43,304 bases of DNA from Chloroflexota bacterium (lineage in GTDB: Bacteria > Chloroflexota > Anaerolineae > Promineifilales > Promineifilaceae): positions 1 through 43,304 of the forward strand of contig JAGNBF010000040.1 of the NCBI GenBank assembly GCA_018004935.1, in the 5' to 3' direction. Of the stretch, positions 1 to 43,304 are shown piece after piece. A program made the translations under genes and the position numbers. The notes beneath the pieces are model-generated. The model was not told the DNA's origin. It worked only from the letters and a program-made list of their open reading frames with translations, and searched no databases. Every line of letters begins with the position of its first letter. The first letter of the stretch is position 1.

Positions 1-336
1 CGCCCTACATTTTCGTAGGAGTTCCCCATGGGCCTACGGCGCACCAAGAGGGATGAAAATTTGTAGGACGATTTTGTAAATCGTCCACCGGGCGATTTGC
101 CAAATCGCCCTACATTTTCGTAGGAGTTCCCCATGGGCCTACGGCGCACCAAGAGGGATGAAAATTTGTAGGACGATTTGGTAAATCGTCCACCGGGCGA
201 TTTGCCAAATCGCCCTACATTTTCGTAGGAGTTCCCCATGGGCCTACGGCGCACCAAGAGGGATGAAAATTTGTAGGACGATTTTGTAAATCGTCCACCG
301 GGCGATTTGCCAAATCGCCCTACATTTTCGTAGGAG
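1..336. repeat. Tandem array of a 105-bp unit (three full copies plus a partial fourth)
   Basis: Units start at 1, 106 and 211, and a fourth partial copy starts at 316, so the period is exactly 105 bp and the copies are nearly identical. Each unit contains two hairpin-forming inverted repeats, GTAGGACGATTT..AAATCGTCC and GGGCGATTTG..CAAATCGCCC, the same core as the 119-bp MITE found three times elsewhere in the window. The partial copy ends at the ribosome binding site of the downstream ABC gene. The array probably begins before the window. Confidence 0.93.
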
Positions 337-341
337 TAAAA

Positions 342-1121
342 ATGACCGTTCCGGCCGTTGAGACCATTAATTTGACCCGTCTCTTTGACAAAAAAGTGGC
401 GGTTGATCATTTGAATTTGCAGGTTGCTGAAGGTGAGTTTTTCGGTTTTCTAGGCCCTAATGGGGCTGGCAAATCTACCACCATCAAAATGATTGTAGGT
501 TTGTTACGCCCTACAACGGGCACCGCTAAAATCAGTGGGCTGGATATGTGGCAGGAACCGCTCCAGGCCAAGCAATTGTTGGGGGTGTTGCCGGAAGGAT
601 TAAATCTATATGATCGGCTGACAGCCCGCGAATTTCTGCGTTTTGTGGGCACCATGTATGGTTTGGATCGGCAAACGGTGAATCAGCGCACCGAAGAGCT
701 GTTAGGGCTGATGGATTTAAGTGATGATGCTAATAAACTGGTGATTGATTATTCGCAGGGGATGCGCAAGAAAACGGCCCTCGCGGCCGCGCTCATTCAT
801 GCGCCGCGTGTCATCTTTCTCGATGAGCCATTTGAAGGGGTAGATGCCATTTCTGGGCGAGCCATCCGCCGGGTGTTACAACATCTGGTGGAACAGGGCA
901 CGACTATCTTTTTCTCCTCCCACATTTTAGAAGTTGTCGAACGACTCTGTACGCGGGTAGGTGTTATTGCTGAGGGACGGCTGGTAGCGGAAGGGACAAT
1001 TCCTGAACTGCGGGAGCGTGCGGCCGCGGGCGAAGCCGCCACTCTGGAAGATATTTTCCTTAAAGCGGTGGGGGCCAGCGATGCCGAAACCGAGGAGCGG
1101 AAGTTATCATGGCTGGCTTAG
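342..1121 (+). CDS. ABC transporter ATP-binding protein
   Basis: Cytoplasmic ATPase subunit of an ABC-2 type exporter, 259 residues. Visible motifs are the Walker A GPNGAGKST near residue 39, the signature YSQGMRKK near 138, and the Walker B plus catalytic glutamate in RVIFLDEPFEGVD, followed by the H-loop SSHILE. The start follows TAGGAG with good spacing, and that Shine-Dalgarno sequence lies in the last partial 105-bp repeat. The stop overlaps the next gene by 13 bp, indicating translational coupling with the permease. The exported substrate cannot be read from the sequence. Confidence 0.95.
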   Translation: MTVPAVETINLTRLFDKKVAVDHLNLQVAEGEFFGFLGPNGAGKSTTIKMIVGLLRPTTGTAKISGLDMWQEPLQAKQLLGVLPEGLNLYDRLTAREFLRFVGTMYGLDRQTVNQRTEELLGLMDLSDDANKLVIDYSQGMRKKTALAAALIHAPRVIFLDEPFEGVDAISGRAIRRVLQHLVEQGTTIFFSSHILEVVERLCTRVGVIAEGRLVAEGTIPELRERAAAGEAATLEDIFLKAVGASDAETEERKLSWLA

Positions 1122-2812
1122 GCATTAACTGGCAAAAACAAAAAGCGCTGTTGGTTTTACGCGGCCGCTTGACGCTTCGCCAGTACACCAAAGAACCCGG
1201 CCGTATTTTGTCCGCCATCCTGGCCGCCTTGTTCCTTCTGCCGCTGGTGCTGGGGGCGGCGGTGGGAACCGGGGCCGCTTATCTCTTACTCCCTGAACCC
1301 TGGCCAGGACAGGTGTTGGGGGTAGCACTGGTGATCATGTGGTTTATCTGGTTCAGCCTGCCACTTTTTTCCTTCAATGTCAACGAAGGTCTAGACCCCA
1401 CCCGCCTCATCGTTTACCCCATATCACGGCGCGATTTTGTCGTGACCCTGTTTGCGGGCACACTGTTTGATTACCCCACCTATTTTATGTTACCCCTTTT
1501 CATGGCGGCGCTTATTGGCTGGGGGGTTCGTTTTCCTTTCACCCTGCCCGTATTATTCATCAGTCTGTTGTTGAATTATATGGTGATGGTTCTGACCAGC
1601 CAGTTGGTGGTCAATATCATAGGCGGTTTATTACAGAGTCGTCGTTTTCGCGATGTGATGATTATCATCTTTTCGCTGGTGGGGTCATCGTGCTGGTTTG
1701 TTTCTCAGGCGTGCAACCGGCTGACGGAACAATTTAGTGGGGCGGTAACGGAGGGGCAGGCGATGGAGTTACAGCAGACGTTGACCTCTCTGCGGCCGCT
1801 GACGGTACTACAATGGTTGCCGCCCGGTGCGGCCGCGAAAGCGGTTGAGCAGGCCAGTGTAGGGGCCTGGGGTGAGGCCATCCTCTGGTTGCTGTATACC
1901 CTATTCTGGGTAATAGTGCTGACCTGGGGCTGGTGGCGAGTTCTGCAACGGATTGTTACTGGCGAAGGGTTCCTCATCAACCTGGGCAAAACTGCCGTCC
2001 GTGCGGAAAAAGCCACATCATCCTCCACCGAAAGGGATTGGTTGGCCTGGCTCCCTCCTGAAATCGGGCAAATGGCTCTCAAGGAACTCAAAGCCATTTG
2101 GCGCATCCCCCAACGACGCGTGGCCTTTATTCAAGGGCTGATTATGCCCTTTGTGTTAATCATCATTTTTGGTGCACAAGGGGGCGACTCGTCTGGCCCC
2201 GATAATTCCCGTTTTTCAGTCGCCTTTTTGCCGTTTTATGCCCTGTTCACCTTCTGGGCCAATGGTCAGAACATGTTGGGATTAGAGATGACCGGGCTGA
2301 CGACCTTACTCATGACACCGGTTTCGCGCCAATACATTCTCCTGGGGAAAACATTAGGATTGGGGGTTGTGTCGGGTTTACCTCTCCTGCTTTTGGGCAC
2401 CGTATTGACCATCTTACAAGGGGATATGCTGATTTTGTTGTTTATTCCCGCCGCATTGGGTTTGGGGTTGATGGTATTAGGGGTGATGAGTGTATCCTCG
2501 GTTTATATAGCTTTTCCGACCCAATTTGAGCGTAAGACGGGTCAAAATGCCTTCTCTGGGGGCGGGGGATGTGTTCCGGCAATCGCCAGCCTGTTTGCCG
2601 TACCGGCGGTGATTGCGTTATTGAGTCTGCCTGTGGCCGCGCCGCTGGCAATTGGTTTGTTGTCTGATCTCTCCTGGCTGGTGATCGTGGGGGCTGTGGT
2701 GAGTGTGTTTTATGGCCCATTGGTATTGTGGCTGGGCACATACCTGGGGGGACGAGCCTTACAGACACGGGAACCAGAACTGTTGCAGGCAACGCGGCCG
2801 CAGGGTACATAA
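1109..2812 (+). CDS. ABC-2 type transporter permease
   Basis: Large integral membrane protein of 567 residues with many hydrophobic segments (for example around residues 35-60, 80-95, 110-170, 180-200, 345-360, 415-470 and 495-550). It starts inside the end of the ATPase gene and is its likely membrane partner in an export complex. A soluble loop lies near residues 290-340. The gene contains three GCGGCCGC octamers in frame. The family is general (ABC-2/YhaP-like), so substrate assignment would be guesswork. Confidence 0.88.
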   Translation: MAGLGINWQKQKALLVLRGRLTLRQYTKEPGRILSAILAALFLLPLVLGAAVGTGAAYLLLPEPWPGQVLGVALVIMWFIWFSLPLFSFNVNEGLDPTRLIVYPISRRDFVVTLFAGTLFDYPTYFMLPLFMAALIGWGVRFPFTLPVLFISLLLNYMVMVLTSQLVVNIIGGLLQSRRFRDVMIIIFSLVGSSCWFVSQACNRLTEQFSGAVTEGQAMELQQTLTSLRPLTVLQWLPPGAAAKAVEQASVGAWGEAILWLLYTLFWVIVLTWGWWRVLQRIVTGEGFLINLGKTAVRAEKATSSSTERDWLAWLPPEIGQMALKELKAIWRIPQRRVAFIQGLIMPFVLIIIFGAQGGDSSGPDNSRFSVAFLPFYALFTFWANGQNMLGLEMTGLTTLLMTPVSRQYILLGKTLGLGVVSGLPLLLLGTVLTILQGDMLILLFIPAALGLGLMVLGVMSVSSVYIAFPTQFERKTGQNAFSGGGGCVPAIASLFAVPAVIALLSLPVAAPLAIGLLSDLSWLVIVGAVVSVFYGPLVLWLGTYLGGRALQTREPELLQATRPQGT

Positions 2813-2938
2813 AATTGTCGCCCATTCTTAACAATCATTCGTAGATAACTTTTGCCGCCACACCCCACGAATCCCGCCAGAACCAGATGGAAGAGAGGGG
2901 TTTTGGTCGCCTATTACATACGAGTATAATCGCGCCCT

Positions 2939-4762
2939 ATGAGGCAAAAGGAAACCCATAAACATCTGATTCTGGCAACAACCGCTTTCATTCCCTTCCT
3001 TATTTTGCTGTTCTGGCAATCCGTATTAAACCCCTCAGTTAATACCAACGGCACTTTGTTACTTTCGCCCCCTTCGGGTAGTTATAACCACTCCCTATTA
3101 TTAAAGATGAATATTGATCAGGGGCAAGGCGAAATTCGTTATACCCTTGATGGCAGTAACCCTATAACAACGGGCCTGCGCTACGAATCACCTGTTCCCA
3201 TAACGGGCGAGGGTGTATTCATTGTCCGTGCCCGCCATCTCCTGCCCAATGGCGATTTCGGCCCGGAAGTTTTTGGTACCTACATCATCGGTTTGGAAAC
3301 ATCCTTGCCCCTTTTATCCATCATTATCGAGCCTGATGACATGTGGGGAAGTGAACAAGGAATATGGGCCAATCCGTTTGGGCGTGGTTTTGCCTGGGAA
3401 CGCACCGCACAACTGATGTTTTTCGAGGGCGACCGTAGTGATAACCCACAGGGATTAGCTTTCTCAACACCGGCCGGACTGCGCATTCATGGCTCGGCTT
3501 CGCGAGCCTATCCCAAGAAATCTATTCGTATTTATTTTCGCAGTGAGTATGGTAATGGACGTCTCGATTACCCTCTGTATACCGAAAATGTACCCTGGGA
3601 TCGTCTAATACTCCACGCTGGGGGGCAAGATTATGCCGCCCCTGAATATGGGGCCAATTGGACTTTACTGCGTGCCCAATTGTTTTATGAGTTAGCGGCC
3701 GCGACAGAGGCAATTGCGCCCCAGACCCGCCCTGTTCTCCTTTTTGTTAATGGACAGCTCTTGGGTGTTTACCAATTACGCAACCAATTAACCGACCGCT
3801 ACCTCCTGGATCGGTATGGGTTTGAAGAAGTGCGAATGTTCGCCATTTCTGGGGATCTCGGCTCTTTGGGTTTAGATGTTGCCCCCCTGCCTGAAGATGT
3901 TCTACTGACAAATCCAGAACAGGTACAGGCCCGCGATGAATGGCTCAAAATCTTAAACGAGATTACTACAAGCGATCTAAATGACTCCGCTGTTCAAGCC
4001 CGACTGGCTGAACGTATAGACTTTGGCAATTTTTGGGATTACATTATTTTGCAGATGTATAGCGGTAATACCGATTGGTTACGCAATAATGTCGAACAAT
4101 TTCAGCCCACCAATGGGGATCAGCGCTGGCGCTGGCTGTTATGGGATGTGGATTATAGTTTTGGCCTGGCTCCCTGGAGTGATGTCTCTTATGACATGGT
4201 GAATTGGCTTTTCACGAATCAACATCCTGTTTTTGAAAGAGGATCATTAATGTTGCGCCTCTTGCTCCAGCAAGAAACATACCGCAACACTTATCTGGTG
4301 CGTCTGGCCGATCTGCTGAATACAACCCTGGCCCCCAACACTGTTGCCAATCAGTTAGACCTCATGGCCTCAGAAATGCGGCCGGATATGCACTTTGAAA
4401 CCGATTTATGGAATAGCCCAGGGGATTGGGAAGCCAGTGTGGCTGAGATGCGCGATTTTGTCTTGCGCCGACCAGATTTTATGCGGCAACAGCATATTGA
4501 TGGTTTTAATCTGGGGGGAATAGCCACCATCACATTAATTGCGCCTACCCGAGGTGGAGCACTCTCTCTCAATGAATCTATTGAAGTTGACCAGGATTGG
4601 TCTGGGATCTATTTCTTGGATACAACAATTACGATTACAGCTATCCCTGATGATGGTTATGTTTTTGTAAAATGGTCAGACTCTTCTTTACCTGCCCAGG
4701 CGCAATTAGTGTGGGATGTAACGGGTGATCAACAATTTGCCCCAATCTTTGAACGCCGCTGA
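2939..4762 (+). CDS. CotH kinase family protein with N-terminal chitobiase-like beta domain
   Basis: 607 residues. An N-terminal signal/anchor helix (about 10-30) is followed by a small beta domain with the pattern IRYTLDGSNP near 65-75, typical of the C-terminal chitobiase/beta-hexosaminidase (CHB_HEX_C) module. A CotH-like kinase domain follows: GLRIHGSASRAYPKKSIRI near 180, VNGQLLGVYQLRNQ near 275, and LLWDVDYSFG near 400 as the likely metal-binding aspartate motif. A beta-type tail follows. CotH proteins are atypical secreted protein kinases. The gene is convergent with a DUF4956/VTC operon, a combination seen repeatedly in other bacteria. The substrate is unknown. Confidence 0.85.
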   Translation: MRQKETHKHLILATTAFIPFLILLFWQSVLNPSVNTNGTLLLSPPSGSYNHSLLLKMNIDQGQGEIRYTLDGSNPITTGLRYESPVPITGEGVFIVRARHLLPNGDFGPEVFGTYIIGLETSLPLLSIIIEPDDMWGSEQGIWANPFGRGFAWERTAQLMFFEGDRSDNPQGLAFSTPAGLRIHGSASRAYPKKSIRIYFRSEYGNGRLDYPLYTENVPWDRLILHAGGQDYAAPEYGANWTLLRAQLFYELAAATEAIAPQTRPVLLFVNGQLLGVYQLRNQLTDRYLLDRYGFEEVRMFAISGDLGSLGLDVAPLPEDVLLTNPEQVQARDEWLKILNEITTSDLNDSAVQARLAERIDFGNFWDYIILQMYSGNTDWLRNNVEQFQPTNGDQRWRWLLWDVDYSFGLAPWSDVSYDMVNWLFTNQHPVFERGSLMLRLLLQQETYRNTYLVRLADLLNTTLAPNTVANQLDLMASEMRPDMHFETDLWNSPGDWEASVAEMRDFVLRRPDFMRQQHIDGFNLGGIATITLIAPTRGGALSLNESIEVDQDWSGIYFLDTTITITAIPDDGYVFVKWSDSSLPAQAQLVWDVTGDQQFAPIFERR

Positions 4763-4896
4763 TCTTCTCGTTATCACATATACTGGTAACGGGCATAATT
4801 TGCGGTTTGTTGCCGTGTCGCTTTATTGCCGTGTCGGGTATATCTGAGGCCACCCCCACCCCTAACCCCGCCCCCAGGGGCGGGGAATTATTTTTG

Positions 4897-4932
4897 GCGC
4901 GGTTTGGCGGGCGTCTGCCCGCCAAACCGCGC
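4897..4932. terminator. Perfect 16-bp hairpin between convergent genes
   Basis: GCGCGGTTTGGCGGGC pairs perfectly with its reverse complement across a GTCT loop. It sits between the CotH gene and the convergent membrane-protein gene. It lacks a clear U-tract, so a terminator role is inferred from position. Confidence 0.5.
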
Positions 4933-4980
4933 TGTTGGGTTTTATTCCTTAGTGAATATCTAAAAATAACTTCCCGGTTT

Positions 4981-5014
4981 AGACCTGACAGGTTTTCGGA
5001 AACCTGTCAGGTCT
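4981..5014. terminator. Dispersed hairpin AGACCTGACAGGTTT, terminator-like
   Basis: Fifteen-base perfect arms with a TCGG loop. A near-identical element with the same flanks (CCGGTTT before, GGAACTTA after) lies at 39302-39335, and a variant (AGACCCTAAAGGTTT) follows gcvP at 36392-36425. All three follow or separate genes, suggesting a mobile or amplified terminator family. Confidence 0.6.
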
Positions 5015-5057
5015 GCGCGGAACTTATTCTTGGACGATTACTTAGTTGTTAATTGTG

Positions 5058-7193
5058 CTATTCGCCTATTGTCAGGGTTTGCCACAAAAGGGCACGATCA
5101 GCCGGTTGTTCACCTTCTGCACTGGTAACGGGCAGGCGTTCGCCGCTTTCTGGTAAATAGACACCGGTTCGCAGAGAGTATATCCCCGCAGGTAAGTCGG
5201 CAGGGATGTTCAGGTGATGTTCATGGGGAATGGTTGTGCCGGGGTGCCAACCACGTGTAGGGTAGCGGCCGCTAAAAGGGACACCATCGGAACCCGCAAC
5301 CAGATTGCCCGCCGAATCAACCAGATGGACAAAGATGTTGTAGTTTTGTGTCGGCGTTTGCTCTGCTTGCCAGTAAAGAGTAATAGTCAATTGCCCCCCA
5401 GGAGCGGCCGCGCCTTCGACCAACGCTGAATAAAGCTGAATGCCATCAGCAAATTTAGCGTGCAACAACTCGCCAGATGGTTCACCTATCCAGGGAACTG
5501 CCACATAACCCAATAAGACTTGATCCAACGGATTGCTGTCGCCGTCTCGGTAAATGGTAAGTGGCTCAAGTCCTATCGTTTTCCGTAAGACGAGATTAAC
5601 AGGGTAGGCGCCTACAGGAATTTCGGGCACGACCGTCAACGAGCGTTCCACAGACAGTGTTTGCCCCTTTTGCCACCAATCATTAGAGATGTTATCGGGC
5701 GTGACGACATCTATCTGAGCATAAGGTACGCCTTCGAGGGGGTTGGTAATATTGATAACGGTATTAAAGGGGGTGACAGGGCCATCGGCTCGCATGATAA
5801 GAGCGACCGTCACGGTACCACCCGGCTCCAAAATGAGGGGGGTGTAGCGATAGCCGGTGATGCTCAGATTTAGAGGTGTGCTTACATTTATAGGATAGAC
5901 AGGCACTGTGTCCGCCAGTGGGCCATTCTTGTGCCAAACAGTAAGCGGCCGTTCAAAATTTGAGGTGATATAAGCGATTTCGTACCAGTCCTGAAACCAG
6001 TTACTGTTTGTAAGCTGTTGCCAGGCTAATGTTGGCTCACTAACAACCCATTCTGGGTGAGTTGCTACCAGTATCATCCCATAATCGCCAACCGTTTCCC
6101 CCTTTTCCCAGGCCACATTCACAGAGTTTAACAGCCAGCCCAGGCGGCTGGAGCCAGCGAGGGTTTGGGGTTTTAGCTCCTGTTGTTCAAACCAGGTAAC
6201 AACGGCTTCTTCTGCCTGGAGATGCGCCCAGGGTTGTAGCCGATAGCGCATGACTAAAGACATACTCAAGGCGATTGTTAATGTTACCCCTACAGCTATG
6301 GTCAAAATTGTCGCGGATGGTTCGGCAATGGTGAAGAGCGTCTGTTGTTGTACCAATAGAATCGTTTGCTGGAAACCCAACACGACAAGCCAGGTGAGGA
6401 CAACAGCTAACACGGTCTGTCCCAGTAGAGGATCTGTCATCAGGGCGACGGGTAGCCAGGCCAACCATAACCAAAGAGGATCTTGTATGTCTGACTGTTT
6501 GATGAGGGTCCCCATGCCCAGTAGAAACAAGGGAATGGCGATCCAGTAAAGTTGGCTTTCATAAAGCAAGCGGGAGAAGGCGGTTTGGAAATCTGCCCAT
6601 AATGACAAATGGAGATATGGCCCGCGAAGTCCTAAAATAATTAGCGAAGCCGCGGCCGCAAAAATCCAGCCCCACCCTTTTTTTGCCTGCCAGGCCAGCC
6701 AGACTAGAGCTAATACGGCCAATGACCAATCGGGCCAAATGAAAAGTAGCAACAATAAGCCCAAGATTCCTCGCCAGATGGGGCGCGAGCGTCCGGTTGT
6801 CAGCCAGAGAGCCAGGGCTAACACCCAGCCCAGTGGTAAACCCAACGTATTGAACTGTACCGGTGACAGAACGAGCAATAACGTACCTAAAAGGGCTAGT
6901 GACTGGTAATTTAGACAGCGTTGCAAACCCTGTTTGAATTGCCAACCCGCTATGGCCCAGCCACAAGCACTTAGCAACGCGGGAAACCAGACATGATTGA
7001 TCACCCCCAAAAGGATGGTCCAGAGTGGCAAAGGGGCAGTTAAAGTATCTGGGCTGAGGAGAGGTTGGGTCTGAGAAGCGTGAGCCAGTGAAGCATAGGC
7101 TAAATCGGCCAGGAATGGCCGCCACCATAGGGTCAAAACAAGGGGTAAGATGAAGAGGAACGTCGGGAAAAAACGTTCAAGCTGTTTGGCCAT
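5058..7193 (-). CDS. Polytopic membrane protein with C-terminal extracytoplasmic beta domain
   Basis: About 711 residues from the ATG at 7193. That start is preferred over the longer reading frame from 7235, which would overlap the upstream VTC gene. The first ~300 residues are a series of hydrophobic helices resembling a glycosyltransferase-type (PMT/GT-C-like) membrane protein, though no catalytic motif is obvious. Residues ~400-711 are soluble and beta-rich, with the pattern LTITLYWQAEQ..NIFVHLVD seen in many Chloroflexota surface proteins. It is the last gene of the DUF4956-VTC operon. Function unknown. Confidence 0.75.
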   Translation of the reverse strand: MAKQLERFFPTFLFILPLVLTLWWRPFLADLAYASLAHASQTQPLLSPDTLTAPLPLWTILLGVINHVWFPALLSACGWAIAGWQFKQGLQRCLNYQSLALLGTLLLVLSPVQFNTLGLPLGWVLALALWLTTGRSRPIWRGILGLLLLLFIWPDWSLAVLALVWLAWQAKKGWGWIFAAAASLIILGLRGPYLHLSLWADFQTAFSRLLYESQLYWIAIPLFLLGMGTLIKQSDIQDPLWLWLAWLPVALMTDPLLGQTVLAVVLTWLVVLGFQQTILLVQQQTLFTIAEPSATILTIAVGVTLTIALSMSLVMRYRLQPWAHLQAEEAVVTWFEQQELKPQTLAGSSRLGWLLNSVNVAWEKGETVGDYGMILVATHPEWVVSEPTLAWQQLTNSNWFQDWYEIAYITSNFERPLTVWHKNGPLADTVPVYPINVSTPLNLSITGYRYTPLILEPGGTVTVALIMRADGPVTPFNTVINITNPLEGVPYAQIDVVTPDNISNDWWQKGQTLSVERSLTVVPEIPVGAYPVNLVLRKTIGLEPLTIYRDGDSNPLDQVLLGYVAVPWIGEPSGELLHAKFADGIQLYSALVEGAAAPGGQLTITLYWQAEQTPTQNYNIFVHLVDSAGNLVAGSDGVPFSGRYPTRGWHPGTTIPHEHHLNIPADLPAGIYSLRTGVYLPESGERLPVTSAEGEQPADRALLWQTLTIGE

Positions 7194-7203
7194 AGGTGAA
7201 TTT

Positions 7204-7878
7204 CTAAAACAAGAATGCTTGAACGCCCGTGACATACTTGGAGTAACGAACGCGTAGAAGAGGAAGATGATTGATTGTTTCTTCCAGTTGGTCGGCCGCG
7301 GCCGCGGGAGCCTTCAATTCTATAATCACCTGATCTGTCAGGGGTAAGGCACGCCTGAGATTGGGGTAGCGACTCAAGCGTTGATCGTAGGTTTTTAATT
7401 TGTAATCCAACGTCACACGGATAACTTTATCCGCCGAAACAAAGTATTCACGAAAATATTGGGTTAGCAACGTTGGCTGAGTTGCTTCTAACAGGGGAAT
7501 ATGCCAGGGATGGGGTGTTATACGAAGGAGATGACGTTGGATTTGCCGATAAGATTGAGTTAGATCCACAGGTTCAGGTAACTCAAAGACAAGTTTACCG
7601 CCTAACAAATTCTCTTTATATTTCAGTTCTAACCTGGTCTCAACCTGATCACTACCCATACCATACCACCGCAAGCGCAGTTTATTGCGCCAGGCATTAC
7701 CAATCAAATTGGCCTCATAACTATTAAGATCAATTGTGTCAAAATAGATCGAGTTGACTTGTCGTGAGGCGTGGTGACGACGAAATCGTTCGGGATGGAT
7801 ATTCAGTTGTGATCGTAAAGCAGAAAGGGTCAGCAAAGGCGCGACAAATTTAAGTTCGTAACGTAGTTCAGCCATCAC
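7204..7878 (-). CDS. VTC domain polyphosphate polymerase
   Basis: 224 residues matching the VTC catalytic tunnel fold: an N-terminal RYELKF motif, SIYFDT near residue 44, KLRLRWYG near 66, RLELKYK near 82, a late TLDYKL, and VIIELKAP near 185. These Arg/Lys/Glu-rich strands line the active site that polymerises polyphosphate from ATP in the eukaryotic VTC complex. The stop precedes the next gene's start by 10 bp, and the start nearly abuts the DUF4956 stop. The annotation rests on motif recognition. Confidence 0.88.
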   Translation of the reverse strand: MMAELRYELKFVAPLLTLSALRSQLNIHPERFRRHHASRQVNSIYFDTIDLNSYEANLIGNAWRNKLRLRWYGMGSDQVETRLELKYKENLLGGKLVFELPEPVDLTQSYRQIQRHLLRITPHPWHIPLLEATQPTLLTQYFREYFVSADKVIRVTLDYKLKTYDQRLSRYPNLRRALPLTDQVIIELKAPAAAADQLEETINHLPLLRVRYSKYVTGVQAFLF

Positions 7879-8547
7879 TCAAGCCGTTAACATGTTAGCC
7901 TGTTCGATAAAGCTAAGTTCAGCGAGAGGATAACGAGCACGCACCGCAATAATGAGGGGTGACAGATCATCTATTGACTTAACTTGAAGCATCCAGGCGA
8001 CATTGATACTCCCAGCCACTGTATCTAAACGACGTAATTCAGCTACTTCAGAATGTTGTTGCACAATCTCTTTAATATCCGCAAAGGTTGCATTGGTATC
8101 ATCAACGGCAATACTAATATAGAGGTTGCTCTTCTGATTTTGAGTGGTAATTTGCAGGCGGAGGTAAAGGTATGCCAGGATAATGGCAACAGCCATCGTA
8201 GTTGGCATACGTTGGTTAGCACCTATGCCTAAACCAGTAGCAATAGCCAGAAACAGAAAGACCAACTCTTCTGGCTCTTTGATGGCGGTACGGAAACGAA
8301 CAATTGAGAGAGAGCCAACTAAACCTAAGGACAGTGCCAGGGAAGACTGGACGATAGAAATAATTAAAACGGTGGTGATAGCCAGCGGTGGTAGATTGTT
8401 AGCAAAGCGTGAGCGATTGGATAACGAACGTCCGAAACGAATATAAAACCAGGCGGTAAAGCTGGAGAGAATGATCGAAAGCAATAAATTAATTGCTAGT
8501 GTATCTAGTTGCAGATCCGGTGTTGTTAAATTGAGAATATCATCCAT
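7879..8547 (-). CDS. DUF4956 family membrane protein
   Basis: 222 residues. About four hydrophobic segments lie in the first 140 residues, and the conserved block LGLVGSLSIVRFRTAIKEP (near 75-95) is characteristic of DUF4956. A soluble C-terminal alpha/beta domain follows. DUF4956 genes are regularly found next to VTC-type polyphosphate polymerases and CotH kinases, as here. It heads the three-gene minus-strand operon. The molecular role is not known, though involvement in polyphosphate handling is a reasonable inference. Confidence 0.88.
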   Translation of the reverse strand: MDDILNLTTPDLQLDTLAINLLLSIILSSFTAWFYIRFGRSLSNRSRFANNLPPLAITTVLIISIVQSSLALSLGLVGSLSIVRFRTAIKEPEELVFLFLAIATGLGIGANQRMPTTMAVAIILAYLYLRLQITTQNQKSNLYISIAVDDTNATFADIKEIVQQHSEVAELRRLDTVAGSINVAWMLQVKSIDDLSPLIIAVRARYPLAELSFIEQANMLTA

Positions 8548-8623
8548 CAGATTTTACGCTTCCCAGAAAGAGTATGGAAGTATATCATTGATTGGTTTAC
8601 CGACAATTCGGGTAACTGCTAAG

Positions 8624-8841
8624 CAGTAATTCTCAATTTAACCAACGGTTAAAACCGTTGCCCGCCAAAAGCACGCTCGAAAAATGGCCCAACCCGTAGC
8701 CCAGTTGACCGCCGGGCTATCAGTACCAGGCCCTACGGGCTAAAACAGCAGGCCAACGGCCTTCGTAATCATAACCCGGCCCGTTTTACGGCCGGGCGGC
8801 CTCACCATTTTTAGACGTTCAGGCCAAATTGAGAATTGCTG
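8624..8841. mobile_element. MITE-like element with 16-bp terminal inverted repeats and near-perfect 9-bp target duplication
   Basis: The ends CAGTAATTCTCAATTT (8624-8639) and AAATTGAGAATTGCTG (8826-8841) are inverted repeats with one mismatch. Immediate flanks are ACTGCTAAG (8615-8623) and ACTACTAAG (8842-8850), 8 of 9 identical. The interior contains further inverted repeats (CAACGGTTAAAACCGTTG) and no open reading frame. Non-coding, about 218 bp. Confidence 0.65.
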
Positions 8842-8849
8842 ACTACTAA

Positions 8850-9443
8850 GACCCTCGAGGGCTGAGTTTGTTGAAGCCGCGTGTTGCCTTCGACAAGCTC
8901 AGGTAAAGGCTTCGTAATCGTCCCAAAATAACCTGGGTGGCGCGGCAGGAGACCGGCCACAGCAAATCGCTAGTGCACCTGGGCGGAACTCTCTCGCAGG
9001 TTTAGAAACCAGGTTTTTCTCCTGTAAAGCATTCTGAATTTGCTGTAAAAACCTGGTTTCTACTTATGCCGTACTGTACCAGGTTAATTGCCAACGATTA
9101 CTTAGTAGTTGGTGGATGTGGCCACGAAGGATAAACCGAAAAGGGATCGCCGTTCGACATGGAGCCATAATTTATGATTTTCTAGACCTGGTTGCTCCAG
9201 AAGAACGGAGTAACCGGTCCCGCTTATGATTAATAATGAGATGAGGGAGTCGAAATTGATCGCCTAAAAGTAGCGTTTTCGTATTGGTGTGATGAGATCG
9301 CGAGGTGGGGCGCAAAGCAAAAAATTGTGTAGTCAGGTTTATACATGACCTTTGTCATTCTATTAATGAGGCTTCTTAACCATTAAAATGCTTCACGCAT
9401 TGGTTGTTATAGAAATTATCTGTCTCATAAGGAATGTTGGCGT
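8850..9443. other. Gene-free spacer with short structured repeats
   Basis: About 590 bp without a credible gene. It contains a 28-bp dispersed repeat (8936-8963), a hairpin with perfect 16-bp arms (TAGAAACCAGGTTTTT at 9003-9018 with 9047-9062), and presumably the promoter of the small gene at 9444. No GCGGCCGC was seen. Confidence 0.6.
8936..8963 (+). repeat. Dispersed repeat GGTGGC..GGAGACCGGCCACAGC, copy 1
   Basis: One of three copies of a ~29-bp sequence in the window. Copy 2 is at 9866-9894 (opposite strand) and copy 3 at 22191-22219. The core has an imperfect GGTC..GACC dyad. Copy 3 lies inside a coding sequence. Confidence 0.75.
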
Positions 9444-9644
9444 ATGACTTATTACCTGTTTGGTTTCACTTTAGCTGTGATTGGTGCCTATTTTGGGCAA
9501 CGGGGTGCGGTGAGGTTCACAACTTGGGCCAAAGCCAAAATGGGTGACACGCCCATGAGTCAATTCATGATTAATGCGTTTATGTTAGGGGTTGGTTTGA
9601 TCTTGTTCATTTTTGTGGCGACGTTATCCAACCTTACAGCCTGA
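9444..9644 (+). CDS. Small two-helix membrane protein
   Basis: 66 residues. Helix one is YYLFGFTLAVIGAYFG (about 3-18) and helix two is INAFMLGVGLILFIFVATL (about 43-61), with a basic, soluble hairpin between them (residues 28-35). ATAAGGA upstream could act as a ribosome binding site. I do not recognise the family. It is isolated, bounded by repeats on both sides, and convergent with the NTF2-like gene downstream. Confidence 0.6.
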   Translation: MTYYLFGFTLAVIGAYFGQRGAVRFTTWAKAKMGDTPMSQFMINAFMLGVGLILFIFVATLSNLTA

Positions 9645-9724
9645 AAAAGCCCCTATGTAGTAGAACCAAATCTAATTCAAAAAGAGGATGTGGTTCAAAA
9701 TTCAACTTAGAGTTCGCTTGTAAA

Positions 9725-9843
9725 GGCGTGGTTCAAAAGTCGGCAAGCTGTGCTTAACAATTTGTAGGGCGATTTTGTAAATCGCCCAGTGGACGATTTA
9801 CAAAATCGTCCTACAGATTTGTAAAGCTAACCTGAACCATGCC
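9725..9843 (+). mobile_element. 119-bp MITE, copy A, flanked by 8-bp target duplication
   Basis: The ends GGCGTGGTTCA and TGAACCATGCC are inverted repeats (10 of 11 match). The element is flanked on both sides by CTTGTAAA (9717-9724 and 9844-9851). The interior has a double hairpin (GGGCGATTT..AAATCGCCC and GACGATTTACAAAATCGTC). Copies B (37162-37280) and C (39374-39492) are also exactly 119 bp. No coding capacity, so it must have been moved by a transposase acting in trans. Confidence 0.92.
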
Positions 9844-9865
9844 CTTGTAAATAACTTTTGAATTT

Positions 9866-9894
9866 GCTGTGGCCGGTCTCCTGACCGTGCCACC
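9866..9894 (-). repeat. Dispersed repeat GGTGGC..GGAGACCGGCCACAGC, copy 2
   Basis: Reverse-strand copy of the repeat at 8936 and 22191. It lies just downstream of the NTF2-like gene stop, next to MITE copy A. Confidence 0.75.
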
Positions 9895-9904
9895 CATCTT
9901 TGGG

Positions 9905-10471
9905 CTAAATCTGATCCATAATACGCACATCAGGAAAGTAAATCGTCGGAAACGAAAAATTCATCTGGGCAAACTGCCAGCGATCACCCTCTCGCACCAC
10001 CACCGCCGTTAAACGGAGTGCCCAGACGAATTTTTCCCCGCGCCGCAGTTCATAGATGGTATTGGTTCCCCCGCGCAGGATAAAATGAAGTTTCTGCTCC
10101 GCCGGTAGGGTGGATGTGTCCAGGAAATTTCTGACGAAGGCCAGAAATGAGTCGTAATTTTCGGCCCCAATGGTCTGGGAAACGGTAGCGGGGACGGCAA
10201 TCCAGCCCACATCCCCTCGTACCTGGATTGAGGCGGCATCCATATCCAGGCGCACATCGCCCCAGCCTTCCCAATCTCCTGCCACCAATTCCCGCGCCGC
10301 TTCACGGCTGGTATACCATTCATCTACCCCTGGCCTGAGACCATTTGTGCCGATGATTTCGGCATCAGGGGTGAACAGTTCCATGAAGGCATCCACCTGG
10401 GTGAGATCCCGGTGCAGGTAGCCCTCTTGGAATGTATGGAGTAATGCGCTGATTTCTTGTTGTGGGTTCAT
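9905..10471 (-). CDS. NTF2-like / SnoaL-like domain protein
   Basis: 188 residues with the cone-shaped NTF2-like pattern: an N-terminal helix [18 protein letters not shown], then [19 protein letters not shown], and later strands with [13 protein letters not shown] near the C terminus. Members range from ketosteroid-isomerase-like enzymes to nuclease inhibitors, so a specific reaction cannot be assigned. It shares an ATGA stop/start overlap with the upstream RibD-like gene, giving a two-gene operon. It carries no octamer and no attC. Confidence 0.75.
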
Positions 10472-11058
10472 GAGGTTGTGATTGTACTCGCACGCTCGTA
10501 ATTGACGACAATGACCCCATTCGGGGTGACAAGGCTTTCCGTCACCTTGAATGCCGCCGGGATTGTACCATCGGCAAATAACCGCTTGCCCGCGCCCAAC
10601 GTTATCGGATATATCATCAGCCAGAACACATCAACCAGATCATGTTTGATAAGCGTCTGAACGAGATGACTACTGCCCCAAACGTGCAAATCCGGCCCTG
10701 GTTGTTGCTTGATTTGGGCGACTTTTGCGGCAATATCGCCGCTTAAAAACACGGATGGTTGCCATTCGCCAGATGTCAGGGTATTCGAGGCGATGTATTT
10801 GGTTGCCTTGTTAGCGCCCGGCCAGGCGTCATTATGTTGCGGCCAATAGGGGTCCCAAATATCAAAGGTTTTGCGCCCTAATAACAGGTCGAACGGCATG
10901 TTCATCTGCTTTCTCAGGGCTGTTCCCAGAATCGCGTCGGCATAGGCTGAGATCCACCCGCCATAGGTGAAGCCGCCGCTGGTATCTTCGTCTGGCCCGC
11001 CTGGAGCCTGGATGACGCCATCAAGGGAGATATGTTCAAGCACAATAATTTTTCTCAT
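10468..11058 (-). CDS. RibD C-terminal / dihydrofolate reductase-like protein
   Basis: About 196 residues from the ATG at 11058, which lies 6 bp beyond an AAAGGAA-type ribosome binding site. The pattern [20 protein letters not shown] followed by [11 protein letters not shown] is diagnostic of the RibD_C / YyaP-YwjB DHFR-like family, which binds NADPH. The middle [22 protein letters not shown] and late GAGKRLF motifs agree. These stand-alone proteins often have no known substrate. It is coupled by a 4-bp overlap to the NTF2-like gene downstream. Confidence 0.88.
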
Positions 11059-11225
11059 GGTCATTTCCTTTGTTGGATAGCAGAACATACCTTCTGTTTT
11101 GTCGCAATGAGAATACCACTTTTTTCGAACTTGGCGAAGTAATCAACGATGTATTACCACACCCAATTTGCGTGATGATCATTGTGGGTAAATCCGGGGA
11201 AAGGGGCAGGTAGGAAGAGGGGAAC

Positions 11226-11312
11226 GCGGCCGCACCCCCCAAGCTGGCCCGTTTATGGTGTGGTGGAAAGGGGAGAAGGTGTGGGGAAACGCGGCCGCAA
11301 CGCCCAAGACTG
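11226..11312. repeat. GCGGCCGC minisatellite, two units
   Basis: Octamers at 11226 and 11291, 65 bp apart, each followed by the unit core (CCCAAGCTGGCCC.., TATGGTGTGGTGGAAAGGGG..). This is the leftmost occurrence of the ~65-bp repeat that punctuates 11.2-20.3 kb. Confidence 0.85.
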
Positions 11313-11369
11313 GTATGGTGTTAGTGTAATATAGGTAAACCAAATATTTTTCATAATCTGCGCGTGTAG

Positions 11370-11467
11370 TTTCTCTGGTAAGAATTACTTTGCGCGTAAG
11401 TCCTAACCTATGGCTTTACTGAAAAAAGGTCGCGCAAAAACGGGGTGGTGCAGAGTTACCAGAGAAA
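11370..11467. repeat. 98-bp nested inverted-repeat element
   Basis: TTTCTCTGGTAA (11370-11381) pairs with TTACCAGAGAAA (11456-11467), and inside it TTTGCGCG (11389-11396) pairs with CGCGCAAA (11431-11438). No open reading frame and no clear target duplication. It lies between the minisatellite and the short attC candidate. Confidence 0.6.
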
Positions 11468-11533
11468 AATTCGTGCCAATTCATGAAATTTGTGGCTTTT
11501 TTCAATGAACTCACCTATGTTTTGTAAGGGGTG

Positions 11534-11576
11534 TGCCAACGCTGGGCTTCAGACGCTCCGCAGAGCCTTGTTGGGC
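11534..11576 (-). other. Candidate short attC site after the beta-helix gene
   Basis: On the minus strand GCCCAAC (R'') begins 6 bp after the stop of the 839-codon gene and GTTGGCA (R') ends the site, with AAGGCT..TGAAGCCCAGC between. The GGCT/AGCC pairing and end boxes fit attC architecture, but at 43 bp it is shorter than usual, perhaps internally deleted. It would be the distal end of the integron array. Confidence 0.55.
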
Positions 11577-11582
11577 GGCCTG

Positions 11583-14102
11583 TCAACGCAATAACACGAT
11601 GCCACTGTACGGCTGAAGCACGAGTGAGCTGCCCGCCGGGTAGAGTACGCCATCCACGCCCCGGTAATCGTAGCCGTCAAGCGTAATCGTTTTGGCCGAA
11701 CCACTTTCATTCACATCGAAGCGCGTCACGCTGTCCAGTGTCTGCACGGTGGCATTCACAAGTTCCAGAACGACGTTATCCAGCCCCACCACCGCGCCCG
11801 GCGAATTCATCTCGAAGATCAGCAATGTGTCGGATTGATTGGCGGTCATGTTGAAGAAGATTTCATGCTCGGTCTGCTGTCCATCCACCCATACCGACTC
11901 AGTTGTGCTCACCTGCGTGTACGGCGAGTCCCTCTGGCGCAGGTAAGCAGTGATGATGGGTGTGCCTATGATCGCAACCGTACTCAACTGTAGGCGAACC
12001 GTCTGCCCGCCCTGTACTGCGCCGATTGGGTAGTCGTAGTGAATGGTCGGCGCGGGACCGTTGTAACCAAAGCGCAGACTTCCGCCGTCGAGCCGCCCGG
12101 TCTCCCACGTTGCGCTGAGGGTGTCTTGGGGCCAGCCGAACCAGTCGTCGAGATTACTGTTGAACGTGCCGTTGCCCACCCTATTTGAACCGGGCGTGCC
12201 ATTGATGATATGTGAGGGATAGCGGTCGGCGCACACGGTCGAGGCCAAATCACGCCCGTACGCGGCTTGCCACTGCGCCAACGATTTGCGCGTGCCGCCC
12301 GCCCCTGGTAGCTCAACACTGAACTGGGGCGGGCCGAACGGATCGCAGTAGCGATTGGTGTCAATGGTGCCCAGCGTGGTGAAGAGCGCATCGGTCTGCG
12401 AACTGTAGATATTAAGCATCGGCACGCCGCGCACCATCACAGTATTGCCGCTCACAAGGCTGTGCGCCAGGTCATACGTGCCGAGATCATCGTCCGTCAG
12501 CAGTATTCCGGCCTCATCGGTAGCGAAGATGAGGTTGTTCGTTACGGTCACGTCACGCGTGTTGTGCAGGTGGACACCTGCACCACTAATCTGCGCGATG
12601 ATATTGCCCGTCACAGTGACGAACTCCGAGTTGTCATCGATGTAAATGCCGTGTGTGGCCGTGGTGTTCCACGGCGTGCCCGCCGTGCTACCGCGGGCTT
12701 CTAACACCAGGTTGCGTTCGATTAGCACATTCTGAATGCGATACGTGTAGATGCCAGCCCCATCCATCTTGGTGCGGTTCCAGTCGCGCACCACGTTGTA
12801 ACGGGCGACGGCGTTGCCATCCAGGCGCACGGCCAAATAGCCGATGCCCGCCACGGCGTTGTACTCAAACATCGCTGGTGCGTCGGTCACGCCGGTGATC
12901 TGCACACCTATATACTGCCCATCCCCATTGCCGCCCAGTCCGGCAAACAAACCGATGCGCTCTACAATCGTCTGCCTCACCTGGCAATTGCCGCAACCGT
13001 TGAGGTTCAGGCCGTTGTTCATGGAGTTTGCCACCGTGCTTTGTGTGACTTGACTGTTGGGACAGTCGTTCATTTCCAGCGCCTGGTTACCGGCCAGTCG
13101 CAGTTGCACTTGCTCAAATTGCAGGTTGGTGCAGTTGTGGGCGCGTACCAGGTCCTGTTGTGCGCCCCGCATTTCCATATTCTGAAATCGGAGGTGTTGG
13201 GAACCATTGATTTCAATCAGCGTGCTGATTACGGGGACTTCCACAAGCTCTCCGCTTGGATTGACCGGCCATTGCAGTGTGATGGTTTTATCATTCGCCG
13301 CGTACACCCACTCCCCATCGCGGTCGAGTGCGGCGAGGTGGTTCTGGATGAAGTAGCCCCAGCCCGGCTGGAGGTCATAGCTGGCGGGCGTGGCCATGGT
13401 CAGTGTACCGCCCTGGTGCGCCACAATGGGCAGACGGTCGAGTACCCAGGCAATGGAGCGCACTACCACCTCGCCACCTGTCCAATTGGGGCTCGCCGCC
13501 AGCGTGCTATCGGTCAGGGAACTGTTATTGCTGGCGCTGGTGATGTAACGGTAGCCTTCGTCCGCTTCGTCTCGATTGGGCCAGCGTGCGATGGGTTGTG
13601 GTACGCCGTCAATGACTAACAAGGCCGGGGTTGCATTGCATGTATTGCACACCACACGCCATTGGTTGTTACCCAGTGATTGCCAGCCGTTGAGCGTCTG
13701 TAGGCCGCTGAGTACAGGGGCTGTGCCGGTCCCGTATGCTCCGAACGTAATTGGCGCGACCGCTGTGCCGTTGTCGTTTTGGTCAAACGTGAGTGTTCCG
13801 GTGAATGACTCGCCGCGTGCGAACAGGATTTGATCGCCAGGCTGAAAGTCGCCACTGTTCAGCCCGGTCTGTACGCGGGCCAACGTGCGCCACGGCTGTG
13901 CCGACGTGCCGGGGCTGGCGTCGTTGCCGCTGGCGTTCAGATAGTAACTGGTCGCAGTAGGTGGTAACGGAGGCAGGGGAGTGTCCGACGGCGGGGGTGT
14001 GAGAACCCTTGGGAACGGAGTGGATGTAGCTGTGGACGTTGTACATCCCACCAAGAATATAATTGCCAATGCAATTCCAATGAGCTTTGGGGAAGATTTC
14101 AC
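11583..14102 (-). CDS. Secreted lipoprotein with right-handed parallel beta-helix domain
   Basis: 839 residues. The signal peptide ends in the lipobox FLVGC (Cys about 20), followed by a Ser/Thr/Pro-rich linker. A Pel9/polysaccharide-lyase-like start (YYLNASGNDASPGTSAQPW) then leads into parallel beta-helix repeats (about 290-570: CTNLQFEQVQL, NVLIERNLVLEARG, FVTVTGNIIAQIS, DVTVTNNLIFATD). A C-terminal beta-sandwich/CBM-like region begins near NGTFNSNLDDWFGWP. Likely a cell-surface polysaccharide-active or binding protein. It is bounded by an attC half site upstream and a short attC downstream, so it looks like a cassette of about 2.6 kb. Confidence 0.85.
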   Translation of the reverse strand: MKSSPKLIGIALAIIFLVGCTTSTATSTPFPRVLTPPPSDTPLPPLPPTATSYYLNASGNDASPGTSAQPWRTLARVQTGLNSGDFQPGDQILFARGESFTGTLTFDQNDNGTAVAPITFGAYGTGTAPVLSGLQTLNGWQSLGNNQWRVVCNTCNATPALLVIDGVPQPIARWPNRDEADEGYRYITSASNNSSLTDSTLAASPNWTGGEVVVRSIAWVLDRLPIVAHQGGTLTMATPASYDLQPGWGYFIQNHLAALDRDGEWVYAANDKTITLQWPVNPSGELVEVPVISTLIEINGSQHLRFQNMEMRGAQQDLVRAHNCTNLQFEQVQLRLAGNQALEMNDCPNSQVTQSTVANSMNNGLNLNGCGNCQVRQTIVERIGLFAGLGGNGDGQYIGVQITGVTDAPAMFEYNAVAGIGYLAVRLDGNAVARYNVVRDWNRTKMDGAGIYTYRIQNVLIERNLVLEARGSTAGTPWNTTATHGIYIDDNSEFVTVTGNIIAQISGAGVHLHNTRDVTVTNNLIFATDEAGILLTDDDLGTYDLAHSLVSGNTVMVRGVPMLNIYSSQTDALFTTLGTIDTNRYCDPFGPPQFSVELPGAGGTRKSLAQWQAAYGRDLASTVCADRYPSHIINGTPGSNRVGNGTFNSNLDDWFGWPQDTLSATWETGRLDGGSLRFGYNGPAPTIHYDYPIGAVQGGQTVRLQLSTVAIIGTPIITAYLRQRDSPYTQVSTTESVWVDGQQTEHEIFFNMTANQSDTLLIFEMNSPGAVVGLDNVVLELVNATVQTLDSVTRFDVNESGSAKTITLDGYDYRGVDGVLYPAGSSLVLQPYSGIVLLR

Positions 14103-14143
14103 GATGCTTGTTTTGGCTCCTTTCGTAGTAAAGCATCAAAGCC

Positions 14144-14179
14144 GCCCAACGATTTGCGTTACCTGCGCTGGGGCGGGGG
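14144..14179 (-). other. Half attC site (R'/L' side only)
   Basis: On the minus strand CGCAGGTAACGCAAATC followed by GTTGGGC matches the R'-L' arm of the long attC sites at 20.3-29.2 kb. The other arm (AAAGCGTGCACCTGACG) is missing. Instead the sequence runs into a vapB 5' fragment ending at a GCGGCCGC, so a rearrangement has replaced half the site. Confidence 0.8.
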
Positions 14180-14186
14180 GATGGCC

Positions 14187-14285
14187 GCGAATCGCTTCCA
14201 TGTTTTGTCTCGGTTTACGATTGGGCAATGGCCTGATTATACCGCAGTTTGCCAGGCGGTTGATATGGGCAGGAAACGCGGCCGC
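14187..14285 (-). pseudogene. vapB 5' remnant (upstream region and first five codons)
   Basis: Nearly identical to the region upstream of the vapB genes at 18522 and 19954 (CGGTTTACGATTGGGCAATG.., ending in AAACGCGGCCGC). Only ATG plus four codons (M E A I R) of vapB survive before the sequence switches to GGCCATCC and the half attC. This is a third, truncated copy of the VapB block. Confidence 0.75.
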
Positions 14286-14414
14286 GCACTCCCAAAGCTG
14301 GCCCGGTGATGATGTGGGAAAGAGGAGAAGGTGTAGGGGAACGCGGCCGCAACACCCAACGTTGGCCCGGTGATGGTGTAGTGAAAGGGGAGAAGGTGGG
14401 GAGAACGCGGCCGC
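14278..14414. repeat. GCGGCCGC minisatellite, three octamers
   Basis: Octamers at 14278, 14343 and 14407 (spacing 65 and 64 bp), with cores such as CCCAAAGCTGGCCCGGTGAT. Same family as the other arrays. Confidence 0.88.
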
Positions 14415-14467
14415 GAGACGAGACAAGCGTGAAGAACGAGCAATCAGCAAGACATCAAACAATACAA

Positions 14468-14520
14468 AAAAGATGAAACCATTGGGAAACGCTTGTTGTT
14501 TCCCAATGGTTTCATCTTTT
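14468..14520 (-). terminator. 22-bp perfect hairpin terminator downstream of the alpha/beta hydrolase
   Basis: Arms 14468-14489 and 14499-14520 (AAAAGATGAAACCATTGGGA.. and its complement) enclose a 9-base loop. The A-rich and T-rich ends give a U-tract on either strand. It lies about 140 bp after the hydrolase stop, and no gene ends on the other side. Confidence 0.75.
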
Positions 14521-14576
14521 AAGCCAACTAGCTCTTGCCTAGTTAATTGTTTTTGGTACTGTCTAGATGAGATTGA

Positions 14577-14645
14577 CAGGTTATAGGATGATTCCCATTG
14601 GCGATTTGGCACATCGCCTTACAAAGTGTCAAGCTAACTGCCTGA
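14577..14645. repeat. Degenerate MITE-like fragment
   Basis: GGCGATTTGGCACATCGCCTTACAAAGTGT and the CAAGCTAAC tail resemble one side of the 119-bp MITE, but the other side has decayed. No target duplication is visible. Confidence 0.5.
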
Positions 14646-14660
14646 GTTTATGCCTGGTTT

Positions 14661-15569
14661 TTACATATTTATGTAACCTCTCAATAAAGTGCGGAACCTT
14701 CGGAAGGTCTGAACCACGAGCCAGGCTATAGATGAAACCTTCCGAAGGCTTGCCCCGGAATATTGAGAAGATACATATTTATCCAAAAATTCCCGTAATG
14801 GCGGATTCACTTCTTGTGCATGTGTCATATTCACGGAGTGGGCCGCTCCCGCAATTCGAACCTTGCCTTTGCCATTGGGGAATAAGTTGTATAGTTGGTC
14901 TGCCAGGATTAATGGTGTGCCATAATCTTCAACACCATGAACTGATAAAACAGGAACCTGAATTTGTTTGATCTGTTCTGCGGTCACGGGAGTTCTAGCC
15001 AATAAGGCATTGATTGTGTGATACATCTGGTTGCCGCTAACGGCTTCCCATCTGGATTGCCACAAGTCCCAATAACTTGAAAATTTCTCCCTATTACCAA
15101 TGAGCAAGGTCATCAAGTTTTCGATGTATAGTTGGGTAGCACCGTTTTTAACCCAATCATCTCGGAGTCCTTTGTAGTTACGGTCAAATTCTTCCGACTC
15201 AATATCCTTGCGTGTGCTCATCAACACGAGAGCCTTCACGCGATCAGGATGTTTGATTGCCAGGCGAATACTGGCATACCCACCTTGTGACATCCCAATA
15301 AAGGTTGCTTTCTCTATGTGTAGATGATTCAGCAACTCAATGCAATCAGAGACTACATCATACAGGTTGAATGCTTTACCATCCCATTTCGTTTGCCCGA
15401 AGCCACGAGTATCAACTCGGATACAACGATAGTCAGGGATCAAAGCCTTGACTTGATCATCAAACATTGTTTGGTCAAAGAGAAAACCATGCAGGAACAA
15501 CAGAGGTTGACCTGTCCCGCCAGAATCCTCGAAAAACAAATCTTGATTGTTAATTTGTGTGAATGGCAT
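14661..15569 (-). CDS. Alpha/beta hydrolase
   Basis: 302 residues. The fold is clear: oxyanion motif FLHGFLFDQTMFDDQ (27-41), RVDTRGFGQT (54-63), nucleophile elbow GMSQGG (Ser about 94), acidic residue in VLSVHGVEDYGTP (~210-222), and catalytic His in AGAAHSVNM (~240). It resembles haloperoxidase/3-oxoadipate enol-lactonase-like esterases, but the substrate is unknown. The last ~35 residues (after DKYV) are encoded mostly by an inserted repeat element (14673-14771), so the native C terminus was probably shorter. No octamer lies inside. Confidence 0.88.
   Translation of the reverse strand: MPFTQINNQDLFFEDSGGTGQPLLFLHGFLFDQTMFDDQVKALIPDYRCIRVDTRGFGQTKWDGKAFNLYDVVSDCIELLNHLHIEKATFIGMSQGGYASIRLAIKHPDRVKALVLMSTRKDIESEEFDRNYKGLRDDWVKNGATQLYIENLMTLLIGNREKFSSYWDLWQSRWEAVSGNQMYHTINALLARTPVTAEQIKQIQVPVLSVHGVEDYGTPLILADQLYNLFPNGKGKVRIAGAAHSVNMTHAQEVNPPLREFLDKYVSSQYSGASLRKVSSIAWLVVQTFRRFRTLLRGYINM
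14673..14771. mobile_element. 99-bp inverted-repeat insertion with 11-bp target duplication
   Basis: Flanked by identical TACATATTTAT on both sides (14662-14672 and 14772-14782). Inside, CTCAATA (14680-14686) pairs with TATTGAG (14761-14767), and AACCTTCGGAAGGT pairs with ACCTTCCGAAGG. It lies within the 3' end of the alpha/beta hydrolase reading frame and supplies its tail codons. Confidence 0.7.
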
Positions 15570-15651
15570 TTGTTCCTCCAGGTGGTAGAAAATAACAATT
15601 CAATAGTCTATCAGTGGTTATTGATTTTATCAAACAGGGGAAGGTCTTTAT

Positions 15652-15833
15652 CAGGGCGATTGCATATTCGGATTTCCCCCACCCCCAACCCCGCCCCCAG
15701 GGGCGGGGAGTTTTTTAAGGCGGGTAAAATCGGGGCGAAGCCCCGATTTTACCCGCCGAGTGGGTTCCCCCTTCCCGATTTCGGGAAGGGGGGTAGGGGG
15801 ATGGGTTCATTCTGGTGAGTATGCAATCGCCCT
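15652..15833. mobile_element. 182-bp MITE-like element with 14-bp terminal repeats and 11-bp target duplication
   Basis: Ends AGGGCGATTGCATA (15653-15666) and TATGCAATCGCCCT (15820-15833) are perfect inverted repeats. The flanks AAGGTCTTTAT (15641-15651 and 15834-15844) are identical direct repeats. The interior holds the GC-box CCCCGCCCC..GGGGCGGGG, shared with 4867-4886, and a 15-bp-arm hairpin of GGCGGGTAAAATCGG type. No open reading frame of note. Confidence 0.8.
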
Positions 15834-15875
15834 AAGGTCTTTATGAACTATGCACTTGGGGAAAGACCTGGTAAC

Positions 15876-16012
15876 GCGGCCGCAATGCCCAAAACTAGCC
15901 CAGTGATGGTATGGTGAAAGGGGGAAGTGTGGGGGAACGCGGCCGCACCCCCAACACTAGCCTGGGACGGTGGGGTGAAGGGGGAAAGTGTGCGGGAGGA
16001 ACGCGGCCGCAA
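15876..16012. repeat. GCGGCCGC minisatellite, three units
   Basis: Octamers at 15876, 15939 and 16003 (spacing 63-64 bp), with cores such as CCCAAAACTAGCCCAGTGAT. It lies downstream of the RelE-like gene and upstream of the alpha/beta hydrolase. Confidence 0.88.
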
Positions 16013-16080
16013 ACCCACACCTTCTCCCTTCGCGGCATTTCATTTACGGAGTTTTTCATGCTTGATTGGTCAAGGTGTGG

Positions 16081-16368
16081 CTAATAAACTTCGTCGTGTG
16101 TACCAATATCCAGCAACACAATTACTTCATTGCCCGTGATAGGGTCTTGTTCAATAGAAAATACAATCCGGCAGTCGTAGCCACAGCCACACGCCCGTAA
16201 CCCTTCTAACACGCCGCTCAACTTATGTGTACCCAGCGCTGTGGCAAAAACATCTTCTTGCATCTGCAACAATGTGTCTTCAATGCGTTTCTGCAATCGG
16301 GCATTTTGCCGCACGAATCTGCGAAAAACGCGCTTGAACTTTGGCGTAACAACCAGTTCGCGCCTCAT
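16081..16368 (-). CDS. RelE/ParE-superfamily toxin
   Basis: 95 residues from the ATG at 16368, whose ATGA overlap with the antitoxin stop fixes the start. The pattern LVVTPKFKRVFRRFVRQNARL, then LSGVLEGLRACGCGYDCRIVF with the basic and aromatic residues of the RelE/YafQ fold, then a hydrophobic last strand VIVLLDIGTHDEVY, matches mRNA-interferase-type toxins. It pairs with the small gene just upstream. Coding appears intact. Confidence 0.82.
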   Translation of the reverse strand: MRRELVVTPKFKRVFRRFVRQNARLQKRIEDTLLQMQEDVFATALGTHKLSGVLEGLRACGCGYDCRIVFSIEQDPITGNEVIVLLDIGTHDEVY

Positions 16369-16592
16369 CCCTGCCCTTCCACCCATTGCCGCAGTTCCGT
16401 AACGACTGTCTGGGCGGGTTGTGACTTAAGCTGACCACTGCGAAAGGCGGCTAATGATTCCTGAGCGTCACGGGCAATTTCACGCCGTCTGGCTTCGGTA
16501 CGCCAGCCATGAATCAGGTCTACAAGCATTTCTTGCTGTTCTGCCGGAAACTGTCTGATTGTCTCGACAACTTGCTCAAATGTCATCGCCAT
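16365..16592 (-). CDS. Antitoxin of the RelE-type pair
   Basis: 75 residues from the ATG at 16592. A longer frame to 16688 reads through minisatellite sequence and is rejected. TFEQVVETIRQFPAEQQEML resembles the N-terminal helices of antitoxins that accompany RelE-like toxins, followed by a charged helix (RREIARDAQES) and a flexible tail that would wrap the toxin. It overlaps the toxin start by 4 bp. Confidence 0.75.
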   Translation of the reverse strand: MAMTFEQVVETIRQFPAEQQEMLVDLIHGWRTEARRREIARDAQESLAAFRSGQLKSQPAQTVVTELRQWVEGQG

Positions 16593-16669
16593 GGGATTGT
16601 TCCTTAGATGCCAAAGTGTGTTTACGGAAGTTATTGTAGCACGAGGTAGTGGGCGTGGGAATCCAGTAT

Positions 16670-16729
16670 GCGGCCGCACCCCCAACACTGGCCTGGTGAT
16701 GGTGTGGTGAAAGGGGGGAACGCGGCCGC
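16670..16729. repeat. GCGGCCGC minisatellite, two octamers
   Basis: Octamers at 16670 and 16722, 52 bp apart, the shorter unit length. It separates the RelE-type pair from the XRE-type gene. Confidence 0.85.
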
Positions 16730-16733
16730 GATT

Positions 16734-17045
16734 CTACACCAGAGCTATCTGCAACCGCTTACCCAATGCCAGAGCCGCTTTTTCCAATGTGATGAGCGTA
16801 GCAGATTCGTTTTCAGGGTCCAATAGCCGGTCTACTGAGGCGCGACTCGTTTGCATACGTCGGGCAATCTCTGTCTTAGACACATTTTGTTCCTGCATTA
16901 ATTGGGCAATCTGGAAAGCGATCACCCGTTTCCAGGCAATGGCTTCCGCGTCAGCCAGCATCCCTTCTTCGGCGAGAAAATCATCTAAACTGCTTCCTAA
17001 ATGTTGTTCATTCAAATTGTTATCACAATAAGTCGGTGAATTCAT
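16734..17045 (-). CDS. XRE-family helix-turn-helix antitoxin-like regulator
   Basis: About 103 residues from the ATG at 17045; a TTG a few codons later could also serve. The sequence LGSSLDDFLAEEGML then a Cro/C1-type helix-turn-helix (QLMQEQNVSKTEIARRMQTS near 55-75, DRLLDPENESATLITLEKAA) is typical of antitoxin-like XRE proteins beside HigB/RelE-like toxins. Its start overlaps the end of the hicA pseudogene, so a former toxin partner may have been lost. Only 5 bp separate its stop from a GCGGCCGC. Confidence 0.78.
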   Translation of the reverse strand: MNSPTYCDNNLNEQHLGSSLDDFLAEEGMLADAEAIAWKRVIAFQIAQLMQEQNVSKTEIARRMQTSRASVDRLLDPENESATLITLEKAALALGKRLQIALV

Positions 17046-17246
17046 CACGGGTGATTTCCACATCACACAAAATTCGTGCCAGCAAACCTGGGCCTATCGT
17101 TTCGCATCGGTGGACAGGCACAACCGTATGCCGCTCATCCGGGTAGGCCAGAAAATGGTAACTACCTTTGATACGAACACCTGAAAACCAGCCTTACGCA
17201 ATGCGGTAATAACTTGTTGACCGGTGATACGAGGTAATCGGGTCAT
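17023..17246 (-). pseudogene. hicA: hicA toxin with a one-base frameshift
   Basis: The start MTRLPRITGQQVITALRKAG matches HicA. The frame then breaks after F-Q-V, and the rest of HicA continues in another frame as RIKGSYHFLAYPDERHTVVP..ETIGPGLLARIL..EFTDLL up to the TGA at 17023. Restoring one G (GTG to GTGG) rejoins the halves. The dsRNA-binding-type GSYHF histidine motif survives. ATGA overlap with hicB. Either a true pseudogene or an assembly indel. Confidence 0.82.
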
Positions 17247-17458
17247 GCTTCAACCCAAACACGTTGTACACCAATAAATTCATGGGGGACATCTTCGGGT
17301 TGTCGCACTTCCAGACATAGTTCGATGGCTTCCCGAATCCGTTTCATCAAGGTATCCAACGATTTGGCCTGGGTGTGGCAACCAGACAGTTCTGGCACTG
17401 AGGCGACGTAGTAACCTTCGGCATCGCGTTCAATAATCACGTTAAATGCTCTTGCCAT
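17243..17458 (-). CDS. hicB: HicB antitoxin
   Basis: 71 residues. The HicB partial RNase-H-like fold is obvious from FNVIIERDAEGYYVASVPEL, SGCHTQAKSLDTLMKRIREA and IELCLEV. It lacks a separate DNA-binding tail, as in the short HicB class. Gene order hicB then hicA with a 4-bp overlap. The antitoxin is intact while its toxin is frameshifted. Confidence 0.9.
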   Translation of the reverse strand: MARAFNVIIERDAEGYYVASVPELSGCHTQAKSLDTLMKRIREAIELCLEVRQPEDVPHEFIGVQRVWVEA

Positions 17459-17534
17459 TGCTCACGCTCCTACTCTGATCATGGCGTGAATTATACCCTG
17501 GTTTAGTGGGTCATTCATGGTCGAAAAGGGAGAC

Positions 17535-17900
17535 GCGGCCGCAACGCCCCAAACTAGCCCAGTGATGGTATGGTGAAAGGGGGAACGCGGCCGCAACGCC
17601 CCAAACTAGCCCAGTGATGGTGTGGGGGGAACGCGGCCGCGACCCTCAAAACTGACCCGGTGATGGTGTGGTGAAAGGGAGATGGTGTGGGGGGAACGCG
17701 GCCGCAACGCCAAAAACTGACCCGGTGATGGGTAGTGAAAGGGGAATAGTGTGCGGGGGAACGCGGCCGCAACCCCCGATGCTGGCCCAGTGATGGTGTG
17801 GTGGAAAGGGTGAAGGTTGGGGGAACGCGGCCGCACACCCAATGCTGGCCCGGTTATGGTAAGATGAAAAGGGGAGAAAGTGTGGGGGGAACGCGGCCGC
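17535..17900. repeat. GCGGCCGC minisatellite array, seven octamers
   Basis: Octamers at 17535, 17587, 17633, 17698, 17763, 17827 and 17893, with spacing 52, 46, 65, 65, 64 and 66 bp. Consensus unit: GCGGCCGCAACGCCCAAAAC, then TGGCCCGGTGATGGTGTGGT, then GAAAGGGGAGAAGGTGTGGG. The right part belongs to the duplicated block. Confidence 0.9.
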
Positions 17901-17922
17901 GAGCCAACGAAACGCCAACAGA

Positions 17923-18183
17923 TCAAATGACAGCTTCCACTAGGGGCAAAAATGTTGGACTTAAGAGGTGGTGCAAAGCAATACCATCATCCAGACCATG
18001 CCACCACACCCCATATCCATCTGATTCAATACTGAAATTTTGTTGCTGTTCGGGAGAAGCCTGTACCAGCCATTTCATTTCCGCACAGGGAAAGATAATG
18101 ATTCGACCATCGTTCAAGGCAACCGTCAGAAGGTTGTTCGTAAAAAAGGCACTCACGATGCGGATGTCAGGCAAAGAATCCAT
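17923..18183 (-). CDS. DUF2442-like protein, copy 1
   Basis: 86 residues: LPDIRIVSAFFTNNLLTVAL, NDGRIIIFPC, then a C-terminal helix region GIALHHLLSPTFLPLV. The strand pattern V-x-L-x-D/N-G-R-x-I-x-F fits DUF2442, small proteins usually paired with DUF4160 in toxin-antitoxin-like modules. Here there is no DUF4160 partner. The gene begins about 20 bp after a GCGGCCGC junction with the truncated vapC, so its own promoter may be gone. Confidence 0.7.
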   Translation of the reverse strand: MDSLPDIRIVSAFFTNNLLTVALNDGRIIIFPCAEMKWLVQASPEQQQNFSIESDGYGVWWHGLDDGIALHHLLSPTFLPLVEAVI

Positions 18184-18202
18184 ATTGTTGCCAATGGGGA
18201 AC

Positions 18203-18248
18203 GCGGCCGCAGGATGTCTATCATCACATCACTGTCCAGAATAATCAT
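18203..18248 (-). pseudogene. vapC toxin truncated at GCGGCCGC, copy 1
   Basis: The ATG at 18248 overlaps the vapB end and encodes M-I-I-L-D-S-D-V-M-I-D-I-L-R-P, the first strand of a PIN-domain nuclease with its catalytic Asp (DSD). The frame then enters GCGGCCGC and leaves PIN homology, stopping after about 31 codons. More than 100 residues of the toxin are missing. Confidence 0.82.
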
Positions 18249-18522
18249 CGCCTGCCTCGTTCATGATATTGGGTCGTCTCTGCGCTTGTTCACGTAACTG
18301 CCGAGCATATACTTCACTGTCAGTAATATCTGACCTATCCTGCCACAAACCCACGAGGTCGGAATGGAGTAATTCGCGGGCTGTCAGTCGCGGCCGCGAA
18401 CCCGTCTCTGTCGGCGTAAACAGTAACAACACCTCTACCCGCTGGCCTTTCTCAATCGGCAGGTTCCGCAAGGTTAATTCCCCTTTCTTCTCGATAGTCT
18501 GTTGTACGCGAATCGCTTCCAT
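18229..18522 (-). CDS. VapB-like antitoxin, copy 1
   Basis: 97 residues. It starts MEAIRVQQTIEKKGELTL, a short beta-strand DNA-binding N terminus, then KGQRVEVLLLFTP, and a helical toxin-wrapping tail LLHSDLVGLWQDRSDITDSE. Immediately after it, overlapping by 20 bp, begins the first strand of a PIN toxin, which confirms the VapBC type. A GCGGCCGC (18390) lies in frame in the coding sequence. The toxin is truncated, leaving an orphan antitoxin. Confidence 0.78.
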   Translation of the reverse strand: MEAIRVQQTIEKKGELTLRNLPIEKGQRVEVLLLFTPTETGSRPRLTARELLHSDLVGLWQDRSDITDSEVYARQLREQAQRRPNIMNEAGDDYSGQ

Positions 18523-18598
18523 GTTTTACCTCGGTTTACGATTGGGCAATGGCCTGATTATACCGCAGTTTGCCAGACGGTTGGTATGGGCAGGAAAC

Positions 18599-19332
18599 GC
18601 GGCCGCAACCCCCGATGCTGGCCCAGTGATGGTGTGGTGGAAAGGGTGAAGGTTGGGGGAACGCGGCCGCAACACCCAAAGCTGGCCCGGTTATGGTGCA
18701 GGAAAGGGGGTTGGCGAGGGGGAACGCGGCCGCACACCCGAAACTGGCCTGTTTATGGTGTGGGAAAGAGGAAAGTGTGGGGAAACGCGGCCGCAACGCC
18801 AAAAACTGACCCGGTGATGGGTAGTGAAAGGGGAACGCGGCCGCAACGCCCAACATTGGCCCGGTCATGGTATGGTAAAAGTGGGAAGGGAGAACGCGGC
18901 CGCAATGCCCAGAACTAGCCCAGTGATGGTATGGTGAAAGGGGAAACGCGGCCGCAACGCCCCAAACTAGCCCAGTGATGGTGTGGTGAAAAGGAGGAAC
19001 GCGGCCGCGACCCCAACGCTGGCCCGGTTATGGTGTGATGAAAGGGGAGAAGGTGAGGGGGAACGCGGCCGCGACCCTCAAAACTGACCCGGTGATGGTG
19101 TGGTGAAAGGGAGATGGTGTGGGGGGAACGCGGCCGCAACGCCAAAAACTGACCCGGTGATGGGTAGTGAAAGGGGAATAGTGTGCGGGGGAACGCGGCC
19201 GCAACCCCCGATGCTGGCCCAGTGATGGTGTGGTGGAAAGGGTGAAGGTTGGGGGAACGCGGCCGCACACCCAATGCTGGCCCGGTTATGGTAAGATGAA
19301 AAGGGGAGAAAGTGTGGGGGGAACGCGGCCGC
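18599..19332. repeat. GCGGCCGC minisatellite array, twelve octamers
   Basis: Octamers at 18599, 18663, 18726, 18787, 18837, 18896, 18948, 19001, 19065, 19130, 19195, 19259 and 19325 (thirteen including the last partial unit). Unit lengths range from 50 to 66 bp. The block 18849-19056 is the only part between the two 1,224-bp duplicate copies. No gene within. Confidence 0.9.
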
Positions 19333-19354
19333 GAGCCAACGAAACGCCAACAGA

Positions 19355-19615
19355 TCAAATGACAGCTTCCACTAGGGGCAAAAATGTTGGACTTAAGAGG
19401 TGGTGCAAAGCAATACCATCATCCAGACCATGCCACCACACCCCATATCCATCTGATTCAATACTGAAATTTTGTTGCTGTTCGGGAGAAGCCTGTACCA
19501 GCCATTTCATTTCCGCACAGGGAAAGATAATGATTCGACCATCGTTCAAGGCAACCGTCAGAAGGTTGTTCGTAAAAAAGGCACTCACGATGCGGATGTC
19601 AGGCAAAGAATCCAT
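19355..19615 (-). CDS. DUF2442-like protein, copy 2
   Basis: Identical 86-residue protein to that at 17923-18183, part of the 1,432-bp-period duplication. Two identical copies imply the duplication is recent or is being homogenised. Confidence 0.7.
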   Translation of the reverse strand: MDSLPDIRIVSAFFTNNLLTVALNDGRIIIFPCAEMKWLVQASPEQQQNFSIESDGYGVWWHGLDDGIALHHLLSPTFLPLVEAVI

Positions 19616-19634
19616 ATTGTTGCCAATGGGGAAC

Positions 19635-19680
19635 GCGGCCGCAGGATGTCTATCATCACATCACTGTCCAGAATAATCAT
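19635..19680 (-). pseudogene. vapC toxin truncated at GCGGCCGC, copy 2
   Basis: Same 15-codon PIN-domain start cut at GCGGCCGC as at 18203-18248. Since both copies carry the same break, truncation preceded duplication. Confidence 0.82.
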
Positions 19681-19954
19681 CGCCTGCCTCGTTCATGATA
19701 TTGGGTCGTCTCTGCGCTTGTTCACGTAACTGCCGAGCATATACTTCACTGTCAGTAATATCTGACCTATCCTGCCACAAACCCACGAGGTCGGAATGGA
19801 GTAATTCGCGGGCTGTCAGTCGCGGCCGCGAACCCGTCTCTGTCGGCGTAAACAGTAACAACACCTCTACCCGCTGGCCTTTCTCAATCGGCAGGTTCCG
19901 CAAGGTTAATTCCCCTTTCTTCTCGATAGTCTGTTGTACGCGAATCGCTTCCAT
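19661..19954 (-). CDS. VapB-like antitoxin, copy 2
   Basis: Identical 97-residue protein to that at 18229-18522, with the same in-frame octamer (19822) and the same 20-bp overlap with the truncated vapC. Its upstream region is also identical, so both copies could be expressed. Confidence 0.78.
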   Translation of the reverse strand: MEAIRVQQTIEKKGELTLRNLPIEKGQRVEVLLLFTPTETGSRPRLTARELLHSDLVGLWQDRSDITDSEVYARQLREQAQRRPNIMNEAGDDYSGQ

Positions 19955-20030
19955 GTTTTACCTCGGTTTACGATTGGGCAATGGCCTGATTATACCGCAG
20001 TTTGCCAGACGGTTGGTATGGGCAGGAAAC

Positions 20031-20276
20031 GCGGCCGCAACCCCCGATGCTGGCCCAGTGATGGTGTGGTGGAAAGGGTGAAGGTTGGGGGAACGCGGCC
20101 GCAACACCCAAAGCTGGCCCGGTTATGGTGCAGGAAAGGGGGTTGGCGAGGGGGAACGCGGCCGCACACCCGAAACTGGCCTGTTTATGGTGTGGGAAAG
20201 AGGAAAGTGTGGGGAAACGCGGCCGCAACGCCAAAAACTGACCCGGTGATGGGTAGTGAAAGGGGAACGCGGCCGC
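20031..20276. repeat. GCGGCCGC minisatellite, five octamers
   Basis: Octamers at 20031, 20095, 20158, 20219 and 20269, identical to the run at 18599-18844. This is the last GCGGCCGC seen before 33198. Confidence 0.9.
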
Positions 20277-20403
20277 AACGGTTTGCGTTACCTGCGCTGG
20301 GGCACTGGACGGCGAAGCCGTCCAGCCAGAAAAATGCCAAGGCGTAGAAAACTGCTTGGGATGTGCGCAGAATCCCCAGCGTCAGGTGCACGCTTTGTTG
20401 GCA
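20273..20403 (-). other. attC site (NUDIX cassette)
   Basis: On the minus strand it starts at TGCCAAC (R''), then AAAGCGTGCACCTGACGCTG (L'' side), a variable centre with a GACGGC..GCCGTC hairpin, CAGCGCAGGTAACGCAAACC and GTTGCGG as R'. The R' box is altered because it is fused to a GCGGCCGC minisatellite unit. It starts 20 bp after the NUDIX stop. Confidence 0.88.
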
Positions 20404-20423
20404 CGCTTTTGACCTAAAGATAC

Positions 20424-21032
20424 CTACGCCGAAATAGCAGGAATTAGTTTTTCGGATTTCCACATTTTATAAGCGGCGCGGGCATTTATTTCATGTGTTG
20501 CGTGCCAGTTTTTCATATCATCAAGTGCCCAATATTTTAACGCATGACCTTCATGCGATGTCTTAAGTTGACCACCAATAATTTCACATAGATGAACAAT
20601 AGAAACGGTAGTATGCACACCCATTGTAGCACTTGGTTTGCGAGTAAATACGCCTACCAATTGATTAACCTTAATTTCAAGCCCAGTTTCTTCACGGACT
20701 TCTCTAACAACTCCTTCAACTGGCGTTTCATTTGGCTCAACAAATCCACAAGGCAAACACCAGCCGCTTCCATCAGACCTTTCCATCAAAAGGATTTCAC
20801 CACTTTCATTGAAAATTGCAGCGTCCGTTCCAACTTTTGGCGTTATGTGACCAATTTCATCACGAAATCTTTCCTTGATAAATTCTTCTGGGGCAGATAA
20901 AAGTTCGCTATAAGTTTTTGTTGCTAACCCTAAAAGACGTTCGTATCTTTCTTTGTCAAATTCACTTGTGGGATACCGTAATCCATTTCGGGCAATTGTT
21001 TGAATTGAATCGAGCAATGAAAAAATATCCAT
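20424..21032 (-). CDS. NUDIX hydrolase
   Basis: 202 residues. The NUDIX box is complete: GFVEPNETPVEGVVREVREE then TGLEI (about 117-141), giving G-x5-E-x7-R-E-V-x-E-E-x-G-L. An N-terminal helical domain (residues 1-65) precedes it, as in NUDIX proteins with the 'NUDIX_N' type extension that act on ADP-ribose-like or nucleoside diphosphate substrates. WCLPCGF precedes the box. It is a single-gene integron cassette with attC sites on both sides. Substrate unproven. Confidence 0.9.
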   Translation of the reverse strand: MDIFSLLDSIQTIARNGLRYPTSEFDKERYERLLGLATKTYSELLSAPEEFIKERFRDEIGHITPKVGTDAAIFNESGEILLMERSDGSGWCLPCGFVEPNETPVEGVVREVREETGLEIKVNQLVGVFTRKPSATMGVHTTVSIVHLCEIIGGQLKTSHEGHALKYWALDDMKNWHATHEINARAAYKMWKSEKLIPAISA

Positions 21033-21073
21033 TCAAGATTCCCTTTTGATTTACGCTTATTTTGCACGGAGCG

Positions 21074-21203
21074 TGCCAACGGCTGGCGTTAGCCGCTTGG
21101 GGTGGGAGCGTGGACTCGCCCGCGAAACGGGAAACGCTCCAAGCTACGACAAAGCTCAAAAAACGCGGTGCGTACCCCAAGTCGGCTGCACGCGGTGTTG
21201 GCA
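21074..21203 (-). other. attC site (196-codon hypothetical cassette)
   Basis: Ends TGCCAAC/GTTGGCA, with inner arms GGCGTTAGCCGCTTGGGGT and ACCCCAAGTCGGCTGCACGC pairing except for the extrahelical bases. Its variable centre is unlike the other sites (GGAGCGT..ACGCTCC). It lies 10 bp after the gene's stop. 130 bp. Confidence 0.88.
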
Positions 21204-21212
21204 CGCTTTTGT

Positions 21213-21803
21213 CTATCGAGCATCGTTTTCTTTCAAAAGATAAACTAAGCCCATTGGCATTTGACACGGTTGGATTAAACCATCGTTTACCAATTCTGAG
21301 AATAAGGACTTAACTTCGCTGTACAATTCTTGCATATTCTTTAATTCCTCATCGCCTTGCTTGAGTCTCCATGCTAAATGCGTGTTGAAGAAAAACTCAT
21401 CAAAGGCTTTTTGATTTGGGCAATCCCAATCAATTGGCTCTTGCGTTTCAGAATTTACCAATAAACAACCACCCCCATGAAGTGTGTAATTCCACACTTG
21501 TCCCGTTTGATCGTTCCATACACCTTTTCTTGGAACTCGGATTTCTTCAGAATATCTCAAAATGGCATATATTTCTTTCTCAATTTCATTGACAGGTTCA
21601 TATTCAAATCGGTCTACTGGCTTCTGACCATTTTCACTTGCAGCACCAGAAACCCAACCCAATGCGCCAAATTTTCCAATGGCATTTATATCGAGTTTCA
21701 TGTCTGTCATTGCTTGCACAACCAGTTGTTGTCGTTCAACGAAATAATGAATAGCCTGATAGAGTTCATCTTTAGCAAGGCTTCTTTTCTCGTCTTGTGC
21801 CAT
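21213..21803 (-). CDS. Integron cassette protein, DUF6896-like (tentative)
   Basis: 196 residues, not confidently recognised. The middle part WNYTLHGGGCLLVNSETQEP then IDWDCPNQKAFDEFF resembles the glycine/cysteine plus acidic pattern I associate with DUF6896, with an all-helical N terminus and tail. No signal peptide or membrane segment. It forms a single-gene cassette between two attC sites. Immunity or polymorphic-toxin relatives are possible but unproven. Confidence 0.6.
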   Translation of the reverse strand: MAQDEKRSLAKDELYQAIHYFVERQQLVVQAMTDMKLDINAIGKFGALGWVSGAASENGQKPVDRFEYEPVNEIEKEIYAILRYSEEIRVPRKGVWNDQTGQVWNYTLHGGGCLLVNSETQEPIDWDCPNQKAFDEFFFNTHLAWRLKQGDEELKNMQELYSEVKSLFSELVNDGLIQPCQMPMGLVYLLKENDAR

Positions 21804-21867
21804 GGTACATCACCGAAGAAACTCTTTGAAGTACAAAAAGGTTTTATAGCCAATCATGAAAGGGGCG

Positions 21868-21997
21868 TGCCAACGGTTTGCGTTACCTGCGCTGGGGCGG
21901 GGACGGCGAAGCCGTCCAACCAGAAAAATGATAAGGCGTGTGAAACTGCTTGAGATTTGCGCAGAATCCCCAGCGTCAGGTGCACGCTTTGTTGGGC
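21868..21997 (-). other. attC site (zinc-ribbon/PH cassette)
   Basis: Minus strand: GCCCAAC (21991-21997), AAAGCGTGCACCTGACG, centre with GGACGGC..GCCGTCC hairpin, CGCAGGTAACGCAAACC, GTTGGCA. 130 bp. It lies 97 bp after the nearest stop. Almost identical in its arms to the sites at 20273 and 22947. Confidence 0.92.
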
Positions 21998-22093
21998 GCA
22001 TTGTGCTGAATACCTAATTGTTGATATTAACCAAAAGTGTAACGACTTCTGCAAAAGCCTGTTTGACGGTGTTAACATTCATTAGATGGGCAT

Positions 22094-22894
22094 TTATATA
22101 ACTTTGTAACCCTTGCTGATTTTCTTTTTTCTCAAGGTAATCAATCCAGCCACTAGTAGTGCGACAGACAAGATTTGTCGGTTGGAAGGTGGTGGCACGG
22201 TCAGGAGACCGGCCACAGCTATTCGACGGAATAAGTTTGTTGAACTACTAGTCTTTTTGTTAGTAAATGCTGATGTAACTTGAAGTACCTGTCCTAGCAC
22301 GGCTTGAATACTCTGGAAATTTACTTCTAAAACTACATCTTCATTTTTTCTACCGTAGAAAATAAATTGCACATGACGACTATACTCGGTTTGCTCAACC
22401 TGCTTGAAATTTGATATATCAACAGATACTCCGCTCGGAGTTCCTAGCATACCTAAACCTGTAAGAATTATTAGGCGTTTGTTGGTTATAACCAATTCTC
22501 CCTTTTTGTGTTCCCAAAGAATTTTCCCTTCTTTAGAAACGCCCTTTATTGCCTGCGAAAAAAGTTTATCGCCCATGCCTGGATTTGATACATGCTTCAT
22601 TATTCCAAGATGAACAATCACGCTTTCTTCTTCTGGATTCATTAAAGCCAGATTTACTTTTCGGAAATAATCATTGTAATTTCGCGCAATCGGGTTATCA
22701 GGAATTTTATGCCCTAGTTTAGCAAACAAAGAGCGCAATTGAATAGCCTGTTGAGAAGTCATATAAGGTTTGATTGCAGTTTCTTTTTCAGGAATCGTTA
22801 TTTGCCCTTCGGTCGTAGGCTTGATGGCGTTACCGCAATTTGAACAAAACTTTGCTCCTTCAGAAACACTTTGTCCACAGTTACTACAATACAT
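22094..22894 (-). CDS. Zinc-ribbon plus PH-like domain protein
   Basis: 266 residues. The N terminus is a zinc ribbon (CSNCGQ..CSNCGN, four cysteines). After a linker comes a PH-like domain (GELVITNKRLIILTG near 130, FKQVEQTEYSRHVQFIFYG near 165), as in bacterial proteins with 'zinc ribbon + bPH'. A hydrophobic tail (ILSVALLVAGLITL) may be a membrane anchor. A dispersed 29-bp repeat at 22191-22219 lies in the 3' part of the gene and codes for V-A-G-L-L-T-V-P-P-P. Single-gene cassette. Function unknown. Confidence 0.75.
   Translation of the reverse strand: MYCSNCGQSVSEGAKFCSNCGNAIKPTTEGQITIPEKETAIKPYMTSQQAIQLRSLFAKLGHKIPDNPIARNYNDYFRKVNLALMNPEEESVIVHLGIMKHVSNPGMGDKLFSQAIKGVSKEGKILWEHKKGELVITNKRLIILTGLGMLGTPSGVSVDISNFKQVEQTEYSRHVQFIFYGRKNEDVVLEVNFQSIQAVLGQVLQVTSAFTNKKTSSSTNLFRRIAVAGLLTVPPPSNRQILSVALLVAGLITLRKKKISKGYKVI
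22191..22219 (+). repeat. Dispersed repeat GGTGGC..GGAGACCGGCCACAGC, copy 3
   Basis: Matches copies at 8936 and 9866. It lies inside the zinc-ribbon/PH coding sequence without breaking its frame. Confidence 0.8.
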
Positions 22895-22946
22895 TATTCA
22901 CTCCTTTGATAAGATTTTTTATGTTGTCTGAAATTGTGACGCCAGC

Positions 22947-23076
22947 GCCCAACGGTTTGCGTTACCTGCGCTGGGGCGGGGACGGCGAAGCCGTCCAGCC
23001 TGAAAAATGGTGAGGCGTAGAAAAATGCTTGAGATTTGCGCAGAATCCCCAGCGTCAGGTGCACGCTTTGTTAGAC
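22947..23076 (-). other. attC site (phage-like gene pair cassette)
   Basis: Minus strand: GTCTAAC (23070-23076), AAAGCGTGCACCTGACG, centre, CGCAGGTAACGCAAACC, GTTGGGC (22947-22953). The TAA of the R'' box is also the stop codon of the 141-codon gene, a typical cassette arrangement. 130 bp. Confidence 0.93.
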
Positions 23077-23496
23077 CCCGCCACATTTGAGCAAGGCTAC
23101 ACGGGAAACAGCAAGGGAGATTGTATCTGCTTCTGCACTATATTCAGTAATACTCCCATTAAGCACATCACTCCAAAGACACGCCCGCCACTTTACACCT
23201 GCTTCTGTATTTATGGATTCAATGCGCCAAGCAAACGGTTCTTTTGTCATTATAGTTATAACTTCCTGCGTGGCGGAAATATCCTTGCTAAATGCTTTCG
23301 GCGTCCATTCGCAAACATCACCGTTAAGATATTCTGGCGTACAGTGCCAGTTTTTTTCAGTTGACCATTGTGTTGAAAAAACATTATCGTGAACATGAGT
23401 ATAAACAGGCTTGCTTTCACCAAATACTATTTCTGCGACAAGTTCATCAATCTCTTTACCTGCGAGCATGGTTTCAATCTGGCTTTTATCCATCAT
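23071..23496 (-). CDS. Phage ABA-sandwich-like small protein
   Basis: 141 residues. Segments KEIDELVAEIVFGE at the start, AFAWRIESI-like (PFAWRIESINTEAGVKWRAC) in the middle and ADTISLAVSRVALLKCGG at the end fit the short alpha-beta-alpha 'phage ABA sandwich' domain common in phage and cassette proteins. No catalytic motif is visible. It starts in a TAATG overlap with the 57-codon gene upstream, and its stop lies inside the attC. Confidence 0.65.
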   Translation of the reverse strand: MMDKSQIETMLAGKEIDELVAEIVFGESKPVYTHVHDNVFSTQWSTEKNWHCTPEYLNGDVCEWTPKAFSKDISATQEVITIMTKEPFAWRIESINTEAGVKWRACLWSDVLNGSITEYSAEADTISLAVSRVALLKCGGV

Positions 23497-23669
23497 TAAT
23501 CCTGCTGTGTGTCTGACTTACGCAATTTCAATTTTACACTTTTACGCTCTCGACGATTGTATTTTTGCTTGACACGCTTTCTTTCACCAGACCGCCATTT
23601 TAGATATTTTCTCCATCTGGTAAGTGCGTCTACTTCGTCACCACTAATCATTGGAATTCGTTTTGGCAT
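23496..23669 (-). CDS. Small basic protein, 57 residues, phage-like
   Basis: It starts MPKRIPMISGDEVDAL, then TRWRKYLKWRSGERKRVKQK and a basic tail KSVKLKLRKSDTQQD. The pattern DALTRWRKYLxWRxGERKxxKxxYNRR recurs in small phage/cassette proteins as I recall. The TAA overlaps the ATG of the next gene (TAATG), so the two are translationally coupled. Too short for most gene finders. Confidence 0.65.
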   Translation of the reverse strand: MPKRIPMISGDEVDALTRWRKYLKWRSGERKRVKQKYNRRERKSVKLKLRKSDTQQD

Positions 23670-23700
23670 TTTGGATTGAACCTGTATTTTGCACGAAGGG

Positions 23701-23829
23701 GTCTAACGGTTTGCGTTACCTGCGTGTGGGCGGGCGTGGATTCTGTTTGGGAGCAGGAAAATGCTGAGGCTAGAAAAATGCTTGAAAATGCCGCAGAATC
23801 CCACACGTCAGGTGCACGCTTTGTTAGAC
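23701..23829 (-). other. attC site (type I R-M cassette)
   Basis: Minus strand: GTCTAAC (23823-23829), AAAGCGTGCACCTGACGTGTG, variable centre, CACACGCAGGTAACGCAAACC, GTTAGAC (23701-23707). 129 bp. It lies 30 bp after the hsdR stop. Confidence 0.93.
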
Positions 23830-23858
23830 CCGCTCTTGACCTTGAAGGCTTATTTTGC

Positions 23859-26837
23859 CTAATAATACTCTCGAATGTACGCATAAGCCCGATTAAAAAG
23901 TTCTTCGTCTTTGATGGGATATTTCACCCAAAGAATTCTCCGCAACTCTTGTTTTACTACGCGCTCGCCTTGCGTTGAATTTTGCCAACCGTCATATCGA
24001 ACATATTTAACGATGTTATCAATATCGGTGACGATTCTTTCTACAACTGCGGGCGTTTGGTCGGTTCGTAGTTCAAGGAATAATTCAGTGAGGGCGGCTT
24101 TCGCGGTTTTTCGCTCGTCAACTGTATCTGTTTGCTTTTCGGCTTGAACAGTTTCGCGGGCAATTTCGCACAAGTGCTTTATGAATTCAATGCTACTGAT
24201 AAGACCTTGCTCGGCTCTGGCGCGTAAGGCTTCAAGGCGTTGACTCAATGCTATGAAAATTGGATTGTTCCCATGTCGCGCTAAACGGCTGATAAGGATT
24301 TTCATAATCCGTTGCGCTTCTTTGGGGTCTTTGTTATTCATCAATTCATCAATCACTTTGGCGTCTAAAACCATTTCTTCCATTTCGTGACTGATTCCAT
24401 CCACATGAATATGCTCATGGATTAACTTCGTAGTTTGTGCGCCTAAAGCGTGCCAAAGTAGCCTGCCGTTATCGTCAGAAGTTGGCTTGACTGAAAGATA
24501 AACTTGGGAAAGCCATTTATATTCTTTTTGATATTGATTCAGGATTTCATCAGGCGAGAGGGCTTCCCAAAGTTTGGAAAGTGAATTGAAGTCTTTGGCG
24601 AAAGCGTCCCGTTTTTCATCGGTCTTGATACATTCCTGCGCGGCTTGCAAGCCTTCAAAGCCTTCGATGGTTCTATCAATTCCAGCAAAATGAGACAAGC
24701 AATCTGCCAACACTTGCGGCAACTTGTCTTTCAATTCTTTCAAATTGGTAATAACCATCTTGACGGTTTCTTCATCAAATGCCAAAGCCTGCGCCGTGTC
24801 ATCGAATACGCCAAAATAATCCACAATGCGCCCAAAAGTTTTGTTGGGGAATAGTCGGTTCGTTCTGCAAATGGCTTGTAATAATGTATGGTCTTTGAGC
24901 GATTTATCCAAATACATCGTTTGGAGAATAGGCGCGTCAAAACCAGTTAACAATTTTGCTGTGACAATCAAAAACTTAAGCGCGGAATCTGTGTCATTGA
25001 ATTCTTCGACGACTTTTTCCTGCTGGTCTTTATCCATGCCCCATTTTTGTTTGAATTCAAGTTCATCATTTGCCGAAGTGCTGATAACAACTTTGCTGGC
25101 GGCGAAGGGCAAAAATTTATCTAATTCTTCTTTGTATTGGATACAAGCGGGGCGGTCAGGCGTGACAATCATCGCCTTGAATCCTTCGGGTTCAACATGC
25201 TTTTTGAAGTGTTCAACAATATCTTGAACAATCTGTCTGACTCGTTCAGGCGATTTCAGAAAAACCGCCATGCTTGCCGCTTTTTTGCTTAACTTGTCTC
25301 TATCTTCTTCGTTAAGTTCGTTTGCCATTTCTTTGAAGGCAATATCCAAACTTTCTTTATCAACATGATAGTTTGGTAATCGTGGCTCAAAATGTAAAGG
25401 CAAAGTAGCATTATCGCGGATACTTTCTTGAAAAGTATAGCGGCTCATGTATCCGTTGGAATCTTCCTGTGCGCCAAAAGCCCAAAACGTATTTTTATCG
25501 GCTTTATTGATTGGTGTGCCTGTTAAACCAAATAAAAAGGCATTAGGTAAAGCGGCTCTCATTTTTCGCCCTAAATCGCCTTCTTGGGTTCGGTGCGCTT
25601 CGTCCACCATCACGATAATATTTTCCCGCTTGTTCATTTCGGGATAGGCTTCTTTGAATTTGTGAATCATCGTGATAATGATTTTTCGGCTGTCACGTTC
25701 TAGTAAATCATGCAATTCTTTGATGTTGTCCGTCGTGACCATGTTTGGCACATCGGCAGAATTAAAGGTGGCAGTGATTTGAGTATCTAAATCAATTCTA
25801 TCTACCACAATCAAAACGGTTGGATTTCCAAGTTCTTCCACCTTGCGGAGTTTTTGTGCGGCAAACAACATGAGCAGGGATTTACCTGACCCTTGAAAAT
25901 GCCAGATTAATCCTTTTTTGATTTCACCATCCAGCACACGTTGAACAAGCATGTTTGCGCCTTCGTATTGCTGATAACGGCAAACAACTTTGATTTTCTT
26001 TTTCTTGTTGTCGGTAGCGTAAATGGTAAAGTGTTGCAGAATATCCAACAATGTAGAAGGTTTCAATAAGTGCGTTAATTGCTTGGCAACATCCTGCAAG
26101 CCTGCAAAATGGGTGATTTCATCTCGTTCTTCTTCGATTCGCCAGGGCGACCAAAATTCCAAAGGCGTTCTCACGCCGCCGATGAAAACTTCTTTGCCTT
26201 CGGTAGAAAATGAAAAGACATTGGGAACAAATAACTGCGGAACGGCATTTTCATAGACAACATTTATATCGTGTGCGCCGTCTAACCAACTGACAGCAGG
26301 GCGGACGGGCGTTTTGGCTTCGCCTACAACCAAAGGAATCCCGTTCACCAACATTACAATATCGGGGATTTTTGTTTCTCGCGCATGAATTTTGAATTGA
26401 TTGGTGAGAATGAAAGAATTGTTGCGTGGATTTTCAAAGTCAATTAAACGCACGGGAACATGTTGTTCATTTTTGCCAAACGGCAGATTGACTTCGCCCC
26501 GCAAGTATTTTGCAAATTCTTCATTTGCTCGTACCAAGCCGACATTGCCGACTGAAAGCAAAATTGCCCTAAGTTTACGAATGACTTCATCGGCAAATTC
26601 AGGCTGTGCCGCAATTTCAGGATTGATTCGGCATAAAGCGTCAATTAATTCTTTTTCAACGAATACATCTGTGATTTCACGCTGGAGAAGTTCGCCTTGA
26701 ACGTACTTCCACTTTACATCACCATACCCAACGGGTTCTTCCTTGACCATGCCACCATGCGCGTTGTTCAAGTTCACGCCTGTCAGGTTGTGAATAATGA
26801 AGTGCTCGACGCTGTTAAGTTCGTTAAATCCGCTCAC
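23859..26837 (-). CDS. hsdR: Type I restriction enzyme R subunit (HsdR)
   Basis: 992 residues, near the usual length. The N-terminal PD-(D/E)XK nuclease is seen in IPDIVMLVNGIPLVVGEAKT (about 153-172). The motor domain has a Walker A in HFQGSGKSLLMLFAA (~317-331), DEAH box VDEAHRTQEGDLG (~414-426), motif III FGLTGTPI, and later helicase motifs (TAKLLTGFDAP, QAICRTNR). A C-terminal helical region follows. It acts in the cytoplasm with HsdM/S, cleaving DNA after ATP-driven translocation. It starts 11 bp after the hsdMS stop. Confidence 0.95.
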   Translation of the reverse strand: MSGFNELNSVEHFIIHNLTGVNLNNAHGGMVKEEPVGYGDVKWKYVQGELLQREITDVFVEKELIDALCRINPEIAAQPEFADEVIRKLRAILLSVGNVGLVRANEEFAKYLRGEVNLPFGKNEQHVPVRLIDFENPRNNSFILTNQFKIHARETKIPDIVMLVNGIPLVVGEAKTPVRPAVSWLDGAHDINVVYENAVPQLFVPNVFSFSTEGKEVFIGGVRTPLEFWSPWRIEEERDEITHFAGLQDVAKQLTHLLKPSTLLDILQHFTIYATDNKKKKIKVVCRYQQYEGANMLVQRVLDGEIKKGLIWHFQGSGKSLLMLFAAQKLRKVEELGNPTVLIVVDRIDLDTQITATFNSADVPNMVTTDNIKELHDLLERDSRKIIITMIHKFKEAYPEMNKRENIIVMVDEAHRTQEGDLGRKMRAALPNAFLFGLTGTPINKADKNTFWAFGAQEDSNGYMSRYTFQESIRDNATLPLHFEPRLPNYHVDKESLDIAFKEMANELNEEDRDKLSKKAASMAVFLKSPERVRQIVQDIVEHFKKHVEPEGFKAMIVTPDRPACIQYKEELDKFLPFAASKVVISTSANDELEFKQKWGMDKDQQEKVVEEFNDTDSALKFLIVTAKLLTGFDAPILQTMYLDKSLKDHTLLQAICRTNRLFPNKTFGRIVDYFGVFDDTAQALAFDEETVKMVITNLKELKDKLPQVLADCLSHFAGIDRTIEGFEGLQAAQECIKTDEKRDAFAKDFNSLSKLWEALSPDEILNQYQKEYKWLSQVYLSVKPTSDDNGRLLWHALGAQTTKLIHEHIHVDGISHEMEEMVLDAKVIDELMNNKDPKEAQRIMKILISRLARHGNNPIFIALSQRLEALRARAEQGLISSIEFIKHLCEIARETVQAEKQTDTVDERKTAKAALTELFLELRTDQTPAVVERIVTDIDNIVKYVRYDGWQNSTQGERVVKQELRRILWVKYPIKDEELFNRAYAYIREYY

Positions 26838-26848
26838 TATGTTTCCCT

Positions 26849-28246
26849 TTAAGTAATTGAATCGTTTGTGATTGATACTCTCAAATGTTCCAACTTCTCT
26901 TGAAATTTATTCATTTCATCGTTGAGTCTCTTTGACATAAAATCGAATTTTTCAAGAGTTTCGATGATTTTTTCTTGTTCTTCAATAGTAGGCAACCCAA
27001 ATTCATAATCCGCCATTTCTTTCCATTTGGTTCTTGGCGATAATGAGCCTGCTGAAGTGTAAGTCGCAAAATTTATAAAGTCGTTGCTTCTGGCAATATA
27101 TGGAAGGTATTTTGGAAGCAAAACGTCATACTTATCTTTTTTTACTTCAAATACCAATATGTCCCCTGAACATATCCCGTCAAAATTTGCAACGGCAACT
27201 TTCTTTAGATATGACCTTCTTTTGCTAAACAAAACGTTCCCATCAAAGAATCGTTTTGTAAAAGATGTGCCGTTCTTAATCAGTCCGTATCCTTGAATTT
27301 CAAAAGTTTCTGAACTAAGGTTTTCTAAACCAACAAACTTTTCAAGACCTTTATCAAGTGGTTTTGATTCCGACTTGTTTAAGTTATTTACAACATCCTT
27401 GAATTTGTATTTCTTCCAATTCTCTTTTCCTTCGATAATTTTTCTAAACTTTTCAAGTTCGGTGTCAGAAGTAATGTAAGCATTAAATTCAGAAACAGCG
27501 TCTATGCTGTTTCTGGATTTTTCTATGTAGTTTGATAATTCTGCGCCAACGTCAAATCTATCTGCGATTGATTGCGGAACATACCTTGAAATTGTCAGGT
27601 TTGCATTTTGTTCTTTCAAGACTTCGTTGATTGAAACAACTTTGGCGAAGCCTTCGACATCTTTGAAATCTTTGTATGCTCTAAAGATTTTGCTTATATG
27701 GCTTTCGTCTAGGTAACTATAAGCAGTTACTCTTGCCACATCTTCTGCCGCGTTAATAAAGATAATTTTATTCTTGCGCTTTTTATCTTTTTGCGTCCTG
27801 CAAATTAGCAGGCAAGACTCCATTGTGGAGTTGTAAAATAGATTTGCTCCTAATCCGATAACGGCGTCTACCAAATCCGCCTCAATCATCTTCCTTCGCA
27901 TTTCTAATTCTGCGTCACGGTATAAAACTCCATGTGGGAATAATATGATACAACGTCCCGTATCAGGATTAAGGCTTTTTATGATGTGTTGCAAGAAAGC
28001 GTAATCTGCATTGCCTTGAGGCGGTGTTCCCCAAATATTTCTTCCAAACGGGTCATTTGCAAATTTGGCTTGATTCCAGCGTTTAATGCTATATGGCGGA
28101 TTTGCCATTATTACATCAAATCTTTTTAGTTCGTCGTTTTCCAAAATTTGTGGATTGTCCAGTGTATCGCCTTGAACAATCAAGAATTCATCTACATTGT
28201 GCATGAACATATTGATACGGGCAATCGCAGAAGTAATTAAATTCAA
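26849..28246 (-). CDS. HsdM C-terminal part fused to HsdS-like specificity domain (3' fragment)
   Basis: 465 residues. The N6-adenine methyltransferase motif IV NPPY appears near residue 50 (FDVIMANPPYSIKRW), with MTase strands to ~200. The second half is a single target-recognition domain with an HsdS-type conserved helix (LPTIEEQEKIIETLEKFDFM near 430). So M and a half-S subunit are joined in one chain; a single TRD predicts a symmetric bipartite target when dimeric. The 5' part of hsdM lies upstream in a different frame, separated by an 8-bp tandem duplication. Confidence 0.87.
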   Translation of the reverse strand: MNLITSAIARINMFMHNVDEFLIVQGDTLDNPQILENDELKRFDVIMANPPYSIKRWNQAKFANDPFGRNIWGTPPQGNADYAFLQHIIKSLNPDTGRCIILFPHGVLYRDAELEMRRKMIEADLVDAVIGLGANLFYNSTMESCLLICRTQKDKKRKNKIIFINAAEDVARVTAYSYLDESHISKIFRAYKDFKDVEGFAKVVSINEVLKEQNANLTISRYVPQSIADRFDVGAELSNYIEKSRNSIDAVSEFNAYITSDTELEKFRKIIEGKENWKKYKFKDVVNNLNKSESKPLDKGLEKFVGLENLSSETFEIQGYGLIKNGTSFTKRFFDGNVLFSKRRSYLKKVAVANFDGICSGDILVFEVKKDKYDVLLPKYLPYIARSNDFINFATYTSAGSLSPRTKWKEMADYEFGLPTIEEQEKIIETLEKFDFMSKRLNDEMNKFQEKLEHLRVSITNDSIT

Positions 28247-28932
28247 TTCCTGCCCGTAAAGTTTGAGCGTGCGGTATTCCTTGATTCCTTGCTTTGTTCT
28301 TTGAGATGCAAGACGCTGTTAAGCAAAATTCCACCACTCCCGCATGTCGGGTCGTACACGCTTTCGCCTGATTTCGGGTCGGTAATCATCGTCATCAGTT
28401 TTACAACCGTGCGATTGGTATAAAACTCTGCGGCAGTATGTCCGCTATCATCAGCAAATTTCTTAATCAGATATTCGTAGCCTTCGCCCATGATGTCATG
28501 CGGCACTTCGGCAACGGTCAATTTGTACTTTGAAAAATGCTCAATCAAATCCAGCATTTTTTCATCGCTCATGCGGCGTTTGTTTGTCCATTGCGCGTCG
28601 CCAAAGACATCATGCAACATTTCAAAATTGGCTTTCTCAATTCCTTTGAAAGCCTTTTGCAAAGCCGCGCCAACATTGTTTGTTTTCTTCCTTACATCTT
28701 CCCAGTGACAACCCTTTGGAATTTGAAAACGGTGATTCTCTTGAAACTCGGCATAATCGAAATCATCGCCGCTTTCTTCTAAAGCCTGCTGATATTCTTC
28801 GTCCCATAAATCGCTTATGCGTTTGAAAAACAATAAGGGGAAAATGTATTGTTTGAAATCTGCCGCGTCAATTAATCCGCGCAGAATGTTTGCTGCTCCC
28901 CAGAGATAGGCTTCGAGTTCTTTCGTGTTCAT
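28243..28932 (-). CDS. HsdM N-terminal part (5' fragment, frameshifted)
   Basis: 229 residues: a helical HsdM N domain (LEAYLWGAANILRGLIDAAD), then the SAM-binding motif I DPTCGSGGILLN near 196-207. The natural continuation, KEYRTLKLYGQELN and on to the next ORF, is in another frame because ATTCCTTG occurs twice in tandem at 28276-28291. Deleting one copy restores one 690-residue HsdMS chain. As it stands, the fragment ends 17 residues into the wrong frame, so the methylase should be OFF. Confidence 0.9.
   Translation of the reverse strand: MNTKELEAYLWGAANILRGLIDAADFKQYIFPLLFFKRISDLWDEEYQQALEESGDDFDYAEFQENHRFQIPKGCHWEDVRKKTNNVGAALQKAFKGIEKANFEMLHDVFGDAQWTNKRRMSDEKMLDLIEHFSKYKLTVAEVPHDIMGEGYEYLIKKFADDSGHTAAEFYTNRTVVKLMTMITDPKSGESVYDPTCGSGGILLNSVLHLKEQSKESRNTARSNFTGRN
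28276..28291. repeat. Two tandem copies of ATTCCTTG causing the hsdM frameshift
   Basis: 8 bp is not a multiple of 3, so gain or loss of one copy switches the frame. Removal of one copy restores the conserved K-E-Y-R-T-L-K-L-Y-G-Q-E motif. Confidence 0.85.
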
Positions 28933-29055
28933 AAAGTGTGATTGTCCCTTGAAATGAGGTGAAAGGCATTATATCCGATGAACTTGGAAGGTCACTCGTT
29001 GCCAACCTTTGATTTACCTGACGAATAAAAAAAATGAGATTATTGTGCAAGGAAG

Positions 29056-29185
29056 GGTCTAACGGTTTGCGTTACCCGCAAGTGGGCGGGTGTGGACTCG
29101 GCTTGAGAGCAGTATAAACCCGAAGCCAGAAAAATGTTTGTAAATCGCGCAGAATCCCACTTGTCGGGTGCACGCTTTGTTGGGC
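29056..29185 (-). other. attC site (NTF2-like cassette)
   Basis: Minus strand: GCCCAAC (29179-29185), AAAGCGTGCACCCGACAAGTG, variable centre, CACTTGCGGGTAACGCAAACC, GTTAGAC (29056-29062). It marks the upstream boundary of the R-M cassette and the downstream end of the NTF2-like cassette. Confidence 0.93.
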
Positions 29186-29295
29186 AAACCCGATTGCGCC
29201 AGACCTGCCTGCTAAAAAAGATAACGCGGCCAACTTGACTAAATTTTACATGCAATTCAATTTTTGATAATTGCTGGATACAAAAATAATGCTAA

Positions 29296-29763
29296 TTAAC
29301 TCGCCACTGTTGATTGCGACTCAAACGGACGTGAGTTTGGCGGTGTATTTGTGGACACTACAGTTGCTAAACGCCACCTATTATGTTGACGAATATACAT
29401 TTCTTGCCAAGCAAATGTCGTATCTTCTTCCATCCATATATCAGATTCAGCAAGATAACGTAAATGAACATATTTATGAACGATGACGGTTGCAAGACTA
29501 GTATCTTCTGCTACATGAATGATTGGTGGCGTAATATCATCCCAGGCAATGAATGTTACCTTGTCGAAATATGCTTGCAAACGCTGGAGACTCTCGGCAT
29601 AAGTAGGGCGAACAATTTTCCCGTTGGAAATATTAATAAATTCATCAGCAAATAAGTCAACCAATTTTTTAGCGTTTGCTGTGAGATGAGCACTCCGTTG
29701 TTCTGATTGCAACTGCAATAATTCTTGGATTGCTGAGTTTTGCGATTGATCGAATTGTGGCAT
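29296..29763 (-). CDS. NTF2-like (DUF4440/SnoaL-type) protein
   Basis: 155 residues: an N-terminal helix QELLQLQSEQRSAHLTANA, then LVDLFADEFINISNGKIVRP and a closing strand NRWRLATVVSTNT. This is the NTF2-like pattern, with no safely assigned catalytic residues. First intact cassette after the IS91 element, bounded by attC at 29056 and 29801. A second NTF2-like gene lies at 9905-10471 but is not close in sequence. Confidence 0.72.
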   Translation of the reverse strand: MPQFDQSQNSAIQELLQLQSEQRSAHLTANAKKLVDLFADEFINISNGKIVRPTYAESLQRLQAYFDKVTFIAWDDITPPIIHVAEDTSLATVIVHKYVHLRYLAESDIWMEEDTTFAWQEMYIRQHNRWRLATVVSTNTPPNSRPFESQSTVAS

Positions 29764-29800
29764 TGAGTGGTAGTTCCTTAGAAAGTGTTATCAAGGGGTT

Positions 29801-29906
29801 GCCCAACACTTGCTTCACCAGCGCGGCCAGTTGACCCAATAATTCCCCATAACCACATAACGCTGCCCTTTATGGTCTGCCGCGTCTGGTGCAAGCATAG
29901 TTGCAC
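29801..29906 (-). other. attC site of a cassette lost next to the IS91-family element
   Basis: Minus strand: GTGCAAC (29900-29906), TATGCTTGCACCAGACGCGG, centre, CCGCGCTGGTGAAGCAAGT, GTTGGGC (29801-29807). Arms pair with extrahelical bases in the usual positions. The gene that should lie to its right is absent; the IS91-family gene begins about 210 bp away. Confidence 0.85.
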
Positions 29907-30115
29907 GAATGGCGTATCAGCGTGGCTATGGGGTTTTTAAGCCGTTATCTTTTGCGCCCGCTTGGACTAGAATGACGGCCTGAAACGTTTGATTTGCCGC
30001 CCAAAGGGTTAACCTGACTTCTTATTCTGACTTCACCCTGCATTTAAGCTACAAGATACACCTGATTTTACCCTGTTTGTCAGCCAGCAGGCGCAATTGT
30101 CCCCTGAATACCGAT
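29907..30115. other. Gene-free interval between attC and IS91-family transposase
   Basis: About 210 bp with no coding sequence. It presumably contains the transposase-distal end (oriIS side) of the IS91-family element, but I could not place the exact terminus. Confidence 0.5.
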
Positions 30116-31339
30116 TTATTGCACCGCCGCCAACCAGCGCCGTCGGCAGGGATGCGGCTCAATCGTTTGATAAGGCCGCCAACTGCCCACGCCGCAAAGC
30201 GGGCATTGGTTTGGATCATGGCCTAACATCTGGCGCAGTATCGCCTCCCGGTCGCTCGTTGGGGCAGCGTTTTCCTCACTGTCACCCAAGAGCGTCCGGC
30301 AACGCGCCAATTTCTGCTGACGATAGCGGGGTGCCAAAAAGCCATAGTGCCGCACCCGCACATATTGTTTGGGTAACACGTGCTGCAAAAAACGCCGGAT
30401 AAATTCTACCGCCGGTAATACCATCTCTTTTTGTTGCCCATTGGCCTGGTAATCCCGGTAAGTAAAGCGCACCTGCCCGTCACTTATAGCCAGCAAACGA
30501 CCGTTGCTAAATGCAATCCGATGCACATAACGCCCCAAGTAATCCAGCACTTGCTCCGGCTGACCAAACGGCGGTTGGGCATACACCTGCCACTTTTTGC
30601 TCCTGGCCTCGGCTAGTAAGTTAGCAAAAGCATCGGCATCGGCTAAATGGTGGCTTTGCCCACTAAACTGTAAACGGCTGGCGGCGTACAACTGAGATAG
30701 GCCAGCACAAATGGCATCCCGAAATCGGGCTGCCAGGGCGACCACATCACATAAATAGCTGGGAGAAGTGGCACGCCATCGTCTCCCATTCGCGCTTAAT
30801 GCTCCACCGGGCACTAAACAATGCAAGTGGGGATGCTCAGTTAAGGTCTGTCCCCAGGTATGGAGAATCGCGGTCATGCCGATTTCGCCCCCTAGCTCCT
30901 CGCAGCAGATTTGCTTCAAGGTATCTGTCGCTGTCTGAAATAACAGGTCGTAAAGCAGTTTCTGGTTGACCCGTATGAGCGGATTCAAGTCATGATCCAG
31001 GGTGAAAACTACATGGAAGTAATGGACGGGTAAGAGGTAGGTGCGTTGTTTTTCCAGCCATTGGGCTTTGGCCAGGCTGCCACATTTGGGGCAATGGCGG
31101 TTGCGGCAAGAGTTGTACGAGACGCGTAGCCCGCCACAGTTGTCGCACTCGTCCACATGACCGCCGAGTATGGCTGTGCGGCACTGCCCAATATCCCGCA
31201 TCACCAAATGTTGTTGGTAAGACAGGCTGTACTGACGGCGAAACTCATCTCCATACAGACGGAAGATGTCAGCTACCTCAAAATGGGGGCTGTTATCAGT
31301 CTCGACTGCTGTAGGAGATGCTTCCGAATAATTTGACAT
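30116..31339 (-). CDS. IS91-family (Y1 HUH) transposase
   Basis: About 407 residues from the ATG at 31339 (a GTG at 31390 gives 424). An N-terminal zinc-binding domain (CDNCGGL..CRNRHCPKCG near 45-70) is followed by the HUH motif HPHLHCLVPGG (~150-160) and the catalytic-tyrosine region YLGRYVHRIAFSNGRL (~255-270). A second zinc-like CPLCG is near the C terminus. It makes a rolling-circle transposase acting on single strands. It looks intact and is on the strand of the cassettes, divergent from intI. Confidence 0.92.
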   Translation of the reverse strand: MSNYSEASPTAVETDNSPHFEVADIFRLYGDEFRRQYSLSYQQHLVMRDIGQCRTAILGGHVDECDNCGGLRVSYNSCRNRHCPKCGSLAKAQWLEKQRTYLLPVHYFHVVFTLDHDLNPLIRVNQKLLYDLLFQTATDTLKQICCEELGGEIGMTAILHTWGQTLTEHPHLHCLVPGGALSANGRRWRATSPSYLCDVVALAARFRDAICAGLSQLYAASRLQFSGQSHHLADADAFANLLAEARSKKWQVYAQPPFGQPEQVLDYLGRYVHRIAFSNGRLLAISDGQVRFTYRDYQANGQQKEMVLPAVEFIRRFLQHVLPKQYVRVRHYGFLAPRYRQQKLARCRTLLGDSEENAAPTSDREAILRQMLGHDPNQCPLCGVGSWRPYQTIEPHPCRRRWLAAVQ

Positions 31340-31396
31340 AGGCTCTGCTACCTCTGGCAATAAGGCAACAGTTTGACCTGTTTTATGCACGAATAC

Positions 31397-31410
31397 AGAA
31401 CATATGTTTC
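31397..31410. promoter_or_regulatory. Candidate LexA (SOS) box between tnpA and intI
   Basis: AGAACATATGTTTC matches the Gram-positive/Cheo-type LexA consensus CGAACRNRYGTTYC at 13 of 14 positions. It lies about 185 bp before the intI start, in the only promoter region for intI. SOS control of intI is established in proteobacteria; here it is inference. Confidence 0.5.
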
Positions 31411-31421
31411 GTGCAACTATG

Positions 31422-31450
31422 GATTACCACGCCAGATTTGCGTGGTAATC
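31422..31450. repeat. 11-bp inverted repeat near the IS91-family 5' end
   Basis: GATTACCACGC and GCGTGGTAATC with a 7-base loop. A degenerate relative (ATTACCACACC..TTTGCGTGATGAT) sits at about 11151-11177, upstream of the RibD-like gene. It could be the terIS end of the IS91-like element. Confidence 0.55.
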
Positions 31451-31501
31451 TTTTGCCGGGAATATTATCACGCATTTTCTGGTGTGCAAGCCCTTGATTT
31501 T

Positions 31502-31539
31502 AGGTGATTATGACGCCATAATTGGCGTCATAATCACCT
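31502..31539. promoter_or_regulatory. 17-bp perfect palindromic arms upstream of intI
   Basis: AGGTGATTATGACGCCA and its complement flank TAAT, ending 55 bp before the intI start. It may be an operator, a terminator or part of attI. No U-tract follows. Confidence 0.5.
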
Positions 31540-31593
31540 GTTTTGGTGGGATTATCAAGCGGTGAAGGAACAAAAACACGCCGGAAGGTGGGT

Positions 31594-32565
31594 ATGGAAG
31601 CGAAGCCTAAGAAGTTGCTAGATCAAGTGCGGGATAAAATACGGTTGAAGAATTATTCGTATGAAACGGAAAAGAGTTATGTAGATTGGATCAAGCGGTT
31701 CATTCTTTTCCATGAAAAGCGTCACCCCGCAGAAATGGGCAAAATAGAGATCGAAGCGTTTTTAACCCACCTGGCCGTGGCAAAGGATGTCGCCGCTTCA
31801 ACCCAAAATCAGGCTCTCCACGCCCTCTTGTTTTTGTACCGCGAGGTGTTAGTTCAACCTATTGATCTGAACCTTAAGGCTGTTCGGGCAAAAAGACCTG
31901 AACGGCTACCCACTGTTTTGACAAAAGAAGAGGTCAATCAGGTGATTGCCCAGTTGTCTGGTGTGCCCCAACTGGTGGCTCAATTGTTGTACGGCAGTGG
32001 CATGAGAGTCACGGAATGCCTTTCATTGCGGGTTAAAGATGTTGATCTGAAACAGCGGGAGATTGTGATCAGAGCCGGTAAGGGGGATAAAGACCGGGTG
32101 ACCGTTCTACCGAATAGTCTGGTGGAACCGCTGAAAACCCATTTACAGAAGGTCAAAAAACAGCATAACGATGATCTGGCCTTGGGTCATGGCCGTGTCC
32201 CATTGCCTCATGCCTTAGCCAGAAAGTACTCCAATGCCAACCAGGAGTGGGCCTGGCAGTTCATTTTCCCCTCCAGCACGCTTTCTACCGACCCCCGCGC
32301 TACTGATGGTGTTTTATACCGCTATCACCTTCATGATAGTGTCATTCAAAAAGCCGTCAGGCGGGCCGGGCAACAAGCCAAAATTGCCAAGCCCGTCAGT
32401 CCTCATACCTTTCGGCATAGTTTTGCCACCCATCTTTTGCAAGCCGGTTATGATATTCGCACCGTCCAGGAGTTGTTGGGGCACAAAGATGTCAAAACAA
32501 CGATGATTTACACCCATGTCTTGAATCGGGGCGGCTTAGGCGTTCGTAGTCCCTTGGATGAGTAG
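31594..32565 (+). CDS. intI: Integron integrase IntI
   Basis: 324 residues from the ATG at 31594 (GGAAGGTGGGT just upstream). An N-terminal SAM-like core-binding domain precedes the tyrosine recombinase catalytic set: Arg in [14 protein letters not shown], Lys in [42 protein letters not shown]. Integron-specific features are the additional helix region ([27 protein letters not shown], ~205-235) and the C terminus [12 protein letters not shown]. These distinguish it from XerC/D. It lies divergent to the cassette array, with attC sites in the orientation expected for minus-strand cassettes. attI was not pinpointed. Confidence 0.95.
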
Positions 32566-32654
32566 AAAAACGCTTTTTACGGGTTGCCATGCCATGCGGC
32601 TGGTCGTACAATTTAACCTGTCTCCATCACATTGAAAACAAGATATGAGACAGG
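32566..32654. other. Short intergenic region with ACCTGTCTC hairpin
   Basis: ACCTGTCTC (32616-32624) pairs with GAGACAGGT (32647-32655). It lies between intI and the glycine riboswitch and may end intI transcription or overlap the riboswitch leader. Confidence 0.45.
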
Positions 32655-32825
32655 TCATGCGGGAGAGACCTGGAATCAGTGAACAGTCAGCAGTGAGCAG
32701 TTATCAGTAGAACCTCTGTGTTCTCTGTGTCTTCTCTGTGAAACTCTGTGTTCCTGTTTTCTAGGCGCCGAAGGGGCAAGCCGGTGGTATGCCGGTGAAA
32801 CTCTCAGGCCAAAGGACCGCCTGAC
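32655..32825 (+). promoter_or_regulatory. Glycine riboswitch aptamer (gcvT type) with inserted repeat
   Basis: Conserved blocks are present: GCGGGAGAGACC at the 5' side, then GGCGCCGAAGGGGCAAGC, then GAAACTCTCAGGCCAAAGGA and CCGC closing P1 (CATGCGG with CCGCCTGA). Between the first and second blocks is an ~85-base stretch (32676-32760) of a dispersed repeat (CAGTGAACAGTCAGCAGTG.. and TTCTCTGTGTCTTCTCTGTG). Only one aptamer is visible. It controls gcvH/gcvP, the glycine cleavage genes. Confidence 0.92.
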
Positions 32826-32862
32826 CCAGCCCACTCTGGAGCAGTTGCCCATTTGTAACAGA

Positions 32863-32898
32863 GGACGTGCGACATTACAATGATGCACGTCCTTTTTT
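32863..32898 (+). terminator. Intrinsic terminator of the glycine riboswitch
   Basis: GGACGTGC (32863-32870) pairs with GCACGTCC (32885-32892), followed by TTTTTT. ACTCTGG upstream can compete with CAGAG at the stem base, a plausible antiterminator. Expected to act as the expression platform. Confidence 0.85.
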
Positions 32899-33005
32899 GT
32901 TTTTAGTGTATTGGTGTATTCGTCTATTGGTCTATTAGTTGACTCCCCAATAGACTAATACACCAATACACCAATATACCTTTCCCCCAACAGGAGAATT
33001 CCCCA

Positions 33006-33392
33006 ATGACGAAAATTCTTGATGATCTGCGTTACACCAAAGATGATGAATGGGTGCGTGTCGAAGGTGAGGAAGCCGTGATCGGCATCAGTGACCATGC
33101 CCAGGATTCGCTTTCGGATATTGTGTACCTGGAACTGCCCGGCGAAGGGGAGTTTTTCGGCGTGCATGAGACATTTGGTGTGGTGGAGTCGGTCAAAGCG
33201 GCCGCAGACCTCTACATGCCTATCTCTGGTGATGTGGTAGCCGTCAACTCCGCCCTGCAAGACACTCCCGACGCCCTCAACGGCGACCCCTACGGCTCCT
33301 GGCTCATCCGCATCAAGATGAGCAACCCCAAAGAGCTAGATGAACTGATGGACGCGGCCGCGTACCGGGCCTATTGTGACGAACGCCAATAA
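33006..33392 (+). CDS. gcvH: Glycine cleavage system H protein
   Basis: 128 residues, the usual length. The lipoyl-lysine region is FGVVESVKAAADLYMPISG (Lys about 64). It starts YTKDDEWVRVEGEEAVIGIS and ends PKELDELMDAAAYRAYCDE. It carries the aminomethyl group between P, T and L proteins in the glycine cleavage complex. Preceded by a glycine riboswitch and followed by gcvP. Two octamers in frame (33198, 33354) encode Ala runs. gcvT is not in the window. Confidence 0.97.
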   Translation: MTKILDDLRYTKDDEWVRVEGEEAVIGISDHAQDSLSDIVYLELPGEGEFFGVHETFGVVESVKAAADLYMPISGDVVAVNSALQDTPDALNGDPYGSWLIRIKMSNPKELDELMDAAAYRAYCDERQ

Positions 33393-33393
33393 C

Positions 33394-33465
33394 CAGTGAA
33401 CAGTCAGCAGTGAACAGTTAGCAGTGGGGATTCCACTGTTTACTGTCAACTGTTTACTGTTCACT
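33394..33465. repeat. CAGTGAACAGT-type inverted repeat between gcvH and gcvP
   Basis: AGTGAACAGTCAGCAGTGAA.. on the left can pair with ..TTTACTGTTCACT on the right around GGATT. The same family lies in the riboswitch (32676) and in smc (from 43237). Confidence 0.8.
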
Positions 33466-33481
33466 CTCCTAGAGGTATCCC

Positions 33482-36382
33482 ATGTCCCATCCCCCTATTT
33501 CCCCCCCACGGGCGGCCAACCTCGACCTGCTCCGCCCGGCCGACCAGTTTGCCCACCGGCATCTGGGTCCACGCGAGGGGGACATCCAACACATGCTGGA
33601 AGTGCTGGATGTCAACTCCCTCGATGAATTGATTGACCAAACCATCCCGGCCAATATCCGTTTTAACCGTGATCTCAACCTGCCCCCCGCCCACAGCGAA
33701 TCGGAAAGCCTGGCCGACTTGCGCCGCCTGGCTAACCAAAACCAGCTTTTTCGCTCCTTCATCGGCATGGGGTACAGCAACACCCTGACGCCACCCGTCA
33801 TCCTGCGCAACATCACCGAAAACCCGCTCTGGTACACCGCTTACACCCCGTACCAGGCCGAAATCGCCCAGGGACGGCTGGAAGCTCTGCTCAATTTCCA
33901 GACGATGATCATTGATTTGACTGGGATGGAGATCGCCAATGCCTCATTGCTGGACGAAGGAACCGCGGCCGCGGAAGCCATGACTCTCTGCCACCGCGCC
34001 CTGCCCCGCACCAGCAAAGCCAACACCTTCTTCGTCTCCGACAAATGCCACCCCCAGACGATTGACGTAGTGCGTACCCGCGCCCTGCCACTGGGGTTTG
34101 AGGTTATCGTCGGCGACCACGAGAGCTATGATTTCAGCGTACCCACCTTCGGCGTCCTGGTGCAATATCCCACCACCGATGGTGATGTGCTGGATTACGC
34201 CCCCTTTGCCCAAAAAGCGCACGCGGCCGGGGCGTTGGTCGTCGCGGCCGCGGATATTCTGGCTCTGACCCTGTTGCGGCCGCCGGGCGAATTTGGGGCC
34301 GATGTGGCCGTGGGCAACACGCAACGGTTCGGTGTGCCGCTGGGTTACGGTGGCCCCCACGCCGCCTATATGGCCACCAAAGATGAGTACAAACGGATTA
34401 TGCCCGGTCGAGTCATCGGCGTTTCCGTGGATGCCAGTGGTGCGCCCGCCCTACGCATGGCCCTGCAAACCCGCGAACAGCACATCCGCCGCGAGAAAGC
34501 CACCAGCAATATCTGTACCGCCCAGGTTCTCCTCTCGGTGATGGCCTCGATGTATGCCGTTTATCATGGCCCGTATGGGTTGGAGCGCATCGCCCGCCGG
34601 GTGCAACTGCTCACCGCCACCTTAGCCGAAGGGTTGAAGCAGGCCGGGTACACGGTCAACTCTGCCCCGGTGTTTGATACCATCCGGGTAAGCGGCGGCA
34701 AAATGGGACAAGATGAGGTGGTTGCGGCCGCGGCCGCCCACCAGATCAATCTCCGCCCCTACGCCGATGGCAGTCTGGGTATCGCCCTCGACGAAACCAG
34801 TTCCGTGCCAGACGTGGCCGACCTGTTCGCCATTTTTGGGGTTGAGGCCGATGTGACCACCCTGGCGGGGCAGATTGACCTGGCCTACCCCGAACTTCAT
34901 GGCCGCACCAGCGATTATCTCACCCATCCCGTCTTCAACAGCCACCACTCCGAGACGAAGATGCTCCGCTACATCACCCAGTTGCAGAGCAAAGATTTAT
35001 CCCTGGCCCACTCCATGATCTCCCTCGGCTCCTGCACCATGAAGCTCAACGCCACCTCGGAGATGATGCCCGTGACCTGGCCGGAGTTTGGCGCATTGCA
35101 CCCATTTGCCCCCAAAGCACAGGCACAGGGCTACCAGCAGATGTTCCACAACCTGGAAACCTGGCTGGCGGAGATTACCGGCTTTCACGCCTGCTCCCTG
35201 CAACCCAACGCCGGTTCACAAGGGGAATACACCGGTCTGCTGACCATTCGCGCTTACCATCACGCTCACGGCAACGATCACCGGCATGTCTGCCTCATTC
35301 CCGCCTCGGCGCACGGCACAAATCCCGCCAGTGCCGTTATGGCCGGGATGCAGGTCGTCGTCGTCAAGACGGATGACAACGGCAACATTGATGTAGCCGA
35401 TTTACGGGCCAAAGCCGCCCAACACAGCCACGATCTGTCCGCCCTGATGGTCACTTATCCGTCCACCCACGGCGTCTTCGAGGCCAGCATCACCGACATC
35501 TGCCAGATCATCCATGAACATGGTGGCCTGGTCTACCTGGATGGGGCCAACATGAACGCGATGGTTGGCTTGTGCCGCCCCGGTGACATTGGGGCCGATG
35601 TGTGCCACCTGAACCTGCACAAAACGTTCGCCATTCCGCATGGTGGCGGTGGCCCTGGCATGGGGCCGATTTGTGTGACGGAACATCTGGCCCCGTTCCT
35701 GCCCGGTCATCCGGTTGTTCCCGGCGTCGGTGGTTCGCAGGCGACGGGCGCGGTTTCGGCCGCACCCTGGGGCAGTGCCAGCGTTTTAACGATTTCCTAC
35801 GCCTACATCGCCATGATGGGGGCGGAAGGGTTGAAACGGGCCACCCAGGTCGCCATCCTCAACGCCAACTACGTCGCCACCCGGCTCGATCCGTATTATC
35901 CGGTGCTGTACAAGGGTGAGAACGGTCGCATTGCCCATGAGTGCATTTTGGATTTGCGCCCCATCAAAGACGCCAGCGGTATTGGGGCCGAAGATGTGGC
36001 TAAGCGGCTGATGGATTACGGCTTCCACGCCCCCACCATGTCCTTCCCCGTGCCCGGTACGTTGATGATCGAACCGACGGAAAGTGAGTCGCTGGATGAA
36101 CTGGAACGGTTCTGCACGGCGATGATCCAGATTCGGGAAGAGATTCGCGCCGTGGAGACGGGCCAGGTGGATGCGGAGAACAATGTGCTGAAGAATGCCC
36201 CGCACGCGGCCGCGGTCGTCCTGAGCGACAGTTGGGATCGCCCCTACAGCCGGGAGCAAGCCGCCTTCCCCGCCCCTTGGGTCAAAGCCAACAAATTCTG
36301 GCCTGCCGTCAGCCGCATAGACAACGTCTACGGCGACCGCAACCTCGTCTGCATCTGCCCCCCCATCGAAGCCTACGCCTGA
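33482..36382 (+). CDS. gcvP: Glycine dehydrogenase (decarboxylating), P protein
   Basis: 966 residues, a full-length fused P protein. The N half begins [17 protein letters not shown]. The C half has the PLP-lysine motif [19 protein letters not shown] (~708-726), [10 protein letters not shown] (~513) and PHGGGGPG. It decarboxylates glycine, passing the aminomethyl group to lipoyl-GcvH. The gene is unusually rich in GCGGCCGC (six occurrences) coding Ala-rich segments such as AAAAAH. It is ended by a hairpin at 36392. The start follows GAGGTATCCC. Confidence 0.97.
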
Positions 36383-36391
36383 TATTCCACT

Positions 36392-36425
36392 AGACCCTAA
36401 AGGTTTTCAGAAACCTTTAGGGTCT
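36392..36425 (+). terminator. Hairpin terminator after gcvP
   Basis: Perfect 15-bp arms AGACCCTAAAGGTTT around TCAG, ten bases after the gcvP stop. Variant of the dispersed hairpins at 4981 and 39302. It lacks a long U-tract on this strand (TTAATC). Confidence 0.75.
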
Positions 36426-36546
36426 TAATCAATCTTTATTCCAAGAACGCCTGGTGACGAACCAGGCGTTTTTCTTGACGGGCATTTGCCAAACCAGTAT
36501 GCTTTTGACAACAAGACAATGCAGTTACATCGTCGAGGGTTTGCTT

Positions 36547-36795
36547 ATGCCAGTTATCCTACGTGTCAAGGGGTATCGCATTTGGTTTTACGAGGCTGAT
36601 TTGGATGAGCCACCCCATATTCATGTGGGTAAAGAAGGTAATGAAGCCAAATTCTGGGTCGCCCCTATTAAAGTCGCCAGAGCCGGAGGTTTCCGCGATC
36701 ATGAACTGACAGAAATCGCGCGGATTTTAGCCGAACACCAGAATGATATTCTGGTTATATGGCAAAGGGAGCAGGAAAGACGTGCAAACCGTTAA
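36547..36795 (+). CDS. DUF4160 family protein
   Basis: 82 residues from the ATG at 36547 (the longer frame is rejected). PVILRVKGYRIWFYEADLDE then PPHIHV, KFWVAPIKVARAGGF and ELTEIARILAEHQNDILVIW are typical of DUF4160, commonly the first member of a small toxin-antitoxin-like gene pair with DUF2442. Here the overlapping second gene is not DUF2442. DUF2442-like genes occur separately at 17923 and 19355. Confidence 0.9.
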   Translation: MPVILRVKGYRIWFYEADLDEPPHIHVGKEGNEAKFWVAPIKVARAGGFRDHELTEIARILAEHQNDILVIWQREQERRANR

Positions 36796-37108
36796 AGCAA
36801 AAGTTAAGACTATTGCCAATTACACACCCGTCGTGCCGATCCTCGTACCGGAACTAGATGAGGTACGTGCGTTTGCCAATCGGGTGCATCAGGCAGGTAA
36901 ATTTTGGCAGGGGCAGGCATTTGGCTGGTCAGCTGAGTACAATCCAGAAAAGTCCGAACCACCTTTAGACTCGGCCATGATTTTTACACCCGCGGATTTT
37001 TGCATTGGCGAGAGTGGGATTTGGTTTTTCTCGATGATGTGGGAACACGGTAAAGATGCTGAACCTGTTGAGTTTTTAGATGATCGCGGCATTCTTGAAT
37101 CGGTTTAG
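36782..37108 (+). CDS. Hypothetical partner of the DUF4160 gene
   Basis: 108 residues from a GTG at 36782 (AGGAAAG upstream), overlapping the DUF4160 stop by 14 bp. It reads VQTVKAKVKTIANYTPVVPI.., then WSAEYNPEKSEPPLD and a tail EPVEFLDDRGILESV. I do not recognise the family. No signal peptide. Position makes it the likely partner of the DUF4160 protein. Confidence 0.6.
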   Translation: MQTVKAKVKTIANYTPVVPILVPELDEVRAFANRVHQAGKFWQGQAFGWSAEYNPEKSEPPLDSAMIFTPADFCIGESGIWFFSMMWEHGKDAEPVEFLDDRGILESV

Positions 37109-37138
37109 ACCTGATGCCTGCTTAAGTACATGCCAACT

Positions 37139-37796
37139 ATGAAAGCAAAGTACGATTTTTCGGCATGGTTCAGGTCAGCTTTACAAATTTGTAGGACGAT
37201 TTGGTAAATCGTCTCGTGGGCGATTTACCAAATCGCCCTACAAAGTGTTAAGCACCGTTTGCCGACTTTTGAACCACGCCGATTTTTCTCAGGCAGAACG
37301 AGGTAAGTTCTATCATCCAGAAGCTACTTTTAGCCTTCCCATTCACCTTGATCCTGATGCAGGGTTTGAGGTAAGCAATATGATGCAATCACCTGTTACA
37401 GTTCACCTACCCAATACAACGCTTGATCATTTGCGCCGAACGGCCAAACAACAGCGAAAGACCGTTGAAGATGTCGTGCGTGATCTTGTAGTACGTGAGG
37501 TAACACCTTTGCCATCTCTCCCCGATGAGGTGGAAGATGAGTTAGCCGCGTTTCACCACCTTTCTGATGATGTGCTAATGCTCCTAGCTCAAAGCACGTT
37601 ATCCCCAGAGCAACAAAACGAAATTGCTCACCTCAACCAGGAAGCCCAACAGCGAATTTTGACTTCGAGTGAACAGAAGCGACAAGATTGTCTGGTTACT
37701 TTATATGAACGTGTTTTAGTGCGGAGAGCTGAAGCCAGTAAAATATTAAAAGAGCGTGGCTACGATATAGAAAGCAAATCTGTGAAGAAGCGTTAA
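37139..37796 (+). pseudogene. Antitoxin-like gene interrupted by MITE copy B
   Basis: The ATG at 37139 encodes M-K-A-K-Y-D-F-S, then the frame is broken by the 119-bp MITE inserted at GATTTTTC. After the element, DFSQAERGKFYHPEATFSLP continues, and removing the MITE plus one target copy restores one open frame to the stop at 37796. The start KYDFSQAERGKFY.. is the pattern of a common CopG/antitoxin-type family. Downstream, MQSPVTVHLPNTTLDHLRRT with a ribbon-helix-helix-like look may still be translated from ATGs at 37380/37383 (138 residues). Confidence 0.75.
37162..37280 (-). mobile_element. 119-bp MITE, copy B, with 8-bp target duplication
   Basis: Inverted orientation relative to copies A and C. 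Identical flanks GATTTTTC (37154-37161 and 37281-37288). Ends GGCATGGTTCA and TGAACCACGCC. Inserted in an antitoxin-like reading frame. About 90% like copies A and C. Confidence 0.93.
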
Positions 37797-37814
37797 GACA
37801 TTGTATCTATCATC

Positions 37815-38813
37815 ATGACTAACGACATTCCCCGCCTCGACCTTGACTCCCCGTGGAAAGAGATGTTAGAGCAGTTCTTTCCTCAATTTATGGCCTTCTT
37901 TTTTCCCAAAGCGTTCCAACAAATAGATTGGTCAAGAGGTTACCAGTTTCTTGACCAGGAGTTACAACAGGTCGTCCGCGATGCGGAGATGGGGTTGCGC
38001 CGTCTCGACAAACTGGTTTCCGTCTATCTGCTTAATGGACAAGAAGCCTGGGTGCTCATCCACATTGAAATACAGGGGCAAAAAGATGATGAGTTTGACG
38101 AGCGCATGTACGTCTATAACTATCGCGTCTTCGACAAATATCGTCGTCCCGTTGCCAGTCTTGCTATCCTGACCGATGATCAGAAACAATGGCGACCCGC
38201 CCATTACGGCTATGAACTTTTTGATTGCCGCGTATCGCTAGACTTCCCTGCCGTAAAACTGCTAGACTATAAGGAACGGATGGCAGAGTTGGCGAACAAC
38301 AACAATCCGTTTGCTGTTGTGGTCATGGCGCATTTACAGACCCAGGCTACCAGCAACAAACCTGATGAACGATATGCCGCTAAGATGAATTTAGCCCGCC
38401 TTTTGTATCGTCGTGGGTATAATCGTCAGGAAGTATTGGAATTATTCCGCTTTATTGATTGGATCATGTCATTGCCGCAAACTCTGGCACAGCAATTTAA
38501 GGTGGAGATTACCGCCCTTGAGGAGAGAGACCGAATGCCTTACGTTACCAGTGTGGAACGGATTGCGATGGAAGAAGGTTTACAAAGTGGCTTGCAACAA
38601 GGACAACAGCAGGGGCTTCAGCAAGGGCTTCAACAGGGGTTTCGGGAAAGCATCTTGCGGATTTTGCAGGTACGTTTTGGGGTGAGCGTGGGAAATGTAG
38701 AGGTCTTTCTCAAACAGATCACGGATGTTGAGCGTTTGCGTATCTTGCATGATCAGGCTGTTACCGTACCTTCGCTGGCTTTATTCACCGAACAGTTGTC
38801 AGCCCATGATTGA
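37815..38813 (+). CDS. Rpn family / PD-(D/E)XK transposase-like protein
   Basis: 332 residues. Motifs of the recombination-promoting nuclease type are visible: DSPWKEMLEQFFPQFMAFFF at the start, LDKLVSVYLLNGQEAW then VLIHIEIQGQ (catalytic E-x-Q), VYNYRVFDKYRRPV. A repeat-like tail near 255-275 consists of GLQQGQQQGLQQGLQQG. Such proteins are abundant in Chloroflexota and often multi-copy. Starts 18 bp after the antitoxin-like gene. Confidence 0.82.
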   Translation: MTNDIPRLDLDSPWKEMLEQFFPQFMAFFFPKAFQQIDWSRGYQFLDQELQQVVRDAEMGLRRLDKLVSVYLLNGQEAWVLIHIEIQGQKDDEFDERMYVYNYRVFDKYRRPVASLAILTDDQKQWRPAHYGYELFDCRVSLDFPAVKLLDYKERMAELANNNNPFAVVVMAHLQTQATSNKPDERYAAKMNLARLLYRRGYNRQEVLELFRFIDWIMSLPQTLAQQFKVEITALEERDRMPYVTSVERIAMEEGLQSGLQQGQQQGLQQGLQQGFRESILRILQVRFGVSVGNVEVFLKQITDVERLRILHDQAVTVPSLALFTEQLSAHD

Positions 38814-38831
38814 TGCTTTTATGCGTAGGTT

Positions 38832-39257
38832 ATGAAAAATCTCTCTGTTGCAGAATCTTTGGCGTTTTTGGTAGCGCGGCCGCGTACTGGCAAACTGGCT
38901 ACGGTGAGAAAAGATGCGCGGCCGCATGTCGCCCCCATCTGGTTTGATCTGGACGGAGACACCCTCGTTTTCACCACCTGGCACACCAGCGTCAAAGCCG
39001 CCAACCTGCACCACAACCCCCTCGCTTCCCTCTGCGTAGATGACGAAGCACCCCCCTTCGCCTACGTCATCGTTGAAGGCTCCGTCACATTCTCTGACGA
39101 CCTGGACGAGTTGCGCCACTGGGCCACCCGCATCGCCGGGCGGTACATGGGCGCAGATCAGGCCGAAGCCTTTGGTCAACGCAACGGCGTCCCCGGCGAA
39201 CTCCTCTGCCGCCTCACCCCCACCCGCATCATCTGTCACACCGGCATCAGCGATTAA
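38832..39257 (+). CDS. PPOX-class (F420/FMN-binding) family protein
   Basis: 141 residues. FLVARPRTGKLATVRKDARP then HVAPIWFDLDGDTLVFTTW and SVKAANLHHNPLASLCVDDE are the split-barrel flavin/deazaflavin-binding pattern of the pyridoxamine-phosphate-oxidase-like superfamily. VEGSVTF and a C-terminal RLTPTRIICH agree. The cofactor (F420 or FMN) cannot be decided. Two octamers lie in the 5' half. Confidence 0.85.
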   Translation: MKNLSVAESLAFLVARPRTGKLATVRKDARPHVAPIWFDLDGDTLVFTTWHTSVKAANLHHNPLASLCVDDEAPPFAYVIVEGSVTFSDDLDELRHWATRIAGRYMGADQAEAFGQRNGVPGELLCRLTPTRIICHTGISD

Positions 39258-39301
39258 ATGACAGCGTATTTAGGGTTCGTAAAAATATAACTTTCCGGTT
39301 T

Positions 39302-39335
39302 AGACCTGACAGGTTTCCGAAAACCTGTCAGGTCT
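39302..39335. terminator. Dispersed hairpin, terminator-like, copy 2
   Basis: Perfect 15-bp arms AGACCTGACAGGTTT around CCGA. Same family as 4981-5014. It follows the PPOX gene. Confidence 0.6.
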
Positions 39336-39373
39336 TGACGGAACTTAATCTTTTACAGACCCTCAGCGGTTTT

Positions 39374-39492
39374 GGCGTGGTTCAAAAGTCGGCAAATGGT
39401 GCTTAACAGTTTGTAGGGCGATTTTGTAAATCGCCCACGAGACGATTTACAAAATCGTCCTACAAATTTGTAAAGTTGACCTGAACCATGCC
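39374..39492 (+). mobile_element. 119-bp MITE, copy C, with near-perfect 8-bp target duplication
   Basis: Flanks GCGGTTTT (39366-39373) and GCGATTTT (39493-39500), 7 of 8 identical. Ends GGCGTGGTTCA and TGAACCATGCC. Closest to copy A in sequence. Confidence 0.92.
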
Positions 39493-39583
39493 GCGATTTT
39501 TGTTTTCACCAGAGAAGACACAGCCTGAAAGGTTGTGCTTAGGTCAGAAGTAAACCAGACATTTGCCACAGCCGCGTAAATGA

Positions 39584-41353
39584 TTAGAACGAGGGCAGTG
39601 ATTCGAGGTTGTTCGTCGCACTCTCATCGGCCTCGGCGCGGAAATAGGGGTTGCCCTTACGAGGGCGAATAAACTGATAACCAAACACCCCGGCAATGGC
39701 GTTCATTTGTAGATTAGCCATCTCGGACACCAGAAAATCTACCCCGGTATCGAATAACATCTCTTTAACGACACCCTTTTTGCTCCGAATGTGGGTTGGA
39801 TGCAGGCGCAGGTGGGAACGCAACTCTTTACGGGCGATGCGGGTCAGCAGTTCGGGCAAAGCCAGCGTGATGTCTTGACCGCTATCCAGGCGATAGGTCA
39901 AGGAGCGCAGTCCGTGCCAACTGCCATCGCCGTTGCCTCTTTCCCGCCCCACCAGGGTGACTGGCAGGGTGCGGTTCTGGGTGGCAATGACCGCCTCACC
40001 CACAAAACTCATACCCTGGCTATCTATTTGCACCCCATCGAACTGGTTGACAATGAAATATTCGCGGACAAACAGGGGATCGCGGGCATCGTCGAACAGT
40101 TTCAGGTGGGTGGGTAGCGAGGATAACAACGCGGCCGCGTTAATTTTTTGGGCTTCAGCTTCGGCATCCTCTTCGGCGCTGTTCTCCTTGATTTCCTCAA
40201 TCACTTCCAGCGTAATAACACCCCCACTGCCGCTGGCTCCAGCCACAATCAGAATGACCAGCCCGGGCGCACTGAACAAAAAAGCCACCAGAGCGCCCAA
40301 AGCTCCGGCAATCAAAAAGGCCAACAAGTCACCGATCAGGCGTGTGTTGACGTTAAAATCTACTAACTCCAGATTAAAGCGCAATCGCCCCGCCTGCACC
40401 GTCGTTTTGAGATGAAAAACAGCCTTGACGGTCGCATCGGGCCAGACTGGCAAGAAGATGCGGGACAGAATCGTGACTTCGATGACACCACTCGACAGCG
40501 GTTTGATGCTGAGCGATTCGTACCGACCAATCTCTTCATTGGTTTGGGGATCAAAAACGGGTTGGGCTATCGTCCCATCCGCCCGAACAACGGAGAGTTT
40601 GGTGTGCCACAAATGGTTGGCCAGGCGGTTGAAGGTAGCCGGGGAAAAACCAAAGGCAAATGCTTTATCAGCGGGGAGAAAGGACGCGGCCGCGTTCACA
40701 TCCCCTCGCGCCACAAACTCACTCTCCGGCGGGCCAGACTGCGGGGCCACCCGCAAATCCAGGTTAATGTAAAAACCAATCGCATCTGTCCCACTACGGC
40801 TCACCTTCAAAGGCACAATCTCCACCGCCCCCTCTGCTGTCAGGCTCAAGGGAAACTGTTTAGCCAGCCGGTCGGTCAACGTGGCTTCTATTTTAACAAC
40901 CTGCTCTTCCCCCAATTGAGCCACCATCAAGGTACGAAATAGCGGTTCCAAAGAATGAAAGGACACCGCCAGTTCCGTCGCGGAAAAATCGGCATTCAGG
41001 CGAATGGGCAACGTAACCGGGTCTTGCGGCTCTTCCGTTACCACAACTTCATCAGGATTATTCAGGTTCGTGTCCGTCAACACCCGAACCGGGGTAATCG
41101 GAACGGCAATCTGCATATCCGCTTCCGGCTCATCCCCCAAAATAGTCAACCCATTGGGTTTATCCACCTGAATGACAAAATGTTCCGTGCGTTCGATGGT
41201 GGGATCATCGGTGGTCACTACCACCTGCTCCGTCGTTACCACCGGCTCAATCAGTCCGGCATCATACGCCCCCTGAAAAATCGTCAGGAAGTAATCGCCC
41301 CCCAACAACAACTCCACATCGTAACCCGTGGCAATTCGTGTATGGTCAACCAT
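39584..41353 (-). CDS. Hypothetical protein with central hydrophobic segments
   Basis: About 589 residues from the ATG at 41353 (an in-frame ATG 15 bp earlier also exists). The N-terminal half is beta-rich with no strong motif. A hydrophobic region near 345-375 (LLAFLIAGALGALVAFLFSA then VILIVAGASGSGG) looks like one or two membrane helices. The C-terminal part is soluble. Two octamers encode Ala runs. No family recognised. It is divergent from smc, with a ~180 bp gap. Confidence 0.7.
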   Translation of the reverse strand: MVDHTRIATGYDVELLLGGDYFLTIFQGAYDAGLIEPVVTTEQVVVTTDDPTIERTEHFVIQVDKPNGLTILGDEPEADMQIAVPITPVRVLTDTNLNNPDEVVVTEEPQDPVTLPIRLNADFSATELAVSFHSLEPLFRTLMVAQLGEEQVVKIEATLTDRLAKQFPLSLTAEGAVEIVPLKVSRSGTDAIGFYINLDLRVAPQSGPPESEFVARGDVNAAASFLPADKAFAFGFSPATFNRLANHLWHTKLSVVRADGTIAQPVFDPQTNEEIGRYESLSIKPLSSGVIEVTILSRIFLPVWPDATVKAVFHLKTTVQAGRLRFNLELVDFNVNTRLIGDLLAFLIAGALGALVAFLFSAPGLVILIVAGASGSGGVITLEVIEEIKENSAEEDAEAEAQKINAAALLSSLPTHLKLFDDARDPLFVREYFIVNQFDGVQIDSQGMSFVGEAVIATQNRTLPVTLVGRERGNGDGSWHGLRSLTYRLDSGQDITLALPELLTRIARKELRSHLRLHPTHIRSKKGVVKEMLFDTGVDFLVSEMANLQMNAIAGVFGYQFIRPRKGNPYFRAEADESATNNLESLPSF

Positions 41354-41550
41354 TTTGCGCTCCTTCATCGCTCATCGCGGCCGCAATCTGCCTGACAGCA
41401 TAAGCAATTACTCCAGGGTTGACCACCGCCGGGCGGCATGAATGTAGATAACCAAAAGAGGGTCACATCACCTGACCAAAGTTAGGCACGCCCCAATCGG
41501 CAATCGTAAATCGCCAATCGTAAATCCTTTCGCTATACTCCGCTCCGCTT
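41354..41550. other. Divergent promoter region upstream of smc
   Basis: About 200 bp between a minus-strand gene and smc. It contains an octamer (41377) and a short repeat GGCAATCGTAAATCGCCAAT. No gene evident. Confidence 0.5.
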
Positions 41551-43304
41551 ATGAAACTAAAACGACTCGTTCTCCAGGGGTATAAAACCTTTGCCAGCAA
41601 GACAGAATTTGTGTTTGATGATGGGCTAACAGCCATCGTCGGGCCGAATGGCAGTGGCAAGAGCAATGTGGTGGATGCTCTACGCTGGGTATTGGGGGAG
41701 CAAAGCTACGGCGAACTACGGGGCAAACGTTCCCTGGACATGATTTTTGCCGGGAGCCAACAGCGTGCCCGTGCTGGCATGGCTCAGGCGATTCTCACCT
41801 TAGATAACAGCAACGGCTGGCTCCCCATTGATTATAGCGAAGTGGAAATTGGGCGGCGCACCTACCGATCCGGCGAAAATGAGTACCTGATCAACGGCCA
41901 AAAGGTGCGTCTGCGTGATGTGCAGGAGCTTCTGGCGAAAAGTGGTCTGGCGGAACGAACCTACACCATCATCGGGCAGGGGCTGATTGATCGCGCCCTG
42001 TCACTGCGGGCCGAAGAGCGGCGGGCGTTGTTTGAAGAGGCGGCGGGTATCAGCCATTACAAGGTGCGCCGGGCGGAGACTCTGCGCCGCTTGCAGGAGA
42101 CACAACACAATCTCCAGCGGGTGCATGACATCCTGAGCGAAATCCAGCCTCGCCTGGGTACGTTGAAACGGCAAGCCCATCGCGCCCAAAATTATGAGCA
42201 GGTGGCGAAGGATTTGCGCCATTTGTTGCGGCAGTGGTATGGCTACCAATGGGAGCAGGCCAAGAAGAAATTGCGGATCAGCCGGATCGCGGCCGCAGAC
42301 GCCGAACATCTCTGGCAAGAGAGCCGCGCCTCCCTCATCCGCCTGCAAGGGATGATTGACGAGAAACGGCGGGCGATTGGCGAGTTGGAGCAGAAACGAC
42401 GGGGGAAGGAAGAACAACGCGGCCGCGTCCGGGACGAATTCGATAAGGTCAGTCGGCAGGTAGCGGTGTTGCAGGAGCGACAAAGCCTCATCCTACGCCA
42501 ACTGGCTGACCTGTCTGCCGATTGGCCCAGGGTGGAAGAGCAGAGGGACGCGGCCGCGACCACACTCAATGACGCCCTCACCGATTTGCAGGTGGCCCAA
42601 ACGGAACACCAACAGGCCCAATCTGGCTTAAACCAGTTCAACGCCAGCTTCCAGACCCAGCAGGCCGAAATTGATCAGACACGCCAGGCCCTCAGCCAGA
42701 GCGAACGGGCACAACGGCAGGCGCAAACGGAATTAGGCCAGGCCGAAGGGCGGCTCAGTCAGTTGCAGGAACGGCTGGCGGAGCGGGAACGGCAACAGCC
42801 GGAAACGGCCGAATTGGCCCGGCTAGAAGCGCAAATCGCCGAGGCGCAGGCCGCCTGGGACAAAGCCAAACAGGAAATCGCTGACCTGGAAACGCAACGG
42901 GAAGAGCTAGAAGAGAAACAACGGGGGTTTCACCGACAGTTGAAGCAGTTGCGCCAGGAGAGCACAGACCACAGCGGGCGGCTCAACCGGCAACAAAACG
43001 AGATAACCCGTTGGGAAAGCCGCGTCGAACTGCTGGATCAGATGCGCCATAAAGAGAGTCCGGTCAAGGGCAATGTCCCCCTCATCGGCAGGCTGGCCCA
43101 ATTCCTCACCATCCCCGATGCCTACCGCGTCGCCATCGAAGCCGCCCTCGGCCACCGGCTGAACACCCTGCTCCTGGAAAACGAGGACGCCCTGTGGCAA
43201 CTGCTCAAAAGCCAGGGCAAAACGGCCTTCGTGGCGGCGGTGGGCAGTGGGCAGTCAACAGTGAACAGTGGACAGTCAACAGTGGGCAGTGAGCAGTCAA
43301 CAGT
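41551..43304 (+). CDS. smc: Chromosome segregation protein SMC, N-terminal part (truncated by window end)
   Basis: Open from the ATG at 41551 to the window edge, 584 codons without a stop. The first residues [20 protein letters not shown] then the Walker [17 protein letters not shown] (~31-46) and [20 protein letters not shown] identify SMC. A long coiled coil (about 170-480) is followed by a hinge start ([20 protein letters not shown] near 510-530, [19 protein letters not shown]). After TAFVAAV the reading frame enters a dispersed CAGTGAACAGT-type repeat. SMC organises chromosomes with ScpA/B. Confidence 0.95.
43237..43304 (+). repeat. CAGTGAACAGT-type repeat in the smc hinge, running to the window end
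   Basis: GGGCAGTGGGCAGTCAACAG, then GTGGACAGTCAACAGTGGGC and so on, the family also seen at 32676 and 33394. It is in frame with smc (encoding [13 protein letters not shown]..), with no stop up to the edge. Confidence 0.82.

What the first reader, a model, noticed from the sequence alone, without database searches (positions are those of the whole stretch)
23707..29061. A whole type I restriction-modification locus as one ~5.4-kb integron cassette
From the attC at 29056 to the attC at 23701 the only genes are hsdMS (two frames) and hsdR, all in cassette orientation, with an attC 30 bp after the hsdR stop. Cassettes are normally one small gene, so a 5.4-kb defence operon is exceptional and would let an integron shuffle a full R-M system.
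Basis: partly seen in the sequence, partly recalled or inferred. Interest (0 to 1): 0.85.

Follow-up and report, generated by a model that had tools for sequence, protein, structure and literature searches.

The report
Type I restriction locus as integron cassette
A bacterial DNA-defence operon of 5.4 kb, several times longer than the mobile gene cassettes around it, is bounded at exactly the joints where an integron cuts, and a fuller 6.7-kb version with the same joints sits between different neighbours in an only distantly related genome; the copy here appears to be broken.

Summary
The block is real and is one integron cassette: window 29062-23707, 5,356 bp, third of seven cassettes behind an integron integrase (31543-32565). 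All seven cassettes pass an end-matching test: the 5' end complements the R'' box of the cassette's own attC over 9-11 bases. No attC lies inside the block. The strongest evidence is a second array, L021 (groundwater Anaerolineales MAG), where homology starts at the same G^TTAGAC joint and stops at the next, between different neighbours. That cassette is 6,690 bp with hsdM, a two-TRD hsdS, a BRO-N gene and hsdR. HsdR is 96% identical between the two, RpoB only 65%, so it moved horizontally. Corrections: the window block is not a whole, working locus. HsdM is fused to half an HsdS (one TRD), a layout known from engineered active enzymes, and an 8-bp tandem duplication breaks the hsdM frame, so this copy is probably inactive. 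The specificity segment was replaced between the two cassettes while the shell stayed 86-92% identical. A review says defence systems of more than two genes are absent from integrons; a metagenome survey discarded attC sites over 4 kb apart.

The parts
31543..32565 (+). integron integrase intI, divergent from the array
   Evidence: TIGR02249 469 bits, cut-off 265
31411..31420 (-). attI crossover, G31417^T31416, at the intI-proximal end of cassette 1
   Evidence: context CATAGTTGCAC has the layout of attI in related integrons (...ATAGTTGGGC...ATAGTTAGGC) at a similar distance from intI; cassette 1 ends match over 10 bases. Full extent of attI not tested
29807..31416 (-). cassette 1, 1,610 bp: IS91-type Y2 transposase gene (31390-30116) with its own attC (29906-29801)
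   Evidence: NF033538 430 bits; attC 27.9 bits, E 4.9e-07; end match 10 bases
29063..29806 (-). cassette 2, 744 bp: DUF4440-like 155-aa protein
   Evidence: PF14534 E 7e-05, just below cut-off; end match 9
29057..29185 (-). attC of cassette 2 = upstream border of the R-M cassette
   Evidence: 135 bits; L''/L' stem folds on the bottom strand
23707..29062 (-). cassette 3, 5,356 bp: the type I R-M cassette
   Evidence: boundaries shared to the base with L021:877-7566; end match 9 bases; no internal attC
28968..28995 (-). candidate sigma-70-like promoter GTGACC-16-TATAAT inside the cassette, upstream of hsdM
   Evidence: 10 of 12 consensus matches; identical in L021. Six promoter-like hits in the region against 4.2 expected, so not significant alone
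28243..28932 (-). hsdM, first part of the frame (229 aa; HsdM_N and MTase motif I)
   Evidence: PF12161, PF02384; 96% aa identical to L021 HsdM over 218 residues
28276..28291 (-). 8-bp tandem duplication CAAGGAATCAAGGAAT that shifts the hsdM frame
   Evidence: single copy in L021; ten relatives have one uninterrupted hsdM
26849..28246 (-). second frame: rest of HsdM (NPPY motif) fused to one HsdS target-recognition domain (half HsdS)
   Evidence: PF02384 residues 3-225 and PF01420 residues 275-436; PADLOC MTase_I model PDLC03038 covers 231-673 of 896
26830..27960 (-). replaced segment: hsdM 3' part and hsdS region unlike L021 (about 50-70% identity) inside an otherwise 86-92% identical cassette; borders approximate
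   Evidence: sliding identity along the two cassettes
23859..26837 (-). hsdR, 992 aa, intact frame with PD...EAK nuclease and Walker A/DEAH motor motifs
   Evidence: TIGR00348 555 bits; sequence
23701..23829 (-). attC of the R-M cassette
   Evidence: 144 bits; bottom-strand fold -24.7 kcal/mol, z -3.4
22953..23706 (-). cassette 4, 754 bp: unknown 141-aa and 78-aa ORFs
   Evidence: end match 10 bases; no Pfam match
21874..22952 (-). cassette 5, 1,079 bp: zinc-ribbon protein, 266 aa
   Evidence: PF13240; end match 9
21080..21873 (-). cassette 6, 794 bp: DUF6896 protein; attC 21203-21074
   Evidence: PF21837; attC 69.7 bits; end match 10
20279..21079 (-). cassette 7, 801 bp: Nudix hydrolase; attC 20403-20273
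   Evidence: PF00293; attC 134 bits; end match 11

Best explanation
A type I R-M operon became, or was captured as, one integron cassette in Anaerolineae: the operon sits between a cassette 5' end and an attC at its 3' end. Integrase-mediated recombination at attC sites moved it between arrays as a unit, which is why two distantly related hosts hold it at identical joints next to different neighbours. Inside the cassette the specificity segment (hsdM 3' part, hsdS and, in L021, a BRO-N gene) has been replaced while the ends and hsdR were kept. In the window the result is HsdM fused to half an HsdS plus HsdR; such a fusion would act as a dimer recognising a symmetric bipartite site. An 8-bp tandem duplication has since broken hsdM, so this copy is probably a stored, inactive one. 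Shown by comparison: cassette boundaries, shared joints, transfer, segment replacement, frame break. Inferred: that IntI carried out the move, that the intact L021 form restricts phage, and that the broken copy is inactive.
For: Integrase and attC family. Seven of seven window cassettes with self-matching ends, against 11.7% for non-neighbouring pairs. Homology with L021 begins at G^TTAGAC and ends at GTTAG, with unrelated neighbours on both sides. L021 cassette 877-7566 holds hsdM 491 aa, hsdS 371 aa with two TRD matches, BRO-N 280 aa, hsdR 991 aa. HsdR 96% identical (38 of 991 residues differ) against RpoB 65%. In the window's order, 56 genomes searched, only one other has a full-length relative, 55% identical. 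GC 41% in the cassette against 51% in the rest of the window. HsdM-half-HsdS fusions with HsdR are active when engineered (PMC6158711).
Against: No circular intermediate or excision was seen. Excision in E. coli was measured only for cassettes with inserts up to about 3 kb and falls for some attC pairs above 1.5 kb (PMC5371416). Both genomes are draft assemblies; L021 is a 12.3-kb contig, so host assignment could be a binning error (the shared joints do not depend on it). HsdR does not resolve whether the two cassettes are each other's closest kin: the non-cassette L022 falls in the same three-way fork. The 8-bp duplication could be an assembly error.
Confidence: 0.86

Rival explanations
1. 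The 5.4-kb gap is two or more ordinary cassettes (hsdMS and hsdR) whose internal attC was lost or has decayed.
For: Some other long gaps in related arrays (5,036, 4,094, 3,443 and 3,017 bp) fail the end-matching test and probably are such cases.
Against: The two outer ends of this block match each other over 9 bases, as they do in L021. hsdMS and hsdR are 11 bp apart, and the order M-S-R occurs in chromosomal operons. No attC remnant inside with filters off.
Confidence: 0.04
2. A chromosomal R-M operon sits between attC sites because homologous recombination or an insertion put it into a cassette, and the integrase never moved it.
For: Close relatives of the operon live outside integrons (L022, 94% HsdR identity). 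The replaced specificity segment shows that homologous recombination acts on it.
Against: Window and L021 share the 130-bp leader and 29-bp tail up to the exact crossover points, with different neighbouring cassettes on both sides; homologous recombination would not be expected to stop at those bases on both sides.
Confidence: 0.08
3. The window copy is functional despite two frames: translation re-starts at the TTG that overlaps the stop (TTGA), giving a split HsdM that reassembles.
For: The two frames overlap in TTGA at 28246-28243 and the second frame is otherwise intact for 465 codons; motif I and NPPY are both present, on separate parts.
Against: All ten relatives aligned have one hsdM frame; the break lies at an 8-bp tandem duplication typical of slippage; the re-started part would lack about eight conserved residues (YRTLKLYGQE region).
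Confidence: 0.1

Closest known systems
Anti-phage cassettes of sedentary chromosomal integrons in Vibrio (Darracq et al. 2025; Getz et al. 2025, as reviewed in PMC12409362)
   Same: defence genes carried as attC-bounded cassettes behind an integron integrase
   Different: those are small; the review states that R-M genes in integrons are reduced in size and that systems of more than two genes are notably absent. This cassette is 5.4 kb, and 6.7 kb with four genes in L021. The original papers were not readable here
Type II R-M genes in integron cassettes
   Same: R-M carried as a cassette; the next cassette in L021 is an N6/N4 MTase plus BglII-like endonuclease
   Different: type I enzymes need three subunits and over 5 kb
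Chromosomal hsdM-hsdS-hsdR operons (L022, L023, L024, L035)
   Same: HsdR 88-95% identical, same gene order
   Different: no attC, unrelated flanks, separate hsdS
Engineered HsdM-half-HsdS fusion, M1/2Sfus (PMC6158711)
   Same: HsdM joined to one TRD, HsdR supplied separately
   Different: engineered from S. aureus CC398; here natural and frame-broken

Membership tests
Integron gene cassette | attC with R''/L''/L'/R' stem and unpaired spacers or extrahelical bases at the 3' end | tested here: met
   144 bits; bottom strand folds with the stem and unpaired spacers
Integron gene cassette | boundaries at G^TTRRRY, cassette 5' end complementary to its own R'' | tested here: met
   9-base match; 11.7% of non-neighbouring pairs reach 7
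Integron gene cassette | an integron integrase next to the array | tested here: met
   31543-32565, 469 bits
Integron gene cassette | found in another array with different neighbours | tested here: met
   L021
Integron gene cassette | excises as a circle / integrates at attI | not testable with these tools
   needs a bench assay
Type I restriction-modification system | HsdR with nuclease and SWI2/SNF2 motor | tested here: met
   PF04313, PF18766, TIGR00348
Type I restriction-modification system | intact HsdM N6-adenine methyltransferase | tested here: not met
   frame broken by 8-bp duplication in the window; intact in L021
Type I restriction-modification system | HsdS with two target-recognition domains | tested here: not met
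   one Methylase_S domain fused to HsdM in the window; two matches in L021 HsdS
Type I restriction-modification system | methylation and restriction activity | not testable with these tools
   no read or methylation data

The most novel reading that the evidence does not exclude
Integrons carry and exchange complete multi-gene type I R-M systems as cassettes well above 4 kb, with the specificity segment swapped inside a conserved cassette shell, and large cassettes have been overlooked because surveys assume attC sites within 4 kb of each other.
Probability: 0.5. Interest if true: 0.75.

Novelty: new variant of a known kind. Interest (0 to 1): 0.62.

Why it matters
Integrons are now seen as libraries of anti-phage genes, but only of small ones; the review of the Vibrio work says systems of more than two genes are absent. 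Here a cassette of 6.7 kb with four genes, and a 5.4-kb derivative, sit in two arrays at identical joints. One metagenome survey discarded attC sites more than 4,000 bases from the next, so such cassettes could be missed by design. If the size limit is softer than thought, integrons can move whole defence operons, and finding them is a matter of changing one setting. The replaced specificity segment also suggests that the cassette is a carrier whose target can be changed.

Tried and rejected
(1) A further type I cassette: G128:C500 has hsdR about 1 kb upstream of an attC, but the cassette there starts near 8927 and holds a 155-aa gene, so hsdR lies outside it. (2) Among 44 attC-bearing genomes of the class, no other hsdR over the family cut-off lies near a listed attC of this family (at most 11 attC candidates per genome were scored, so weaker sites may be missed). 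(3) Other long gaps (G227, G247, G280, G224) fail the end-match test; G243:C5 (5,504 bp, 7-base match) may be another long cassette but matches no known defence family in Pfam. (4) attC in the 18 other genome loci that carry the operon: none. L039 looked as if it had an attC remnant after hsdR; the model does not support it. (5) Viral contigs and plasmids: no close relative. (6) A natural full-length HsdM-half-HsdS relative: none found in 298 class and 400 phylum genomes. (8) The original IntegronFinder paper is not held, so its clustering distance is not cited. (9) My first attC regex was too strict and found nothing.

Full report
WHAT IS THERE. The window carries an integron. An integron integrase (31543-32565, TIGR02249, 469 bits) faces away from an array of cassettes on the minus strand. 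A covariance model built from ten attC sites finds seven sites in the window: 29906-29801, 29185-29057, 23829-23701, 23076-22947, 21997-21868, 21203-21074 and 20403-20273. The block in question lies between the second and the third.

IS IT ONE CASSETTE? In a genuine cassette the first bases after the crossover (TTRRRY) complement the R'' box of its own attC, because both stood side by side in the circle. In nine arrays, 35 of 46 neighbouring attC pairs match over seven or more bases against 11.7% of non-neighbouring pairs. All seven window cassettes match over 9-11 bases; the R-M block matches over 9 (GTTAGACCC). With filters off, nothing inside the block scores above 9.3 bits, against 135-144 for its borders. 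hsdMS and hsdR are 11 bp apart. The block is therefore one 5,356-bp cassette, 29062-23707. Median spacing of attC sites in ten arrays is 876 bp (49 intervals).

DOES IT MOVE? A search of 84,980 species genomes returned 19 loci with a related hsdR. One, L021 (Anaerolineales, Hainich groundwater), lies in an attC array. Alignment of its ends with the window shows unrelated sequence upstream, attC-level similarity in the preceding attC, then near-identity (99% over the first 98 aligned bases) from G^TTAGAC on; at the other end, close similarity through hsdR, tail and attC up to GTTAG, then unrelated sequence. Different neighbours, same joints: that is the signature of cassette exchange. The L021 cassette is 6,690 bp with hsdM, hsdS (two Methylase_S matches), a BRO-N protein (PADLOC PDC-S13) and hsdR. 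HsdR differs at 38 of 991 positions, while RpoB of the two genomes is 65% identical. In the window's own order, 56 genomes, the next relative is 55% identical.

WHAT STATE IS IT IN? Ten relatives have one hsdM frame of 491-493 codons. In the window an 8-bp tandem duplication (CAAGGAAT twice, from 28291) shifts the frame. Further on, HsdM is about full length but continues directly into a single target-recognition domain: a HsdM-half-HsdS fusion. No full-length natural relative of that fusion was found among the searched genomes of the class and phylum, although longer M-S frames exist (PADLOC model PDLC03038; a 1001-codon frame in G193). Engineered HsdM-half-HsdS fusions dimerise, methylate a palindromic site and restrict with HsdR (PMC6158711), so the layout is workable; the frame break makes this copy probably inactive. 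hsdR is intact.

THE REPLACED MIDDLE. Along the two cassettes identity is 86% over the first 1.3 kb and 92% over the last 3.1 kb, but about 50-70% between 27960 and 26830, where the specificity determinants lie. The shell stayed and the specificity segment changed.

WHERE IT CAME FROM. The operon family occurs in many phyla without attC of this kind (attC of other lineages may escape this model). The closest non-cassette copy, L022, falls with the window and L021 in a fully supported group of three whose inner order is unresolved. The leader and tail between the joints and the genes are shared only by the two cassettes. One capture followed by spread is likely, but not proven.

EXPRESSION. The cassette has a promoter-like TATAAT site conserved in L021, not significant by itself. 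Two cassettes, one with an IS91-type transposase gene, separate it from attI, so any integron promoter is some 2.4 kb away.

LITERATURE. In the held library no paper found reports a type I R-M cassette. A review of Vibrio work says that R-M genes in integrons are size-reduced and that systems of more than two genes are notably absent (PMC12409362). A metagenome survey kept only attC sites within 4,000 bases of another, as an assumed upper limit (PMC7370490). Excision has been measured with inserts up to about 3 kb (PMC5371416). Kieffer, Darracq and Getz (2025) were not readable here, so novelty rests on a partial view.

VERDICT. Observation confirmed; interpretation partly supported. A multi-gene type I R-M system is a mobile integron cassette in Anaerolineae; the window's copy is a fused, probably broken version of it.

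Noticed in passing
31416-29807: An IS91-type Y2 transposase gene lies inside a cassette with matching ends and a divergent attC, directly at attI.
   Followed up: partly
14186-20265: Directly beyond the last attC lies a repeat array of about 46-65-bp units with an AACGCGGCCGCAAC core, plus a 1,432-bp duplication; the last R' box (GTTGCGG) reads into this core.
   Followed up: no
L021:7567-9326: The cassette after the R-M cassette in L021 encodes an N6/N4 methyltransferase and a BglII-like endonuclease: two R-M systems side by side as cassettes.
   Followed up: partly
L065:2419-7797 (G243:C5): A 5.5-kb interval with a 920-aa ORF and a 7-base end match, perhaps another very long cassette.
   Followed up: partly
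L039:5751-8217: A broken hsdR (86-92% identical pieces) in a MAG named Thiomargarita, with a short attC-like stretch after the stop that the model does not support.
   Followed up: partly
1-337: Three copies of a 105-bp unit with inverted CGATTT-type arms; related 58-bp copies at 9758, 37185 and 39407.
   Followed up: no
G000 and class (Anaerolineae): 61 of 298 genomes of the class carry this attC family; one array (G233:C4) has at least 18 sites.
   Followed up: partly
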